Program-made: the position numbers and the translations under genes
Shown: positions 1 through 64,000 of the stretch, piece after piece
How positions within the stretch are numbered: the stretch's first letter is position 1
How the letters are laid out: each line of letters opens with the position of its first letter
Origin: Ignavibacteria bacterium
GTDB taxonomy: Bacteria; Bacteroidota; Ignavibacteria; Kapaibacteriales; UBA4661
Direction: 5' to 3'
NCBI GenBank assembly: GCA_014654705.1
Contig: JACVZY010000008.1
Span: 1-64,000, forward strand
Length of the DNA: 64,000 bases
The notes under the pieces: model-generated
Databases searched by the model: none
What the model was told of the DNA's origin: nothing
What the model saw: the letters and a program-made list of their open reading frames with translations, nothing else

Positions 1-32
1 CGGCAGACTGGCTGCCGCTTTGATTGCTCTGA

Positions 33-410
33 TTTTTAACTTTTAATTGGCATTTTTGGACAAAATTGAAACCGGCTATCATTTGTAAGGGAGATATGTT
101 TTTAGAACAGGGGGAAATTAGCCGTTCCCTTGCGCTGGTTGAAAAAGGAGCTTTTTATTCTTTTTACGAAAAGGATGGAAATGAGATCATTGAAGGGTTT
201 TGTTTTGAGGGATGTTTTATGACAGATTATCCGTCGTTTATAGCTCATTCTATTTCAAAGAAAAATTTTAAGGCTCTAGAAAATTCCAATATTCTGAAGA
301 TGTTGAATATTGATTTTGCCGACATTGCTGCGGTGCTCTGGATAGCCAAGCTCAAGAAAGAGCGCTTTGTTCATCTAACGAAAAACAGAAAGCGTTCGGC
401 AGCTATGTAG
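33..410 (+). pseudogene. Decayed Crp/Fnr-family regulator (cyclic-nucleotide-binding domain only)
   Basis: The frame reads a Crp/Fnr-type effector domain. GDMFLEQGEISR and LVEKGAFYSFYEKDGNEII match the usual 'exF..kGevsr...fiekG..r.yy.dedGkEi' pattern, and FCFEGCFMTDYPSF matches the following jelly-roll strands. After about residue 100 the frame jumps to KKERFVHLT, which in intact family members belongs near the helix-turn-helix, and then stops. The DNA-binding domain is missing. The frame has no ATG before the domain (first in-frame start is TTG at 66). I infer an internally deleted, non-functional relict of a Bacteroidota-type Crp regulator. A second decayed gene follows directly, so this end of the window is a decaying region. 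Confidence 0.6.
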
Positions 411-527
411 TCCTTGCCATTAACCAAAAACGATATACTGATGGCAGTCGGTGCTTGAGCATACCACCCTCAAAATCTTACTTGTATTCAATCCGCGCTT
501 GAGGTAGCAATCCCTTCACTCTAAACT

Positions 528-825
528 ATGAAAAAAGTTCGTGTACTCAACGCTATTGCGCCTCAAAAAGTAATGGCAGTTGTACGTTTGCCCAACGCAG
601 ACGATGTCATCCCTATTGTCGAAGCAATGGTTAGTGGGCGGGATTACCGTTATTGAAATTCCGTGGGTAATGTGGTATAATAATAGCTAATGCAAAAACA
701 TGGCTGAAAGCGGGTGCATTTGCCGTACGCATTGGCGCTGCCATTATGGATAAAAAGCAATCGTAGGATGGTGCTTTGATACACTCACCCAGAATGTGAC
801 AACACTTATTCATTCCGTGAGCTGA
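528..825 (+). pseudogene. eda: Remnant of KDPG/KHG aldolase with frameshifts and internal deletion
   Basis: The ATG at 528 opens a frame reading MKKVRVLNAIAPQKVMAVVR then LPNADDVIPIVEAMVSG, a good match to the N-terminus of 2-keto-3-deoxy-6-phosphogluconate aldolase. An extra G near 638 shifts the frame; in the next frame GGITVIEI continues the protein. From 689 the sequence encodes the C-terminal end of the same family (NAKTWLKAGAFAV, IGAAIMDKK, then DTLTQNVTTLIHSVS and a stop at 823-825) with further frame changes. The middle of the roughly 210-residue enzyme, including the Schiff-base lysine region, is absent. The gene is therefore dead. The family assignment rests on both ends matching in the right order. 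Confidence 0.7.
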
Positions 826-865
826 TTTTTTGTAACAAATCCATCTGCTGTTTCTCTCATCATTA

Positions 866-2416
866 TTATCGTTGCGCTCCCACGAGAAACCACGTCCGCA
901 TCACGCCTTTGCCCTTGACTTCCATTTCTCCGCGCTCTTCAAACACAAACTTCTCTTTCAATGCCTCAAACACTTCTTCCGAAACATGAATCTTTCCCGC
1001 ATCGCTATGCGATTCCATGCGGCTGGCGGTGTTCACCGTATCGCCCCAAATATCATAGCTGAATTTGCTTGTGCCAATAACTCCTGCTACTGCCTCGCCA
1101 GTGTGGATGCCGATGCGGAGCTTCACCTGCTCACCGCTCTGCGTTCGCAAGGCTTCGTCCTGCATGACCACAAGAATGTCCAACGCGAACAATGCGACGC
1201 GTTCTGCATGGTCGGGTATGCGTTCCGGCAAGCCACCGGCGACCATATAGGCATCGCCGATGGTTTTGATTTTCTCCAAGCCGTACTTGTTTGCGAGTGC
1301 GTCAAATCGCTCAAAAATCCCGTTTAATCCTTGGACGAGTTCTTCGGGGGAGGTGCGGGCGGAGAGTTTGGTGAAGCCGACAATATCAGCGAAGAGGACG
1401 GTAACGGAATCGAATCGGTCAGCAATGGCGCGTTCGCCCGATTTCAAACGGTGTGCAATGGGCGCGGGAAGGATGTTGAGGAGAAGAGTCTCGGACTGCT
1501 CATGCGCAGCGTCGAGAAGCGCATTGCTCTCGGCTAATTCCTTACGGTCTTGTTCAATCGTTAAATACTGCTCTTGCAAGGTGATATTGGAGAGTTCAAT
1601 TTCGCGGGCTTGCTCGTTCAGAATATCAAGTTGCTGATTGATTTCTTCGTTTGCCTCGCCTAATTGTGCGTTTAATTCTTCTGCTTTTCGCCGTTCCTCT
1701 TCCATTCGTTTGGTCATGATGAATTCTTGGCGGAATTTCTTAAAAAGCATATAGGAGGAATAGGCTGCAACAACCAAAACGACATTCCCGGTAAAAAGAC
1801 CATTGGAAAGACTTCTCATATCGCCGCTTGTGGTCGTAAAAATAAGAGTAAATGCTATGGCATTGAAGAAAATGAAAAGATAAGCGTAGCTTTTGGTAGC
1901 GTACTGACCGGCGGTGAGAAGTCCAATGAATGCCGCAAAAGGACCGAGGATATGCAGCTGATTGGCATTTTTTCCCAAATTATACAAAAACCAATAGACA
2001 AAGAGGCTGATGACTATCTGAAAAAAATTGCCCCAAATAAAGTACGCCACGATGGAGGGATTCGGCTCTTCTTTTTGTAAATACCGCCCGCTAAACAAAG
2101 CGAGCAAAATGGAGACAAAAATGGCAATGTGCGACGGTACATCGCGCATCAACTCTTCTTTAGGCAAATTAGGTAGATTGAAAACATCAACAATGAACAT
2201 CACCATGATGATAAGAACAGTTCCAATCTTCACCGCCTGAAAATTCCGATAGAAGTTGTGTTTCACTATCCTGCTGATAAACTCCATACGGTGGTTTTCG
2301 GCAACGGGCGCAATATCCATTTTTTTTGACCATGCAGCACGGGAAAGTGCTTGATACTGCTTCTCAGAAAAAGTGTAGTGTTCGTTATTGTGGCTGGTGG
2401 GCTGGTGCTGATTCAT
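866..2416 (-). CDS. Membrane-bound class III adenylate cyclase
   Basis: Predicted to make cAMP from ATP at the inner membrane. Residues about 50-225 form roughly six transmembrane segments with no large periplasmic domain. Residues about 230-310 form a charged coiled coil, and residues about 325-510 a class III nucleotidyl cyclase domain. Metal-binding aspartates lie in FADIVGFT and in the later GDAYMVAGG strand. The substrate-specifying Lys is in EKIKTIGDAYM and the Asp in SYDIWGDTVNTASRMES; this Lys/Asp pair is typical of adenylate rather than guanylate cyclases. The Asn and Arg of NTASR are the transition-state residues, so the active site looks complete. It is the last gene of a minus-strand run after the kinases and the DUF2911 gene. 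No intact cAMP receptor is visible; the only Crp-like sequence nearby is a relict. Confidence 0.88.
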   Translation of the reverse strand: MNQHQPTSHNNEHYTFSEKQYQALSRAAWSKKMDIAPVAENHRMEFISRIVKHNFYRNFQAVKIGTVLIIMVMFIVDVFNLPNLPKEELMRDVPSHIAIFVSILLALFSGRYLQKEEPNPSIVAYFIWGNFFQIVISLFVYWFLYNLGKNANQLHILGPFAAFIGLLTAGQYATKSYAYLFIFFNAIAFTLIFTTTSGDMRSLSNGLFTGNVVLVVAAYSSYMLFKKFRQEFIMTKRMEEERRKAEELNAQLGEANEEINQQLDILNEQAREIELSNITLQEQYLTIEQDRKELAESNALLDAAHEQSETLLLNILPAPIAHRLKSGERAIADRFDSVTVLFADIVGFTKLSARTSPEELVQGLNGIFERFDALANKYGLEKIKTIGDAYMVAGGLPERIPDHAERVALFALDILVVMQDEALRTQSGEQVKLRIGIHTGEAVAGVIGTSKFSYDIWGDTVNTASRMESHSDAGKIHVSEEVFEALKEKFVFEERGEMEVKGKGVMRTWFLVGAQR

Positions 2417-2668
2417 TGTTGGGGTTCTGGTGGTGGAGATAGTGGTGGGAATGGTGACGAAGAAATGCTGGGCATTAGAGCAGTGCTGCGATTAAAAACC
2501 ATGTTCGGATGAAGTGTTTACTCCTATTTCACAATGCTCCTTGATGAGGAAACTAGTGTCCATGAGTGCTTTGACGTTTCGTCCGAACCATCGAAGCTCA
2601 TCTCTATTGTGTGAATATAAACCGCTTGAATTCTACGCAGCAACTCTTTTGGGAAATGACCGTTTTAT

Positions 2669-3259
2669 TTATGGTGCTGTTATTGGAACAAATACTCTCG
2701 TTTTGTCCCATGCAATAGACAACCCTTCTAAGGGACTTGTTTCTATTTGGAATGTCAGTCGCTCCAGAACAGTATCATTGCTTACGGATGGTACTTCTAC
2801 CCGAAGGACATCACTCTTGGGGTCATAATAAAAATCACCCCACTGACCAAGTTTGCTATTAAAAATTATCGTCCATTTCTCCGCAGTTGGAATAGTAAAA
2901 AGCTCGTAGCGACCCGCTTTGAGTAGCTTACCGGCAACTATCACATCTTTGCTCACCGTTATCTCTGTTGCTTCGTTTGCTCCCGTGCGCCACATTTCGC
3001 CGTACGGAATGAGCTTCCCAAAGATTTCGCGCCCATTTTTGACGGGCTGACTGTATTCAACGGTAATAAACACTTCCCTGATGTTTCCGGAGGCTGTAGC
3101 TGGAGGGCTTTGGCGTTTGGCTTTTTCTTCAAACGAAACCGCAAATTTAATCACCGAAGAAAAATCTACTCCAGCCTGCGTTAGAATAAATACGGAAACA
3201 ACAATCAGGATAATAGCCCCGACAATGCCGCCAACAACCTTCAGTATATTCTTACTCAT
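2669..3259 (-). CDS. DUF2911 domain protein, membrane-anchored
   Basis: The start at 3259 (MSKNILKVVGG) puts a single hydrophobic segment, residues about 5-28, at the N-terminus; it is either a signal anchor or an uncleaved signal peptide. The rest (about 60-195) is a DUF2911 domain, seen in VEYSQPVKNGREIFGKLIPYG, the following WRTGANEATEI, and GRYELFTIP with WTIIFN. This family is common in Bacteroidota as exported proteins and its function is not established. A 22-residue extension to 3325 is possible, but it would bury the hydrophobic segment. The gene lies between the last kinase gene (about 250 bp upstream) and the adenylate cyclase on the same strand. Nothing here ties it functionally to either. 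Confidence 0.8.
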   Translation of the reverse strand: MSKNILKVVGGIVGAIILIVVSVFILTQAGVDFSSVIKFAVSFEEKAKRQSPPATASGNIREVFITVEYSQPVKNGREIFGKLIPYGEMWRTGANEATEITVSKDVIVAGKLLKAGRYELFTIPTAEKWTIIFNSKLGQWGDFYYDPKSDVLRVEVPSVSNDTVLERLTFQIETSPLEGLSIAWDKTRVFVPITAP

Positions 3260-3508
3260 GATAGTAAAAAATGATAGTGTTAAAAAAAAGAGTTGATATG
3301 ATTTCTTGGTTATAGAAGTAAGCAAACCATTTGAAGTGTATATTGAGCATATATTAAGGCTTTATAGTTGTCGGACTGTAGTTTGCCACGCAAAATCATA
3401 CCATTGTAAACACTCTTGTACAACCGAACCGAGTGCAGCCATAGGCAGGAATTATACGTTCTCGTTCATCAGTAAGCCTCGTTTGGTTTTGTGTGAACAA
3501 TCTATTTT

Positions 3509-4510
3509 TTAAAGGTGGCTCGGCAGTTCCACGATAAATGTCGCTCCTTTGCCGAGTTCGGATTCGCACCAGACGCGCCCGTTCATCGCTTCAACGAGGG
3601 TTTTGACAATTGCCAATCCCAGACCCGTTGAATCTTCCCCGCCGGTCGGTCGCGCAGAAAGCCGTGAAAATTTACCAAAGAGCTTAAGTTTATCGTCGGT
3701 TGATAAGCCCGGTCCTTCATCACAGACTTCAATACGAGTATAGCTTTTCTGGGATTGGTTGGTTATTTCGTCGAGTCTATCTAAATCTTCTTTGAATAAG
3801 ACAGCACCACCGCTTAGATTTTGATTCACCGAAACGCGAACGGTAACGGTCGTGCCGTGAGGTGAATATTTGACGGCATTAGAAAGTAAATTTTCTATGA
3901 CCTGTTGCGTAGCTGATTCATCCGCCACGACAGAATAGTCCACTCCGTCCTGCATTTGTTCTCGAATGGTGATAAGTTTTTTGTCTGCTGCATGGCGATA
4001 TTGGCTAATGAGTGCTTGCACCACGTCGCCAACATTGAGGGTAATTGCATCAAGTCGAACACTACCGGACTCTATACGGCTCAGGTCTAAAAAACCACGA
4101 AGCAGATGATTCATTCGGTAGCTTGATTCCAGGATAATAGCGGCGTATTCCTTGTAATCTTCGGGCGCGAGTTCCGTCATTGTCATGGCTTCGGCAAGCC
4201 CTTGAATTGCCGTGAGAGGATTTTTCAAATCATGCGAAACCATTCCCAAAATCATCAAGCGCTCTTCACTTACCGTATGCAACTGAGCGTTATGCTCTTG
4301 AATTTCGACATTTGCAAGCCGTACTTCATGATGCTGCTCTTCCAAATTCAGGTGTGCCAGCCGCAACTGTTCGTGCAAGTCTGCCAACTCTTCTGCACGT
4401 CGGCGAAATATCTGATTGTCCGCTCGGCGGCGAAGACGTTCCCGAACAGCGAATAGTATCGCAAATGCAGCAAGCAAACTACTCAGCGCAGTCACAGTAA
4501 TCAGTATCAT
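3509..4510 (-). CDS. Sensor histidine kinase, minimal (one TM helix, no sensor domain)
   Basis: A 333-residue kinase. One transmembrane helix (about 1-22) is followed by a long coiled coil (about 25-85), a HisKA dimerisation domain with the phosphoacceptor in MVSHDLKNPLTAI, and a HATPase_c domain: N-box ENLLSNAVKYSP, G1 DEGPGLS, F-box LFGKFSRL, G2 STGLGLAIVK. There is no recognisable input domain, so it may sense membrane state or act with another kinase. It is fourth and last in a tandem array of paralogous kinases on this strand. Its C-terminal 90 residues (from the F-box to GKGATFIVELP) are nearly identical to those of the other three. No response regulator gene is present nearby. The previous kinase gene ends 53 bp upstream. 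Confidence 0.88.
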   Translation of the reverse strand: MILITVTALSSLLAAFAILFAVRERLRRRADNQIFRRRAEELADLHEQLRLAHLNLEEQHHEVRLANVEIQEHNAQLHTVSEERLMILGMVSHDLKNPLTAIQGLAEAMTMTELAPEDYKEYAAIILESSYRMNHLLRGFLDLSRIESGSVRLDAITLNVGDVVQALISQYRHAADKKLITIREQMQDGVDYSVVADESATQQVIENLLSNAVKYSPHGTTVTVRVSVNQNLSGGAVLFKEDLDRLDEITNQSQKSYTRIEVCDEGPGLSTDDKLKLFGKFSRLSARPTGGEDSTGLGLAIVKTLVEAMNGRVWCESELGKGATFIVELPSHL

Positions 4511-4563
4511 AGAAGCATCTCAAGAATAAAATGACGTAAATTGGGTAACTCTCTTCAACATCC

Positions 4564-6072
4564 TTAGTTCGATAATTCCACAGCGTTAGTAGTGACCAGA
4601 GTTATGTCTTTATTGCAAGGTAACTCCACGATAAACGTCGCTCCTTTGCCGAGTTCGGACTCGCACCAGACGCGCCCGTTCATCGCTTCCACCATTTTTT
4701 TGACGATGCTCAGTCCCAAGCCCGTGCTGTGTTCGCCGCCTGTCGGGCGGGCGGAAAGACGGACAAATTTTCCGAAGAGTCTTGCTTTGTCGTCGTCGCT
4801 CAGACCAGGTCCTTCGTCCTGTACTTCTACGCGCACAAAGTTGTCCGTATTCAAAATTCTTACAAACACTTGTTTTCCAAATGGTGAGTATTTGACGGCA
4901 TTGGAAATGAGATTGTCGAACACCTCTTTGATTGCCAGTTCGTCCGTATAAATTCTGGTGGAAGATGCTTCATTACTATACAGTATCGCAATCTGCTTTG
5001 CTTCTGCCCGCGAGCGGTAATGCAACACCTCGCCTGCTACCAACGCAGATACATCCAACTCCACCTGCTGAAACTTCATTTTACCGGCTTCCAAACGGTT
5101 CAAATCCAAAAGATTTGTTACCAATTCCAGCATTCGGTCTGCTGTCGTTACAATTTGATTAGACACATACCGACGGTCTTGAGCCGGAACAAGATCGCTT
5201 TGCATCAAATCTGCCAATCCCCGCACGGAACTAATGGGATTCTTCAAATCATGCGCCACAATCCCCATAAGCTCATTTTTTTCCGCGTCCATTTCGCGGA
5301 GCGTCTGATTTTGCTCTGAGAGCTGACTGTTGATGTTCCTGATAGTCAGGGCTTGATTCTCCAACTCTTTATTCAACTCCAGCGCCTCTGCATTGAGTGC
5401 GGCAATTCTATTATGCTCTTCCTCCAGCGCCTTCCGCTGCCGGAACGTTTCGACGAAATTTCTAAAAAGCATTGAACCGGACAACATAAGAAAAACGGTT
5501 ACCGCAACTGAAGCCACATAGGCTTCGCCGTTGTAGCTCGTCGTATTAGTAGTTCGTAAAAAAGCAGAGACCAGCGACCAAAAGCTCAACACCATCAGCG
5601 TCAAGAGCGCAAACAATGTACGTGGCGGTATGAGTAATGTCGAATACCATATCATCGCAATAAGAAAGTAAAAAATCGGGTGCCCTTTGGTGAAAAGAAT
5701 CACATAGCTTGAAATCTGAGTTCCGACAATCACCACCAATGCTGTGAGCCAGAGAACACGAATATGGTAAGGTTGTACATCGCCTGCAGAGCGGAGTGGA
5801 CGCAAAGACATGAGAACTAAAAGCACTGCTTTCGAGAGAAATAACCCTAGATGCATGGCAAAAGTGAATTGGTTCTCCGTTGGGGACAAATGAAAGCTAT
5901 TACGCACATTCAGGGCAACGATCTGCAATAGGTGTATAATGATCGCCACCCAGACGAGAACACGAATTCGACGCATGGAAATAAAGATAACTTCACGCCA
6001 AAACTCCTCGCGGTGGTGCTCAGGGATAGTAGCATCGCTTCTTTGCAGAAGAATTCTGGGGAAACGTCTCAT
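4564..6072 (-). CDS. Sensor histidine kinase with N-terminal multi-TM region
   Basis: A 502-residue kinase. Residues about 30-215 hold six hydrophobic segments with short loops, resembling intramembrane-sensing kinases. A coiled coil (about 220-265) leads to HisKA (IVAHDLKNPISSVRGLADL, His near 280) and HATPase_c: DNLISNAVKYSP, DEGPGLS, LFGKFVRLSARPTGGEHS, TGLGLSIVKKM. All catalytic boxes look intact. It is third in the four-kinase array, 78 bp after the preceding kinase gene and 53 bp before the next, so co-transcription is likely. The TM sensor differs completely from the TPR inputs of the two upstream kinases while the catalytic half is shared, which suggests domain swapping or gene conversion between neighbours. 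No partner response regulator is visible. Confidence 0.88.
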   Translation of the reverse strand: MRRFPRILLQRSDATIPEHHREEFWREVIFISMRRIRVLVWVAIIIHLLQIVALNVRNSFHLSPTENQFTFAMHLGLFLSKAVLLVLMSLRPLRSAGDVQPYHIRVLWLTALVVIVGTQISSYVILFTKGHPIFYFLIAMIWYSTLLIPPRTLFALLTLMVLSFWSLVSAFLRTTNTTSYNGEAYVASVAVTVFLMLSGSMLFRNFVETFRQRKALEEEHNRIAALNAEALELNKELENQALTIRNINSQLSEQNQTLREMDAEKNELMGIVAHDLKNPISSVRGLADLMQSDLVPAQDRRYVSNQIVTTADRMLELVTNLLDLNRLEAGKMKFQQVELDVSALVAGEVLHYRSRAEAKQIAILYSNEASSTRIYTDELAIKEVFDNLISNAVKYSPFGKQVFVRILNTDNFVRVEVQDEGPGLSDDDKARLFGKFVRLSARPTGGEHSTGLGLSIVKKMVEAMNGRVWCESELGKGATFIVELPCNKDITLVTTNAVELSN

Positions 6073-6150
6073 TACAGATGTCCTTTGGTGATGGAAATAT
6101 TTCTGTTGCCTTTACGGGTGGTTGTACTTTCAAGACGGATAACAACCTCA

Positions 6151-8628
6151 CTATCGCGGTAGTTCCACAATAAACGTCGCGCCTTTGCCCACCTCCGACT
6201 CGCACCACACGCGCCCCTGCATTGCTTCTACCATTTTTTTGACGATGCTCAGTCCCAAGCCTGTGCTGTGTTCGCCGCCCGTCGGACGTGCCGAAAGACG
6301 GGCAAATTTACCAAAGAGTTTTTTCATATCGTCGGGCGAAATGCCTTGCCCTTCGTCTTGCACTTCCACACGAACACTCGTACTATTGCTCACAACCCGC
6401 ACAAATACCTGCTTGTTGTGCGGCGAATATTTCACGGCATTCGAGATAATATTGTCCAGCACCTGCACCGTAGCTTGCTCGTCAGCAAGGATAAGAGTGG
6501 ATGCGGCTTCCGAGATACATTGAAACGTAATATTTTTTATTTCTGCCTGCATGTGATATTGCTGTACAATACTTTCCAGCACCGGCATAATATCGAATGT
6601 CACGCCATGAAACTGCATTCCGCCGGATTCCAACTGATTGACATCAAGCAGATTTTTCACCAGTTCGAGCATTCGGTCTGCGGTAATGACAATTTGTCCT
6701 GTAATTTCCGAGATCTGATTCTCGTCCGCAAACCCACTATGAATCAACTCGGAAAGCCCTCTCACCGCACCAATAGGGTTTTTTAAGTCGTGAGCAACCA
6801 TGCCGATAATTTCATTTTTTTCCATATTCAAGTTTTCCAGTTCTTGATTACGCTCCTGAAGTGTGGAATTGATAATCTCTATTTCTGCGGTCTGCTCCTC
6901 GACAATGGCTTGCTGGCGTACGATAAAAGTATGTGCGCGTTTGTTTTTGCGATATAATGCGGCAAACCACAGAGCCGCCACTGTTACGAGCACAAGACCT
7001 ACTCCGAATGCCCATTGCAAGGTCAAACGACGCTTTAACTCAATTTCAGCCAGTAGCTTGTCTTTTTTAGCCAAATCCAGAGCTTGTTTATCGCGTTCTA
7101 GTAATAACCGAGTTTGGGCGATAATAGCTTCTTGTTGATTGAGCATTAAGCCCTGAATACTTTTTTCATTTTGCAAAAGGTCAACACGTTGCTGTTGCTG
7201 CACTGTTTCTGCTCGACGACGAGCAATTTCAGCCTGCTGTTCGGCGAGTGTGAGCCTTTGTAATTCCTTGTCTTTTTGCAACAAAAGAATTTCTTTTTCA
7301 CGCTTTTCCGTTTCGTACTGAATTTTTAGTTCCTCCCCTTTTTGCACAGTTTCTCGCGTAAAGACGGAATCTTTTCGTGCTGAATACAGTGAATAATATT
7401 CCAATGCTTTTTCAAAATTTCCCGCACGGGCATTCACCAAGGACAAGACAGACAAAATTTCGAGAGAAAGTGCGCTGTTTGCAATAGGACTCGCCGTGGA
7501 AAAAGCACGTTCAGCAAGATTGATTGCTTCTTGATGTTTTTGAAGGTCGCTTGAAATAAGGCTTTGCACAACTAATGCTCTTGCAATGCCCGCCGTATCC
7601 TTGTTTTCTGTACTAAGCCGTAGTGCTTCTTTGGCAGAGATACTCGCTTTATCATAGTTTTTTTGCAACGAATAATTCTTTGCCATCCGAGTATGGGCAG
7701 TTATTTCATGGTCAATAGCACGTACCTCCTGAAGCACCGGCAAAGCCTTCAGGCAATATTCTAAAGCTTTGTCATACTGCTTCAATTCTTGATAGGCTAA
7801 ACTGACCCCAAGGCTGCGAATCGCTATTGGTATTTTGTATTGGCTTGGTTGACTAAGCCGCTGCAAGCCTTCGATACACTTCAATCCTGCTTCTAATGCT
7901 TCATTGTATCGACCTTGGTCGGAATAGATATACGAAATATCGCCGTAGAGACGTACCGAATTTTCCTTATCATTCAGCGAGTCTGCCGCTTTCAATCCCT
8001 TATACGCATATTCCAATGCCTTTGCATACTCACCACGTAAGCGATGTACTAATGTCAAGCCCATCAATACTCGTGTTCTACCAGCAAAAAGTGGTAGTTC
8101 ATTACTAAAGGCGAGTGCTTTGTAATACGCTTCAAGTGCTTTCTGATACTGATTTTGCACTTGGTACAATCGTCCGTAGGTGTTCCATATATCCACGAGT
8201 TCGGTTATTTTTCCCGTTTTTTTATTCAGCGTTGACGCTTTTTCGAGGTATTCATGGACTTTCGCAAAGTCGCCGAGATTCGTAGCAATACGCGACAACA
8301 CCAGATATCCCCTCATTTGCCCAACAGAATACTGTATTTGTTCGGAAATTTCCAGTGCGCGAAGGCTATGCTTCTGGGCTTGACGAATATTACTGTTAAT
8401 GTGTAAATTCGCCAGTGTCTGCAAAAGTTGAACCGTTGTCGTATCAAATTTTCCAAGATTTTCTCGTTCCATAACAACGTTGGTAAGAGAATCTATTCGG
8501 CTCACCTGTGCAAAAAGTGTCGATGAGCAGAGAAAGCAGTAAAGGACGAGTATTTGCTTTCCTCCAAGATGAAACAAGACGATGCAAAAGTATCGATTGG
8601 CAGAATGTTTGTTCTGTTCGCTTTTCAT
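6151..8628 (-). CDS. TPR-repeat sensor histidine kinase (periplasmic TPRs)
   Basis: The start at 8628 (MKSEQNKHS) overlaps the stop of the upstream kinase by four bases (ATGA), implying translational coupling; an upstream in-frame start would extend deep into that gene and is unlikely. A signal sequence or N-terminal helix (about 15-40, ending near STLFAQ) leads into a tetratricopeptide array of some seven to nine repeats (about 60-390). A long coiled coil rich in Gln/Glu, a transmembrane helix (about 540-560), a second short coiled coil, HisKA (GMVAHDLKNPIGAVRG) and HATPase_c (DNIISNAVKYSP, DEGQGIS, TGLGLSIVKKM) follow. The TPR domain probably lies outside the inner membrane and reads a protein or peptide ligand. 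It is second in the four-kinase array. Confidence 0.87.
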   Translation of the reverse strand: MKSEQNKHSANRYFCIVLFHLGGKQILVLYCFLCSSTLFAQVSRIDSLTNVVMERENLGKFDTTTVQLLQTLANLHINSNIRQAQKHSLRALEISEQIQYSVGQMRGYLVLSRIATNLGDFAKVHEYLEKASTLNKKTGKITELVDIWNTYGRLYQVQNQYQKALEAYYKALAFSNELPLFAGRTRVLMGLTLVHRLRGEYAKALEYAYKGLKAADSLNDKENSVRLYGDISYIYSDQGRYNEALEAGLKCIEGLQRLSQPSQYKIPIAIRSLGVSLAYQELKQYDKALEYCLKALPVLQEVRAIDHEITAHTRMAKNYSLQKNYDKASISAKEALRLSTENKDTAGIARALVVQSLISSDLQKHQEAINLAERAFSTASPIANSALSLEILSVLSLVNARAGNFEKALEYYSLYSARKDSVFTRETVQKGEELKIQYETEKREKEILLLQKDKELQRLTLAEQQAEIARRRAETVQQQQRVDLLQNEKSIQGLMLNQQEAIIAQTRLLLERDKQALDLAKKDKLLAEIELKRRLTLQWAFGVGLVLVTVAALWFAALYRKNKRAHTFIVRQQAIVEEQTAEIEIINSTLQERNQELENLNMEKNEIIGMVAHDLKNPIGAVRGLSELIHSGFADENQISEITGQIVITADRMLELVKNLLDVNQLESGGMQFHGVTFDIMPVLESIVQQYHMQAEIKNITFQCISEAASTLILADEQATVQVLDNIISNAVKYSPHNKQVFVRVVSNSTSVRVEVQDEGQGISPDDMKKLFGKFARLSARPTGGEHSTGLGLSIVKKMVEAMQGRVWCESEVGKGATFIVELPR

Positions 8629-10667
8629 AAACTTACTGATAATGGTAATTCCACAATAAACGTCGCGCCCTTCCCCACCTCCGATTCGCACCACACACGC
8701 CCCTGCATCGCTTCCACCATTTTTTTGACGATGCTTAGTCCCAGACCCGTGCTATATTCGCCGCCTGTTGGTCGGGCAGAAAGACGAGCGAATTTTCCGA
8801 AGAGCTTCGTCATTTCCTCTGCCGAAATTCCCGCACCTTCGTCCTGCACTTCCACGCGAATCCATTCGGTGTCGGCTTTCACGCGGATAAACACCTTCTT
8901 ACCGAGCGGCGAATATTTCACCGCATTCGAGATAATATTGTCCAGCACCTGTTTGGTTGCTGATTCGTCTGCAAAAACAAAGAAGGGTGTTGTCGTCGTC
9001 ATGTCGGTATGCAATGTAATATCTTTTTCTTTAGCGCGGGAGGTGTACTCTTCAACAATAGTCCTCAGGTTCGGCACAATATCGAAATGAACCGGATGCA
9101 ACGTCAAAGCGCCCCGCTCAATGACATTCACATCCAATAGGTTGGAGATAATTTCTGTCATTCTCACCGCCACCGCATTGATGGTGCTAATCTGCTCTTG
9201 AACGTCATTATCGGTCATGCGCTCGAAATAGCGTGTTATCGTTCCCGTTGTCAGGATGATATGTGCAAGCGGATTTTTTAGGTCGTGAGCGGCTATACCC
9301 AAAAACTCATTTTTTTCATTGTGCAAATGCTGAAGCAGTGCGTTGCTTTCCGTAAGTTCGGCATTGGACAACTCTATCTCTCTGGCTTGATGTTCCAAAA
9401 TCCCCTGCTGCCGCAAGATTTCATTATTGGCATTCAGAAGTTCGGTGTTTTTTTGTTCCAAGGCGTTGCCCGAACGCTGTTTGAGATTGTACTGATGTAT
9501 TCCCCAACCGAGAATGATGCTCAAGAGGACAAGACCCGCAATAAGAATGTTGCGAATGATGGTCGCGCGGCTCTGCTCCATGTTTTGGATAATGCGGGCT
9601 TGTTCGAGCCGTTGAATATCAAAGTCTTTTCGTTCGGTGTCGTACATTGCTTGTAAGGAGGCAATACGCTTTGCGCTTTCGGTATTGTAGAGAGTATCAC
9701 TCAGCAAAGCCGCTTGGCTACTAAATTTGTATGCCGTGCGATAGTCATTTTCGACCGCATAACATTCTGCCAACAGAATAGCAATGTATCGTTCTTCAGA
9801 ACGGTAGCCTAATGCTGTTGCAACCTGATATGCTTTTGTAGCCAATGCTCGTGCGTCCGACGGTCTATGGTGAGCAAGATGGAGAAGAGCCAAATAATAG
9901 TACGCTTTCATCAGACCGGGTTGGTCGCCAATGGCGGAAGAAAGGTTTGCTGACCGTAAAAAATACTCTTCCGCTAGAGCGGTATCACGTTTGTCGAGGG
10001 AAACCAGTCCGATATTGTGATACGCCCGTGATGCAAACGCTGAATCTCCGAGAGCGAATTGAATGGACAACGCATACTGAAATTCCACGAGGGCACTATC
10101 GTAATTCTGCGTTTTCCATAGCACGAGTCCTAAATTATTCCGAATATAACTCACCAGTTCTTTGTCTCTTATTGCTACGGCAATGGGTAATGCTTTGCGG
10201 AGGTATGTGCCGGCAAGAGCGTACTGGCTTTTTTGTTGGTTGATAAGCCCTAATGCGTTCAGCGACTTTGCAATACCTGAACTATCGCCAATGTACTCGC
10301 TGAGGCGAACAGCCCGCAATAAATGTTCGACAGCTTTTTCCGTAAACCCCTTATCCATAAAAAAGATGCCTATATTCCGAAGCGCAAATGTCTCGCCGAT
10401 GGTGTCCGCAATAGTTTGTGCAAGCACTTGCGCCTTTTGAGCATATTCGGTTGCTTTATCTGGATTCGTAAATCGGTATGCTCGTGCCAGTGCGTTCAGG
10501 GTTCTCACAAAAGACGTATCGGCGCGGTTGCTTCTTTCCGCATTCCGCACAATGTTTTGGAGGCTGTCTATTGTCCGCGAAGGTTGCCCAATTCCATCTA
10601 CTGCCCCAAAGAGCATGAGTGCAGCGACAATGAACATTACAATCGGAAGTCTCCACAAATTTTTCAT
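8625..10667 (-). CDS. TPR-repeat sensor histidine kinase, first of the array
   Basis: A 680-residue kinase. A signal peptide (about 1-28, ending near GIGQ) precedes tetratricopeptide repeats (about 45-340; for example EKAVEHLLRAVRLSEYIGD). A transmembrane helix (about 370-392, ILIAGLVLLSIILGWGI), coiled coil, HisKA (GIAAHDLKNPLAHIIL) and HATPase_c (DNIISNAVKYSPLGK, DEGAGIS, LFGKFARLSARPTGGEYS, TGLGLSIVKKM) follow. The TPR part is predicted to be periplasmic. It heads the minus-strand kinase cluster, and its stop overlaps the next kinase start by 4 bp. The 550 bp upstream contain no intact gene on this strand, so the array promoter should lie just above 10667. The family is common in Bacteroidota; its ligand is unknown. 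Confidence 0.88.
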   Translation of the reverse strand: MKNLWRLPIVMFIVAALMLFGAVDGIGQPSRTIDSLQNIVRNAERSNRADTSFVRTLNALARAYRFTNPDKATEYAQKAQVLAQTIADTIGETFALRNIGIFFMDKGFTEKAVEHLLRAVRLSEYIGDSSGIAKSLNALGLINQQKSQYALAGTYLRKALPIAVAIRDKELVSYIRNNLGLVLWKTQNYDSALVEFQYALSIQFALGDSAFASRAYHNIGLVSLDKRDTALAEEYFLRSANLSSAIGDQPGLMKAYYYLALLHLAHHRPSDARALATKAYQVATALGYRSEERYIAILLAECYAVENDYRTAYKFSSQAALLSDTLYNTESAKRIASLQAMYDTERKDFDIQRLEQARIIQNMEQSRATIIRNILIAGLVLLSIILGWGIHQYNLKQRSGNALEQKNTELLNANNEILRQQGILEHQAREIELSNAELTESNALLQHLHNEKNEFLGIAAHDLKNPLAHIILTTGTITRYFERMTDNDVQEQISTINAVAVRMTEIISNLLDVNVIERGALTLHPVHFDIVPNLRTIVEEYTSRAKEKDITLHTDMTTTTPFFVFADESATKQVLDNIISNAVKYSPLGKKVFIRVKADTEWIRVEVQDEGAGISAEEMTKLFGKFARLSARPTGGEYSTGLGLSIVKKMVEAMQGRVWCESEVGKGATFIVELPLSVSL

Positions 10668-10965
10668 TGAACTGATCCTTTTCCTTCGGGCAATAAAAGG
10701 GTGATTTTATCGGTGACGTGCGTGATACAGCGGGACAGCATTCCCCAACGCACTACAACACGGACGACGGTGTTTTATAGTGTAATGCGTGACTCATGAC
10801 TTTCCTGAGCAAATGGAGCGCAGAAAACGCTCCGATACTCCCTGTCCACAAAATGGGAGCAGGTCATATTATCAAAAAACAATACCATGTTCGAGGCTAC
10901 TTTGAGTACATTTGAGATGTACATAATTCTTCATTGTATTCACGCGGTATTCGGGAGACAAAAGT

Positions 10966-11046
10966 ATGGACGCGACAGTCAACAGCCTGAACTGGTTTGA
11001 AATTTCGGTCAGCGATATTGCACGAGCAAAGACCTTTTACAAATAA
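10966..11046 (+). pseudogene. 26-codon N-terminal fragment of a VOC/glyoxalase-family protein
   Basis: The ATG at 10966 opens a frame reading MDATVNSLNWFEISVSDIAR then AKTFYK, followed by TAA TAG. This matches the first beta-alpha unit of VOC-superfamily proteins ('...nWFEIpV.DmeRAkkFY...'). Nothing after the double stop resembles the rest of a roughly 120-residue VOC domain. I infer that an insertion or deletion replaced the remainder, marking the left edge of the small accessory island that follows. Too short to be functional. Confidence 0.6.
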
Positions 11047-11160
11047 TAGCTGCCAACTTCTCCAAAGCATAACACGTGGAGAGCCACAACCATCTCCATA
11101 CGTTCATTATCATTCAGTTTTCCCGTGCTTCCCGCCTCCCTATTTTGCATCCACGTTATC

Positions 11161-11179
11161 AGCCATGGTAATCATGGCG
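11161..11179. promoter_or_regulatory. Imperfect palindrome upstream of the first small island gene
   Basis: AGCCATGGTAATCATGGCG is a near-palindrome (CCATG...CATGG arms) ending 45 bp before the start codon at 11225. A closely matching copy lies before the gene at 11678. Matching sites at similar distances before two genes suggest a shared operator; this is inference only. Confidence 0.45.
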
Positions 11180-11224
11180 ACGATGGCGGTCATTTTTCAC
11201 CACCACATTTGAAAAGGATGCACA

Positions 11225-11551
11225 ATGGATATTGCATTGTCGCAAATCACCAAGCTGGAAGGCATTGCCACGCAAGCCAACGGCAATTACCGCCAGTTCA
11301 CCGAACTCCAAGATTTCGTCGGCGCGGTGCGCTCCATCGGAACGCTGGAGAAAAATTGCACCGACGCGCTTGCGGCGTTTGATATTCTGCAAGCCGACGC
11401 AGACGGCAAAGTTATCGTCTTTGCCAAAGGCGTTGACGGCGAAGTGCAGTTCACGCCCGATACGGCGTTCCGCACGGCATTGGATAGCATCAAGACCGCG
11501 CTCACCTCTGCAAAAACTGCCGTTGGTGCTGTGCAGTTTCCCCTTCCGTAA
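11225..11551 (+). CDS. Small soluble protein of unknown function (accessory island gene 1)
   Basis: A 108-residue protein that I do not recognise. It is mostly helical-looking and Ala-rich, with a central stretch (VIVFAKGVDGEVQFTP) that could form beta strands; no signal peptide or membrane segment. The start is supported by a strong AAAAGGA site 7 bp upstream, unlike many chromosomal neighbours, which lack one. A palindrome copy lies about 45 bp upstream. It is followed by a hairpin (11558-11593) and then two small membrane-protein genes on the same strand, all ending at one strong terminator. That arrangement suggests a compact imported unit, possibly of phage origin. GC content and codon usage look somewhat higher in GC than the kinase genes. 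Confidence 0.55.
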   Translation: MDIALSQITKLEGIATQANGNYRQFTELQDFVGAVRSIGTLEKNCTDALAAFDILQADADGKVIVFAKGVDGEVQFTPDTAFRTALDSIKTALTSAKTAVGAVQFPLP

Positions 11552-11557
11552 ATTTCA

Positions 11558-11593
11558 AAGCGGTAGAACGGGTTTGAAACCGTTCTACCGCTT
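11558..11593. repeat. Perfect 14-bp hairpin between island genes
   Basis: AAGCGGTAGAACGG and its exact reverse complement flank an 8-base loop. No T-run follows, so it is not a classical terminator. It resembles the GTAGAACGG...CCGTTCTAC type of intergenic palindromic repeat found scattered in many bacterial genomes; it could also act in mRNA processing. Confidence 0.6.
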
Positions 11594-11629
11594 AGTTGAA
11601 ACAAAGTTTCCATTTCACCCTATCCCACC

Positions 11630-11648
11630 AGCCATGGTAACCATGGCT
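11630..11648. promoter_or_regulatory. Perfect palindrome AGCCATGG-TAA-CCATGGCT upstream of holin-like gene
   Basis: Eight-base arms are perfectly symmetric around TAA. It is a second copy of the site at 11161-11179, differing at two positions, and ends 29 bp before the start at 11678. Its position and symmetry fit a repressor operator shared by the island genes; no regulator gene is obvious inside the island. Confidence 0.5.
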
Positions 11649-11677
11649 TTCGCATACTTTCGATAAGGAGAGCAATC

Positions 11678-11938
11678 ATGCCTTCAGAAACACCATCACC
11701 AACCAAATTTCGTATTCCATCGGTCTTTCAATGGATAGCCGCCGCGCCAACGCTCATCGGCAAAATCCAGCGGTTCATTGCTTCGGCACAGGCGAAGAAC
11801 TGGACAACAAGCGCCGTTGCGTTTGTGGCGCTCATTGCATACTTGGGCAATCATTTCGGCTTGCCGATAGACGACGGCACGGTACGGATGCTGGAAGCTG
11901 CCGCGATTGCGGTCATCGGCTTTTTCACGGGCAAATAA
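11678..11938 (+). CDS. Small membrane protein, holin-like
   Basis: An 86-residue protein with a short polar N-terminus, a possible amphipathic helix (about 18-38), and two hydrophobic segments, about 44-60 (TTSAVAFVALIAYLG) and about 70-85 (LEAAAIAVIGFFTG). They are separated by a short turn containing GLPIDDGT. This size, the paired C-terminal helices and the 'GLPID..t...l.aaaiaviGFFtgk' ending resemble small phage holin-type proteins. The start has an excellent RBS (ATAAGGAGAGCAATCATG). It sits between the unknown 108-residue protein and a spanin-like protein. No endolysin gene is nearby, so if this is a lysis cassette it is incomplete, or has another use such as gene-transfer-agent or tailocin release. 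Confidence 0.6.
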   Translation: MPSETPSPTKFRIPSVFQWIAAAPTLIGKIQRFIASAQAKNWTTSAVAFVALIAYLGNHFGLPIDDGTVRMLEAAAIAVIGFFTGK

Positions 11939-12005
11939 GTCATCAATCCTCAAAAACTTGATGCCGCATGGAAATCACTTACCTCACTGGCGGAGGACAT
12001 CACCC

Positions 12006-12203
12006 ATGGACAAACTTGAGTTGTACATTATTACGGGTTTGGTGTCGGTGATAGCGTATTTCCTGAAGGCGTTGCATGGCGACGTGCTGGGCATCCGTCA
12101 AAACCTTCAGCATATTGAGAAAGAAATCGCCGTGAAGCACCAAGCCGACGAAGACCGCGACCGCAGGCTTGAAAATGTTGAGAAGATTGTACATAAAGAA
12201 TGA
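12006..12203 (+). CDS. Small N-terminally anchored coiled-coil protein (spanin/holin-accessory-like)
   Basis: A 65-residue protein. The N-terminal hydrophobic segment (LYIITGLVSVIAYFLKAL, about 5-22) is followed by a highly charged helix (about 28-65, IEKEIAVKHQADEDRDRRLE). This layout matches small phage inner-membrane spanins and holin-accessory proteins, but is also found in many unrelated small proteins. GGAGG lies 9 bp before the ATG at 12006. An alternative upstream frame start (11907) overlaps the previous gene and lacks such a site. The stop codon runs straight into a strong terminator, so this is the last gene of the small operon. Confidence 0.55.
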   Translation: MDKLELYIITGLVSVIAYFLKALHGDVLGIRQNLQHIEKEIAVKHQADEDRDRRLENVEKIVHKE

Positions 12204-12241
12204 AGCCCGCCTCAAGCATTACGCTTGAGGCGGGCTTTTTT
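12203..12241 (+). terminator. Strong intrinsic terminator closing the small-gene operon
   Basis: A perfect 15-bp stem (AAGCCCGCCTCAAGC / GCTTGAGGCGGGCTT), a 5-base loop and a T-run. It begins at the last base of the stop codon of the spanin-like gene. Confidence 0.92.
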
Positions 12242-12280
12242 ATTATTGGATGCAAGCGGGAAATTTTGTGTATTTGTGAG

Positions 12281-12526
12281 ATGAAAAATCAGAACCGAAT
12301 CTTCAAGTCAAAAATTATTATGGGCTACATCAAAGACCCCGAAGGCGTTGTCCTGTATGTGGAGCATCGCCAACCCACTCCCGAAGAAGACCGTGAAGTG
12401 AGCGAGTATATTGCCCGTAGCCGAGCGAAGCGCTTGGCAGCGCAGAAATCATCGCAAACACCAACGAAAAAAACTTCTCCGTCTGTACGTGTGAAAAAAC
12501 GTTCGCGTGCTACTATTTTGGCATAA
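12281..12526 (+). CDS. Small basic protein of unknown function (accessory island gene 4)
   Basis: An 81-residue protein starting MKNQNR; an internal start at 12320 (MGYIKDPEGVVLYVE) gives 68 residues. The N-terminal part (GYIKDPEGVVLYVEHRQPT) looks like a short beta hairpin. A helix (PEEDREVSEYIARSRAKRLA) follows, then a Lys/Arg/Ser/Thr-rich tail (KKTSPSVRVKKRSRA) that could bind nucleic acid. I do not recognise the family. It lies alone between two strong terminators (12203-12241 and 12545-12586), so it has its own promoter and is probably a separate transcription unit. Coding status is supported by the terminator arrangement, not by homology. Confidence 0.5.
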   Translation: MKNQNRIFKSKIIMGYIKDPEGVVLYVEHRQPTPEEDREVSEYIARSRAKRLAAQKSSQTPTKKTSPSVRVKKRSRATILA

Positions 12527-12544
12527 AATGTTTAGTGAAGAGAT

Positions 12545-12586
12545 AAAAAGCCCGCTTGGAAGCATTCGTTTTCAAGCGGGCTTTTT
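12545..12586 (+). terminator. Strong intrinsic terminator
   Basis: A 14-bp stem (AAAAAGCCCGCTTG / CAAGCGGGCTTTTT) with a 14-base loop and U-rich 3' side, 18 bp after the stop of the small basic-protein gene. Its core (AGCCCGC...GCGGGCT) is nearly the same as that of the terminator at 12203-12241. Confidence 0.9.
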
Positions 12587-12660
12587 CTTTGTTCTTCAGA
12601 GTTTGTTTCTTAGCTTTGAGAGATACCTCCATCCAGAATTCACATCAAAATACCTTCTCC

Positions 12661-13935
12661 ATGATTTTCAATCTTACTCCCTCAAGCCTCGAAGCAGTGC
12701 AAGAAGCACTTGAGCAGGTCCTTAATCCTCAAAGCGACATTCGCATTAAGATAGAAGGCGAATTGCAAGAAGATCATCCCGAATGGTTTGAGTTCATGCT
12801 GAAACATGAATTGAGTGAATATGTAAAAGCCGTCTTGAAGGAAAAAGTTTTTGTCCCAACCAATATCATGATGAACAATGGATTGGGATCGGAGAGTTTG
12901 CTCTTTACTTTGCCCCAATGTCTAGTGCAAATGGTTTTAGAAACATGTTCAGTCGAAGGCACTATGCAATGGTTCAATACAATTTACCACACTTCAACAG
13001 CTGAAGGGCAGTTTGTTGCAGCGCTATGGGGATTGCAATGTGAAGAGCATTGTCATTTGTCCCCCAAAATTGAAGTTATGCCGTTTGAATCCTTTGAGTC
13101 ATCAAGCAAGGAATGGATACGAGAACATTATACGCCGAAAAGTATAAGTAAAAAAATGGATAACCTGTTTGTACCATTTGCAGCACTACAAGAGCCGGAT
13201 TCTATTTTAATCATCAAGACGAAAATAGAGCCTCTTTTTGAAAGTGTAGATGAACGAGCAACAGACGATACATCTTTGAACAAAGACAGAGAACTTCTAT
13301 CAGAAATCATACAAATCCTAACATTTGTTGGTCCATGTAGCGTTGCCACGGGAGCGATGTGGTTTGAGTTTGTTGATTCAAATATTCGGAAATTAGAGAC
13401 TGGTCGTCAGACTATACAGCCTAGCCAAGAAATTTTCCCAATGAGTTTCAAGAATATTTCAATGTTTGATAACGAAATAGCAAAGCAAGTAATACCTGGT
13501 TATCTAAATCTTGATAGCAAACTTCAGCAAAAACTTCTTGTCTCAGCCGGACGGCTCAATAATGCTATCCGCAGAAGTAATATTGGTAACCAAGCTATTG
13601 AATTAGCAACAGCTATGGAATCACTTGTTGTGGGAGCGGATGGTAAAAATGGAGAAATCACTTTCAAAATAGCCTTGCGAACAGCATTGTTGCTTGGCAA
13701 TACTTTTTCGGAGCGGGATCATATCAGAAAGCTCATTAAAACACTTTATGCTGTGCGTAGTGATATGGTTCACGAAGGTGCTGTAAAACCTGAAAACCTC
13801 AAGAAATTTGGTTTAGAGCAAATCAACGAGGTATTTCAAATTTGCGCTTCAATTGCTCAAAAAATCATTACCACAGGGAAAATACCGGATTGGAACAGTC
13901 TCGAACTTGGTGATGGGGTTAAGTCAACAGACTAA
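12661..13935 (+). CDS. HEPN-domain protein (Apea-like), possible RNase
   Basis: A 424-residue protein starting at 12661 (MIFNLTPSS); an extension to 12556 would overlap the upstream terminator and is rejected. The first 290 residues are an N-terminal domain I cannot place. The C-terminal part (about 300-415) matches the Apea-like HEPN fold. One helix carries AIELATAMESLVVG, another SERDHIRKLIKTLYAVRSDM, and the signature is R366-S-D-M-V-H371-E-G, an R-x4-H motif used by HEPN ribonucleases. HEPN proteins of this type occur in anti-phage defence and RNA cleavage, but many are uncharacterised. It stands directly after the small phage-like island and lower-GC codon use sets it apart, both consistent with acquisition. 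No nucleotidyltransferase (MNT) or other antitoxin partner is adjacent. Confidence 0.72.
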   Translation: MIFNLTPSSLEAVQEALEQVLNPQSDIRIKIEGELQEDHPEWFEFMLKHELSEYVKAVLKEKVFVPTNIMMNNGLGSESLLFTLPQCLVQMVLETCSVEGTMQWFNTIYHTSTAEGQFVAALWGLQCEEHCHLSPKIEVMPFESFESSSKEWIREHYTPKSISKKMDNLFVPFAALQEPDSILIIKTKIEPLFESVDERATDDTSLNKDRELLSEIIQILTFVGPCSVATGAMWFEFVDSNIRKLETGRQTIQPSQEIFPMSFKNISMFDNEIAKQVIPGYLNLDSKLQQKLLVSAGRLNNAIRRSNIGNQAIELATAMESLVVGADGKNGEITFKIALRTALLLGNTFSERDHIRKLIKTLYAVRSDMVHEGAVKPENLKKFGLEQINEVFQICASIAQKIITTGKIPDWNSLELGDGVKSTD

Positions 13936-14300
13936 AAACCATTCTCACTAAGTATTGTTTGCCGTATTTATCAAACCCTTGCTGATTTGCCTCATCGGTG
14001 CGCCGGCATTTGTGCTTTACTTCGTACTCTCTTTGCCTCAGCGTCATCGGGGACGATGGTTTCGTCCTCGCGCGGCGCTCCGGCGAAACCATCGCCCCCG
14101 TGTATCATTCGCTCCGAGCTTCCCCGCGTGAACGCGCGTCCGCTCGGCGGTTGTGTCTGTCTATACTGGTTATATGTTCGTGACTGGTTTTGTCGGTGGT
14201 TTGTGATGATTCCTTTACAAACCTACGCCACGTGCGTATGGTCTTCAACTTTCAAAGAACTTTTTTTCTAAATAGGTGTACCGTACTGAAACCCGACCTT

Positions 14301-14362
14301 CTCCCAAAGGAAGAAGGAGAAAGAAAAATGGCTCTGTATCTTGTTTTCTCTTCCTTTGGGAG
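14301..14362. repeat. Intergenic palindromic repeat with CTCCCAAAGGAAG arms
   Basis: 13-bp perfect arms at 14301-14313 and 14350-14362. The right side continues as GGGAGAGGGTTGAGGTAAGGG, the reverse complement of the widespread 'CCCT(C)ACC-CAACCCTCTCCC' intergenic repeat type. It is probably a non-autonomous repeat rather than a gene-specific signal. Confidence 0.6.
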
Positions 14363-14399
14363 AGGGTTGAGGTAAGGGACAAAGGTTTTCAAAATGAAA

Positions 14400-14443
14400 A
14401 AGCAGATAAAAACGGAGTGTGTACTCTCTTCTTTTATCTGCTT
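14400..14443 (-). terminator. Intrinsic terminator of the chemotaxis-type operon
   Basis: A 12-bp perfect stem (AAGCAGATAAAA / TTTTATCTGCTT) with a 20-base loop. On the minus strand it is followed by TTTTTC and lies 30 bp beyond the stop of the FIST-like gene. Confidence 0.75.
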
Positions 14444-14473
14444 GTTCTGTATGGTTCGTAGGTTGATAAAGGT

Positions 14474-15463
14474 TCACCCCACGCGTTCAAACGTTGCCGA
14501 AACTAAGGTTTGATTAAACAAGACATAGTTAATTTCTCCAAAGGTCATCGGTCCTGTTATAGTCAGTTTCTTACCCTCTAACTCAGCATATAAATAATTC
14601 AAAATACAGTTACATGAAAATACGGGGGCGGCGTTCTGCTGTGTTGCTAATAATTCATTAAAAGCTGTATCGTAAGGCTTAGATAAAGGAGTAGCGAGCT
14701 TATATTCTACGCCTTTCAGTACCGGAGCAAACATACTGACCGACTGTGTTGCTTCATCAATATTGGCAAAACATACATTAATCATTGCACCGTAGTAATC
14801 CGCTACCAACGGCAGGCGCAAGTCTCCGTTATATTTTTTCATTACTTCTGCAAAACTTGATTTCACACCATTAACAAAGCACTCAGTTTGTGCAAACCCT
14901 GTTTTCTCAAAGGTCAGTGTGTCGCCGGCACCTTGTGTAAAAAGATTCACAATTTCCAACCGTGCTTGGATACCATCGGGCAACTCGCAGTGCATTACGA
15001 CCGCTTTATCATCTAATCTTTCGCCAGTTTTGCCGTTGAAGACGGTGGGTTTTGTTTTTCCGATTTCATCTACATGAGTCCCTGCAACCCATCCGGTGAT
15101 AGGCTTTGCAAAGATATTATTGTACATAATCGCGTTCTCTGCATATTCAGTATGCACTTCAGTAAATGCAGGAATAATAATAATCGAAAGTCCGTTCTCC
15201 GGTGCGTCTGCGGTAACATTCGGAATAGAGCCGGCATCGTAATTTGTTATGGAAACAATATGTGCATCGGAGGGCAGAGTATCCACATAAATTTCGTTAT
15301 CGCTGTACAATCCACCGCGTTCGCTCATGAAGTAAGGAATTGAGCCGCCTATCCAATTTCCTTTTGGCAGTTTGGCTAAAAGTGTATCTGTGGCACCGAG
15401 CAAGAGCATCTTGCCATCGTGGATCATCTGTTCAACTTCCTGAAAAGAAAAAAGAGTTTTCAT
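14474..15463 (-). CDS. FIST-like putative sensory protein (DUF6976-type)
   Basis: A 329-residue cytoplasmic protein. It opens with FSFQEVEQMIHDGKMLLLGA and KLPKGNWIGGSIPYFM, followed by a glycine/isoleucine-rich core (GLSIIIIPAF). It ends with APVFSCNCILNYLYAELEGK and TGPMTFGEINYVLFNQT. The 'fsCn.il.y......f....GpmtfGEI.y...NqT' ending resembles the C-terminal part of FIST domains, proposed small-ligand sensors often linked to chemotaxis proteins. I recall similar proteins grouped as DUF6976, with moderate certainty. It is the last gene of a minus-strand operon headed by a methyl-accepting chemotaxis protein, which supports a sensory role. The ligand is unknown. Confidence 0.62.
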   Translation of the reverse strand: MKTLFSFQEVEQMIHDGKMLLLGATDTLLAKLPKGNWIGGSIPYFMSERGGLYSDNEIYVDTLPSDAHIVSITNYDAGSIPNVTADAPENGLSIIIIPAFTEVHTEYAENAIMYNNIFAKPITGWVAGTHVDEIGKTKPTVFNGKTGERLDDKAVVMHCELPDGIQARLEIVNLFTQGAGDTLTFEKTGFAQTECFVNGVKSSFAEVMKKYNGDLRLPLVADYYGAMINVCFANIDEATQSVSMFAPVLKGVEYKLATPLSKPYDTAFNELLATQQNAAPVFSCNCILNYLYAELEGKKLTITGPMTFGEINYVLFNQTLVSATFERVG

Positions 15464-15516
15464 GTATTGAGCCTTGTGAAGGGGAGAAGAAAATTGTGAA
15501 TAGTAAAAGAAACGTC

Positions 15517-15741
15517 TTAACTGAAAATCTGCTGCAAATCACCGGCAGCCATCTTTTCATATTTCGTAAAGAAGGCATACGCCTCGTCAATACATTTTTG
15601 GATGTTAGCCTCAGATCCATCAGTCTTGATTGCAAGCTGAATACGTTGTGCCAACATCTTCGTTGCCAGGAACGAAAACGTATATCGCTTTTGGGCAAGG
15701 ACGAATTCCTTCCATTTGGGATTTGTTTTGGGTTGGAGCAT
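15517..15741 (-). CDS. Small helical protein between MCP and FIST-like genes
   Basis: 74 residues from the ATG at 15741 (MLQPKTNPKWKEFVLAQKRY); a TTG at 15801 would give 94. It is rich in Lys/Gln/Ala and predicted to be largely helical, with no membrane segment, signal peptide or cysteine cluster. I do not recognise the family. It lies in a three-gene run on the minus strand, about 105 bp after the MCP gene and 53 bp before the FIST-like gene. Conserved placement between a receptor and a candidate sensor would suggest an adaptor or linker role, but that is inference. Confidence 0.62.
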   Translation of the reverse strand: MLQPKTNPKWKEFVLAQKRYTFSFLATKMLAQRIQLAIKTDGSEANIQKCIDEAYAFFTKYEKMAAGDLQQIFS

Positions 15742-15847
15742 TATATTTTTATGAGAAAGTGATTCAAATCCCGGGAATTCCGGGAGTGACTTATCGTTCA
15801 AAGAATGTCATTGTAAAAGCATTGTCCATTGTAGTCAATGTAATCTC

Positions 15848-17644
15848 TCAATCTGTATTGCGGTTTTGACGATATTCTGTTACAAATTGGGGATTGTGCT
15901 TAAAAACTTGAGCAATGCCGTGTCCATAAAATTCACGTTCATCGCCTTCTTCACGCATGACAAATTGTTTGACTAACTGCTGCAATGATTCCATGAGGAG
16001 ATTGAGTTCTAAGGACTGGCGAGCGATTTCGTTGGTGTTCGAGGCAGATTGCTGGGCATGGTTATTCATCATCGTTGCACTGGAAGACACCTCGCGGACA
16101 AGCTCGACCTGCATCTCTGTAGCCTGCGCCAGCAATTCAATTAAATCGGCTACTGACCTTGCGCGGAAGATAATACTTTCCAGTGAGGCGGCAGTTTGTT
16201 CAGCCGCTTGCTGCCCTTTTCTTACCTGATCTGCACCCTTTTTCATTGCTGTTACGGCAGCCGAAGTTTCGGCTTGTACTTGGCGAATAGTAACCCCGAT
16301 TTGTTTTGTTGCGCTTTGAGTGCGTTCAGCCAATTTTCGTACTTCGTCGGCTACCACAGCAAAGCCCCGCCCTTGATCACCAGCACGCGCAGCCTCAATA
16401 GCAGCATTGAGAGCAAGAAGATTTGTTTGGTCTGCAATTTCTTCTATCGTTTGAACAATTTCCCCAATCTGTTCGCCCGAACTTCCCAATGCAGCAATAC
16501 GCTCTGCTGTTTCAAGCACTATACTGACAATAACTTCCATCACGCGCATGGTATCGCGAGATACTTCACCGCCTTTTTCTGCATCGGCGCTTGCAATTTT
16601 AGCCTCACTTGCTGCATTCGAGGCGTAACCGCTTGTATCCGAAAGAGCGATAATAATTTCATCGACAGCTGCGGAAACATTCATTGCTTCGCCTGCATGT
16701 TGTTGCAGTAATTTGGCAAGGGCATCGGTTAATGTGGAAATACTCCATGATGAAAAGGCTGAGAGTTTTACAGCATCAGCAACTTCACCGACCATATCAC
16801 GCACATTCATCAAAGCGGTGTTGAAGCCTTTGTACAATCTTGCTATATCATCATTGCCATGCACATCCATTTTTACTATCAGATTGCCGACAGCAAATTG
16901 CTCCATTGCAAATAACATCGCTTGCACGCTATCGGCAAGATATTGTTGGGTTTCTTTTTCAAGAGCAATCACCTCTGCATCTTTACGGCGTAATTCTTCT
17001 TGCTGATGTTGAATTTGTTCTATCGCATCATCAATTTTTCGTTGTGTTGCTGCTTGCTCTTGTTCAAATAACCGTTGCATCCTGCGGCGACCACCCTCAA
17101 ATAAAAAAGCCATTGCTAAACAACCACCGGAAACAGCAAGAAGTGTCGGAGCCGCAATGATTGTTGCAACGTCGGGTCTGAAGCCTATGGGATGAAGCCA
17201 GCCCAGGTATGAGGCAGTTGTGGCAATCCCAATGTATAATGCAATAATCGTCATATAGATATAAGCAGGCAGCCTGCCCAGGACAAGGAGGGACGACATT
17301 GCAGGGATAGCCAGCATTACAGCAAAGGGCGAAGTTACACCGCCATCAAGCCACGTTATACCGAATGAAGCGATTATCAAGCCAGAAATAAATACGTGTG
17401 CTGCCGGGGAGGCTAATCCTATTCGTAATAGCACCAGTGCAATTACTTCAGAGGCAAGAAATGATGCCGCAAAGAGCGACCGCCCCGTTAATCCGTAACC
17501 CCATATCATAATGCCTGTACTAAATAGTGCAATCACAAAATAGATCAAGATAATACTTACAAGTATTCGCGCTCGGCGTGAGTGTTTGGGGTCGTGAATA
17601 ACGGCATTTGGAACAAATGAGGCAACAAACGTTTTTGTATTCAT
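15848..17644 (-). CDS. Methyl-accepting chemotaxis protein without periplasmic sensor domain
   Basis: 598 residues from the ATG at 17644 ([10 protein letters not shown]). Residues about 25-190 contain six hydrophobic segments with very short loops, so there is no extracytoplasmic ligand domain. A coiled coil (about 195-245) leads into a HAMP-like segment (about 250-310). The cytoplasmic signalling domain (about 330-560) has the hairpin tip [20 protein letters not shown] then [20 protein letters not shown], where CheA/CheW bind. No C-terminal CheR-binding pentapeptide is visible. No che or flagellar genes lie in the window. It heads an operon with a small helical protein and a FIST-like protein. 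I infer that the receptor takes input from the membrane or from these cytoplasmic partners. Confidence 0.88.
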
Positions 17645-17995
17645 TGGGATTAAATATCTCAATTGATAATTTGGGTCAATTTCTAAAACAAAAGGTTAGA
17701 TATTGTAGGCTATGGTGAAGGCTTGAGAGCGCCTGAAAACCTTTTGTTTCGTTTTTTGGCAATATAAATTTTTATACCAACCTTACAAAGCTTTTGCCTG
17801 CGTTGTTACGATATTACAGATGCTTTAACACTTGGATAAAGCATGGTAATCGTTTGGGCACTTTCTCAATACAGCCTGCATGGTATGGGTATGACATACC
17901 ATATCCGTCCCCCGATAGTAGAGGCTGTTTGAAAAGAGCAGGCAAAACCCGCACATTGAGTGATATAAATACCATTTCCTATCCCTCTAACCTTA
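17645..17995. other. Upstream region of the MCP operon, no gene seen
   Basis: Presumed promoter region for the minus-strand MCP operon. It contains a 12-bp inverted repeat, AAACAAAAGGTT at 17686-17697 and AACCTTTTGTTT at 17738-17749, and a smaller hairpin (ATGGTATG/CATACCAT, 17880-17902). Neither can be assigned to a regulator. No coding frame of interest. Confidence 0.4.
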
Positions 17996-18051
17996 GTATT
18001 GCCTGAGCAAAATATAATCAAACGTATTGCCTGAGCAAAATATAATCAAAC
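17996..18051. repeat. Exact tandem duplication of a 28-bp unit
   Basis: Two head-to-tail identical copies of a 28-base unit (GTATTGCCTGAGCAAAATAT followed by AATCAAAC), at 17996-18023 and 18024-18051, lie 90 bp before the IS630-like transposase remnant. It may be a replication slippage product or a relic of the element's left end. Confidence 0.85.
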
Positions 18052-18142
18052 TGTTGATATCAAGCAAATCCTCAACGAGGAGATCGTGTGAATACACGCT
18101 CAATATCATTGTTAATGCCATCGTCCATATCCTCTTGTAAAG

Positions 18143-19195
18143 ATGCCGTTGGTGCTCGTTGCGACCAAAGACCGCGCCATGGCTGCCGTTGTGCGGGGTT
18201 ATAAACTCGTTGACACCACACCCAACGAAGAAGAGGCACCCAGAACGCTCGTTTTGCTCAACTCTATTGCTCAAAGCCGAGGGACGAACATCAAAGGATG
18301 TTGGTCAGATCGTGGGCATGACCGATGTGAGCGTCAATAGTTGGCTTTGTCGGTACAAAAGCGAAGGTATCTCCGGTTTGCTGATAAAGCCGGGTCGTGG
18401 TCGCAAGCCCATGATGGAACACAGCGATACCGAATCGGTGCGCCAGCACATCAACGACCATCGCCAACGTGCAGAGATGGCGCGTGCCCCGAGTGGCAAG
18501 GCGCAAGCGGTAAAAAGCGAGTCGGACAACGTTTCGCAATTTTTTAAAAGTCTTGGCGGACGATACAAACACATAAGAAAACGGTGTCATGGAAAACCAA
18601 ACTCCGAAGTCTATGCGCATCAATACTGGTGTGTGCAAGATCTGGAGCGTCTGTCGGAACAAGGACTCATCGACCTGTTCTATGGCGATGAAAGCCGTGT
18701 TTCTAGCGAGGGCTATGTTCCCTACGGCTGGCAATTTCCGGGTGAAGATGTTGCTATTGCTGTCCGTAAAGGATATGCACTCAATATCTTTGGACTTATC
18801 AGCCGAAGCAATCTCTGCCATTGGACAAGCACAGAGTCAATCATCAACGGGCAATTTCTTGTGGAGTATCTTGATCGCTTTTGTCTGAGCCTCACAAAGT
18901 TGACCTTTCTTGTTCTTAACAACGCTTCGGGGTGCATCGGTCAAAAGCGTTTCGGGAGCGTTTGCGTACCTAGCAAGCACGAAGATTGTTCATCTTCTTT
19001 CTTCCGCCCTATTCTCCGCACTTAAACATTGCCGAAACACTCTGGCGAAAACTCAAAAAAGAATGGTTGAACCTTGAAGACTATCAGGGCAAAGAAACTC
19101 TCTTTTATGCCGTCAATCGCTGTATGGCTCATGTTGGCAAATTCCTCACTATCAACTTTAGCCCTTTTAATCCAAACTAAATCTAGCGACGTACT
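18143..19195 (+). mobile_element. Degenerate IS630-family insertion sequence, ends not defined
   Basis: The stretch carrying the broken IS630-type transposase. I could not identify matching terminal inverted repeats or a TA target duplication with confidence, so the boundaries are only those of the coding remnant. Confidence 0.5.
18159..19180 (+). pseudogene. IS630-family transposase, inactivated
   Basis: The N-terminal helix-turn-helix is seen in LLLKAEGRTSKDVGQIVGMT and DVSVNSWLCRYKSEGISGLL, typical of IS630 transposases. The DDE domain supplies DLFYGDES (first Asp) and, after a frameshift, FLPPYSPHLNIAETLWRKLK (final Glu). Four lesions are visible. A frameshift falls after VLNNAS near 18925. 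An in-frame TAG at about 18973 comes after ERLRT. The second catalytic Asp of the usual VLDNAS motif reads Asn. The region before the HTH also changes frame (18143 versus 18159). The element can no longer transpose by itself. It ends shortly before the terminator and tRNA pair at 19.2-19.5 kb. Confidence 0.85.
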
Positions 19196-19223
19196 TAACA
19201 TGAGAAACAATGTTCAATTCAAC

Positions 19224-19261
19224 AAAAAAGCCCGTAGAAGTTATATTCTACGGGCTTTTTT
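19224..19261 (-). terminator. Terminator for the tRNA transcript (works in both directions)
   Basis: A 16-bp stem (AAAAAAGCCCGTAGAA / TTCTACGGGCTTTTTT) with a six-base loop, 12 bp beyond the 3' end of tRNA-Asp on the minus strand. The A/T tracts on both sides make it bidirectional. Confidence 0.9.
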
Positions 19262-19272
19262 TCTATCAAGAG

Positions 19273-19347
19273 CGGGACCGACGGGGCTCGAACCCGCGAC
19301 CTCCTGCGTGACAGGCAGGCGCTCTAACCAAGCTGAGCTACGATCCC
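19273..19347 (-). tRNA. tRNA-Asp (anticodon GTC)
   Basis: A 75-nt cloverleaf read on the minus strand: acceptor GGGATCG/CGGTCCC with one G-T pair, D-arm GCTC...GAGC, anticodon stem CCTGC/GCAGG around loop CTGTCAC (anticodon GTC), T-arm with TTCGAGC, discriminator G as expected for aspartate. CCA is not encoded. Confidence 0.96.
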
Positions 19348-19386
19348 ATTTTGTCAATCACTTTGTAGGGTAACTGTTCTGCTGCG

Positions 19387-19461
<75 letters not shown>

Positions 19462-19578
19462 GCGGAAGGAACTGTAAAAGACTAACAAAACAGTACTGAT
19501 TGTCAAAGTGAGTTTCAAATATACGACTTTTCTATGGACTTGTCAACTGTTTTTCGCAAAATCCCCAAAAATTATTTT

Positions 19579-20139
19579 TTACTTTTGAGATTTAACGCGC
19601 TCCGGATTCAACTCAATAAACTCTTTCCATGATGAAGCCTTGCGTTTACCGCCCTTTCCAGCGAGTGCAGCAATCTGGTACGAATGGCAAATTGCCACAG
19701 CAAGTGCATCGGTGGCGTCGTAGAAGTCCGGTGTTTCCTCAATGTTGAGTAGCGTCCGCACCATATACTGCACCTGCTCTTTGCTGGCATTACCGTTGCC
19801 TGTGACGGCGCGTTTGATGAAGCGTGGCGCGTATTCTGCCGCCGGAATGTCCACCATAATCGCCGCCAAGATAGCAGCGCTGCGGGCGTGAGCCAATTTG
19901 ATAATCGAAGAAGCGCTTTTGTGATAAAAAATCGTCTCGATTGCCAACTGGTCGGGCAGCGAACGCTCAATCACCTTCTGAAGCCGCGTGTAGATGGTCT
20001 TGAGCCGCATCGGCAGATCTTCGTGCTGCCGCTTTGCCTCAATGACACCGTATTCGATGAGCGTGAGGTTCTTGCCCTCTTTCTCTACTACGCCATAGCC
20101 ACAAACAACGCTTCCCGGGTCAACGCCTAAAATTCGCAT
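19579..20139 (-). CDS. ruvC: Holliday junction resolvase RuvC
   Basis: An endonuclease that cuts Holliday junctions with RuvAB during recombinational repair. 186 residues, slightly longer than the usual 160-175 because of a basic C-terminal tail. Catalytic acids are visible: Asp7 (RILGVDPGS), Glu68 (LAIETIFYH), and Asp141/Asp144 (FYDATDALAVAICH). KSASSIIKLAHARSAAIL is the conserved helix after the second acid. The start at 20139 gives the canonical N-terminus. It lies 13 bp downstream of hslU on the same strand and probably shares its transcript. ruvA and ruvB are not in the window. Confidence 0.96.
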   Translation of the reverse strand: MRILGVDPGSVVCGYGVVEKEGKNLTLIEYGVIEAKRQHEDLPMRLKTIYTRLQKVIERSLPDQLAIETIFYHKSASSIIKLAHARSAAILAAIMVDIPAAEYAPRFIKRAVTGNGNASKEQVQYMVRTLLNIEETPDFYDATDALAVAICHSYQIAALAGKGGKRKASSWKEFIELNPERVKSQK

Positions 20140-20152
20140 TGTTGTAGAGGTT

Positions 20153-21565
20153 TTAGAGAATGTATTTACTGAGGTCTTGATTCTTCGCTATTGCGTTTAA
20201 GCGCTCTTTCACAAAGCTCGGCGTAATCAGGATTTTTTTATCCGTGATATTGTCCGGCGTGTTGTAGAGCGTTTCTTCCAAAAGCGTCGTCAGAATAGTG
20301 TGCAAACGCCGTGCGCCGATATTGACCACTTCTTGATTGACATAGGCTGCTGTCGCCGCAATTTCTTTTATCGCTTCTTCTTCAAAGACCAATTCCACAT
20401 CTTCACTCGACATCAGCGCTTGGTATTGCTTGATAAGTGCATTTTCGGGGATGGTCAGAATCTTGAAAAAATCGTCTTCGTTCAAGCTGTCCAATTCTAC
20501 GCGAATAGGGAAGCGACCTTGCAACTCCGGAATAAGGTCGGACGGTTTGGCAACGTGGAATGCGCCCGATGCAATAAAGAGTACGTGGTCGGTACGTACC
20601 GAGCCGTATTTCGTGGAAACGGTCGAACCCTCTACAATCGGCAATAAATCTCGCTGCACACCCGACCGAGACACGTCTGGTCCACCGCTACCGCCGCCTC
20701 CGCCCGTGGTGGCTACTTTGTCAATTTCGTCAATAAACACAATGCCCATATTTTCGGCGCGGGCGATGGCTTCTTGCATAGCGGCATCCATGTCAATCAA
20801 TTTTTCAGCTTCTTCCTGTTCCAAAAGCTGACGTGCATCGGCAACGGTTACTTTGCGTTTAATAGTGCGCTTTGGCATCATTCCTTCGAGCATATTTCCT
20901 AAGTCAATTCCCATATTGTCCATGCCGACGGGTCCCAGCACGTGCATTTGCGGGGCGCTATCGTTCATGTCAATTTCAATCATGCGTTCTTCCAGTTCGC
21001 CATTTTGGAGTTGTTGCAAGAATTTATCCCGTGTGGCTGCGTTCTCAACAATTTCTTCTTCTTCGCCCGTTGCAAATCCAAAACTCCCCGGACGACGAAT
21101 TTGCGGTGGAATGAGAATATCCAGTATTCGCATCTCCACTGCTTTCTTGGCAGCAGTGCGGACTTCTTCGCGTTTCTCCGCACGAACCATACTTACAGCA
21201 ATTTCCACCAGGTCCCGAATCATAGATTCTACATCGCGTCCCACATAGCCGACTTCGGTAAATTTTGTGGCTTCTATCTTCACAAACGGCGCACCGGAGA
21301 GCTTTGCCAGACGACGTGCAATCTCGGTTTTGCCCACGCCCGTCGGACCAATCATAATGATATTGTTCGGCATGATTTCATCACGCATTACGCCTTGCAC
21401 GTTCTGTCTGCGCCACCTGTTGCGAAGCGCTATGGCGACTGATTTTTTCGCTGCGGACTGCCCGATAATATATTTATCCAGTTCGGTAACGATTTCATGC
21501 GGTGTGAGCGATTGTAGCTTTTGAAGATGCGCCGGAAGTGCTGTTGTGGTCTCGGTTGTGGACAT
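20153..21565 (-). CDS. hslU: ATP-dependent protease ATPase subunit HslU (ClpY)
   Basis: A AAA+ unfoldase that feeds substrates to the HslV peptidase in the cytoplasm. 470 residues. The N-terminal LTPHEIVTELDKYIIGQ is the standard start of the fold. Walker A is GPTGVGKT (73-80), followed by the GYVGRDVE pore loop. An I-domain (about 115-250) precedes Walker B (VFIDEIDK); sensor/arginine-finger sequence lies in ELQGRFPIRVEL, and the end (DLSKYIL) is the HslU C-terminal tail that docks on HslV. The hslV gene, usually directly upstream, is not here: the upstream neighbour is an OsmC-family gene. ruvC follows at 13 bp. Confidence 0.96.
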   Translation of the reverse strand: MSTTETTTALPAHLQKLQSLTPHEIVTELDKYIIGQSAAKKSVAIALRNRWRRQNVQGVMRDEIMPNNIIMIGPTGVGKTEIARRLAKLSGAPFVKIEATKFTEVGYVGRDVESMIRDLVEIAVSMVRAEKREEVRTAAKKAVEMRILDILIPPQIRRPGSFGFATGEEEEIVENAATRDKFLQQLQNGELEERMIEIDMNDSAPQMHVLGPVGMDNMGIDLGNMLEGMMPKRTIKRKVTVADARQLLEQEEAEKLIDMDAAMQEAIARAENMGIVFIDEIDKVATTGGGGGSGGPDVSRSGVQRDLLPIVEGSTVSTKYGSVRTDHVLFIASGAFHVAKPSDLIPELQGRFPIRVELDSLNEDDFFKILTIPENALIKQYQALMSSEDVELVFEEEAIKEIAATAAYVNQEVVNIGARRLHTILTTLLEETLYNTPDNITDKKILITPSFVKERLNAIAKNQDLSKYIL

Positions 21566-21626
21566 AATATGAAGAGATTTTTGATGAAATTCAGAAGAAC
21601 GATGTGCTGTACGATAATGACAGAAG

Positions 21627-22037
21627 TTAAAGTAATTGCGCGTCCAGCGTAATGGGTACGCTCAATATTTTTGAAATAATACAGTTGGTTTTTGCATCCG
21701 CCGCAATCGCAGCAAAATCAGCGGCGCTCAGATTCGGCACCGATGCTTTGGTTTCAAGATGAATACCTGTGATTGCTAAGCCTTCCATCGAAACAACAGC
21801 GTTTGTGTCCAGAGCCGTCGGCGTGAAGCCCTTTTGCGATAATTGGGCTGCGATTGCCATGGTAAAACAGCCCGCGTGTGCCGCCGCAACAAGTTCTTCG
21901 GGATTTGTCCCAACGCCCTCTTCAAATCGGGTCTTGAAGGAGTATTGTGTTTTAGCCAGAACGGTGCTTTGTGTTGTCAGGTTGCCGTTTCCTTCGCGGA
22001 GAGTGCCTTCCCAGTGTGCCGATGCGGTTCGTTTCAT
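21627..22037 (-). CDS. OsmC/Ohr-family peroxiredoxin
   Basis: A thiol peroxidase of the OsmC type, predicted to reduce organic or fatty-acid hydroperoxides. 136 residues starting at 22037 (MKRTASAHWEG), with a GGAG site 12 bp upstream; a longer frame to 22466 runs antisense through the start of the peptidase gene and is rejected. The two family cysteines are present: Cys57 in EELVAAAHAGCFTMA and Cys119 in DAKTNCIISKIL. GVGTNPEELVAAAHAGCF, containing the conserved Glu, is the family signature. The order osmC, hslU, ruvC on one strand groups stress and repair functions. The 22037-22203 gap to the peptidase gene is divergent and should hold both promoters. Confidence 0.92.
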   Translation of the reverse strand: MKRTASAHWEGTLREGNGNLTTQSTVLAKTQYSFKTRFEEGVGTNPEELVAAAHAGCFTMAIAAQLSQKGFTPTALDTNAVVSMEGLAITGIHLETKASVPNLSAADFAAIAADAKTNCIISKILSVPITLDAQLL

Positions 22038-22202
22038 AGCGATGTGCTCCGAAATTATGATTACAAAAAAGAAAAATTGCGACGTGAATATAGCAAATTC
22101 ATGTGGTAGAACACGCAGAAAAATGCACGTGCGAAGTTTCCTTGCTTTCCAGTATATTTGTGGGAAGTCATTGCTTTCATAGTTATCCACCCCGCGTTCA
22201 CG

Positions 22203-24047
22203 ATGCTCAATAATTCTACACTCATTCCACTTCACGATTTCTTTCGCAATCCCGAAAAATCGGGTTATCAACTTTCGCCTAGCGGCACGTTTATTTCGTG
22301 GCTTGCGCCGTACGAAAACCGCATGAACATCCACGTCCAAGACCGCCGCGACGGACGCATTATGCGCGTTACGGGCGAGACCGCCCGCGATATTGCCGGG
22401 CACTTCTGGAAATCGGACAGCCGCATTATTTATGTCAAAGACTTTGGCGGCGATGAAAATTTTCACATCGTTTCTGTTACGGTCAGTGGCGAGGAGCTTC
22501 GTGATTTAACGCCCTTCGATGGTGTGCGGGCGCAAATTATTGATGCACTCGAAGACTTTGACGATATTATGCTCATCAGCTTGAACAAGCGGAATCCCGA
22601 ACTCTTCGACGCATACCGCCTGAATGTCAATACGGGCGAACTGACACTTGTTGCTGAAAATCCAGGCAATATCACGGGCTGGATGACCGACCACACGGGC
22701 GCTTTGCGCATTGCGATTGCCACCGATGGCGTCAACACAACGCTGCTTTACCGCGACAGCGAAGCAGACGATTTTAAGCCGTCAATCACTACGAATTTCA
22801 AAGAAAGTGTTGACCCGCTCTTTTTTACCTTCGATAATAAATACCTCTACGCCTCTTCAAATCTGAAACGCGACAAAAGCGCCATTGTGCGCTTCGACCT
22901 CGCATCGGGAAGCGTTATGGAAACGCTCTTTGAGCATGATGATGTGGACGTTTCGACGCTTTCCTACTCGCGCCGTCGGAAGGTACTCACTTCCATCACC
23001 TACACCACGTGGAAACGCGAGCGTGTGTTTCTGGATAAGCTGGCAAAAAATCTCTATCAACGCGCCGCTGCTCGCTTGTCAGGGTACGAAGTTGTCGTGG
23101 CAGATATGAGCCGTGAGGAAGATGTCATGCTCGTTCGCACGTACAGTGACCGCTCACTGGGCGCATACTACCTTTTCGACACCAAAAAAGATAAGCTCAC
23201 CAAACTCAGCGATGTCAGCCCATGGCTGAACGAAAAAGACCTCTGCGAGATGAAGCCGATTCAGTACCAGTCGCGCGATGGTCTGACGATTCACGGTTAT
23301 CTGACGCTACCCAAGCTGCCACGAACCCAAGCACCACGCAATCTTCCCGTCGTAGTGAATCCTCACGGCGGACCGTGGGTGCGCGACGTATGGGGCTACA
23401 ATCCCGAAGTACAGTTTTTGGCAAATCGCGGCTATGCGGTTGTGCAGGTGAACTATCGCGGTTCGACCGGCTACGGGCGCTCCTTCTGGGAACGCAGCTT
23501 CAAGCAGTGGGGACGCACCATGCAGAACGACATTTCGGATGCGGTGCAGTGGCTCATTGCCGAGGGCATTGCCGACCCGAAGCGTGTTGCTATCTATGGT
23601 GGTAGTTATGGTGGCTATGCGACGCTTGCCGGACTTGCCTTTACGCCCACCTTGTACGCCTGTGGCGTGGATTACGTCGGTGTGAGTAATCTTTTCACCT
23701 TCTTGAACACGATTCCGCCGTACTGGAAGCCGTATTTAGCAATGATGCACGAAATGGTCGGGCATCCCGAAATGGATAAAGACTTGTTCCACGATGCGTC
23801 GCCCGTCTTTCACGTTGACAAAATACAAGCGCCACTGCTGGTAGCTCAAGGCGCAAAAGACCCGCGCGTGAACATCGAAGAATCGAATCAAATCGTGGAG
23901 GCATTGAAAAAGCGTGGTATTGACGTACCGTATCTGGTCAAAGAAAACGAAGGGCATGGCTTTCGGAATGAAGAAAATCGTTTCGAGTTCTACCAAGCGA
24001 TGGAGACATTTTTAGCGAAGTATTTGGCTAGTAACGATGAGGATTGA
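22203..24047 (+). CDS. S9 family prolyl oligopeptidase-like peptidase (cytoplasmic)
   Basis: A serine peptidase that cleaves short peptides. 614 residues from the ATG at 22203 (MLNNSTLIPLHDFF). The N-terminal two thirds (about 15-350) is a beta-propeller with repeated blades (FRNPEKSGYQLSPSGTFISW). The C-terminal alpha/beta hydrolase begins at PIQYQSRDGLTIHGYL. Catalytic residues are visible: Ser468 in YGGSYGGYATL, Asp553 in GAKDPRVN, His585 in NEGHGFRNE. VNPHGGPWVRD gives the oxyanion region. There is no signal peptide, so it is probably cytoplasmic, as for acylaminoacyl-peptidase-like members. A PD-(D/E)XK-like gene follows 71 bp downstream; a functional link is not evident. Confidence 0.93.
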   Translation: MLNNSTLIPLHDFFRNPEKSGYQLSPSGTFISWLAPYENRMNIHVQDRRDGRIMRVTGETARDIAGHFWKSDSRIIYVKDFGGDENFHIVSVTVSGEELRDLTPFDGVRAQIIDALEDFDDIMLISLNKRNPELFDAYRLNVNTGELTLVAENPGNITGWMTDHTGALRIAIATDGVNTTLLYRDSEADDFKPSITTNFKESVDPLFFTFDNKYLYASSNLKRDKSAIVRFDLASGSVMETLFEHDDVDVSTLSYSRRRKVLTSITYTTWKRERVFLDKLAKNLYQRAAARLSGYEVVVADMSREEDVMLVRTYSDRSLGAYYLFDTKKDKLTKLSDVSPWLNEKDLCEMKPIQYQSRDGLTIHGYLTLPKLPRTQAPRNLPVVVNPHGGPWVRDVWGYNPEVQFLANRGYAVVQVNYRGSTGYGRSFWERSFKQWGRTMQNDISDAVQWLIAEGIADPKRVAIYGGSYGGYATLAGLAFTPTLYACGVDYVGVSNLFTFLNTIPPYWKPYLAMMHEMVGHPEMDKDLFHDASPVFHVDKIQAPLLVAQGAKDPRVNIEESNQIVEALKKRGIDVPYLVKENEGHGFRNEENRFEFYQAMETFLAKYLASNDED

Positions 24048-24118
24048 TGCGCTTTGCAGAAGATGACAAATGAACGTATTCTGCACAAAGCACAGCACAC
24101 ATTTTTTGGAGAAAAGCA

Positions 24119-24637
24119 ATGACCAGTCAAGAATTACAACAGGCAATTGCTCAGCTTGTCCAAGAGCAGCGCGAAACAGCGCGTCAAATCAAAGAACTCG
24201 GCAAGCAAATAGGCGGCATACACGATAAATTTGGCAAATTTGCCGAAGGCATGATGCTGCCTTCGCTCAAGCGTATTGTGAAAAAGAAGTTCGGTACGGA
24301 GATTATTGATTTCAACGTCGAGCGCGTTATCGGCGAGCGGCATATTGAACTGGACGCACGGGCGATTGCAAACGGCACACGGAATATCCTTGTTGTCATC
24401 GAAGTTAAGAGTAATCTTAATCAGCAAGAATTACAAAAGATGCAAGCAAAAATGCAGCACGTCCGCGAGTTCTTTCCCGAATATGCCGACAAAAAGCTCT
24501 ACGGGGTCATTGCTGCTCTTCACTGCGCAAAAGGCATGGAAGAAAAGACCCTCAACGCGGGATTTTATCTCGCGCGGATGAGTGAAAAAAGTTTTACGAT
24601 GAAGATTCCAAAGGAGTTTGTTCCAAAAGAATTTTAA
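24119..24637 (+). CDS. PD-(D/E)XK nuclease-like protein (DUF3782 type)
   Basis: 172 residues. The N-terminus is a coiled coil (about 1-45, QLVQEQRETARQIKELGKQI) followed by a restriction-endonuclease-like core. ERHIELDARAI and NILVVIEVKSNL supply the E-x-D and E-V-K acidic/lysine motif of the PD-(D/E)XK superfamily, after KKKFGTEIIDFN. The coiled coil plus nuclease-like core layout is that of the DUF3782 family, widespread and often multicopy in filamentous and gliding bacteria; its role is not known. A GGAG site lies 8 bp before the start. It stands between the S9 peptidase and the SpoIIE gene on the same strand, with no toxin or methylase partner. Confidence 0.78.
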   Translation: MTSQELQQAIAQLVQEQRETARQIKELGKQIGGIHDKFGKFAEGMMLPSLKRIVKKKFGTEIIDFNVERVIGERHIELDARAIANGTRNILVVIEVKSNLNQQELQKMQAKMQHVREFFPEYADKKLYGVIAALHCAKGMEEKTLNAGFYLARMSEKSFTMKIPKEFVPKEF

Positions 24638-24793
24638 TGCTCACATTGCTCTCCAATTTAACAAAAATTAACACCCTTATTCTCTGCGAAAAGCGTTACT
24701 ATGCGCTCTTGCAACCTTTTAGCGCATTGTGCGTCTAAGGGTAACAGAGTATCTATTCACGATTTGAAAAGTTTTATTTTTACGGGAGCTATC

Positions 24794-27058
24794 ATGCGTA
24801 TTCGATTTGGCTTTCATGCTATCATAGCAGTTTTGCTCCTGCTGGGCTTTGGTGCGTCCTTGCGTGCAGGTGATGACGGCTATATGAACCGAAAACTGCG
24901 AGCCGATGCAAACGGTACGGTGTATCTTTCGGCAAAAGATATTGCGGGTACGATTGAGAAAAATTCCTATAAAATTGGTGCATGGCATCCGGATGTGTGG
25001 CGCTGGACGCAAGGCGACAAGCCGGAGTACGCATTGCCGCGTTATGACGACACCCAATGGCAGCTCGTCAAGCATCTCACTCCCGATTCGCTCCGCCCCG
25101 ATTGGACGCAGGTGATGTGGTTCCGTACTCGCATCATTCTTGATTCCTCGCTGCGTTATACTTCCGTCGCCATGTTGCCCTATCAAGTAGGTGCAGCAGA
25201 ATATTATCTCAACGGCAGACTTATTGCGTCGCTTGGCACCCCTAGCCAGAACGCAGATAAAGAACAGGTTATCCAGAGTAAAGGTAAACCCATCATTCTT
25301 CAGTTTGGCGAAGAAGCCGAATATGTCCTTGCGGTGCGCTATTCCTTCCACCAAATGCCAAGTGGGTATGCGGTTGTCCCGTCCATAAAAGCTAGTAGTA
25401 TTGTTTGGCTTGCCTTTGCCCCAACGGATGAAGCACTGGACGTACAACGCACAAAAGAAAGCTATTTTTCTGTGCGCTATCTCATTGGTATCGGTATGAT
25501 GCTGGCGCTGGGGCTTTTGCACGTTGCGCTCTTTGCATTTTATCCCAAGCAACGTTTTCATCTTATTTACTCCGCTTTTACGCTGCTCGTGGCATTGCGG
25601 TTTCTCACGGTGTATGTTTCATGGATTGTGGAGCCGCATCCGGGAGTAGCCTTGTTCTTTAATCTTGTATCGAACTTCTACAACAGCGCTATACCACTCA
25701 TTTGCTGGCTGCTATTTTATGCGCTTTTTTACGACAAGATGCCCCGTCGTAGGCTTTGGTCGGCTATTGTATCCACTGTAGCGGTTATTATTGCACTGTT
25801 TGTTGTGAGTGGTGAGAACCATAAGGTGGTTTATAACGCTTCTATGGTCATTATTCTTGTCTTGTCCTTGGATGCAGCGCGGATAGCGATTCGGGCTATG
25901 CGCAAAAAAGAGGTTGGTGCGCTGCTGATGTTAGTGGGTGTTCTGGACTTTGCCTTTATGTGGACGTTTCGGTGGTTGGTGGAAGGCTTGAGAATACTTC
26001 CGTTCACTATCTCCCCAAATGTAATGGAAACGACGGTGTACATTGGGTACATGGCTGTTCCGCTTGCAATGTCGCTCTATATTGCGCTTGTGGTCTCGCG
26101 GACGCAGATTTCGCTCGAAGAGCAGATTGTGCACGTAAAAGAACTCTCCGAACACGCTTTGGAACAGGAGCGCCATGCAAAAGAACTGGATATTCAGCGT
26201 ACACTTTTGGAAGCCGACAATGACCGCAAGACCCGCGAACTCGAGGAAGCGCGGACACTGCAACTTTCCATGCTTCCCAGCAAACTCCCCAATCACCCGC
26301 GCTACGAAATTGCGGCATATATGCGCACTGCGACTGAGGTGGGTGGTGATTACTATGACTTCCGTTATTCCCCCGAAACAGGCGCACTGATGGCGGCTGT
26401 GGGTGATGCCACCGGACACGGCATGAAAGCAGGGTATCTTGTTTCTACCACCAAGAGCTACTTCCAAACCCTTGCCGACAGCGAAAACGGTGCCGAACTT
26501 CTGAGCAAAATTTCCAGTGGTATCAAAAACATGAATCTGCGCGGGATGTATATGTGTCTTGCGCTGGTGCGCTGCATCGGCAACGAGGTTCATATTGCCA
26601 TTGCCGGTATGCCGCCGGTAGTGATTTACCGCGCAAAGACGCGCACTCTGGAGCACATCAGCATCAAAGCGCTGCCGCTCGGTAGCGTGAGCCACTTTGA
26701 ATACCGCGAAGTCGTTACCACGCTGGATGTGGACGACGTGCTCCTCATTATGACCGACGGTCTGCCGGAACTCTTTAATGCCGACAGCGAAATGCTCGAC
26801 TACGAGCGCTTAGAATCGTGCTTCCTCGCTAATGCCCATCGCTCGCCTGCTGAGATTGTGAGCGCTCTGAAAACCTGCGCAGAAGCATGGATGGGAAGTG
26901 CCGCCTTGCTGGACGACATGACGCTGGTGGCGCTCAAGATGAAAGCCCTGCCTGTGCAGTCATTGACCGCGCAGCCCATATTTCCTGCACAGCAGGTCAT
27001 TACAAACGCTAACGGACAATCGCACAGTAAAGTATTGGCAGAGGTAGAAGTGTATTGA
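24794..27058 (+). CDS. 7TM-DISM receptor with SpoIIE-type PP2C phosphatase output
   Basis: 754 residues from the ATG at 24794 (MRIRFGFHA), with GGGAG 6 bp upstream; a longer frame from 24701 would hide the signal peptide. Signal peptide (about 1-26), then a periplasmic galactose-binding-like domain (about 50-235), seven transmembrane helices (about 235-455), coiled coil (about 460-515), and a PPM/SpoIIE phosphatase domain (about 525-740) with metal-binding motifs GGDYYDF, GDATGHGMKAG and MTDGLPELFN. Such proteins usually dephosphorylate anti-sigma antagonists in partner-switching pathways. No anti-sigma or STAS gene is in the window, so the target lies elsewhere. A MITE-like repeat begins two bases after the stop codon. 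Confidence 0.9.
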   Translation: MRIRFGFHAIIAVLLLLGFGASLRAGDDGYMNRKLRADANGTVYLSAKDIAGTIEKNSYKIGAWHPDVWRWTQGDKPEYALPRYDDTQWQLVKHLTPDSLRPDWTQVMWFRTRIILDSSLRYTSVAMLPYQVGAAEYYLNGRLIASLGTPSQNADKEQVIQSKGKPIILQFGEEAEYVLAVRYSFHQMPSGYAVVPSIKASSIVWLAFAPTDEALDVQRTKESYFSVRYLIGIGMMLALGLLHVALFAFYPKQRFHLIYSAFTLLVALRFLTVYVSWIVEPHPGVALFFNLVSNFYNSAIPLICWLLFYALFYDKMPRRRLWSAIVSTVAVIIALFVVSGENHKVVYNASMVIILVLSLDAARIAIRAMRKKEVGALLMLVGVLDFAFMWTFRWLVEGLRILPFTISPNVMETTVYIGYMAVPLAMSLYIALVVSRTQISLEEQIVHVKELSEHALEQERHAKELDIQRTLLEADNDRKTRELEEARTLQLSMLPSKLPNHPRYEIAAYMRTATEVGGDYYDFRYSPETGALMAAVGDATGHGMKAGYLVSTTKSYFQTLADSENGAELLSKISSGIKNMNLRGMYMCLALVRCIGNEVHIAIAGMPPVVIYRAKTRTLEHISIKALPLGSVSHFEYREVVTTLDVDDVLLIMTDGLPELFNADSEMLDYERLESCFLANAHRSPAEIVSALKTCAEAWMGSAALLDDMTLVALKMKALPVQSLTAQPIFPAQQVITNANGQSHSKVLAEVEVY

Positions 27059-27060
27059 TC

Positions 27061-27179
27061 GGACTTTCGCAAAAATGGCTTTTGGCATGAACAGACAAGA
27101 GTGTCTGTTCCACCAAGACCAGAGAGTATGAGAAGTCGTCGTAGCGCAGACACTCTTGTCTGCGTTTTTGCGAAAGTCC
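27061..27179. repeat. MITE-like element with nested inverted repeats
   Basis: 119 bp bounded by perfect 15-bp terminal inverted repeats (GGACTTTCGCAAAAA / TTTTTGCGAAAGTCC). Inside, two small palindromes at 27090-27109 (AACAGACA-AGAG-TGTCTGTT) and 27145-27164 (CGCAGACA-CTCT-TGTCTGCG) share a 16-bp core in opposite orientation. No coding capacity. It is inserted directly after the SpoIIE gene. The internal core and its CCACC flank resemble the repeat at 35576-35651, so these are members of one family. Confidence 0.8.
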
Positions 27180-27227
27180 TATGACCTTTCAAAATTCACC
27201 ACTCAAAATTCACCATTTTCGGAAACC

Positions 27228-27899
27228 ATGCCCCGCACCTCGCCGCTCAAAAAAATGACGATGCCCGTACTGCCGCTCATCGTCTTCACCGTACTGCTAC
27301 TGGTGCTGGGCGGCGTACTGACGTTTTACTTCGGTGCGGAGCGCAGTGCGCGAAATCTGGCAAAAAGCGCATCAGCCGCATTTGTGCAAGGCATGGGGCT
27401 TACGCCATCGGTGAGTATCAACGGGCTGACGGTGATTGAGCAGGCGCAGCCCACGCTGGAACTGGCAACGGTAGAGCAGACCATTTTCCGCGAATACTCG
27501 TGGTCGCACACATACTTAGGAAGCACCAAAACGCTGCTTCTGCGCGGGGAATTTGTGGTGAAAGCGGGGTTTGATTTGCGTGAGGACTTCAATTTGAACA
27601 TTGACGAAGAAAAAGCCATGACGCACGACCCCGAACTCCGCATCACGGCTACGCTCCCGAAGGCAAAAATTCTTTCGCTGGAAATGAAAACCTACAAAGT
27701 GGAGCGCGATGAAAACGGCTTTTGGAACGGCATTACGCCCCAAGACCGCACGAATGCTGTCGTCGCACTCCAAAACGATGCTCGCTCGGCAGCCGAAAGT
27801 TCCGGCATCACCCAAAAAGCCGCTCAGATGCTCCGTGAGCGCGTTCGCACGATTGCAAAGGACAAGGGAATAGAAGTGGTGCGATTTGCGGGGGAGTAA
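27228..27899 (+). CDS. DUF4230 domain protein, membrane-anchored
   Basis: 223 residues from the ATG at 27228 (MPRTSPLKKMTMP). One N-terminal transmembrane helix (about 12-35, VLPLIVFTVLLLVLGGVLTF) anchors an extracytoplasmic domain. LATVEQTIFREYSWSHTYLG followed by LLLRGEFVVKAGFDL and the later ITATLPKAKILSLEM match the DUF4230 pattern. C-terminal residues about 170-215 form a helix typical of the family, with ARSAAESSGITQKAAQMLRE. The function is unknown; the family is common in Gram-negative and some Gram-positive bacteria. Upstream lies the MITE-like repeat, downstream (95 bp) the giant T9SS substrate. Confidence 0.78.
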   Translation: MPRTSPLKKMTMPVLPLIVFTVLLLVLGGVLTFYFGAERSARNLAKSASAAFVQGMGLTPSVSINGLTVIEQAQPTLELATVEQTIFREYSWSHTYLGSTKTLLLRGEFVVKAGFDLREDFNLNIDEEKAMTHDPELRITATLPKAKILSLEMKTYKVERDENGFWNGITPQDRTNAVVALQNDARSAAESSGITQKAAQMLRERVRTIAKDKGIEVVRFAGE

Positions 27900-27993
27900 G
27901 CACACTTTTCTCAAAAAAACTCTTGCCTATCTCCTATTCCGACACTAACTTGTGAACCAGCAGGGCTTTCCGTTCACATTTTCCGTTTCTCGT

Positions 27994-30900
27994 ATGTTCC
28001 GTTTCCTTCTCCTTGGTGTGCTTTCGTGCATTTCTTTTTGCGTTCATCTTCCAGCACAACTTCTTGATGAGGTACCTGATGTAGCCAGTAATTTCCGTTC
28101 CGCTCGCTCCGGGCGCTGGGTAGATTTGTCCACATGGCAAGTCTTGCGCTCTGGTGTGTGGATTACTGCCACACGGGAAGTGGGTGTACCGAATGGCTTT
28201 GCAAATGTTTTTATTGAGGCGGGGCATACGGTCATTGCTACTCGCGCTACCACAGAAGCAGCTTTTTACAATGGCGCTCAAGGCTCGGCATTCCTCGACG
28301 TCATTAATCTCAACATTCACACCAACGCTTCAATTACGACGACATGGGGTTCTGTTGTGGGTGGTTTTGCTCCGACCGATTGGTACGATGGCGATAGGTT
28401 TGGTGGGTTTGTCAGTACAGAATACGCAGGAATTGCCGCTGCATTCCCTATAAGCACACGATTTGGAAATCAAGATACCGCCATTTATCGAGTTCATCCT
28501 CTTACTGAACCTCAGATTGAATACCGCCCGCGCAATATGGAACTGCGCATTTACGGTAATCTCCGCTACTACTCCGGTTCTGCGTTTGACCGTAGTGACC
28601 GTGCAGCCCAAATTCAAGTAACCGCCGCTACGATTGGCACTGGCTCCACGCTTGTCTTTCGAGGTGTAAGCCGCGTCATCACTAAGCCCGAAGAATGGTC
28701 AGCCACGCTTGCCACGCAAACCGGATATTTCGACAATACCGCCTACACCGCTTCCATGCTTGCTTCCAATCCGCCGGAACGCCGTGCAAATTTTCGCGGA
28801 CTGATGGGACGGAACAGCTTTTGGACGGCAATTTTCGACCTTGGGCGTATCAATAATAGAAATTACAGTGCAGACCAGTTTGAGGGACCGACCGACGACC
28901 CCAGCACAGCCGTCGGAACGCTGCAAGGCACGTTCACGGCGGGCATAGTGCAGGTACGGCGCGGGACGCTGCGCGTGGAAGCGCCCGCCCTGCTGGTGAA
29001 TGAAGGTTCGGTCACCTCCGGCGTTCTGCACGTGATGAATAATGCAGTGCTGCAGATGGTGAGCGGTAACGTCGGGCGCACGGGCGTTTATGCCGAACAA
29101 TTTGCGAACGGCAGCGCAAATTATCTCACCTCCACCGAATGCCGCGTCACATCGCGTATGCGCTATGCCGTCGTCGAAGAAGGCGGAGCGCTGGAGTTTC
29201 CGGGAATAGTGGGCAGTCTGAGCGCTGCCGATGTACGCTTCAACGGCACGGTTATTTATTCCCGCACGGGCGACCAAACGCTTGTGCAGGATTCGCCGTA
29301 TTTGTCGTTTAATCCTGCCGGACCCATTATTGCGCCCGGTCTTGCGGCAGGTGAAAACGGCTTATTCGACCCCTACAACAATAATTTCAACGCCAACGCC
29401 GGAGTGCAGCAAGCAGGCGACCCCACAAGCGGCGTACTATCGCAATTTGGCTCGTCGCCGTCTGGCTTGGGCGTTGGTACGGCTGCGCTCTTCCAGCCTT
29501 CCACTACTGCCGCGTACAGCCATCTCGTGCTGCGCGGCTCAGGCACGAAGTTTTTGCCTGTTACGACGGTAACAATTTCGCGGGCGCTCATTCTGCAAGG
29601 CGAGGCGCGACTAGGCTTGCAGAACCTCGCCTATCCGGGCGTTCCCGTGAGTGCTGGTAATGCCAGCGCTCCGCCCGTTCTGCCGTATTATCTCTCGCAA
29701 GCGCACGGCGGCGAACTTCGTGCGAGCCAGTCCGCCAGCAAAGCAGGATATTTTCCGCCGCTTGTGTATTTGCGCAGCACAGGACTGACGGGCTTCCGCG
29801 AGGAGAACAATATCGGTACGACGCTTCGCACCTCGCTTTCCGGCGATGGTACAGAAACTACCTCTTTTGCTGCAACTCCACAGCCGCTTTGGTCTGCCTA
29901 CGGCGGCAACACTGACCCTGTGGCATTTGTGGGCTTCACGACCGCTTCCACGCGAATCATTCTTTACGACCAAGCGCTGTACCCTGAAGGCGCGTCTTTC
30001 CCCGTCGGCATCACGCTTTCGGCATCCACGAACCGCGAACAAATGGACATGACTCCAAGCATAAAAGCGCCTGTTGTGCATGGACTTCCCGCAGAACCGT
30101 CGTACTTGAGCATTGGTGCGGGACACGGCTATGCTGCACGGGGGCTGTTCTACGGCGACGCACCGCAAGCACTGGACAGAGCGCGATTCGGGCAAGTGAT
30201 TCGCCAAACGCTAAACCGCGTGAATGGTACGCAAAGCGCCACCACAATCATGCAGAAGCCGCTCACAGGCGTACAAAACTTCGTGAATGGTTTTCCTGTT
30301 ATTACCAATAGTCTTTACGACGCGCCCATCAACAGCACCGCCACGACGACGCTTCAGTACGACAGCGAAACAAGTGAGATTATGTCAGAAATCGAGTTCC
30401 CAAGCGGTGTGTGGGGGGTGCATAATGTTGTTATCAACAGCGCGAGCAACGTTGCCCAAACGCTTCCCCAGCGTACTGCCGATTTTCAGCCTGCTTCGGG
30501 AAATGGCGTAAATTGGGGGCTGCCGCACCTGAATTTTACGAACCGCACAAGCGCACTCACAGGCACAACCGCCGGAACGCTCATTGCGGGACCCGAACAC
30601 GTGATGACGGCAAACGGGCATCTTCCGCGCCACGCCTTCGACCTTCGCACGGGGCTGTATCAGCCGAATGCGGTGTATAATGAAACTGCAAACGGCGCAG
30701 ACAGCATCACGCCCGGAACGCTTGCCAGCGCCTACATTGACACGCGACCGGATGTGAATAATGAGAACACGAAAATTAACGACCAATACTACACGACAGG
30801 CGTGGGCTTGCGTCCCAGCGTTAGCCTAACTGGAACATTTGACGGGCGGACTCGTGCGGGCTTTCCGCAAGGTGTAGCCAATGCTCCAAGCGTCTTCGGC

Positions 30901-33900
30901 ACGACGCAAACCATCACCACCACTGCCCCGAATGACTTCGGGCGGCGCGGAGATTTCAATAATTTCGGGGTGTTGGAACTTCGGCGTGGAAATTTGAACG
31001 GTGTAAACGGCAGACTAAATATAGAAATGCAAACACTCACACTATCTTCTACCGCAATCATTTCTCCCGACCAAGCAAAGGTAACGTATCGCGGAGAGCG
31101 CGTCGGAACAAACAACGCACGAGCGCGGGTGTGCCTTTCAGATGCAACTGGTTCTGAAAGCTATCCACGTCAAACCATTTGGAATAGCGTTGGTGTGCGC
31201 TATGGCGGGGACGGTGTTGGCGGAATTGTTGTTCGTGGTCCGGCAGGTTATGTGTGGGGAACGCTTACTTTGGGTACTCGCGCAAGCCTCATCATCACAG
31301 GCGGTACGGGAGGTACGATTGCGGTGGCTTCACAATCACCTCTGCTCCGTTTTCGCGCCCAAGGCATCATCAATACTGGCTTCGATGAACTTCCCGCAAC
31401 GCTCGGCATTCCGGGGCTGGAAGCCCTACCCGCGTTGCCCGATGCCACACAAATAACCGTCAACCCCGCACCCGACCCGAACGGCTTCAATAACGCATGG
31501 AATCTGGATTTGCCTTACATTCGGAGTGGTGTCGGGAATTTGACAATGCTGCGCGGAACGAGCAATATCTTGACGCTTCTGGGAAATAGTCAAAATAGCC
31601 AAGAAGGTCTTATTACAACGTTTGAACCGGAACGCTCCGGCTTGCAAGTCTTCGGCACGATTGCCACAGCGCGGGGAAGCCTCGACCTGAACGGGCGAAA
31701 TATCGAACTCAGCGGCACGACTTCGACGCTGGTGGAAGCGTTTGAGCGTAGCCCACGCCCGTCATCGGTGGTGAACCGTCACACAAAAGCGCGGGCATAC
31801 ATCGGGCTGACTTCTCCACGCGCCGTACCGTTGCTGGATTCTGCCGCAGCCGCACAGTCGCTTGCGTCCGGCGGTGTGCCGCTTGCCGCCTCGCTTGCGG
31901 GGCTTGGTTCAACGATTGTCAATGCAAACTTCAATGCCGATTCCACACGCTTCCGCGTTCGGCGTTGGCAGACGAGTGCTGCCAATGCGCTCACACGCTT
32001 GAACGCTCCCAATGTTCCCCTCGCAAACCGTTACTGGACAATCGAAACATCCGGCACGCAAAGAATAACACGAAATTTCGGTTTGGTGCTGAATTATACC
32101 GACGCGGACGTAGCCCAAAGTCTTGCGCCCGCACCACTGGCACTTCTGCGCGGGCAACTGCTTCCCACGCAAACGCCCTTCCAAGCGCTTGCGCCCAGCG
32201 ACCGCACAGATACCACGCGCAAGCGCACCAAACAGCTTGCGCTTTTTGCTCCTGAGCAAGTCGTGTATGGGCAAAGCATCATCGGCACGGGTAATTTTGC
32301 CCTTCAGCAAGACAGTAGTCAAGCGGGTTTCCAGCTCTGGGCGCTGGGCACTCCCGCACCCGTTTCACTCGTGCTGCGCGGGCAACGCTTCGGCGGGAAG
32401 TTCGGCGACCCGATTGGTACGGGCTTTGAAGGCGCGACAACCGATATTCTCGGCTTTCCACCGCCTTTCGGTGCAGCGTGGCAAGGCGGCGGTATCTCGC
32501 GCCAAGCAGCGAATGACTTCGGCGCTATCATTGGTCCCTTCAAGGCGGGCATTCCGACGTGCGCAACGATTATCGGCGAAGTGCTGGATGAATTAGGTAA
32601 TGTGGCTCAGTTTGCGCCGTCCACGGGCGCAGCGTTGGTAGTGGGACAGGTCGGAGGCGGTTTGGGTCCGTGGAATACGGGCGTACCAGCATTATTTTCA
32701 AGAACAACGGGCTATCCGAGCGGAAAAATCGGTGCAGTATCGCGCGGCGGGCGCTTTGAGTGGGCAAATGTGCGCTTGGATGGCGTTGCTTCCACGACCG
32801 TTACGCTAACCTTGACGAATGACCTTGTGGATAAAGATGACGGCGTACCGCGTCCAAATCCCGCTTCTCAACTTGTCTATGCCGACCCGCAACCTGTACA
32901 AGTTTCGTTGCAAGGCGGTTTCCCATTTTTTGCTACCTTTGCAACCCAGCATATCAATAACAGTCCTGATGTTCCAGGCATGATCTATCCGGGTGCGCAA
33001 GGACCATTCGCCGTGCCCGGTACAGTGGCAAGCGATCCATGGAATGGAATTACTGGTTATGCCGGCTCAACGCCGTACATTGAAGTTGGAAAAACTGTTG
33101 TGTTGCCGTACTCTTCGCCCGGATATTCTTCTATCACTGGCATTGTCATAGACCGCTTTGGGAATTATGCTTCCTTCCCGACAACAGCAACTATCTCTAT
33201 TGCAGGCGGTTCACCGCCTGTTGACCAGCAGCGAACGCCACTTGTGGGGCAGGTCTCAGAACAAAAACTTGTATGGGGTTTGGGTAATTTGGGCAATGAG
33301 TCTGGTTTGTCCAGGGTGATAGGCAGCGTGCTGCCCAGCATACAAAGTGCATCCCGCGTGTCTCCGGCACTTGCGCCGACAGGTGCGGGTTATGCGCCGT
33401 ATAATAATCCACAACTGAGAACAAATCTTGTATCATTTCCCAATTTTCAGATATGGGGTGCCACATCAAGTAATGTTACTATGGTTATGTCTGTTTATTC
33501 TCCTTGGTGGTGGGTTGCAGCGACAAACAAAAATGCTTCGGAGATAACATCATCGTCTGGCAATACCTCTTCAACCATCACCATCGCCCCCGGTCCCGCT
33601 GTCGGCATTGCGCCTGTGATTGTGCCGGACGTGTACAACCGCAATCAGCCCGACCGTATGCCATCCAAAATGTTCATCGGCGCATCGAATCGCGGCAATC
33701 CCAGCACGTGGTTCTACGTGCAAGCCGTTGACCAGTTCGGTAATCGTGTTGATAATGGTCCCAATGCCTACAACGGTGGTACGGCGAATATCCGTTTCTT
33801 TTCGCCCGAAGAGGGTTTGCCGAAAAATACGTCGGGAACATTTCAATTTACAACCACCACGCCGCGTGACCCCTACGTGCGTGCGAACAACCAGCGCTAT

Positions 33901-35430
33901 TCTGCTCGCGGCACAAGCGCTCCGGCTATCAACGGCTTGTACACATTCAATGATTTTACGCCGCTTGGTCCCGCTAGTCTGGAAGCGCTTGGCAAAGACG
34001 TTGTGCTGACATTTGAAGATGAACGTTTGAAGGGAGTAACCGCTCCATTTGCAAGCGGTGCGACGGGGCTTTTCCGTCCGATTCCGCCCATTACCACCGC
34101 TACAACCACTTTCGTCCAGCCACCCACACTCACGCTTTCCGCCAGCGACAGTGTGCTAAACGGCGCTCGGAAAGCCGCGCCGAATGGTCTTTTCCTGCGG
34201 GAACGCGCCCGCACCTACCGAAGCACACAAAACGCTCTGGAAACAGGTTTTGTGCGCCTCACCCGTCCCGTGACGGCACTGGCAGACCCAACGCTGAACG
34301 TGCAGTATTCTCTGGACTATTTCAACGCCACCAGCGGCTTTGATACAACCACCTTCCGCATCAGCGACCGTGCGCGTCTCACGTCCTTGCCGCTTGCGGG
34401 AACAACCACGCTGCCACTTCCGTCAGCAATCATCCTGCCCGACGGTTTGCCAAGTCCGGCGCTTTTTCCGCCCATGCCGCAGCCCGTACCGACCACTATC
34501 AACGGCTTGTTGGGCGACGTTGCGCCGCTTGCCGTCGGTGCGTCGGGGCTGAGTACGGCAGCACTTGGCACGTCCGGCACGATTGCGTTTGAGAGTGGCG
34601 CGGTTGCGCAGAATGTTTGCTTCAGCGCCCGCTTCAGTGACCAGACCTATCCGCGTAATCCTGCACGTCAGGGTGTACGGCTTGCTGTCATGTGGCTCTT
34701 GGCGGATACAACGCTACCGTATCGTGTGGAAAGAGGTGCGGATTCAGCGTTTGTTGTTCTTGCCGACCCCGCAAGCGCTGACCCGCTCTGCATCAATCCT
34801 CTGACTGATAAGCTCTACCTGATGACCGGAACAAATAATAATCCCATCCAAGAAACGCTTGAGTTAGAGCCGCCCGCATGGACAAGCCTTGCCGGAAAGC
34901 CAGCCCCCGCATGGGTGTTCTACGACGACAACTACGACGCTTTGCAATACGCTGCTTGGTCGTCGGACACGACGCTTGTGCGCGTGAGCGTGAACGCCGT
35001 TGATATGCGCTTTAGCGGTCGCCCGACGCTCAATTATACCATTCCGGCTTTTGCACCCGTGGAAACGAGCGCAAGCATTATCCTGACTGCCTCTGACGGC
35101 TTTTCGCAGGCGCGGGATACGTTTGCGATTGCTCTCCGCCGTCCCGTCGGTGTGGAACTCGCACAAATGCCGGAGCCGCAGTTCCTCCGCCTTTCGCCCA
35201 ACCCGACGACCGACGAGGTGGCGATAGACTTCCGCACTCCCCGTGCGGGCGTGGTGCGTTTTTGCCTGCGGAATGTTTTGGGTATGGTCGTCTGGCAGCA
35301 GGAACGCAGCGTCTATGCGGGTGAGCGCCTCTCCGAGCGTGTGTCGATGCAGCACTGCGCGGCGGGTGTGTATCTGCTGGAAGCACAGCTGGGTGCGGAG
35401 CGCAGCGTGGTGAAGGTGGTGAAGGAGTGA
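27994..35430 (+). CDS. Giant T9SS-secreted surface protein
   Basis: 2478 residues from the ATG at 27994 (MFRFLLLGVLSCISF); the GTG at 27952 would add 14 residues before the signal peptide. The signal peptide ends near residue 22 (LPAQ). SARSGRWVDLSTWQV and VPNGFANVFIEAGHTV at about 30-85 resemble a G8-type module. Very long beta-rich, Thr/Ser/Asn/Pro-rich stretches follow. Near 1700-1980 are Ig-like motifs with 'DrFGNya/DqFGNrv'. The last roughly 80 residues (LRLSPNPTTDEVAIDFR...AGVYLLEAQLG) are a type-A T9SS C-terminal sorting domain, so the protein is predicted to be exported and attached to the outer surface. Its size suggests an adhesin or sheath-like role. Enzymatic motifs are not seen. 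Confidence 0.85.
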   Translation: MFRFLLLGVLSCISFCVHLPAQLLDEVPDVASNFRSARSGRWVDLSTWQVLRSGVWITATREVGVPNGFANVFIEAGHTVIATRATTEAAFYNGAQGSAFLDVINLNIHTNASITTTWGSVVGGFAPTDWYDGDRFGGFVSTEYAGIAAAFPISTRFGNQDTAIYRVHPLTEPQIEYRPRNMELRIYGNLRYYSGSAFDRSDRAAQIQVTAATIGTGSTLVFRGVSRVITKPEEWSATLATQTGYFDNTAYTASMLASNPPERRANFRGLMGRNSFWTAIFDLGRINNRNYSADQFEGPTDDPSTAVGTLQGTFTAGIVQVRRGTLRVEAPALLVNEGSVTSGVLHVMNNAVLQMVSGNVGRTGVYAEQFANGSANYLTSTECRVTSRMRYAVVEEGGALEFPGIVGSLSAADVRFNGTVIYSRTGDQTLVQDSPYLSFNPAGPIIAPGLAAGENGLFDPYNNNFNANAGVQQAGDPTSGVLSQFGSSPSGLGVGTAALFQPSTTAAYSHLVLRGSGTKFLPVTTVTISRALILQGEARLGLQNLAYPGVPVSAGNASAPPVLPYYLSQAHGGELRASQSASKAGYFPPLVYLRSTGLTGFREENNIGTTLRTSLSGDGTETTSFAATPQPLWSAYGGNTDPVAFVGFTTASTRIILYDQALYPEGASFPVGITLSASTNREQMDMTPSIKAPVVHGLPAEPSYLSIGAGHGYAARGLFYGDAPQALDRARFGQVIRQTLNRVNGTQSATTIMQKPLTGVQNFVNGFPVITNSLYDAPINSTATTTLQYDSETSEIMSEIEFPSGVWGVHNVVINSASNVAQTLPQRTADFQPASGNGVNWGLPHLNFTNRTSALTGTTAGTLIAGPEHVMTANGHLPRHAFDLRTGLYQPNAVYNETANGADSITPGTLASAYIDTRPDVNNENTKINDQYYTTGVGLRPSVSLTGTFDGRTRAGFPQGVANAPSVFGTTQTITTTAPNDFGRRGDFNNFGVLELRRGNLNGVNGRLNIEMQTLTLSSTAIISPDQAKVTYRGERVGTNNARARVCLSDATGSESYPRQTIWNSVGVRYGGDGVGGIVVRGPAGYVWGTLTLGTRASLIITGGTGGTIAVASQSPLLRFRAQGIINTGFDELPATLGIPGLEALPALPDATQITVNPAPDPNGFNNAWNLDLPYIRSGVGNLTMLRGTSNILTLLGNSQNSQEGLITTFEPERSGLQVFGTIATARGSLDLNGRNIELSGTTSTLVEAFERSPRPSSVVNRHTKARAYIGLTSPRAVPLLDSAAAAQSLASGGVPLAASLAGLGSTIVNANFNADSTRFRVRRWQTSAANALTRLNAPNVPLANRYWTIETSGTQRITRNFGLVLNYTDADVAQSLAPAPLALLRGQLLPTQTPFQALAPSDRTDTTRKRTKQLALFAPEQVVYGQSIIGTGNFALQQDSSQAGFQLWALGTPAPVSLVLRGQRFGGKFGDPIGTGFEGATTDILGFPPPFGAAWQGGGISRQAANDFGAIIGPFKAGIPTCATIIGEVLDELGNVAQFAPSTGAALVVGQVGGGLGPWNTGVPALFSRTTGYPSGKIGAVSRGGRFEWANVRLDGVASTTVTLTLTNDLVDKDDGVPRPNPASQLVYADPQPVQVSLQGGFPFFATFATQHINNSPDVPGMIYPGAQGPFAVPGTVASDPWNGITGYAGSTPYIEVGKTVVLPYSSPGYSSITGIVIDRFGNYASFPTTATISIAGGSPPVDQQRTPLVGQVSEQKLVWGLGNLGNESGLSRVIGSVLPSIQSASRVSPALAPTGAGYAPYNNPQLRTNLVSFPNFQIWGATSSNVTMVMSVYSPWWWVAATNKNASEITSSSGNTSSTITIAPGPAVGIAPVIVPDVYNRNQPDRMPSKMFIGASNRGNPSTWFYVQAVDQFGNRVDNGPNAYNGGTANIRFFSPEEGLPKNTSGTFQFTTTTPRDPYVRANNQRYSARGTSAPAINGLYTFNDFTPLGPASLEALGKDVVLTFEDERLKGVTAPFASGATGLFRPIPPITTATTTFVQPPTLTLSASDSVLNGARKAAPNGLFLRERARTYRSTQNALETGFVRLTRPVTALADPTLNVQYSLDYFNATSGFDTTTFRISDRARLTSLPLAGTTTLPLPSAIILPDGLPSPALFPPMPQPVPTTINGLLGDVAPLAVGASGLSTAALGTSGTIAFESGAVAQNVCFSARFSDQTYPRNPARQGVRLAVMWLLADTTLPYRVERGADSAFVVLADPASADPLCINPLTDKLYLMTGTNNNPIQETLELEPPAWTSLAGKPAPAWVFYDDNYDALQYAAWSSDTTLVRVSVNAVDMRFSGRPTLNYTIPAFAPVETSASIILTASDGFSQARDTFAIALRRPVGVELAQMPEPQFLRLSPNPTTDEVAIDFRTPRAGVVRFCLRNVLGMVVWQQERSVYAGERLSERVSMQHCAAGVYLLEAQLGAERSVVKVVKE

Positions 35431-35575
35431 GTCTGCGTCGTGATGGCACGGCGTTGTATCGTGAGTCGGAACGCAGATGATAGAATTGCTAGGATGTTCA
35501 GGATTTCTGGAGTTTTGGGTGGTGTATTGGAGAGTAAGGAATGACTGAAAATAAGGAGCCAAAGGTATGGTCTTC

Positions 35576-35651
35576 GGTGGCACAGACATTCCTGTCTGTG
35601 ATTTTTGGAGTGGTGTTTAAGGACTACACAGGCAAGAATGCCTGTGCCACC
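35576..35651. repeat. Inverted repeat of the CAGACA/TGTCTG family
   Basis: 25-bp arms (35576-35600 and 35627-35651) pair with four mismatches; each arm starts or ends with GGTGGCACAG / CTGTGCCACC and contains its own small palindrome. The right arm is related to the interior of the 27061-27179 element (ACAGRCAAGARTG...). It lies in the 386-bp gap between the giant gene and the convergent lipoprotein gene; the rest of that gap shows nothing. Confidence 0.75.
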
Positions 35652-35760
35652 AAGGAGGATTTATGCACTTATTTTTGAACGAATCCTAAATATCCTCTTC
35701 ATCCTGAAATCTACGTTTCGCTGTCTGAATGCTGTATTCGAGGGCATACAATAACAAACA

Positions 35761-35784
35761 GCAGCCTCCCCCTCAGGAAGCTGC
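35761..35784 (-). terminator. Probable terminator of the lipoprotein gene
   Basis: GCAGCCTCC and GGAAGCTGC pair with one mismatch around a six-base loop. On the minus strand the hairpin lies 33 bp past the stop codon and is followed by a T-rich stretch (TGTTTGTTAT). Confidence 0.45.
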
Positions 35785-35816
35785 CGTTTTGCGCTCGTTA
35801 CTACTGTTTTGCTGCT

Positions 35817-36836
35817 CTATTGCAAGGTGATACGTGCGCCAGCGTTGGTGCGGGCGATAAGGATTGCTTTATCGCTGTTGGTGCGTTTTGCGTTCACGAT
35901 GCCGACGGTAATTTCTGCTGACCCTGCTTGGAGGGCGGTGAGTTCGGCGGCAGTGAAGTCAACACTTGCGGCTCCGGCGGTGAGCTGTTTGGTGATAGGT
36001 TTAGGCAGATTGCGGCGAATTTGCTCAATTTCTCGGCGTGTTTTTCCGGCAAGTGCCGTCGAATCAAGGACATTTTTCAAGACCACGACGCCATTGGTGA
36101 ACGTGCCGGCAACATTCCAGCGAACGCTTAGGTTGCTTGCGCGGGAAAGCGCATCGCCGCTTTTGAGCGAAGTAAAGGAGACGTTGCCGGGTATGTCCAG
36201 TGCGTTATCTGCAAGCGCGTAGCCGCTTACCGTGAAGGTGGCTGTGGCATTGACCGGGGTGAGCGTGATGAGTGCCGGAAGCGTCGTGCTGGCATTGGTC
36301 GCCGGAGGCGCAGGGAAGACAAAGAGCGTCGAGGCTATGCGCTCGGGGCGTGGAGCGTTTGCATTGGTACTGTTGGGATTACCGTTACCATTGCCGCCCG
36401 GACCTCTGCCGTTGCCGTTATTGGGACGCATCGGCGGCGTTACGAATTGATAGGTCGTACCGAGAACAGCAACGCTTACGCCCGTAACGCCAAGTGTGTT
36501 GTCGAATCGTGCGGAGGCTTCGCCGCCAGTCTCAGTGCTGGTGCGGGAAAGCGGGCGACGTTTGATTTCCAAGACTGCTTCGGGGCGGGTCTCTGAGCCG
36601 CCTGCGAGTGCCATAATGTTGAGTCCGGAGGAAAGGTCAAGGTCAGAGTCATCGCTTGTGAGCGAGCCTGATACCGCGCTTGCGCTCAGGGATGAAGAGC
36701 TATTGAGGTCGTCTAGTGCAGCAATGGGCGAGGTGCTTCCGTCTTGCTGACAAGCTGTTACGCCTACAAAAAAGGCAAGAGCGATTCCGGCAGCCGCGGA
36801 AATAAACGCGCGGCGGCTATTCATGATGGTTTTCAT
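35817..36836 (-). CDS. Putative lipoprotein of unknown function
   Basis: 339 residues from the ATG at 36836 (MKTIMNSRRAFISA); a GTG at 36950 would add 38 residues before the signal. The signal sequence runs to GVTACQQDGS, with Cys at about 29 in a lipobox-like setting (VTAC). A Ser/Asp-rich linker (about 40-75) is followed by a beta-rich domain (EAVLEIKRRPLS), a Gly/Asn/Pro-rich loop, then repeats suggesting a DUF4382-like or Ig-like fold. A helix after FTNGVVVLKNVLDSTAL (EIEQIRRNLPKP) precedes the last strands. I do not recognise the family with confidence. It faces the giant surface gene convergently. The N-terminal TAT-like SRRAFI may be coincidence. Confidence 0.6.
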   Translation of the reverse strand: MKTIMNSRRAFISAAAGIALAFFVGVTACQQDGSTSPIAALDDLNSSSSLSASAVSGSLTSDDSDLDLSSGLNIMALAGGSETRPEAVLEIKRRPLSRTSTETGGEASARFDNTLGVTGVSVAVLGTTYQFVTPPMRPNNGNGRGPGGNGNGNPNSTNANAPRPERIASTLFVFPAPPATNASTTLPALITLTPVNATATFTVSGYALADNALDIPGNVSFTSLKSGDALSRASNLSVRWNVAGTFTNGVVVLKNVLDSTALAGKTRREIEQIRRNLPKPITKQLTAGAASVDFTAAELTALQAGSAEITVGIVNAKRTNSDKAILIARTNAGARITLQ

Positions 36837-37306
36837 GGTGGTTCCTAAAGAAGTGAACAAAAAAAGATGTGGAATTGCATTTCCCGTGTATGCCGGAGTG
36901 CTTTGGGTCGTTGGTGGTGTATGCGTGGTTTCACCGTGTTCCCTTGCCACGCATCTGTGGGGATAATACCAAAAGCAGTAACGTCAAACATAATCAACGG
37001 CGGCACTAATGCTTCATAGAGGAAAATTCTTTTAGTGTTTTTGGGGTAGAAAAATGTTGTGAAACGTATGGTTTTTGCTGAGAAGAATTATTGTGATTCT
37101 CTCATTGTGAGCCTCTCGGAATGGCGTTTGTAAACCGTGCCGTTCTTCTTCGCTCACAGAATAAAAAAACAGGATAGTGCAGGGAAAGTTACAGCACGCT
37201 GCAAGGGAAGGGAGAAAAAAGCGTTGTGAGCCGTGTTGTAGAATCTCCCGAAAAGCGCTATATTGCTACTTCCCATGCACTATTTCTTCGACAATTTTTT
37301 GTAGTT
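36837..37306. other. 470-bp divergent intergenic region, no gene seen
   Basis: Separates the divergent lipoprotein and propeller/T9SS genes and should carry both promoters. I see no conserved operator, RNA or intact gene in it. In-frame extensions of both flanking genes into this region look non-coding. Confidence 0.45.
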
Positions 37307-40300
37307 ATGACTTCACGCATAAAGTTCTCCTTGCGATGGCTTTTTTGCATTCTCGCTCTTGTATTTTCATACAGCGGCGTTCTTGCTCAACTTCCACTAA
37401 CTCCTCTTTCATGGCAGCAAGCGGGGACAATTCCCGGACAAAATATTATTTGCCTTCATGCTACAGGCGGTGAATTTCAGGGAAGCCCAAGCACGGTGCG
37501 GCTTCTGGCGGGAACAAATGACGGCGTATTTCGCTCAACCAATAGCGGCGCGACGTGGATTCAAACGCAGGGCTGGAATAAACAGCAGGTAACGTCTTTT
37601 TTCGTGGCAAACGACGGAACGCTTTTTGCGACAACGTGGGGCAATGGTATCTATCGCTCCACCAATGACGGTGCGTCGTGGACGGCTTCCAATCAGGGTT
37701 TGCCGCCCATCAATTTCGAAACACGCACTATGGCGCAGTGCGGCTCACGGCTCTTTGTGGGAACGAGCAGGGGACTATGTTATTCGGATGATAACGGCAG
37801 AACGTGGGATATTGTCATTGGTGTTTCTCGGGATGTGCGTTCAGTGCTGGTGCTTGGGCAAACTGTCTTCGCCGGAACGCTGAATGACGGTATTCTGCGC
37901 TCACCGGACGGCGGGGTAACGTGGGAATTTGCCAACAACGGACTTCCTGCAAATGCGCGGTATATCGTGTCCTTCGCTGTTGGTTTTCAGAGCTTTGGGG
38001 ATAATCTGGCAATATTTGCCGCAACGAATCTGGGTGGTGTGGTGCGCTCACTTGATAATGGTAACACGTGGACACCCCTCAATCTTGCCGGTCAGACCTT
38101 GCAGTGTCTCGCCATCAATGGCGATGCTGACAACGAGATGTACGCGGGGACAAGGGGCAACGGCGTGTACCGCTCCAAAAATAATAATCCCGCAATGTGG
38201 TCGCCGGAGAATCAGGGCTTGGGCAATCAAAATATTTTTTCCCTTGCGCTGAGTGGTTCGGTGCTCTTCGCCGGGGCGGAGGACGGCGGGGTTTGGACAA
38301 GCACGATTCCGGCGTATGCAGGTTTTGCTCGTGTGGTGAAAAATGTGGATTTGGGCGAGACCATATCCGGTGTTGCGGGTAAACCACAAGGTTTTCCGGT
38401 CTTTGGGCAGGGGATTCGAGGGAATGTCATAGTGAAGGCACCTTTAGGGGTAGAAATTGCTACCTCAATAAACGGAGAATACAAATCAAGCCTCACGCTC
38501 ACGGCAAATACGTCTTTGTCAAACAATGGGCGGATAGACCAGACCGTTTTTGCGCGGCTGAACTCAGCGTCTGCTCTCACTCTCAATGATACGATCACCG
38601 TTGATGCGGGGGTTGTCTTCAAGATGAACGTCAAAGGCAAGGTCGTTGACCCCGCACCACTACAGCCTGTGCTGGCAATATCTCCCGCCACTCTTACGCT
38701 TGGCGGCGTGATACAAGGCGAGAGCACAACCGCACAAACACTGACGCTCACGGGTGCAAATCTGGCTACGCCCGTCGTCCTGACTGCGCCTGTGGGAACG
38801 CTTCTTTTCGACACGGCAAGGCGCGTCTGGACACAAATTCTCAGCCTCACGCCGACGTCAGGCAGTTTGAATATCGGTGTCAGTATTCGTTTGGATTCAT
38901 CACTCACGCCACGCACCATACTTGGTGTTGTCAGTGGCGCGGTGCAGAGCGGCATGATTCAGACAAGTGCGACAGTGAGCGGCAGCATTATTGCCAAGCC
39001 TCTGCCACCCGCACCGCAACTTACCGCGCAGCCGTTAGAATTGGGATTTGGCACTATCATTCTCGGCAATGCTTCGCCAGTGCACACCTACACGCTTACA
39101 GGCACAAACCTGACCGCGCCGGTGGAGGTCTTTGCACCGCCCGGAGTGCTGCTGCGCCATCCGGCGAGCGGGTCGTGGGTAAGCGCGATGACTTTGGCGA
39201 CGAACAGTACGGGAAGCCTCATGCAATCTATTGCGGTGCGTTTGGATTCCTCTGCCCTGCGAGTGCTGAGTGGTGGGTTGGCAGCAAGCATACGGCATAT
39301 CACTACAAACACGAGCGCGACGGTAACAGTGCAAGGTATTGTGCAAGACGCGCCCACACTTGAAGTTCTCCAGTCCGCGCCGTTAGCATTTGGAACGGTG
39401 CGCCTCGGCAGCACTCCTGCACCGCAACGCTACACGCTCATTGGGCGAAATCTGCTTGAAACCGTTGTGATTACTGCTCCGCAAGGAATTGAAATTCTCG
39501 ACACTGTGACCAATACGTGGGGGCGGTCGCTGCGCCTCATGCTCACGTTCACGCCGAACAACGCCAATATCCGATGTAATTTTACCGTGCGTTTCGATGC
39601 TTCCACCGTCCGAAATATTGATTCGGTGATTGTGAACACCAGTGGTCTCGCAGAGGCAAGAGTCAAGGTTACGGGCGTTGTTATCCCCCAACCTGAGCTT
39701 CTGACCACAGCGCTTCAACCCGAAAACTTAGACACGATTATCCGTTTCGACCCTTCACGTGTCGGTTCGTATTCGCTCACGGGACGCTTCCTTGCTGCAC
39801 CTGTCGCTGTTACTGCTCCTGAGGGTGTTTTGGTTTTTGACAAAACAAGGAACGTTTGGTCGCAAACGCTCACCTTCACGCCCGACGCACAAGGAAGCGT
39901 CACGGAGACCGTTGCCGTGCGCTTGGATTCCTCGCGTCTCGGCTCGGTGCGAGATTCCGTGCGAAACGTGAGTGGTTCCACGTTTGCAAGTGTGAGCGTT
40001 CGCGGTGCAGTGGTGGCACTTGCTTTGCCGACGGGTGCCGAAACGACGTTGGAATTGCGCCTTGTGGGGCAACAACCCCTACGGGTGCGCGATACGGCTC
40101 GTGTGCAGGTGTGGCTTAAGGACTCGCGCTTACTGACACCGCGACTTATCGGACGATTTTTGAGAACGCTCCGCGTGACGGTGCGGATAGACACAAACAA
40201 CCTTGCGGTACTGGGCAGTTCGCCGTTCACGCCTCGTGCGCGAATCGAATCACCGGCACGTGTTCCGGCAGATACGCCCTTGTACACCATTCTTGCCGAG

Positions 40301-40774
40301 CGCACCGATACGACTTCCATGAGTAATGTATTGCTTGCAGAAATGCTTCTCCAAGCCACCGTCGGCGTCACGACGAGCAACACATTACGAATCACTGCCC
40401 CTACGGCATGGTTTGGGAGCGACGGCACATCTGCGTCCGCAACGGACGTGCGGATAGTGTGGGCTACGGAATCAGTGCCGGTACAGCTTCGTCCGCTTTT
40501 TGTTCGGCGTAATGGTCTTGTCTTAGCAGCACCAAATCCGTCGCAGGACGAAGTACGGCTTCTGTACACGCTTGCGGAGGATACGGGTGCGGCGGTGCTG
40601 ACGGTCAGCGATGCGTCGGGGCGAGTGGTGAAGCGCGTAGAACTTGGCGCGAGAACAGCAGGACTCGCACAGCAAGAAACGGTGCGGCTTGGTGATTTGG
40701 CGATGGGGTCATATTTGGTGAGTGTGGTCACGGCGCGTGAGACGCTTACATGTAGTCTTGAGGTTGTGCGGTAA
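37307..40774 (+). CDS. T9SS substrate: BNR-type propeller plus five ~108-residue repeats
   Basis: 1155 residues from the ATG at 37307 (MTSRIKFSLRWLF). Signal peptide to about residue 28 (GVLAQ). Residues about 45-330 form a sortilin/BNR-like propeller with repeated 'S-x-D-x-G-x-T-W' turns (STNSGATW, STNDGASW, SDDNGRTW, SPDGGVTW, SLDNGNTW). Residues about 335-900 hold five tandem repeats of about 108 residues with a 'YTLTGxNL..PV.V.AP.G......W...L......VRLDSS' core. About 905-1070 is a cohesin-like beta domain, and the last 80 residues (APNPSQDEVRLLYTL) a T9SS sorting domain. It is followed 79 bp later by a barrel-OmpA gene. The same two-gene arrangement recurs at 56.8-64 kb. Confidence 0.85.
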   Translation: MTSRIKFSLRWLFCILALVFSYSGVLAQLPLTPLSWQQAGTIPGQNIICLHATGGEFQGSPSTVRLLAGTNDGVFRSTNSGATWIQTQGWNKQQVTSFFVANDGTLFATTWGNGIYRSTNDGASWTASNQGLPPINFETRTMAQCGSRLFVGTSRGLCYSDDNGRTWDIVIGVSRDVRSVLVLGQTVFAGTLNDGILRSPDGGVTWEFANNGLPANARYIVSFAVGFQSFGDNLAIFAATNLGGVVRSLDNGNTWTPLNLAGQTLQCLAINGDADNEMYAGTRGNGVYRSKNNNPAMWSPENQGLGNQNIFSLALSGSVLFAGAEDGGVWTSTIPAYAGFARVVKNVDLGETISGVAGKPQGFPVFGQGIRGNVIVKAPLGVEIATSINGEYKSSLTLTANTSLSNNGRIDQTVFARLNSASALTLNDTITVDAGVVFKMNVKGKVVDPAPLQPVLAISPATLTLGGVIQGESTTAQTLTLTGANLATPVVLTAPVGTLLFDTARRVWTQILSLTPTSGSLNIGVSIRLDSSLTPRTILGVVSGAVQSGMIQTSATVSGSIIAKPLPPAPQLTAQPLELGFGTIILGNASPVHTYTLTGTNLTAPVEVFAPPGVLLRHPASGSWVSAMTLATNSTGSLMQSIAVRLDSSALRVLSGGLAASIRHITTNTSATVTVQGIVQDAPTLEVLQSAPLAFGTVRLGSTPAPQRYTLIGRNLLETVVITAPQGIEILDTVTNTWGRSLRLMLTFTPNNANIRCNFTVRFDASTVRNIDSVIVNTSGLAEARVKVTGVVIPQPELLTTALQPENLDTIIRFDPSRVGSYSLTGRFLAAPVAVTAPEGVLVFDKTRNVWSQTLTFTPDAQGSVTETVAVRLDSSRLGSVRDSVRNVSGSTFASVSVRGAVVALALPTGAETTLELRLVGQQPLRVRDTARVQVWLKDSRLLTPRLIGRFLRTLRVTVRIDTNNLAVLGSSPFTPRARIESPARVPADTPLYTILAERTDTTSMSNVLLAEMLLQATVGVTTSNTLRITAPTAWFGSDGTSASATDVRIVWATESVPVQLRPLFVRRNGLVLAAPNPSQDEVRLLYTLAEDTGAAVLTVSDASGRVVKRVELGARTAGLAQQETVRLGDLAMGSYLVSVVTARETLTCSLEVVR

Positions 40775-40853
40775 GCACAAACGATTCACATACTTCTCCC
40801 TTTTTGGGGGGGTACACCGTTTTTTTGACACTATTTTTTGCGATACACCACCA

Positions 40854-43022
40854 ATGTACATTACTCCCTTTTCACGCCTTGCAATGGTCTTATTTCTCCT
40901 CATTGTTGGGATTTTTGCATCTGCCCCAGCGCAAGAGATCAACACTGAACGCTCCCTTGTGCGGCTTGGCATTTGGGGGCAAGCTGTTCGCCCGATGCAC
41001 ACTGCCCGTTTTACGGGGCTTGCGAGTCTGTCGGATATTACATACGAAAATAAGATTCTGAGCCTCGTTTCCGCTCCCTACGCTTGGAGCGCCGGGGCGT
41101 TAGCGGAATTTCCGTTGGTAGAGTTTGGCAAGGGCGCTTCGCTGGGTTTGTCGGCGCGTGTGGGTGCGTCATCGCTTACGGCAGAGTTTGCGGCTGTGGG
41201 AGAATCCTTTCCTGTCGGACGGGATGCCCTTCCGGCAAGCATCGAATATCGCTTGTCTGCAAACGTACTGATGCTTTCAGGTGAACCGCTTCTCACGTTC
41301 CGTTTCGCGGAGAACCGTGTGGCGCTCATGGCAGGCGCGCAGTTTTCTATGCCCTTCCGCGAAACAACTGTGCAACGTGCCACAATCATATCTGCGCAAC
41401 CCATTAGTGACGATATCCGCCGCCAGTATGATGCTTCCGAACAAGGTTCTATCGGCAAAAGTATCACGCCGTCGTTGCTTGTGGGTGTGTCGTGGGAGAT
41501 ACCACTTACCGCAAACGGCTCACTGCTGCTTGTGCCGGAGGTTTTTTATAGTCTTGGTCTGGCAAACGTCAGTAATGCACTTGCGACATTGCCCGGCGAA
41601 GTCCCGCTGTGGCGCATGAATACGCTCCGTGCAGGTATTGCGCTCAAGTTTGCGCCGGAAAAACCACTCCCGCCACCGTCACGACCAGACGAACCTTTGC
41701 CAACAACGCCGCAGCCGATAGCGTCGAACACGAGTACCGCACCGCCCAAAGCCGCTCCCGCGCCGTTGAGCGTCAAAATCGCGACGGTGATAGGAATACA
41801 AAAAAGCGGTCAGGGCGTAGAATATCCGACGATAGCCATTGAGGAGTTTGCTGCTTCGTCCTCGCGGTATTTGCTGCCGTATATCTTTTTTGATGAAAAA
41901 TCTGCCGCCATCCCGCAGCGTTTCACGCGCCTCAGCCCCGACGAAACGGTATATTTTAAGCCTGAAAATCTTATTAGCGGCACTCTCAAGCCTGAAAATG
42001 ATTTGGATGCGTACGCTCATATTTTGAACATTGTGGGCTATCGTCTGCATCAATACCCGAATGCACGGCTGACGCTGACGGGCTTCAACGATGCGGCAGC
42101 TGAAAGTGCTGAAAAATCGTTTGACGGAAGACCGCTGGGCTTGCGCCGTGCAGAGCGTATAAAGGAGTATTTGCAAACAGTCTGGGAAATTCCATCGAGC
42201 CGCATCATCACAAAGTTCGGCGGCACACGGGGTTTGGCAACGCCTCTGGACGCGGAGGAAAATCGGGTGGTGGAAATGCAAGCATCGCAACCGGAAATTT
42301 TTGGCGAACTGCGCTACGACTATACTCTGCGCACACTTGAAACGCCCGTGCTGGAAGTAGAGCCTGAAATCACAGCCCCGAAGGGACTTGCGGCGTGGTC
42401 CTTCAGAATTACGCAACCGACCAAAGAAGAGACGAATAGAAATGCCACGCAGCGCCAAACTTCCACGACGTTGGTGGAATACGACGGCAAACTTGCTCCA
42501 AGGGTGATTTCTTCTAACATGGAGCGTGCAATGGCTACGGTGCCGCTCTCCGACAAGCCGATAGCCATAACGGTTCGTGCCGCCGACAGCGCTCGCAATT
42601 CCTCTTTTGCGACGGTGCAACTACCTGTAAAGACACTTACACTGGAAACCAAGCGTCGCCTGAATATGCCGGACGTGCGCGTAGGAACGTACTGGGTCTT
42701 TTGTTTTGACCTGAACTCGAAGCAAATACTTGTGGACGACCGCATACGCCGTGCGGTGCAAGCCATCAAAACCCATATCACGCCGGGTGCATCGCTGGAA
42801 ATCAAGGGCTATGCCGACACGCGCGGCGATGTGCAGAGCAATCGAAGGCTTTCTGATGAACGTGCTGAATCGGTTTTGCAACTTATCGGTGCGCCGTCAT
42901 CACGAGTGATCAGCGAGGGAAAAGGTGAATCAACGCTCTACGAAAACACCCTTCCCGAAGGACGCTTCTACAACCGCTTTGTGCGCGTGGATGTCCGCAC
43001 GCCTGTTGTGAAGGGGCGTTGA
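40854..43022 (+). CDS. Outer membrane beta-barrel protein with two OmpA-like domains
   Basis: 722 residues from the ATG at 40854 (MYITPFSRLAMVLF). Signal peptide to about residue 24 (SAPAQ), a beta-barrel-like region (about 30-265, alternating strands such as LRAGIALKFAP at its end), and a Pro-rich linker (about 270-300). A first OmpA-like module (about 335-480) has LLPYIFFDEKSAAIP, LTLTGFNDAA, and GLRRAERIKEYL. A second OmpA module (about 605-720) has CFDLNSKQI, LEIKGYADTRGDVQSNRRLS and GKGEST. The second has the usual peptidoglycan-binding residues. The protein probably links the outer membrane to the cell wall and may anchor the T9SS substrate encoded upstream, with which it is likely co-transcribed. 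Confidence 0.85.
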   Translation: MYITPFSRLAMVLFLLIVGIFASAPAQEINTERSLVRLGIWGQAVRPMHTARFTGLASLSDITYENKILSLVSAPYAWSAGALAEFPLVEFGKGASLGLSARVGASSLTAEFAAVGESFPVGRDALPASIEYRLSANVLMLSGEPLLTFRFAENRVALMAGAQFSMPFRETTVQRATIISAQPISDDIRRQYDASEQGSIGKSITPSLLVGVSWEIPLTANGSLLLVPEVFYSLGLANVSNALATLPGEVPLWRMNTLRAGIALKFAPEKPLPPPSRPDEPLPTTPQPIASNTSTAPPKAAPAPLSVKIATVIGIQKSGQGVEYPTIAIEEFAASSSRYLLPYIFFDEKSAAIPQRFTRLSPDETVYFKPENLISGTLKPENDLDAYAHILNIVGYRLHQYPNARLTLTGFNDAAAESAEKSFDGRPLGLRRAERIKEYLQTVWEIPSSRIITKFGGTRGLATPLDAEENRVVEMQASQPEIFGELRYDYTLRTLETPVLEVEPEITAPKGLAAWSFRITQPTKEETNRNATQRQTSTTLVEYDGKLAPRVISSNMERAMATVPLSDKPIAITVRAADSARNSSFATVQLPVKTLTLETKRRLNMPDVRVGTYWVFCFDLNSKQILVDDRIRRAVQAIKTHITPGASLEIKGYADTRGDVQSNRRLSDERAESVLQLIGAPSSRVISEGKGESTLYENTLPEGRFYNRFVRVDVRTPVVKGR

Positions 43023-43064
43023 GGCTTGATGCACCGGTTTATCGCTGTTGAGAGATGTAGTTAT

Positions 43065-43130
43065 GGAGTGCGGAATTTTAATTCCGCTATGGATGTCGGA
43101 CGAAACGGCGGAATTAAAATTCCGCACTCC
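43065..43130. repeat. Perfect 23-bp inverted repeat downstream of tolC
   Basis: GGAGTGCGGAATTTTAATTC-CGC (43065-43087) and its exact reverse complement (43108-43130) flank a 20-base centre. Each arm contains its own palindrome (CGGAATTTTAATTCCG), so the element can fold as a hairpin or cruciform. A diverged copy lies at 44613-44678 on the other side of tolC. Confidence 0.85.
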
Positions 43131-43172
43131 TCATTGTATAAAAATTACACAAACAAAATAGTAGTGTGTTTT

Positions 43173-44528
43173 CTACAACATCCCATTAGCTTTTTCCCAA
43201 TCCAATTTTGCCACAAGTGCGTCGTACAGTGCTTGCAGGTAGTTCAGTTGCGTATCGCGCAGTGTTGATTCTGCTTCTAATACCTCTTGCTGTGCTGCCT
43301 GCCCTTGTTTGAAGCGGCTGGTGGCTGTAGCAACGACTTCTTCGGCAATAGCAATGTTCTCCTTTTGAATACGAATGCTGCTGTATGAATTCTTGAGCGT
43401 AGTCTGGGTATTCATCAGCTCGTAAGCAGCTGTCTGGCGGATAGTGCGGAGATTATTCTCGCTTTTGTCAAGTTGGAATGCCTGCTGCTGAAGTGCGGGA
43501 GTGCGCGTGAACCAGTCGGCAAGCGGTACAGAAACGCGTACACCGAGATAGCTGAGTGGAAAAAACTCCAATTTCGACAAATCATTGGTCAAGCCTTGTG
43601 TTCCCAAATAGCCATAGCCTGAGAGTGTTGGTAAATTCTGATTCCGCAGACGGGCAAGGTTTTGCACGTTCACTTCGCGCTGCGCCAGTTCCGCTTTTGC
43701 ATCGGCACGGGCTTCGAGTGCGCCATCAAGTGAGCGGTTGGCAAAGGTCGTGTCCGCGTTGAAGAGCACATCCAGCCTGTCGCTGAGACGAATGTTCTCA
43801 GGATTGCCTTCCCAAGTAAGTTGGTTTGCCAGATTCGCAAGGCTAGTGCGCACGGCATCCTGTGCTTTTTTGAGAGCAAGTGTGGCATTGGAAAAGTTCA
43901 GATACGCCTTGCTACGGTCGGTTTTAAGCGCGTTTGCGTTCTGAAATTTGCTTTGCACATCTTTGTAAAAATTCTCGTTGCGCACCAGATTTGCCTCTGC
44001 TTGCCGCAATTTCTCTTGGTTCAGAAGTACCGTGTAGTAGGCACGGGCAATGGTGAGTTTGAGGTCGGTTTTGGCTTTTTCTGTGTTCGCAGAAGCAAGG
44101 CTTTGTGCGGCTTTTGCTGAATTGACCTCAGCGCTAATACTCAGGTCTATAATCGGCTGGGTGAGGTCGAGAGCGGCAGTCATATTCCAATTTGTGCCAA
44201 ATTGCGTTTTGATAAGACTGTCGCCGGCACGTTCAATAAAAGACTTCGCCGGAATAAAATTTGTTGGAATCTGCGTATTGTAGCGTCCGTCCAGAGTTCC
44301 CGAAATGCGCGGATAATAACGGGTTCCGGCTTCGTTGGCTTTTTCGGCGCTTATCTGCTCGTCCACAAGGGCGTTGCGGAAAGTGGGATTGTGCTGAAGG
44401 GCATATTTTACGGCATCATTGAGCGACAAGGTTTGTTCTTGTGCCGAAAGCGGAATAAAAGAAATCAGCGTAAAAGAAATCAGTGTAAAAAATACACTCC
44501 AAAGAGTGACGAAAGATAATGGTTTCAT
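43173..44528 (-). CDS. TolC-family outer membrane efflux protein
   Basis: 451 residues forming the outer membrane channel of a tripartite exporter. Signal peptide to about 29 (PLSAQ), then two outer membrane factor repeats: SLNDAVKYALQHNPTFRNA starts the first, and ALEARADAKAELAQREVNV opens the second. Long helices fill between them, and the TQTTLKNSYSSIRIQKENI helix is followed by RFKQGQAAQQEVLEAESTLR near the end, typical of TolC. It is the last gene of the minus-strand export operon, 185 bp after the permease gene, and is bracketed by two copies of a palindromic repeat. Its likely partners are the membrane fusion protein, permease and ATPase encoded upstream. Confidence 0.93.
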   Translation of the reverse strand: MKPLSFVTLWSVFFTLISFTLISFIPLSAQEQTLSLNDAVKYALQHNPTFRNALVDEQISAEKANEAGTRYYPRISGTLDGRYNTQIPTNFIPAKSFIERAGDSLIKTQFGTNWNMTAALDLTQPIIDLSISAEVNSAKAAQSLASANTEKAKTDLKLTIARAYYTVLLNQEKLRQAEANLVRNENFYKDVQSKFQNANALKTDRSKAYLNFSNATLALKKAQDAVRTSLANLANQLTWEGNPENIRLSDRLDVLFNADTTFANRSLDGALEARADAKAELAQREVNVQNLARLRNQNLPTLSGYGYLGTQGLTNDLSKLEFFPLSYLGVRVSVPLADWFTRTPALQQQAFQLDKSENNLRTIRQTAAYELMNTQTTLKNSYSSIRIQKENIAIAEEVVATATSRFKQGQAAQQEVLEAESTLRDTQLNYLQALYDALVAKLDWEKANGML

Positions 44529-44612
44529 GGCGAGATGGTCATTGATGGTTGTAGGAAAAATTGAAGTTGAGCAAGCACTGGTGCGCTGTTTCGTTAGATT
44601 TTATCATAACAA

Positions 44613-44678
44613 GGAGTGCGGAATTGTAATTCTGCAGAATATTTCTCACGGTACGGCGGAATTGAGATTCTACACTCC
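44613..44678. repeat. Diverged copy of the GGAGTGCGGAATT palindromic repeat
   Basis: The left arm at 44613-44635 and right arm at 44656-44678 align with the perfect element at 43065-43130 in length, spacing (20 bases) and order, with a handful of substitutions. It lies between the permease and tolC genes. Confidence 0.8.
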
Positions 44679-44713
44679 GTGTGTCGAGCTTTCATTATTA
44701 TCGAAACAATCTA

Positions 44714-45841
44714 CTACCCTCTAAATACGGTTGCCGGCTCAAGCGAGGTGATGCGACGAATCGCAAAGACCGCACCGCACAAGGAAATAACAAGTGTGAC
44801 GATAAAAAAGCCGACGCGAATAATCGGGGTAAACTCAAAGAGTACGCCGCCTTGACTAATGCCAAATTTGAAGCCTTGCAGCAAAATTGTACTAATAACA
44901 TACCCAACAAGCGCAAGAATTAGGCACTGAAGCAGAATAAGCCGTGTGATGAAGCCGTTTGTCGAGCCGATTGCTTTCATCGTCGCGTAGTCACGGATGC
45001 GGTCAATTGTGGCGGAATACAGTGTCAGACCAATAATAATTAAGCCTGAAAGAATAGCAAAAACGATAAGCGTTCCCGTGGAAATGGCAATACCACTGGT
45101 GCTAAGGATGAACGAGACTGTAGCCGACGATAAATCCTCAGCTTTCCAAGCTCTCACACCAAAAATTGTTGCGTTGATGCGCTCTCGAACGGCAATAGTA
45201 TCGGCGTTTGGCTCTAAATCTACCAGTATGGCGCTTACTTTGTCTGTGGGGACTTTTCCATAGGCACGTGCACGCTCAACTGTCGTGAAAACATATGCAC
45301 CACCGAAGCCACGCGCGCCACGTGTTTGAGCGGCTATGTAGGCTTTTTTGCCACCGAGTTCAAAGGCTGTGCCGAGAGTAGCATTGCCGAGTGTTTTTGA
45401 GTCGAATTCGTCGCAAGAAAACGCGCCTTCCGGCAACAAATCAGCGTTTGTTCCTTTGCTCATATTCCACGGACCGCCCTTGAAGTACGGATATTGTGAG
45501 CCAACAATTGTTGCTGCGGAGGTTTCACCATTATCAAACTTTGCAAGTGCCGAAGCAACGACCACCGGGTAAGTTCGTGCAACGCCGGGAATAGATTCTA
45601 CCTCGCGTTGCAAGCGGCTGTCGAGCAAGCCTAGCGAATTTGCATTCTGCGTGGCGCTATTAATCACCCACAAGCCAACGTGTGAGCGGGTGCTGTTGGG
45701 TAAGCCAGCCATCAGTCCGGTGAGAAAGAGGAAAATACCGACTTGCTGCCCGATGAGAAAAATCGAAATGATAATACCGAACAAAGCACCAAAAGACTTG
45801 GGTTTGTCGTAGATGAGAAATCGAAATGCGTTTTTGAACAT
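44714..45841 (-). CDS. ABC transporter permease, DevC/FtsX type
   Basis: 375 residues. A first transmembrane helix (about 18-42) is followed by a large periplasmic domain (about 45-245, with TYPVVVASALAKFDNGE), then three C-terminal helices (about 255-285, 305-335, 340-365) that make up the FtsX/MacB-type permease core (LTLYSATIDRIRDYATMKAIG is the conserved coupling segment; ITSLEPATVFRG is the usual end). The length and single-permease layout fit DevC-like exporters rather than full MacB, which carries its own ATPase. It works with the separate ATPase at 47525-48250, the adaptor just upstream (28-bp gap) and TolC. The exported substrate is not evident from sequence. Confidence 0.9.
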   Translation of the reverse strand: MFKNAFRFLIYDKPKSFGALFGIIISIFLIGQQVGIFLFLTGLMAGLPNSTRSHVGLWVINSATQNANSLGLLDSRLQREVESIPGVARTYPVVVASALAKFDNGETSAATIVGSQYPYFKGGPWNMSKGTNADLLPEGAFSCDEFDSKTLGNATLGTAFELGGKKAYIAAQTRGARGFGGAYVFTTVERARAYGKVPTDKVSAILVDLEPNADTIAVRERINATIFGVRAWKAEDLSSATVSFILSTSGIAISTGTLIVFAILSGLIIIGLTLYSATIDRIRDYATMKAIGSTNGFITRLILLQCLILALVGYVISTILLQGFKFGISQGGVLFEFTPIIRVGFFIVTLVISLCGAVFAIRRITSLEPATVFRG

Positions 45842-45869
45842 GATATTTCCTTGTGTTGTTGTTTCGTGC

Positions 45870-46871
45870 TTACTTCGTCAAAATGACACATTCCACGCGG
45901 CTATTCAGGAGCAACGTGCCCGGATTGCTCAAGCGCACACGCACCTCGCGGACGCGGCGGTCTTCAAGTGCTCCGGCTTCATCTGAAAAAAGCGATTTTT
46001 TCTTGAGATACGCCCCAACGCTCACGACCGTTCCATCGGCAATCGTTTCGGTCATTCCCTGACGACGGATAGAGGCTTTCTGCCCGATTTTGACATCATT
46101 TACGAAAAGCTCGTCCACTTCGCACAGCACGGTTAGAGGGCTTTTCGGGGCAAAATCGCCAACAGATTTGCCGCTTGTAACGGCGCTTCCGACATTGGGT
46201 TCCAGTTTCAAAACAGTACCGTCGGAAGGCGCACGAAGCATACGTCGCTCTACCTCTGCTGACGAAACGCGAGCGTCAGCGTTGAATTCGCTCACTTTGC
46301 TTTCGGCGGATTGCAAGCCGGCTTGAAGGCGCTCTACTTCTCGTTGGGCGGTTTCGTAGTCGGTTTTGGCATTGTCTGCATTTTGGCGGGTTTCAGCACC
46401 GCTTTCAAAGATTTTCTGGATACGCTCGTATTTTTCTTTTTGGTTTTGGAGTTTGGCAGTGGCAGAGGCGAGTTGAGCGCGAAGCCCTTTTACTTCTTGG
46501 GCTTGTGTGTTTGCTTTTGCTTGCGAAAGCGAGAGTTTTGCACTCTCGACATCGTGCAAAAGCTCTATGAGTGCTTGCCCGGCTTTGACGTTATCGCCGT
46601 CTTCGACGAGCACTTTTTTGACAATGCCGCTCGCATCCATACTGAGGGCGGTGATTTCTTGCTCCGGCTCGACACGTCCGATAGCAACGATTTTCTCAGC
46701 ATTCATCACGCGCTGTGTCGCATTTTTGCTGTCGGCGGAAAGGTTTTGTGCTTGTGGTCCGTCTGCTGCTTTGACTTCGGTTTTGCTACCGCAACCGGAA
46801 AGAGTAAACGCATTGATGACAATGACCGCGCCGAGTGTGAGGGGTGCGAGATAACGAAAGGTAGGTTTCAT
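45870..46871 (-). CDS. Membrane fusion (HlyD/DevB-type) lipoprotein of ABC exporter
   Basis: 333 residues. The signal sequence ends in the lipobox LSGC (Cys27), so it is a predicted lipoprotein. A biotinyl-lipoyl-like half (about 58-95, ASGIVKKVLVEDGDNVKAGQ) is followed by a long helical hairpin (about 100-185) and the returning lipoyl half (MLRAPSDGTVLKLEPNVGSA). A beta-barrel domain follows (about 225-275), and DRRVREVRVRLSNPG leads into the final strands. It bridges the inner-membrane permease and TolC. The gene lies 28 bp before the permease gene and 69 bp after the SnoaL-like gene, in one operon. Confidence 0.92.
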   Translation of the reverse strand: MKPTFRYLAPLTLGAVIVINAFTLSGCGSKTEVKAADGPQAQNLSADSKNATQRVMNAEKIVAIGRVEPEQEITALSMDASGIVKKVLVEDGDNVKAGQALIELLHDVESAKLSLSQAKANTQAQEVKGLRAQLASATAKLQNQKEKYERIQKIFESGAETRQNADNAKTDYETAQREVERLQAGLQSAESKVSEFNADARVSSAEVERRMLRAPSDGTVLKLEPNVGSAVTSGKSVGDFAPKSPLTVLCEVDELFVNDVKIGQKASIRRQGMTETIADGTVVSVGAYLKKKSLFSDEAGALEDRRVREVRVRLSNPGTLLLNSRVECVILTK

Positions 46872-46940
46872 GGGTAGTTTGAAAGAAATAAATGGTGATA
46901 GTGTTTTTTTTACAGTGTTTTGTCAAACTGAGATATGTGG

Positions 46941-47480
46941 TTATTTTTTCTCAATGCCAAGCTGTTTCATAAGTGCTGGCGGTCCGTGTCCATCAGGAAT
47001 TTCGCCATCGGTACGAACAATTTTGTCATTTTCGACCGAGTAGATAAAGTATTCTGCGGGCAAGTCAATTTTCTTACCCGTTGGCTCTGTTCGCGGAACC
47101 CCGACTGCTGAAGGGTAATCCAGTACGCCGGTGTGGGTGCCCGTCAGGTACACCGCAATTTTTACCTGATTATCCTTTTCCCATTCAATTTTTTCATTAA
47201 ACTGGAAATCTGGAAACGCCATTTTACGCGCTTTGTGCATATCGAGAGCATTTGGCTTTTTAATACTGATAAAAAAGGGCATTCCTTGCATCTTCATCGT
47301 GTAATCCTCTGCCAACATTGAGTTTGCTCTATCGAAGTCTCCCGCCTCTGCGGCTCGGAGGTGCTCTTGTACTATTTCTCGCGGTGTGCGTGAGTTATGA
47401 GCATCGGAGGTGGTTTTGGGAGTATATGAACCGCAGCTCACAAACGCTGCGATGCTAAGAATCAACAATAAATATTTCAT
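46941..47480 (-). CDS. SnoaL-like (NTF2 fold) putative lipoprotein
   Basis: 179 residues from the ATG at 47480 (MKYLLLILSI); the TTG three codons upstream is unlikely. The lipobox FVSC puts the lipidated Cys at residue 16. The mature part (about 40-160) reads as a SnoaL/ester-cyclase-like NTF2 fold: REIVQEHLRAAEAGDFDRAN, LAEDYTMKMQGMPFF, AFPDFQFNEKIEWE, and VYLTGTHTGVLDYPS. Such proteins bind small hydrophobic molecules in a cone-shaped pocket. Its location between the ATPase and adaptor genes suggests it may bind the exported compound at the membrane; this is inference. Catalytic residues are not obvious. Confidence 0.72.
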   Translation of the reverse strand: MKYLLLILSIAAFVSCGSYTPKTTSDAHNSRTPREIVQEHLRAAEAGDFDRANSMLAEDYTMKMQGMPFFISIKKPNALDMHKARKMAFPDFQFNEKIEWEKDNQVKIAVYLTGTHTGVLDYPSAVGVPRTEPTGKKIDLPAEYFIYSVENDKIVRTDGEIPDGHGPPALMKQLGIEKK

Positions 47481-47524
47481 GAGTTTCAAAATGTAATGGG
47501 TGAACGATGTGTGACGTTGATGAA

Positions 47525-48250
47525 TTAGTGATGCTCTACAATAGAATCAGGACTGACCTCACGCGCAATGCCGTTTTCAACTTCAATAATTCGGTGCGCG
47601 TAAGGGCGGAGGCGCATATCGTGCGTGACGACGGCAAGAGCGCGTCCCGAATCTGCAATCTCACGCAGCTCGCCCATCACGATTCCGACCGATTTTACGT
47701 CCAGTGCTGCTGTTGGCTCGTCGCATAGCATCAGCTTGGGTTCGGTTACAAGGGCGCGTGCGATAGCGATACGCTGCTGTTCTCCGCCTGATAACATTCT
47801 GGGGAGTGACTTAACGCGGTGCGACATACCGACTCGCTTGATAACCTCGTGCGACCTCTCTCGGGCTTCCTTCTCGCTCACGCCTTGCAATCGCAGTGGC
47901 AGCATGACGTTTTCCTCGGCTGAGAGGGGCGCGACGAGATTAAAACTTTGGAAGACAAAACCGATATTGTCCAGTCGCAAAGTCGCCATTTGCTTTGCAT
48001 TGAGCGTATTGCTGTCTATGCCGTTGATATTGACGCTACCGGTGGAAGGATAAATTACGCAGCCAAGGAGCGAAAGAAGTGTGGTTTTACCGGAGCCGGA
48101 AGGACCGATGATAAGCAACAGCTCACCACGATTGACTTCCAGTGTAGTTGGTTCGAGCGCTGTAATTTCGGTGTCGCCTGTTTTATAGACCTTGGATGCG
48201 CCCGAAACGTAGGCTACGACTTTGTTTTGTGGTGTAATGAGTTCAGACAT
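47525..48250 (-). CDS. ABC transporter ATP-binding protein (MacB/DevA type)
   Basis: 241 residues. Walker A GPSGSGKTT (about 52-60), Q-loop FQSFNLVAPL, signature LSGGEQQRIAIARAL, Walker B LMLCDEPTAALD, and H-loop VVTHDMR are all intact. The sequence pattern is that of the LolD/MacB/DevA group, which energises export or extraction rather than import. The matching permease and adaptor are encoded further down the same operon, split from it by the SnoaL-like gene. It lies 56 bp after the MFS gene. Confidence 0.94.
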   Translation of the reverse strand: MSELITPQNKVVAYVSGASKVYKTGDTEITALEPTTLEVNRGELLLIIGPSGSGKTTLLSLLGCVIYPSTGSVNINGIDSNTLNAKQMATLRLDNIGFVFQSFNLVAPLSAEENVMLPLRLQGVSEKEARERSHEVIKRVGMSHRVKSLPRMLSGGEQQRIAIARALVTEPKLMLCDEPTAALDVKSVGIVMGELREIADSGRALAVVTHDMRLRPYAHRIIEVENGIAREVSPDSIVEHH

Positions 48251-48306
48251 TAGTGGTGAAGTTTTGGTTGAAGATTGACTTGAATGCTTGATTTTTATAT
48301 TGGTGT

Positions 48307-49584
48307 TTACTCGCCATTTGCACTGACGGCTGCGTACTGCGGCACTCCTCCGGCATTATCGGCGTCGGCTTGCTTGATGCCTCGAATAACCACAATCGAA
48401 ACCAATGTGAAAGCGATAGCCACAAAGCCGACAATGTTGTAATTCACAAGCAACCCGCTTGCGCCTTTATGAACGAGGAAGCCTGCGCCAAAGGTTGCCA
48501 GACCAGAGGCTACCTGCTGTACTGCCGTTGAAACACTGGTAAAACTTCCACGATTCTGAGGCGTAACCGTGCCTTGGATTGTTGCCATGCCCGGTATCAT
48601 CCGCCCGTTAATGGTCATAAACATGAGGCTGGATGCGGTAAAGACAATAACAAGTGAGACACCCGCCACAAAATTAGTGATAAGAAAAATCGGGATAATC
48701 GAAATTAGTGCAGCGATAGTGTACATTATACGCTTGTCAATTTTGTCGGAAAGAATGCCAATAATGGGCGAGGTAATCACAGTGCAAATCCCGCCAATGA
48801 GGTACAAAAACGGCAACTGCGCTTCGCTCAAGCCTACATTAGTCACGAGATATGGTGTGATGAACGGAAGAACCGAAAACTGTCCGACCGAAAGGCAAAC
48901 AACCAGCAGCAAGGCACGAAGTTGGTTGCGGTCGCGGGCAATACCTTGAATGATTTGAAGTGGATTGCGTGGTGGTGCGTTCAGATGCGCGGTGATGCTT
49001 GGAATAAAGGCAGCGATAAACAGTTGAACAACAACTGCCAGAGCGCCTAAAATCAGAAACGGCGCGTGCCAATCAAAGATATTGGCAAAATATAATCCGC
49101 CCGGAACGCCAAAAATGGAGGCAAGGGAAAACGATGCGGTAACAATGCCAAACGAACGCCCGCGCCGCTCAATCGGGATAGCATCGGCAATAATTGCGAA
49201 GACCATTGTGCCCATGATACCGCCAAAAACACCCGTCAGCACGCGTGCGCCGACCAACGCCAAATACGTTGGTGCAAAGCCACAAGCAATCGTGCCAAGT
49301 GTAAAGCCCGCGAAAGCAACAGTCATAAGGCGCTTTCGGTCAAATTTGTCAATAAAGAATGCGCCAATAAATCCGCAAATACCGGCAGTAAACACGTATG
49401 CCGAGACAGCAAGACCGAATTGCTGCGTGGTGATGCCCCAGAGTTTCATCAGTTTTGGTCCTAGCGGAGCCATCACCAAAAAATCTACCACGACGATAAA
49501 CTGTACCAGTGCTAGCGTTGCGAGTAATAAAATTTCTTTTCTTCCACTCACCTTTTGCGGAGCGTTTGTTTGTGCAGTGTTCAT
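48307..49584 (-). CDS. MFS transporter, drug:H+ antiporter-1 like
   Basis: 425 residues with twelve hydrophobic segments. The first is LATLALVQFIVVVDFLVMAP; the TM2-3 loop carries IDKFDRKRLMTVAF, the MFS motif A, and GARVLTGVFGGIMG contains the TM4 arginine of motif B. TM8-9 has a second motif-A-like loop (GILSDKIDKRIMY). The pattern fits the DHA1 family of efflux pumps and sugar/arabinose exporters. Its start is two bases after the stop of the thioredoxin-fold gene, so translation is coupled. Together with the ABC exporter parts downstream it makes the operon doubly equipped for export of small toxic compounds. Confidence 0.92.
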   Translation of the reverse strand: MNTAQTNAPQKVSGRKEILLLATLALVQFIVVVDFLVMAPLGPKLMKLWGITTQQFGLAVSAYVFTAGICGFIGAFFIDKFDRKRLMTVAFAGFTLGTIACGFAPTYLALVGARVLTGVFGGIMGTMVFAIIADAIPIERRGRSFGIVTASFSLASIFGVPGGLYFANIFDWHAPFLILGALAVVVQLFIAAFIPSITAHLNAPPRNPLQIIQGIARDRNQLRALLLVVCLSVGQFSVLPFITPYLVTNVGLSEAQLPFLYLIGGICTVITSPIIGILSDKIDKRIMYTIAALISIIPIFLITNFVAGVSLVIVFTASSLMFMTINGRMIPGMATIQGTVTPQNRGSFTSVSTAVQQVASGLATFGAGFLVHKGASGLLVNYNIVGFVAIAFTLVSIVVIRGIKQADADNAGGVPQYAAVSANGE

Positions 49585-49586
49585 GG

Positions 49587-50150
49587 TTATCGGGTGTTAG
49601 TTTTTTGAAAATATGTTTGTACTGATTCCATAAATAATTGCCACTTCTCCGGTGAACATTCACCGCTAGAAGCCGCGCGAATGGTAGCGTTGGGGTCTGT
49701 GAAATAGACGCGGCATCCATCGGTATAATCGAATTGAGCGCCAGCATTGCCGTCCCAGTCGCAGAGGACGCTTGCGCTCGGATGTTTTTGCTTCACTTCA
49801 TTTCGTGCCAACCCGCGCGGGACAAAAAACGGCATTCCTTTGAAATATGCTACGCGAACAAACTGTACCTTGTCGCCAAAAGCCTTTGTGGCTTTTTCTT
49901 CCCAAAGCCGCATTATTTCTAACCCCTTTCGGTCGCCAATCATAACGACGCTGTATTTGCCTGTGAACTTCGCGGAAAGTGAGCGCTCGAATTGGTCGTC
50001 AAGTGCAAAGTCTGCTACGCGCTTGCCGAGAGCCTTTTCGCTTGCCGAATCGCTCGGCTTTGAGATTGTCGCAGCCACCGATACCAAGTTCAAAAGAATT
50101 GCGGTGGTGAGTGCTGCTCCTGTAATAATATACTGTGTTCTCGGTTGCAT
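49587..50150 (-). CDS. Thioredoxin-fold protein (AhpC/TSA-like), exported, no CxxC
   Basis: 187 residues from the ATG at 50150 (MQPRTQYIITGA); an extension to 50237 would overlap the SOUL gene. The N-terminal hydrophobic segment (about 7-25) is a signal peptide or anchor. GKRVADFALDDQFERSLS then FTGKYSVVMIGDR and KATKAFGDKVQFVRVAYFKG follow a redoxin/YtfJ-like fold. The CxxC or peroxidatic Cys at the usual position is lacking; the three cysteines lie late (SVLCDWD, TDGCRVY, SGECSPE). It could be a non-catalytic binding protein. It sits second in the export operon, its stop two bases before the MFS start. Confidence 0.62.
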   Translation of the reverse strand: MQPRTQYIITGAALTTAILLNLVSVAATISKPSDSASEKALGKRVADFALDDQFERSLSAKFTGKYSVVMIGDRKGLEIMRLWEEKATKAFGDKVQFVRVAYFKGMPFFVPRGLARNEVKQKHPSASVLCDWDGNAGAQFDYTDGCRVYFTDPNATIRAASSGECSPEKWQLFMESVQTYFQKTNTR

Positions 50151-50226
50151 AGTTGTTGGTTGCTTTCTGTAGGGTTGTGCAAATTCTTCATTTTGCCATT
50201 GGAAAGTGATAGTGTATGACAGAAAC

Positions 50227-50838
50227 TTATCTTTCAATATAACCTATAAGTCTGACCAATACTTCGTTTCTGCGCCCAAGCAACTGTGTCGGTGGATTGT
50301 AGTAAAGATATTCTGCGTGATTGGTATGCTGAAGCCCTTGCTCTTTGAGAGCCGTAAAAAGACGTTCTTTGAGAGCGTTCATTTCGTCTAAGCGAGGGAA
50401 GCCGCCGACGGCGAGCGATGCCGTGTACTGTGGTTCTGTCGTGGAAAAGGCGATAAACGGCGACCGTGGTTCGGGCTTTGCGTTCACATCAAAATCCTTC
50501 GGCATAGTAAAAGCCATTCTTCCGGAAAGCCCTTGCTCTGTGGAATCCATATCCATCACTACAGGAGCGGTCATGGCAATACGTTCATTGCGCACGTTGT
50601 TACCAAAAATATAACCACCAAGTTCGCGGAAACCTCGGTTGCGCATGAACTCATAATCTCCCTCACGGCTCATCACGTTCACTGCGGCACGAGTTGCGCT
50701 AGGGTAAAAACGGATCCCAACCTCGCCTTTCTGTCCGACTACCCGATATTGCTGTTGTTCTGTCGTGTTTGCCATAATTGTCATATATGCTTGCCAGCCC
50801 AGAAAGAGAGCCAGTATGGTGGTGGTGAAAATTATCAT
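50227..50838 (-). CDS. SOUL-family haem-binding-like protein
   Basis: 203 residues. A hydrophobic N-terminus (about 1-20) is an anchor or signal. The SOUL/HBP fold is clear: VGIRFYPSATRAAV, DYEFMRNRGFRELGGYIFG, NERIAMTAPVV, MAFTMPKDFD, and the C-terminal YLYYNPPTQLLGRRNEVLVRLI. Family members bind haem or porphyrins through a hydrophobic pocket; the axial histidine of vertebrate HBP/SOUL is not conserved in many bacterial members and none is obvious here. It is the first gene of the eight-gene minus-strand operon and directly faces the marR-like gene, so it is the most likely primary target of that regulator. Confidence 0.88.
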   Translation of the reverse strand: MIIFTTTILALFLGWQAYMTIMANTTEQQQYRVVGQKGEVGIRFYPSATRAAVNVMSREGDYEFMRNRGFRELGGYIFGNNVRNERIAMTAPVVMDMDSTEQGLSGRMAFTMPKDFDVNAKPEPRSPFIAFSTTEPQYTASLAVGGFPRLDEMNALKERLFTALKEQGLQHTNHAEYLYYNPPTQLLGRRNEVLVRLIGYIER

Positions 50839-50961
50839 GGTGTTTCGGTTGATGAGGTAAAGTTTTGGTGTATTTCTGCACTATTCTTCCTCAATAAACG
50901 TTTTTATTTGTACTGTATTGTACAAAAAAATTACTATTTTTGTTCAATGCTGAATTATATC

Positions 50962-51016
50962 TGCAAATTTATTCAAATTTGAACTATATTTGCAAGTAAA
51001 ATAATTCAAATGTGAA
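50962..51016. promoter_or_regulatory. Candidate MarR-family operators in the divergent promoter region
   Basis: TTCAAATTTGAA (50972-50983) is a perfect 12-bp palindrome nested in TGCAAAT...ATTTGCA (50962-50994). A second half-matching copy, TTCAAATGTGAA, lies at 51005-51016, exactly 33 bp (three helical turns) further on and 27 bp before the marR start. TATTTTTG at 50935-50942 resembles a Bacteroidota -7 element, weakly. The arrangement suggests autoregulation of the MarR gene and possibly control of the divergent export operon. Confidence 0.55.
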
Positions 51017-51043
51017 TTTTATTTTCAAAATATCCATGCAATT

Positions 51044-51826
51044 ATGAAATACGAGCATCTCATTCAACTTATGTCGTATTGGCAAGAGTTTGAAGAAGCC
51101 GAACAAAGCCAAGATATAAAGCGTTTTGCTGTCTGGTTAAGCCGCCACACAAATCGTGCGGCAGAGCCAAATAATCAAATAACCGAACCACGTTCATCGT
51201 CGGCAGAACTCAAGCCTGCACGAGATCGTTTGCTGAAAAATCTATCGGTGGCTGATGCCGAGCGCGTAGGCGCAAATAACCAGATTACCTTCCCTGACGA
51301 GGCTACACGTGATGATGTGATGCACTATTACCGTCATCTGCCGCTCAATTCGCGTATTTCAGCACTTTTGACACGAATGAATCGCTTTGCTTCGTTTTAC
51401 ACAAAGAAGGCTTTTTACGGATTGGAAATTACGAATGCACAAGAGTTTGGCATTTTAGCGTGTGTGCAGGGCTTGGGGACTCCCACCAAAACGGAGGTAG
51501 CGCATTTTAATCTCCTGGAAAAAACCACAGGCACAGAAATGATGAAACGGCTTATTAAGCTCGGTTTTCTTGAGGAATTTGATGATGAAAATGATAAGCG
51601 CTCCAAGCGGGTCAAAATAACACCGCAGGGCAACAGCGTGATGGAGACAGCCGTACAGCAGTTGTGGGAACTAAGCGAAATAGTTGTGGGGAATTTATCC
51701 GACGACCAGAAGCACCAACTTGTTTTTATGCTGGAAGAACTCAACGATTTCCATAGCAATATCTACTTCAATGATAGCACTCTTCCGCTTGGCGAGATTA
51801 TTGCAAAAAATGTTCTTCAAACGTAA
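51044..51826 (+). CDS. MarR-family transcriptional regulator with N-terminal extension
   Basis: 260 residues, about 100 longer than typical MarR proteins because of an N-terminal extension (about 1-95) rich in Glu/Asn/Arg, with IQLMSYWQEFEEAEQ. The winged helix-turn-helix spans about 100-235: LNSRISALLTRMNRFASFYT (dimer helix), EFGILACVQGLGTPTKTEV, HFNLLEKTTGTEMMKRLIKL (recognition region), and EEFDDENDKRSKRVKITPQG (wing with the conserved D-x-R-S-K-R). It is divergent from the export operon with palindromic sites between. I infer it represses the operon and itself until a small ligand or oxidant is sensed; no conserved redox cysteine is visible. Confidence 0.9.
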   Translation: MKYEHLIQLMSYWQEFEEAEQSQDIKRFAVWLSRHTNRAAEPNNQITEPRSSSAELKPARDRLLKNLSVADAERVGANNQITFPDEATRDDVMHYYRHLPLNSRISALLTRMNRFASFYTKKAFYGLEITNAQEFGILACVQGLGTPTKTEVAHFNLLEKTTGTEMMKRLIKLGFLEEFDDENDKRSKRVKITPQGNSVMETAVQQLWELSEIVVGNLSDDQKHQLVFMLEELNDFHSNIYFNDSTLPLGEIIAKNVLQT

Positions 51827-51838
51827 CAGGTAAAAAAA

Positions 51839-51873
51839 ACTCCTCACCGGCCCCTTAAAATGCGGATGAGGAG
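51839..51873 (+). terminator. Possible terminator after marR-like gene
   Basis: CTCCTCACCG pairs with CGGATGAGGAG (one bulged A) in a hairpin 13 bp after the stop; only a weak T-rich stretch (AGTTTGTGTG) follows. Confidence 0.45.
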
Positions 51874-51978
51874 AGTTTGTGTGTTCAGGAGGTTTGCTAT
51901 GTTTCCATAGCAATTTTCATAAAGCCTTCAGCAAGTCTTGAATGCAAGTGTTTTGCAAGGCTGTTACACATTCATATC

Positions 51979-52482
51979 TCAGAGAACAAAGCTAAACGGG
52001 ATGCGTACTACGCTACTGACTGCTTTTTTATTGATGAAAGCCGGTGTGAACTGGCTTTTTGTAACGGCATCACAGGCTGCGGCAATAATCGCGTTCATGG
52101 CAGGATTTTCGGAGCGCTCGGTAACAAAGTTAACCGAATTAACAGCGCCATTGCTTCCGACGTAAACGATAAGTTCAAAACGACCGGAAACATTGTTTTT
52201 TAATGCTGCTGCGGGGTAGTCTATCGCGTGCTGAAGTGCGTTTATGTCAACGGATGCCGGTGTGAAACTACCCTTGCTTTGGAGAAGTTCGTCGGTGCTG
52301 ACAAACGCCTCAGCATTATGGATTTGTGTTTGACCATTGACAATAGCATTTACTTGGTCTGCGGCAACTGTTTGCGTGGCAGAAGATTGTGCCTGTGCGG
52401 TGCCGAAAGCAAGAAGAAAACTCGTCGCTGTGGTCAAAAGTGCGGTTGTAAAAGAGCGGCTTGTACTGGAAAGTGTAAACAT
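51979..52482 (-). CDS. Exported TonB C-terminal domain protein
   Basis: 167 residues from the ATG at 52482; the codon before it is TTG. A signal peptide (about 1-30, ending FGTAQAQ) is followed by a short linker. The TonB-like C-terminal domain (about 80-165) has IDYPAAALKNNVSGRFELIV with VGSNGAVNSVNFV, AAACDAVTKSQFTPAFINKK and the final VRIPFSF strand, the usual 'YP..A....G.v.v...v...G.v......' pattern. It lacks the transmembrane anchor and Pro-rich span of real TonB, so it is probably a periplasmic protein using the fold rather than an energy transducer. It stands alone, convergent with the MarR gene. Confidence 0.8.
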   Translation of the reverse strand: MFTLSSTSRSFTTALLTTATSFLLAFGTAQAQSSATQTVAADQVNAIVNGQTQIHNAEAFVSTDELLQSKGSFTPASVDINALQHAIDYPAAALKNNVSGRFELIVYVGSNGAVNSVNFVTERSENPAMNAIIAAACDAVTKSQFTPAFINKKAVSSVVRIPFSFVL

Positions 52483-52485
52483 CAA

Positions 52486-52944
52486 AACCTCAAGGGTTGT
52501 GAAACAATCGTTAATAATTACATCACAAACATAGCCCCTTATTTATGAATTTTCAATGAATTTGCGATTAACATTTGGCTCATTTTTGCCAGTAGCGAAA
52601 TTTCGCTTGTAAAGGAATTTTAACTTGGCTTGTAAAGCCTTTTAAAAACAACACCTTATGAAGGTGAAGTTTTGCTTGCTTGTATTTTTGATGTCTTTTA
52701 ATATGTGCTGGTTTTTGAGGGTAAACGTGAGGTCTCTATGGTTTTATCTGCGTCGTGTCCTTCCTCCCTTGCCTTTTCTTCTCTCTTGGTCGCCATTCAC
52801 ACATTTTTTTTGTATTTTTGTATCGTTACTATTTACATCATTACTATTCGCTGCATTACGCTGTACGGCGGCAAATTCTTCTGGTCACGCTTTCTCCGTG
52901 TAGATTTCGCGAACTCACTATACGAACTCACTGTCTGAGCCATT
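52486..52944. other. 459-bp AT-rich gap between TonB-domain gene and mfd; no gene seen
   Basis: Three overlapping short frames at 52658-52990 encode only hydrophobic Phe/Leu/Ser-rich sequence in an AT-rich stretch and look non-coding. The region should carry the mfd promoter and the start of the divergent TonB-domain transcript. No repeat or RNA motif was recognised. Confidence 0.45.
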
Positions 52945-55900
52945 GTGAAAACTCTTTCTTCCTTTCAATCAATCTTCAAAGCTCTTGAGGACGCACCTTC
53001 CTTGAGGGCGCTTGCTGCGCAGCTTAGTGAAAAAACCTCCCAGGGCATTACGGTCAAAAACGCCATTGGGAGCTTAAAATCTGTCGTTGCGGCGCTAACG
53101 TGGAAACATTCTCTGGGACATATCGTCGTCATTGCCCCTGACGACGATACTGCCGAAGCCATTCGCTCCGACCTTGAAACTCTTATCGGCGAAGATTCTG
53201 TGCTTTGGTACGCCGAAAGTGATAAGAAATTAGCGCTGGATGCTGAACAGCTCAACACCCAACTCGTTGGTGTAACGGGTGCGCTTACCGAACTCGTTGC
53301 CATGGAGCGTGCTTGTATTATTGCTCCGGCACACGCTCTCATTTTTCCTGTGCCGCAGCCTGCTGCACTTTCGCAAAACCTTCTGGAAGTGCGGCGTGGT
53401 GAGATTTTGAAGTTCGATGAATTTGTAACAACTTTGACCACGAGCGGCTTTGACCGCAAAGATTTTGTTGAGATGCAAGGCGATGTTGCCGTGCGAGGCG
53501 GGCTTGTGGACGTTTTTGCCCCCGGTATGGAAAATCCTATCCGAATTGAGTTTTTCGGAGATGAAGTCGATTCCATTCGAGAATTTGACCCACTATCCCA
53601 GCGTAGTATTAAAGAACTCGCCAGCGCGTCGCTTATTACTCACCTTTTCCACAATGACGAACATACGGTTAATGCTACTTTGCTGAACTATCTTCCCGTC
53701 AATACGCTGCTGGTGCAAATTTTTCCCGAGCAGATTACCTCCGCGCTCCACGAAGCACATCACACAGCACTGAAAGACAGGCAAAACAACGCCCAAAGCA
53801 AACTTCCGAGCACAAGCAAAGGGAACAAGAATTATCAGTCCGAACCCGAAAGCCTTCCCATTGATACCGCTTTGGTCGAAAAGCACACGCTTGATTTTAT
53901 GCAGCAACTTCGAGCCTTTCGTACTCTCAATGTCAATCCTCTCCATACCGCCGACGATCGCACTATTACGTTCACCGCAAGCGCCCACCCGCATCTGAAC
54001 GCCTCAATAACGGCGCTGACAACCGAAATGCGGCGTTTTGTGGCGTTGGGCTACTCAATATATTGTGCTTCGGATGGGCAGGAGCAGGTCAAACGTCTCC
54101 GCGACTTGATAGAGAGCGCCTTTGAAGGCAATCCCGATGGCTCACACGCAGGCACTAAGAAAAGCAACTCTGCCAAAGATAATTCCGCGAAAGGTGCTCC
54201 CACGCTGCACGACAGCGACCCCAATAGCGCTCAGGCGAGTATTGACGATACTTCGGCAAAAACGTTTTTGACTGCGGTTTCCCTTTCAGAAGGCTTTGTT
54301 CTGCCGGAAGCAGCGATGGTGCTTTTTACCGAGCATCAAGTGTTTATGCGCCGACGCGCTAACGTTGTTGCGAAGGAAAAGCACGCACACGGCGTAAAAT
54401 CACTCAATCGTGGTATTTCGCTGAAAGAGTTGCAGCAGCTTCGGCGCGGCGACTATGTGGTTCACACCGATAAAGGCGTGGCGCAGTTCGACGGCTTGGA
54501 AACTATCACCGTTGGCGGTGCGCAGCAGGAATCAGTTCGACTGCTCTTCGCGGGCGGCGACAAGATGTATGTACATTTGAACTACATCAACCGCCTTCAA
54601 AAATACTCCGCCGAAGAAAGTGCAAAACCATCGTTGACCAAACTCGGTACTAGTGAATGGCAACGCAAAAAAGAGCGTACCAAAAAACGCTTGAAAGATA
54701 TTGCCCGTGATCTCATCACACTGTACGCCCAACGCAAGATGCAGCGCGGCGTGGAGTTCGCACCGGATTCGCTCTGGCAGAAAGAACTTGAAGCCTCCTT
54801 CATGTACGAAGACACGCCCGACCAAGCCTCCGCCACTCGTGCCGTCAAGGAAGACATGGAATCCGCAACCCCGATGGATAGGCTTATCTGTGGGGATGTG
54901 GGCTTTGGTAAGACGGAAGTGGCTATTCGCGCCGCATTCAAGGCGGTACAAGCCGGAAAGCAAGTTGCCGTGCTTGTGCCTACGACGATTCTTGCCGAGC
55001 AGCATCTTTCCTCGTTCCGTGACCGTTTGGAGCGCTATGCAGTCAGTAATGCCTGTTTATCACGCTTTCGCACCCCGGCGGAGCAAAAAGATATTTTGAA
55101 GCGCGTAGAATCAGGGTCGGTGGATATTTTGATTGGTACGCATCGCATATTAAGCAAAGATGTAAAATTCAAAGATTTGGGCTTACTTGTGGTGGACGAA
55201 GAGCACCGTTTTGGCGTTTCGGCAAAAGAGAAACTGCGACAGATGCGAGTTTCGATAGATACTATCACGCTGACCGCCACACCGATTCCGCGTACACTCA
55301 ATTTTTCTCTCATGGGCGCACGCGACGTGAGCGTCATCAACACGCCCCCGCGCAATCGCCTACCTGTCAAGACCGAAATTACCATTTGGAACGACGCGAA
55401 ATTGAAAATGGCTCTTGAACGTGAGTTGCAGCGGGGTGGGCAGATATTTATGGTCAATGACCGCATAGGAGACCTCGACGTGCTGGCGGAGCGCTTGAAG
55501 GAGCTTGTGCCGGCATTGCGTGTGGTGATTGCGCACGGGCAAATGTCGCCCGAAGAGCTGGAAAACCGCATGGAGCGCTTCATGGAGCGCAAAGCAGATG
55601 TGCTCTTGGCAACAAAAATCATCGAATCCGGCATTGATATTCCCAATGCGAACACGATGATTATTCACAACTCCGACAATTTTGGTCTTGCCGAACTCTA
55701 CCAACTGCGTGGGCGTGTCGGACGCTCCAATGCTCAGGCGTACTGCTATTTGCTCATCCCGCCGCCGCAGGCGCTCTCGCGCATGGCGCTCCGGCGTTTG
55801 CAGGCAATGGAAGAGTTTAGCGACCTCGGAAGTGGCTTCAAACTTGCTATGCGTGACTTGGAAATTCGTGGAGCCGGCAATCTTTTGGGTGCGGAGCAAA

Positions 55901-56586
55901 GCGGATTTATTGATGATATTGGGTTTGAATTGTACCAAAAAATTCTCGACGAAGCGGTACAAGAACTGAAAGAAGGCGAGTTTGCAGAAATTTTTGCCCA
56001 TGAGCAGCGCCAGCGCGGTCGGAAGCACGTTGTTACCGAGCATGGCGAGGTGATAGACGATATTGATTTGCCTATCAATGATGAAATGACCGTCGAAACC
56101 GACGGCGACGCAATGCTTCCCAAAACGTATATTGCAAGCGAGGTTGAGCGATATGAACTCTACAAAAAACTCTTCCGTTCGGTGAGTATTGAGGAAACAG
56201 AAACTATTGTGAGTGAGATGCGTGATAGATTCGGGACATTGCCGCCGGAGGCGCTGCGCCTTGTGGATGCAGTTCATTTACGCATTGCTGCTCTTCCGTG
56301 CAGTTTCGCGCACGTCTCGCTGAAAAGCGGTAAACTCGTCTGCGAATTTCCGTCCGAAGACCATGCTGTATTCTACGCGACCGTCTTTCCGGCTATGATG
56401 CACACAGTGGCGCAAATCCGCGAGGTACAGATAATTCCCAAAGGTAAAAAAGTTCTCATTCAAAGTGCGGTAGGTTCGCTCGAGAGTGCTATTTTGCTTT
56501 TGAAACGTATCGTCGAAGGGACAAAGCAGGTGATTATGGCAGACCAAGCAGCCCAGGAGTCGCCCAATCAGACTGTCGATATTTGA
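52945..56586 (+). CDS. mfd: Transcription-repair coupling factor Mfd
   Basis: An ATP-dependent translocase that dislodges stalled RNA polymerase and recruits UvrA. 1213 residues from a GTG start (MKTLSSFQSIFKAL). The UvrB-like N-terminal domains (about 1-340) include GDVAVRGGLVDVFAPGMENP. The RNA polymerase-interacting domain is at about 485-560 (LRRGDYVVHTDKGVAQFDGL). The RecG-like motor (about 560-960) has Walker A GDVGFGKTEVA near 650, VVDEEHRFGV (DEEH) near 750, TLTATPIPRTLNFSL, and QLRGRVGRS. The C-terminal TRCF domain ends at about 1185. Two hydrophilic inserts (about 275-310 and 394-440, Ser/Lys/Asn/Asp-rich) make it longer than the E. coli protein (1148). The motor motifs are intact. 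Confidence 0.96.
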   Translation: MKTLSSFQSIFKALEDAPSLRALAAQLSEKTSQGITVKNAIGSLKSVVAALTWKHSLGHIVVIAPDDDTAEAIRSDLETLIGEDSVLWYAESDKKLALDAEQLNTQLVGVTGALTELVAMERACIIAPAHALIFPVPQPAALSQNLLEVRRGEILKFDEFVTTLTTSGFDRKDFVEMQGDVAVRGGLVDVFAPGMENPIRIEFFGDEVDSIREFDPLSQRSIKELASASLITHLFHNDEHTVNATLLNYLPVNTLLVQIFPEQITSALHEAHHTALKDRQNNAQSKLPSTSKGNKNYQSEPESLPIDTALVEKHTLDFMQQLRAFRTLNVNPLHTADDRTITFTASAHPHLNASITALTTEMRRFVALGYSIYCASDGQEQVKRLRDLIESAFEGNPDGSHAGTKKSNSAKDNSAKGAPTLHDSDPNSAQASIDDTSAKTFLTAVSLSEGFVLPEAAMVLFTEHQVFMRRRANVVAKEKHAHGVKSLNRGISLKELQQLRRGDYVVHTDKGVAQFDGLETITVGGAQQESVRLLFAGGDKMYVHLNYINRLQKYSAEESAKPSLTKLGTSEWQRKKERTKKRLKDIARDLITLYAQRKMQRGVEFAPDSLWQKELEASFMYEDTPDQASATRAVKEDMESATPMDRLICGDVGFGKTEVAIRAAFKAVQAGKQVAVLVPTTILAEQHLSSFRDRLERYAVSNACLSRFRTPAEQKDILKRVESGSVDILIGTHRILSKDVKFKDLGLLVVDEEHRFGVSAKEKLRQMRVSIDTITLTATPIPRTLNFSLMGARDVSVINTPPRNRLPVKTEITIWNDAKLKMALERELQRGGQIFMVNDRIGDLDVLAERLKELVPALRVVIAHGQMSPEELENRMERFMERKADVLLATKIIESGIDIPNANTMIIHNSDNFGLAELYQLRGRVGRSNAQAYCYLLIPPPQALSRMALRRLQAMEEFSDLGSGFKLAMRDLEIRGAGNLLGAEQSGFIDDIGFELYQKILDEAVQELKEGEFAEIFAHEQRQRGRKHVVTEHGEVIDDIDLPINDEMTVETDGDAMLPKTYIASEVERYELYKKLFRSVSIEETETIVSEMRDRFGTLPPEALRLVDAVHLRIAALPCSFAHVSLKSGKLVCEFPSEDHAVFYATVFPAMMHTVAQIREVQIIPKGKKVLIQSAVGSLESAILLLKRIVEGTKQVIMADQAAQESPNQTVDI

Positions 56587-56820
56587 CACATATTTTGTTT
56601 TGATGCTATTTTTTAATAGCTCAAAACAAACCTCTCAGGCAACACTATGACTCGACGCTCATTATATTTTATATTTTCAAACAATACCGATAGCAGAAGG
56701 ACTGCTTGTAGCAATGCTACTTATAGCAATGATGCTTGGGGTAGTGATTGTTGCTATAAATACCCTCAGCAGCAAACGTACCCGTTCGCCAAGACGAACA
56801 TCAAGAACTTGGCTGCTTCC

Positions 56821-59800
56821 GTGCGATTGTTTTGTTTGATGCTTTTTTTCTCTGCCCTGTGGGGTAGCATATCTCTGTCCCACGTTGCACACGCACAGGA
56901 GCAATCGACGCAGTTGCGACTACTCCAGCCGAATAGAGGCGAGCGTCTCACGCCCGGTGGAGAGTATCTCCTCATCTGGACAGGTATTTCGCCGCTTGAC
57001 ACGGTACAGCTTTCCTTCAGTATTGATTCCGGTAAAACTTGGCAACTTATCACTGCTAATGCAACCGGACTTGCCTACCGTTGGTCGCCCATTCCTTTCA
57101 CGGTAAGCGATAGGTGTTTGCTGTCGGTGAGCACCAAACCGCGCGACAACAGCACTGCTATTCAATCCGGTGCGTTTGGTCTCAGTTATGGTCAATTTCG
57201 TTCCTCACCACGCTGGCTAAATCGTTGGTCGGGATTTTCATTCGACGGATCAAAAATTTTGACGATTAGTTCTCGACCGTTTGACGATTCTACGCGCCAG
57301 ACGTACCGAACGCAAGTTTGGGAGGCGGCATCGGGTCGGTTATTGTACACGTTGGATCGTCTTGCCGATACGACTTTGCGATTTGCGCCCAGTGGCATTA
57401 CTCCCCGCACGATTCAAGCGCAATTCAGTCCTGATAATACACGACTACTGAATCTCCTGAGCGATACCACTTTTGGTGTTTTTGATGCTTCCTCCGGGCG
57501 TTCGCTACGCACCATTCGCATACCGCGAGAGGGCTTTGCGATGGCTCTCCAAAATGTCGGCTGGAGCAACGATGGGCAAGAAATGATTGCTCGCGTTCTG
57601 GTTCGGGAGCAGGGTACGGGCGCTTCGGGAACGCTGCTATCGGATAAATTTATTCGCTTTAGTGTCAGCGATCAGTCAGACCGTCCCATTGGTTCGCAGC
57701 TCTCCAGAATCGAATTTGACCGATGGGGCAGTACTTATCTTGGGCTTCTACATAATCGCCGACAATGGCTTGCAATGAGGCGTATCAACGGTACGGCGGA
57801 AAATTCTCCCCCTCAAGTACAAGAGATTTTGCTCTACACTCCCGGTACAGATTCTGCGCGTCGTTTTATTGCACCCGCAAATTATTCGTGGAAAGCCGAA
57901 ACAGTGATGGTAGCGCCAAACGATTCGGTGATGGCGCTGATGGCAATTCCGATAAATCCACAGCAGAACCTGCCTAATCTTCTGACAATTGTTAATCTTT
58001 TCACCGACGTTCAGCGAACACGTGCTGCGACACGTCCTGTGTCGTGGAGTTCTGACAGCCGTAGCTTGATTTTGCTGGAGGATAGCGGTAAGCAGCCGGA
58101 GATATTGGATATTGGTACTTTTACTGTTACCGCCGTATTACAAAACCTGTTTGTAACAGCTTTTGAGCGGTCGTTAAGTATGGGCAATATTATTGGAGAA
58201 GTTCAGAGCGGTAGTGAGCAAGTTCGCTGGAGTAACGACGGGCGTCGCTTTCTTGGCTATGAAGCACCGTCGCAAACCGGTCAACCTTCTACAACAGCTC
58301 AAACATTAGGCTTTTGGGATGCCGCAAGCGGTTGCCAGACCGAGCGATTTGCTCTCCCGCGTTTACCCGGTATGGCGCAGCCACTACGCTATTCATTAAG
58401 CATGGTCGGTGCTTTTATTGCCAATGGCACCGAACGGCAGTACATTGTGACCAATAACCAAAGCGACACTGCTTTGGTGCTCGCGGTGCAAGCGCCATCT
58501 TCTTCGTGCCAAACTTCAACTTCTGATGGCTTGTGGTCTATCCGTTTGCCAAACGTTATCGTGGCTCAAGAAACACTGACCTTTCCAACGCTGGTGTGCG
58601 AGACCACTGCCACGGCACGTTTTACGGTAACGAATCTAACAAATGCAGCGCTTATTTTGGAGTCATCGTTGCAAACACTGTCTGCCTCCTCCGGCTCCTC
58701 TTCTGATTTCTCTGTCGTACAATCGACATCGCGTCTTATGCCTGCAAGGGCTGTGGAAACAGTTATTCTTCGCTACTCACCGCAGAAATTTGGTGAGTCA
58801 GCTGCGCAAATGGTCTTTACCAATGAAAAAAATGAAGTTGTTGCTCGTACCATTGTCCTCGCTCGGAGAGACTCTTTAGCTTTCGAACCATCTGCCCCAA
58901 TCATTAATCTGGGTTTTGTGCCGGCAAGAACAATTCTTACGACCACTGTCACCATCCGTAATACCGGTAATACTCCGCTTCAGTGGTCCACCACGGCGAC
59001 GCGCAGTGCGTTGGGTAATGTCTTCATCACCACTCTTACCCCCAATCCAACCCCTGTTGGTGCGTCCGCACAAGTAACCGTGCGCGTACAGCCAATTAAC
59101 TCACTTGGTGCTTTTCAAGAGACCTTACCGATATATTTTTGTGGAAGCAGCACTTCCACAGCATTTGTGCAAGCTCGTGTGCTGCCGGAATTTCAGCAAA
59201 TAGAAGTTGCTCCTCTTGTGGATGGCGGCATTTTAACGTGTGAAACAAGTGTTGACCGCCCGCTTCGTATTCAGAACACCGGTGGTAAGCCGCTTACCAT
59301 AACCGCGATGGATATTGCGGATGAAAATTTTCGTATTCTTAATGCGCCGCAACTCCCCTTCACGTTACTTCCGTTTGATTCACTGGTATTGCAGATTAGG
59401 CTTACGACGCGCTTAACGAGCGGTGTCCTCGAATCGCGTATTGTTATTCGTTCCGATGACCCTCTGCGCCAAGTGGTGGAATCTACGCTGCGCGTACAAC
59501 GGCTCGCTCCAAGCTATCAATGGACACCAAACGCTCTTCGGTTCGAGCGCGTTGACATTGGTGCAGTAAGCGAACAAACCGTTGAATTTACTAATAATGC
59601 CCAAACCCCACTTTTTTGGGATTCTCTGCCCAGACGACTAACGCCAGATTTTACTATTCTTGCCGTACAACCCAACCCCACGCCAAATGGTGCCACTTCG
59701 AGAGTTACTATCCGTTTTAATGGTAGCCCTGCGAGCGGTCTTATTAGCACAACAGCGAGTTTTAATTTACGTGATATTTGTAACACAGCGACACAACTTG

Positions 59801-61830
59801 CCTTGGAAGCGATTACCATACAGCCTGCTCCGAAGGTGATTATTCGCAACACAATTCTCTTTGATACGCTCCTCTGCGAGTCTGAACGCACACAGCAAGT
59901 ACAGATTTTGAATGCGGGCAGGCGGGTCTTGCGCATTGATTCAGCATTCATAGAACCAAGAATAGGAGCGGGACGCAGCCCGACAACAGATTTTGTCATT
60001 CGTACTGAAAGCACACCATCGCTCCCGGTAACCGTCGCCGGAGTAGATAGTGTGAGCGTACCGTTACAGATTTCCATCAGCTTCCGACCACGCGCTACGG
60101 GCTTACGCGAAAATTGGCTTGTCTTGTACTCCAACGACACAACATCAAGCCCCGACGGTATAGTACGGGTGCGGCTTTCTGGGGTGAGCGAAAAAGCGAG
60201 CTTTACGCTTTCGCCGCCAGTACTTCGCTTTCCCACATTCGCTGATTTTACGCCCGTGCGAGACACCGTGTTTATTCTGAACACCGGAACAAAGCCTCTT
60301 GTGTGGCAGGGTTTTCCGCGTATTCTGGATAGCCTCTTTACTCTTGAGCGCATAGAACCTGCCACAACGTTGCCGGGCGGAAGCTCGAAGGCAGTAATTC
60401 GTTTTGCCGGTATTCGCCGAAGCGATAACATTCTTCGAGAAGTCACGCTCACCAATGCTCTCTGCAATGCTTCGCAAACTGTTCGCTTTGCCGCCGGTAC
60501 AACCCCGCAAGGAGCGCTCGGAGCGCTTCGTGACGTGGCAGTACGACTTCTGTGTGGTAATGAGTTCCGTATCGCAATTCCGCTCGAAAATGTCGGTACA
60601 GCCACACTCATGTTCCCTGAGCAACCTCGCTTTCTGAATGATACACTCCGCGAAGCAAGTATTTTCAGTGCTCCAACCGCGCTTCGTGCGGGGCAGCGCG
60701 ATAGTATTGTAATTCTTCTTGCCGCCCAAAGTGTTGGTGTGCGCACTCTTCGACTCCAAATTACCACGAACGACCCGCTTAGTCCCCGAACAGAGTTGCG
60801 GATACTGCTCACAAAAGACTCCAGCGCCTTGAGTTTACAGCCAACAAGCATAGACTTCGGTAATATAAGCGATGGAAAGCCTTTAGCACGAAGTATCATG
60901 ATAGAAAATAATGGCACTATTGAGCAGCGAGTGGCTGTGCCGTTGCAGATGGGAAATCTCGTCATGGAGGCATTTGCGCCCAATCCTATACCGCCTGGCG
61001 GACGCGCAACAGCACAAATTCGCTTTACACCTGTTACCAGCGCTGCTGTTGGTGGGTTGTTGACGGGAAGTCTCACCTTGTTGGATTCATGTGCCCGCGA
61101 AAGCATCGTTACGGTGAACGCACGGCTGACCGATGGCGAATTTGCGCTGCCCGATTCTATCAAACTTGCCCCGCTTGGCGAGGTGGATGTACCTATTCTT
61201 CTGCGCCGCCGCTCCGGTATTGTCGTTGGCACCACAGCAACATTTCGATTCCGTATTGCCAATACATCGCTTTTGCAAGTGCTTTCGCCCACGCAACCAT
61301 CGCAGGGCGTCCTCCAAAACCGCGTTGAAAACGGTGCTCGTATTCTGCGCCTCAGTGTTGCTGTTTCCTCCACGAATGAGTCTGAGCCGATTGTAACGCT
61401 GCGCTTGCGCGGGCTATTAGGAAATGACTCGCTGACGACACTGACACTTGACAGTGCTTCTGTCGGTGGTACGCCCCTGCGTGGCTCACAGAGCCGTTTT
61501 CAGACGATTGGACTGAATTACTCCGGCGGCAAACCTCGCTTGTACTTTACGCCACTGATTACGCTTGTTGCCCCCAATCCAGCATCGGATGAACTTTCGG
61601 TGCGATTATCAGCGCTCGAATCGTCAAGCATTTCTCTGCGAATAGTGAACGTTTTGGGGCAGACGGCGGAACTCTTCGGGGGGAGTATTGATGCGGGTGA
61701 GCGGGATTTTCGCTTTGACCTGTCCCCGTTCCCCACAGGCGCATATTTGCTTGAATTGCGCTCCCAAAGCCTTGTCAATCCTGCGCTTCCCTTAGAACGC
61801 AGCCACACGCGCATACACATCGTGCGCTAA
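56821..61830 (+). CDS. T9SS substrate: propeller plus multiple HYDIN/ASPM-like Ig domains
   Basis: About 1669 residues. I place the start at the GTG at 56821 (VRLFCLMLFFSALW), which directly precedes a good signal peptide (to SHVAHAQ). The ATG at 56647 adds 58 residues of odd Cys/Asn/Tyr-rich sequence that looks non-coding. LRLLQPNRGERLTPGGEY starts a carbohydrate-binding-like first domain. Residues about 110-560 form a WD40/PD40-like propeller (FSPDNTRLLN, WSSDSRSLIL, WSNDGRRFLG). About 565-1440 hold repeated HYDIN/ASPM-type domains (INLGFVPARTILTTTVTIRN, RIQNTGGKPLTI, VEFTNNAQTPLFWD). About 1445-1575 is cohesin-like, and the last 85 residues (APNPASDELSVRLSAL) a T9SS sorting domain. A barrel-OmpA gene follows 12 bp later. 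Confidence 0.84.
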   Translation: MRLFCLMLFFSALWGSISLSHVAHAQEQSTQLRLLQPNRGERLTPGGEYLLIWTGISPLDTVQLSFSIDSGKTWQLITANATGLAYRWSPIPFTVSDRCLLSVSTKPRDNSTAIQSGAFGLSYGQFRSSPRWLNRWSGFSFDGSKILTISSRPFDDSTRQTYRTQVWEAASGRLLYTLDRLADTTLRFAPSGITPRTIQAQFSPDNTRLLNLLSDTTFGVFDASSGRSLRTIRIPREGFAMALQNVGWSNDGQEMIARVLVREQGTGASGTLLSDKFIRFSVSDQSDRPIGSQLSRIEFDRWGSTYLGLLHNRRQWLAMRRINGTAENSPPQVQEILLYTPGTDSARRFIAPANYSWKAETVMVAPNDSVMALMAIPINPQQNLPNLLTIVNLFTDVQRTRAATRPVSWSSDSRSLILLEDSGKQPEILDIGTFTVTAVLQNLFVTAFERSLSMGNIIGEVQSGSEQVRWSNDGRRFLGYEAPSQTGQPSTTAQTLGFWDAASGCQTERFALPRLPGMAQPLRYSLSMVGAFIANGTERQYIVTNNQSDTALVLAVQAPSSSCQTSTSDGLWSIRLPNVIVAQETLTFPTLVCETTATARFTVTNLTNAALILESSLQTLSASSGSSSDFSVVQSTSRLMPARAVETVILRYSPQKFGESAAQMVFTNEKNEVVARTIVLARRDSLAFEPSAPIINLGFVPARTILTTTVTIRNTGNTPLQWSTTATRSALGNVFITTLTPNPTPVGASAQVTVRVQPINSLGAFQETLPIYFCGSSTSTAFVQARVLPEFQQIEVAPLVDGGILTCETSVDRPLRIQNTGGKPLTITAMDIADENFRILNAPQLPFTLLPFDSLVLQIRLTTRLTSGVLESRIVIRSDDPLRQVVESTLRVQRLAPSYQWTPNALRFERVDIGAVSEQTVEFTNNAQTPLFWDSLPRRLTPDFTILAVQPNPTPNGATSRVTIRFNGSPASGLISTTASFNLRDICNTATQLALEAITIQPAPKVIIRNTILFDTLLCESERTQQVQILNAGRRVLRIDSAFIEPRIGAGRSPTTDFVIRTESTPSLPVTVAGVDSVSVPLQISISFRPRATGLRENWLVLYSNDTTSSPDGIVRVRLSGVSEKASFTLSPPVLRFPTFADFTPVRDTVFILNTGTKPLVWQGFPRILDSLFTLERIEPATTLPGGSSKAVIRFAGIRRSDNILREVTLTNALCNASQTVRFAAGTTPQGALGALRDVAVRLLCGNEFRIAIPLENVGTATLMFPEQPRFLNDTLREASIFSAPTALRAGQRDSIVILLAAQSVGVRTLRLQITTNDPLSPRTELRILLTKDSSALSLQPTSIDFGNISDGKPLARSIMIENNGTIEQRVAVPLQMGNLVMEAFAPNPIPPGGRATAQIRFTPVTSAAVGGLLTGSLTLLDSCARESIVTVNARLTDGEFALPDSIKLAPLGEVDVPILLRRRSGIVVGTTATFRFRIANTSLLQVLSPTQPSQGVLQNRVENGARILRLSVAVSSTNESEPIVTLRLRGLLGNDSLTTLTLDSASVGGTPLRGSQSRFQTIGLNYSGGKPRLYFTPLITLVAPNPASDELSVRLSALESSSISLRIVNVLGQTAELFGGSIDAGERDFRFDLSPFPTGAYLLELRSQSLVNPALPLERSHTRIHIVR

Positions 61831-61842
61831 GGAATCGAAAGT

Positions 61843-64000
61843 ATGAACATACTGAGCACATATCAACGGGAAATTACTTTTTTAGTACGGGCAAATGCGC
61901 GTATCACTTGGGCTTTGGCAGCGTTGGTTGCTATCGCTTGTGGCGTAATCGGTAGTCAGCATAGCCTTTACGGGCAAAGCAATGATGCTGCCCCCGGCGA
62001 GGGTCGTCCTTTTCGTTTAGGTCTATGGGGCGGATACGGCATGAATTCGCATTCTGCCGACTTTCCCGAATTGAGCGGCTATCCCATCTTTACGACGCGA
62101 ACAAGTGCTAATCAGGGTCCGGCAAATTTCCGCACGGGCGCGGGAATGGGGCTAAGTCTTGGGGTGCTCTACGAACTTCCACTTGCGCAAAGCCTAGCAC
62201 TCACGGCGCGATTGAGCTACACTGCGCATGACGGCTTGCTTACGACGAGTGATAAAACGCTCTTGGGTGATGCGCAAGGGAACGTAATAGATGCTCTCCA
62301 CGAATACCGCATCAATACTCATTTGGCAACCCTTGGCGCGGACATTGGCACAAAATGGACTCCTGTGGGTGGCTTGTATATTGCAGCCGGTCTTCGTGGC
62401 GCATGGATGATGCAGAGTACGTTTTCGCAAGAAGAGCGTTTGGTAGCAAGCGGCTCCGGTGCTTCTCTCACGGGTGGTTTCGATAGGCAAACCTTTTCGC
62501 GGGTGCGGAATGAGCAAGAGGGTGCAATTCCGGCGGTGGCTCCCGTACAGTTTTTTGCTCATGCTGCGCTTGGGTATGAAATTCCCCTTGGTTTTATGCG
62601 CCTCGCGCCGGAACTTGGTTATATGATGGGGCTGACGAATATTCTTGCGGGCGGCACTGCATGGCGAATAGACCAAGTGCGTGCTGGAATTTCGGCGCTT
62701 TTCACTTTTCAACCCTTAGCAAACGGTGTGCTTCAAATGTCTGGTGATTCGTTTGATGAGATTCTTGAAAGCCGTTCCCTGTCTCGTCCCGCAAGTCAAG
62801 ACACAACTATACTTGCCAGCAATACAAAGCCCGATGGGAATGCGGCTTCCAAAAATAACGTACCGAAAAACGACATAAAGAGTGATGGGGCAAATCCGAG
62901 TAAGACTGAGCGCCCATCGTTGCCCGCAGCACGGACGATGCTTGATGTGCAGGCGTTTGGCATCGTGCGGACGGCGCAGCGCAGCCTCAAGGAGCGCGGC
63001 GAAAAAGAACAAATTGTCGAAAAGCAGGAGCAAAGTGTCGTTCTACCGAAGCAAGAGGTGATTGTGCGGCATAGTTACTCGCTGCTGCCGTACATCTTTT
63101 TTGATGGTGATCGCTCGGCGGCTATCCCACCGCGCTATGCACGGCTTACGACAGAAGCAACTGCGCAATTTACAACTGAAAAATTGCACATTTCGACGGC
63201 ACTCACTGCGGGAGAACATCCGTATTATCACCTATTGAACATCGTCGGACAGCGCATGAAACGGTTTCCGGAAGCGAAATTGAACATTTTGGGCGGTATT
63301 GACGGTGCAAGCGGTGAGCGGGATAATCTCAGAGTAGCGCGGCAGCGTGCTTTGGCTGTTGCAGCCTATTTGCGTACCGTCTGGGGCGTAGATTCGGCTC
63401 GATTAGTGCTGGGGGAAGCGCGTCTTACGGCAAAATCGGGGCGAATATTTAACGAACAAGACCGTCAAGCAGAAAACCGCCGCGTGGAGCTTTCGAGCGA
63501 TACGGTTGCACTTTTGGAGCCTATCCAGCTTTTTGACACCGTGCAGCGCAATGCTCCCGTGCGAGTGCGATTTATGCCGACGGCAAAGGGTACAAGCGAG
63601 ACTGCGGCGGCGATTTCGTCGTGGAATCTTACTATTCGCCAAGAAGACCGCACGATTAAGGAACTGCGAGGCGAAGGAGCGCTTCCGCCGTCGCTGGACT
63701 GGCGGGCAGACGAAAAAGAGTATGCTCTTCTGCGGGTGAATGTGCCCTTGCAGTTTGCTCTTACCGCACAAGAAAAAGCCGGAACGCTTCTCTCCGCACC
63801 CGTGCGGTCGCTACCCGTGCAGCCACGTCTCTTTCGCGCTGCCGATGAAGAGTATTGCGAAAATCTGCTCATTGAGAAATATAATTTAATTCTCTTCGAT
63901 GCCACAAAAAGCTCCGTTGCTCAGACGCAAGCCGTCACGCTGAAGGCGCTCAATTCCCGCATCACGGCACGGTCGAAAGTGCTGGTGGAGGGCTACATGG
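61843..64000 (+). CDS. Outer membrane barrel protein with OmpA-like domains, cut by window end
   Basis: The frame is open from the ATG at 61843 (MNILSTYQREITF) to the window edge, so at least 719 residues. A signal/anchor (about 20-45) is followed by a barrel-like region (about 55-300, FRLGLWGGYGMNSHSADFPE) and a polar linker rich in Ser/Lys/Asn (about 310-385). A first OmpA-like module has LLPYIFFDGDRSAAIPPRY and RRVELSSDTV. Near the edge a second begins (LILFDATKSSV, NSRITARSKVLVEGYM). Domain order and key phrases (LLPYIFFD, LLNIVG.R...FP.A.L...G) match the OmpA protein at 40854-43022, so the two are paralogues. It starts 12 bp after the T9SS substrate stop and is surely co-transcribed. Confidence 0.85.
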   Translation, partial: MNILSTYQREITFLVRANARITWALAALVAIACGVIGSQHSLYGQSNDAAPGEGRPFRLGLWGGYGMNSHSADFPELSGYPIFTTRTSANQGPANFRTGAGMGLSLGVLYELPLAQSLALTARLSYTAHDGLLTTSDKTLLGDAQGNVIDALHEYRINTHLATLGADIGTKWTPVGGLYIAAGLRGAWMMQSTFSQEERLVASGSGASLTGGFDRQTFSRVRNEQEGAIPAVAPVQFFAHAALGYEIPLGFMRLAPELGYMMGLTNILAGGTAWRIDQVRAGISALFTFQPLANGVLQMSGDSFDEILESRSLSRPASQDTTILASNTKPDGNAASKNNVPKNDIKSDGANPSKTERPSLPAARTMLDVQAFGIVRTAQRSLKERGEKEQIVEKQEQSVVLPKQEVIVRHSYSLLPYIFFDGDRSAAIPPRYARLTTEATAQFTTEKLHISTALTAGEHPYYHLLNIVGQRMKRFPEAKLNILGGIDGASGERDNLRVARQRALAVAAYLRTVWGVDSARLVLGEARLTAKSGRIFNEQDRQAENRRVELSSDTVALLEPIQLFDTVQRNAPVRVRFMPTAKGTSETAAAISSWNLTIRQEDRTIKELRGEGALPPSLDWRADEKEYALLRVNVPLQFALTAQEKAGTLLSAPVRSLPVQPRLFRAADEEYCENLLIEKYNLILFDATKSSVAQTQAVTLKALNSRITARSKVLVEGYM

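Follow-up and report, generated by a model that had tools for sequence, protein, structure and literature searches.

Architecture of the two cassettes

Cassette A consists of two genes on the forward strand, at positions 37,307 to 43,022 of the window, the stretch of 64,000 nucleotides that was analysed. The first gene (substrate A, 37,307..40,774, +; open reading frame 37,226-40,774, with the ATG at 37,307) encodes a secreted protein made up of a signal peptide, called by eye on the sequence, a propeller, five Ig-like repeats, a cohesin-like domain and a T9SS type A sorting domain. The BNR-like propeller proposed in the initial annotation is confirmed by Pfam matches to DUF6242, Sortilin and BNR (approximately 37,403..38,305, +) and by five Asp-box motifs, which a motif scan placed at residues 104, 145, 187, 226 and 275. 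The repeats (approximately 38,348..40,015, +) have landmarks at residues 405, 521, 637, 751 and 864, the one at 751 coming from one of two motif scans only; there are five of them, as had been described, but their spacing is 113-116 residues and not ~108.

Candidates for both of the C-terminal domains that had been expected in this protein are present. The cohesin-like penultimate domain (40,022..40,501, +; alignments A4 and A7) is divergent, and it was grouped with the domain family of profile A5 through profile comparison only. The outside profile A6 misses it, while profile A7, which represents this domain with 12 members, has no match in the PDB, and the Pfam cohesin model matches 0/12 of these members. 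The structural model of the region is poor (pLDDT 53), and the fold is thus not confirmed by a good model. The C-terminal T9SS sorting domain (40,502..40,771, +) is matched by PF18962 (E=9e-4) and TIGR04183 (E=1.6e-4), in both cases under the curated cut-off (19.9 vs 27 bits and 21.6 vs 23 bits, respectively), although in the correct C-terminal position.

The second gene (barrel A, 40,854..43,022, +; open reading frame 40,722-43,022, likely ATG at 40,854) encodes, as anticipated, an outer membrane barrel with two OmpA modules. The barrel domain (40,953..41,657, +; model residues 34-268) is predicted to be of the 8-stranded OmpA/OprF type, with strands mostly at pLDDT 85-97 and Z scores of up to 17 to OprF/OmpA barrels (17.1 to the OprF barrel), and no FadL-type barrel is found among the 50 VIA-align matches listed for the model. 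It is followed by a first module of OmpA/Pal fold (41,871..42,287, +; model residues ~340-478; Z 13.6 to Pal, 4g4v), a beta-rich linker domain (approximately 42,306..42,638, +), labelled Ig-like from the secondary structure of the model and not from a fold search, and a second, canonical OmpA module (42,663..43,007, +; model residues ~604-718; Pfam OmpA) with the peptidoglycan-binding Asp and Arg. The Pfam scan also finds two OmpA (PF00691) stretches. Among the paired family members, the Asp of the second module is kept in 44/48 and its Arg in 43/48, which suggests that this module binds peptidoglycan. The first module keeps the Arg in 48/48 and the Asp in only 27/48, and may, given this divergence, have a protein partner. 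Barrel A scores far below the cut-offs of the TpgA model NF047726 (23.9 vs 350 bits) and the PorE model NF052230 (15.6 vs 600 bits).

A second cassette with the same order of parts and other types of propeller and repeat had also been described, and this description is accurate. Substrate B (56,647..61,830, +) combines a WD40-like propeller and choice-of-anchor D/HYDIN Ig repeats with a cohesin-like domain (61,084..61,545, +; E=1.6e-12 with a profile built without its own genome) and a T9SS sorting domain (61,573..61,770, +) that scores above the PF18962 cut-off (28.1 bits in one scan and 33.5 bits in another, vs 27). Barrel B (61,843..64,000, +) has the same barrel and OmpA-Ig-OmpA parts, and continues past the end of the window to ~64,221 on the contig. 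Barrels A and B share 25.7% identity and substrates A and B have no BLAST match at E<=1, which rules out that the cassettes are recent duplicates; the suspicion that the two local pairs go back to one recent accident does not hold for pairs that are old and divergent.

Gene neighbourhood of the double-OmpA family

The genome of the window, a relative of Candidatus Kapaibacterium MAGs, contains 29 OmpA-Ig-OmpA genes, 19 of which have a matching N-terminal barrel, and the double-OmpA family was found in all 41 genomes searched in the order, this one included. Copy numbers per genome are lower bounds, with at most 13 candidates scored in each, and so are the totals of T9SS substrates, with PF18962 scored on 150 of 196 candidates; a Fisher value based on these 150 is only approximate. 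Across seven genomes, a T9SS substrate gene lies immediately upstream of 32/80 family members and of 14/684 other ORFs (Fisher p 6e-24), the control being mechanically called ORFs from the same loci and not curated genes. The member counts exclude four gene copies seen twice in overlapping loci, whereas the 684-ORF control keeps such copies and becomes 14/678 once repeated ORFs are removed. Raising the score required of the sorting domain changes these proportions to 23/80 and 12/684. Chance adjacency of the substrate and double-OmpA genes is ruled out by this comparison.

Upstream substrates occur only with the barrel-bearing members (32/63 vs 0/17 of the barrel-less ones, p 5e-5). The expectation that genes of this family are preceded by T9SS substrates is therefore borne out for the barrel-bearing subset, but not for the module as such, since an adjacent sorting-domain gene is absent from 42/80 members overall (26/63 barrel-bearing and 16/17 barrel-less). 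On either side, a sorting-domain gene adjoins 37/63 of the barrel-bearing members, or 40/63 when cohesin-bearing neighbours are counted, and the opposite expectation, that the family is usually found without a T9SS neighbour, fails for this subset. For the other 23/63 no T9SS or cohesin neighbour was detected and most lie beside apparent housekeeping genes, which suggests a further role for the family, or partners encoded elsewhere. It is the barrel, and not the double-OmpA module as such, that tracks the substrate.

The two genes overlap by exactly 4 bp in 18/42 upstream pairs, which fits translational coupling. Furthermore, six proteins are closely related to barrel A (L062, L063, L064, L065, L068 and L069; 42-56% identical, from four assemblies). 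Each is accompanied, on its own strand and at most ~2.1 kb away, by a relative of substrate A, but here the substrate gene follows the barrel gene, and in one of these reversed pairs a transposase-like gene lies in between. The linkage of substrate and barrel thus survives rearrangement of gene order. Of 11 genes that have the barrel but no match to the OmpA profile, only three lie beside a same-strand sorting-domain gene; the substrate bears a cohesin-like domain in two cases, and in the third no such domain was detected. Two of the three loci were picked up through their cohesin-like domain. The pairing of substrate and barrel genes is well supported, and cassette A is a real cassette, one of many of its kind.

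The penultimate domain and its co-divergence with the barrel

In the survey that the initial annotation had proposed, substrates that adjoin barrel-double-OmpA genes usually carry a cohesin-like domain before the sorting domain. When the tested genome was left out of the profile, this domain was detected in 28/35 distinct adjacent substrates, compared with 3/31 of the remaining sorting-domain genes at these loci, the 31 including overlapping copies. Profile A5 gives 30/39 neighbour instances, a count that, like a ranking made with this profile, is biased because the profile contained paired sequences from the tested genomes. In the PDB, profile A5 hits cellulosomal cohesins (best E 6e-5), and the Pfam cohesin model matches 3/24 of its members (best E 0.0017). 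In the genome of the window, the outside profile gives 27 cohesin-like hits, 16 of them (in 15 proteins) outside the 15 paired substrates, and it misses four of the 15 paired substrates, substrate A among them. Of the 15 unpaired proteins, 13 were inspected (those on contig C22 and at C29:62554 were left aside); none lies beside a double-OmpA gene found by profile, and three lie beside family barrel genes.

Co-divergence was measured over 48 pairs in 14 genome groups, six of the pairs having been added by hand as relatives of cassette A, and it persists without these six. Distances of the barrel and the cohesin-like domain correlate over all pairs (rho 0.48; reached in 0/2000 within-genome permutations), over the 42 upstream pairs (rho 0.40; 0/2000) and over the 12 pairs of the window's genome alone (rho 0.36; 14/2000). 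The OmpA part shows a lower correlation with the cohesin-like domain over all pairs (rho 0.35; 4/2000) and none in the window's genome (rho 0.02, 12 pairs; 838/2000). The sorting domain likewise co-diverges with the barrel (rho 0.45; 0/2000), and more weakly with the OmpA part (rho 0.27; 99/2000), so the sorting domain could itself be the recognised part. Joint inheritance of linked genes can produce co-divergence without any contact between the products.

A candidate anchoring pair and its alternatives

Type A substrates of the T9SS are handled elsewhere by PorV/PorU. The window substrates match the type A sorting models (PF18962 and TIGR04183), and SprA_N is found in the same genome, on contig C69 within an open frame of 2541 aa. 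PF11751 (PorP_SprF) has no match at E<=0.1 in the window barrels or in this whole genome. Among 26 other genomes of the order it gives weak matches in two (G014, E 5.5e-4, below the cut-off; G020, E 1.6e-7, above it), and 20 further genomes of the class yield 7 weak matches (best E 2e-7). Strong matches in 3/4 genomes from other classes show that the search works. PorP/SprF is weak or undetected in these 20 genomes of the class too, so that its absence is not peculiar to this order. The absence of a PF11751 match and the predicted 8-stranded OmpA-type barrel rule out that the window barrels are PorP/SprF.

Taking together the domain architectures (some of them read from a predicted model), a pairing that is both repeated and conserved, the co-divergence and the conserved peptidoglycan-binding residues, we infer that the two genes are probably a cognate pair whose role is to keep a T9SS-exported protein on the cell surface. 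The substrate would cross the T9SS translocon and probably lose its sorting domain, after which its membrane-proximal cohesin-like domain may be captured, on the outer face, by loops of the 8-stranded barrel that the neighbouring gene encodes. The periplasmic OmpA-Ig-OmpA tail of the barrel protein would grip peptidoglycan, so that the exposed propeller and Ig stalk would be tethered to the wall via one dedicated partner. A single barrel-OmpA chain would in this way do the job of PorP plus PorE elsewhere. A broader proposal is that this order, in which PorP/SprF is almost undetectable, has a retention system of its own for T9SS products. Expanded 8-stranded OmpA-type barrels fused to two wall-binding modules would each be matched to one exported protein, with a cohesin-like membrane-proximal domain as the specific plug or handle and with free exchange of the exposed propellers and stalks; we put this forward tentatively, as somewhat short of an even chance.

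Which part of the barrel protein would receive the cohesin-like domain bears on this proposal. The initial annotation pointed to the first OmpA module, and contact with it, for example in the periplasm before export or via an exposed module, would suit both its divergence alongside a fully kept Arg and the co-divergence of the OmpA part over all pairs. However, the OmpA modules are expected to be periplasmic, the OmpA part co-diverges less than the barrel, barrel-only proteins adjoin cohesin-bearing substrates, and no substrate gene precedes any of the 17 members that have these OmpA modules but lack the barrel. These findings make contact with the first module very improbable, and the barrel is the likelier partner of the cohesin-like domain.

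Instead of retaining its neighbour, the barrel protein might be a cognate shuttle or secretion factor with a SprF/PorV-like role. It would then be needed to take the substrate from the translocon and put it in place, and the purpose of wall binding would be to position the site of secretion. The frequency of the same gene order here and the lack of detected PorP/SprF in this genome are consistent with such a role, but it is unlikely, as PorV and PorP-like proteins are described as 14-stranded FadL-family barrels (PMC9143113), type A signals, which the window substrates match, are reported to be recognised by PorV (PMC12618676), and two wall-binding modules suit static anchoring better. It is also unlikely that the products are co-transcribed envelope proteins that never touch, with the barrel-OmpA proteins as general OmpA/OprF-like stabilisers expanded in the order. 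Their fold and architecture are those of OmpA/OprF, and many members lack an adjacent sorting-domain gene. On the other hand, substrate genes adjoin family members ~20 times as often as they adjoin other ORFs of the same loci, related pairs remain linked after a change of order and once across a transposase-like gene, and the pairing favours one kind of penultimate domain and the barrel-bearing members.

The retention of T9SS products at the surface is poorly known beyond a few model species. A lineage with almost no detected PorP/SprF and many candidate pairs would point to more than one origin of dedicated barrel partners. Furthermore, reading the genes as cognate pairs predicts which domain is recognised, offers a natural matched and mismatched set for studies of specificity, and provides many of the unnamed OmpA-family genes of these genomes with a probable role.

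The likeness to SprF/PorP raised by the initial annotation stands as logic and not as homology. PorE-PorP-PG1035 and SprF-SprB complexes are reported, with PorE binding peptidoglycan (PMC9143113), and PorP/SprF with type B substrates (and PorE) resemble the cassettes in their connection to peptidoglycan and in having a dedicated barrel encoded directly beside the T9SS substrate. The cassettes differ in the absence of PF11751, a predicted 8-stranded OmpA-type instead of a 14-stranded FadL-type barrel, the fusion of the wall-binding domains to the barrel, window substrates that match type A sorting models, and the cohesin-like domain ahead of the sorting domain. In the AtaA-TpgA system, a trimeric autotransporter adhesin is paired with a peptidoglycan-associated OmpA-like partner, and binding of TpgA-N is reported to approximately double the simulated extraction force of AtaA-TM (PMC13082670). 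A surface adhesin whose hold is reinforced by a partner is common to both, and the OmpA part weakly resembles the NCBIfam TpgA model. However, the secretion system is different, and TpgA is a periplasmic protein that binds the membrane domain of the adhesin itself; in the cassettes it is the partner that supplies the barrel, and the cargo is exported by the T9SS. In Fibrobacter succinogenes, OmpA proteins have been proposed, from proteomics, to anchor T9SS-exported enzyme complexes to peptidoglycan (PMC6851124); that proposal concerns OmpA/TPR/fibro-slime complexes, and the passages on them describe no cognate gene pairs with cohesin-like domains. OmpA/OprF share the 8-stranded barrel followed by a peptidoglycan-binding domain fold, but the present family has two OmpA-C modules round a beta-rich domain, a large paralogous expansion and the pairing with exported substrates. 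Cellulosomal cohesins resemble the penultimate domain at the profile level, while here the domain adjoins a C-terminal sorting domain and would have a membrane barrel as its partner. In barrel-less members of the family, a substrate-like propeller is fused directly to OmpA-Ig-OmpA, which speaks for the anchoring reading, but no sorting domain is seen in these fusion proteins and they are presumably periplasmic, which speaks against it; they match substrate A at E 6e-27 and substrate B at 2e-13.

Cassettes A and B and their surroundings

Cassette A consists of substrate A (37307–40774), whose product carries a T9SS sorting domain, and barrel A (40854–43022), both intact open frames on the forward strand. 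The propeller region of substrate A yields Pfam-type propeller matches in profile searches and five Asp-boxes in a motif scan. Five repeats of about 108 residues had been proposed for this protein in the initial annotation; the number holds for its Ig-like repeats, but their spacing is 113–116 residues according to a landmark motif scan. A divergent version of the cohesin-like domain is encoded at 40022–40501 on the same strand, and the sorting domain at the C-terminus scores below the curated cut-offs. Cassette B had been described as having the same order of parts built from different modules, with which both gene order and domain matches agree: substrate B runs from a WD40-like propeller through choice-of-anchor D/HYDIN Ig repeats and a cohesin-like domain to a sorting domain, and barrel B comes next.

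Directly 3' of barrel B, just past the window end, lies a third gene with a double-OmpA (OmpA-Ig-OmpA) module (contig about 64370–66715; fetched locus L034:9371–11716), the N-terminal part of which gives no match to the family barrel profile. Upstream of cassette A, positions 27952–35430 encode a very large T9SS-type protein (2492 aa) whose C-terminal sorting domain scores near the cut-off; its gene has no double-OmpA partner beside it. Between this gene and cassette A the minus strand (35817–36950) encodes a 377-aa protein, possibly a lipoprotein, without a Pfam match.

Distribution and pairing of the double-OmpA family

The own genome contains 57 OmpA matches and 29 OmpA-Ig-OmpA members, 19 of which match the barrel profile. 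The family was found in all 41 genomes searched within the order (own counted), and in 17 of 148 genomes of a phylum-wide draw. Besides the own genome, these are 11 further genomes from its order, one from its class and four more distant ones. Copy numbers in this draw are lower bounds, with at least eight copies in the same-class genome and one match in each of the four distant genomes. The fetched loci together contain 115 family ORFs (overlapping copies counted), of which 94 match the barrel profile, and some of those that do not match it bear PD40, BNR or WD40 propellers. Among named contigs, close relatives of barrel A occur in Candidatus Kapaibacterium and Ignavibacteria MAGs.

The pairing of substrates with barrels is a real, lineage-wide system. 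Pairing was scored in 80 members from seven genomes as a sorting-domain gene directly before the member, on the same strand and within 400 bp, using a sorting-domain profile of 25 own-genome sequences, 23 of them located through Pfam hits. Such a gene precedes 32/80 members (own genome 12/29, G010 6/11, G012 2/6, G019 3/9, G023 0/3, G033 7/12, G037 2/10) versus 14/684 other ORFs in the same loci (p = 6e-24; 14/678 after removal of repeated ORFs), and at a stricter sorting-domain score the counts are 23/80 versus 12/684. The association follows the barrel, since a substrate lies upstream of 32/63 barrel-bearing versus 0/17 barrel-less members, and on either side of 37/63 versus 1/17. Counting cohesin-like neighbours in which no sorting domain was detected raises the barrel-bearing figure to 40/63, and most of the remaining 23 adjoin apparent housekeeping genes. 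Outside the seven genomes, a substrate precedes one of eight members in G160, a genome of the same class, none of four distant single-copy members, and 9 of 19 members at named loci picked by similarity to barrel A (L061–L076).

Six close relatives of barrel A at these named loci, 42–56% identical to it, have enough flanking DNA, and in all six a relative of substrate A is kept on the barrel's strand, 3' of the barrel gene. They represent four assemblies, because L063 and L068 share one and L064 and L069 another. The substrate gene is the immediate neighbour in L064, L065 and L069; in L062, L063 and L068 it lies at a distance of 1.4 to 2.1 kb, and in the last of these a transposase-like gene (L068:11306–12361) separates the two. 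In the window the substrate stands before the barrel, the opposite order, and therefore the association has survived at least one reordering of the two genes. The upstream neighbour of the closer relative L061 (65% identical), on a 5.7 kb contig whose downstream flank is too short to reveal a substrate there, is not a substrate.

Two further arrangements were observed. Substrate and barrel genes alternate on one strand at L036:1256–19900 (substrate-barrel-substrate-barrel-substrate), the outer two substrates having near-identical ends, and in L083, L093 and L103, from three genera, a single substrate gene lies between two barrel-OmpA genes in identical order.

The cohesin-like domain and its putative partner

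In paired substrates from several of the order's families, the C-terminus is made up of a cohesin-like domain followed by the sorting domain, and the former often closes with a motif such as CxxGGxRL, a loose pattern of which is matched in 32 of 50 paired substrates. Using profiles built without the tested genome, the domain was detected in 28/35 distinct substrates adjoining barrel-bearing members and in 3/31 further genes with a sorting domain from the same loci. Searched against the PDB, the domain profile A5 finds cellulosomal cohesins (best E = 6e-5), and the Pfam cohesin model matches 3/24 A5 members. Profile A6, built without the own genome, matches 27 places there, 11 of them in paired substrates, including the best match; the second-best adjoins a barrel-only gene. 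A6 does not detect the domain of substrate A, which joins the family by profile-profile comparison only (probability 96%).

Either the barrel or the OmpA modules might contact the substrate, and the two were compared by co-divergence among 48 pairs with 2000 within-genome permutations. Distances between cohesin-like domains correlate with those between barrels at rho 0.48 (0/2000 permutations reach this value) and with those between OmpA parts at rho 0.35 (4/2000). The values are 0.40 (0/2000) and 0.29 (19/2000) when the six added cassette A relatives are left out, and 0.36 (14/2000) and 0.02 (838/2000) for the 12 pairs of the own genome alone. Furthermore, 11 proteins match the barrel profile but match OmpA-Ig-OmpA poorly or not at all, and three of these adjoin a same-strand sorting-domain gene (L136, L142 and L127); the L136 and L142 substrates carry the cohesin-like domain, and none was detected in that of L127. 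At L140:7490–10380, the gene of a 280-aa cohesin-like protein, in which no sorting domain was detected, overlaps a 683-aa barrel gene whose rear part is not matched by the OmpA profile, possibly a simplified pair. L136, L140 and L142 were selected for their cohesin-like domains. Together, co-divergence and barrel-only neighbours favour the barrel over the OmpA modules as the putative partner of the substrate.

In the predicted model of barrel A (mean pLDDT 82, built from 18 sequences), VIA-align places residues 34–268 on 8-stranded barrels (OprF, Z 17.1), residues ~340–478 on Pal (Z 13.6) and residues 604–718 on peptidoglycan-fragment-bound OmpA-C (3td5, Z 12.9). The conserved Asp and Arg of the OmpA modules, which we take to be the peptidoglycan-binding residues as in A. 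baumannii OmpA, are at positions that agree with PDB alignments; the first module of paired members has Arg in 48/48 and Asp in 27/48, and the second has Asp in 44/48 and Arg in 43/48.

Some barrel-less members are fused to propellers. In one from the own genome, OmpA-Ig-OmpA is joined to a BNR propeller resembling the propeller of substrate A (E = 6e-27); two more there and one in G037 have WD40-type propellers that resemble the one in substrate B (E = 2e-13, 7e-11 and 3e-7), in some cases with Ig domains. Large proteins that combine WD40-type propellers with OmpA-Ig-OmpA are encoded at L045:5924–10714, L040:1076–5704 and L112:6016–10032; that of L045 also has a vWA domain, and those of L045 and L112 have Cep192/HYDIN-like Ig domains. 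No sorting domain was seen in the fusion proteins, so they are probably periplasmic. The fusions suggest that these propeller heads and the wall module act together, without indicating where in the cell.

Relation to known anchoring systems

PorP/SprF-like 14-stranded barrels hold type B substrates in Porphyromonas and Flavobacterium, with some connecting to peptidoglycan via PorE (PMC9143113; PMC12618676). A whole-genome search of the own genome found no PorP/SprF. Weak matches occur in 2/26 other genomes of the order and 7/20 further genomes of the class, and strong ones in 3/4 genomes from other classes, so the scarcity of PorP/SprF characterises the class as a whole. The nearest functional analogy is TpgA-AtaA (PMC13082670). 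In an open-access library without preprints, none of the papers listed for Kapabacteria/Kapaibacterium, their secretion and outer membrane, or cohesin with T9SS and OmpA mentions such pairs in its title or abstract opening. The best explanation, to which we give somewhat more credence than doubt, is that the substrate is anchored via the barrel, the binding itself being putative.

SprA was detected in the own genome, which has at least 150 T9SS sorting-domain matches in 5.7 Mb, with frames of up to 7595 aa.
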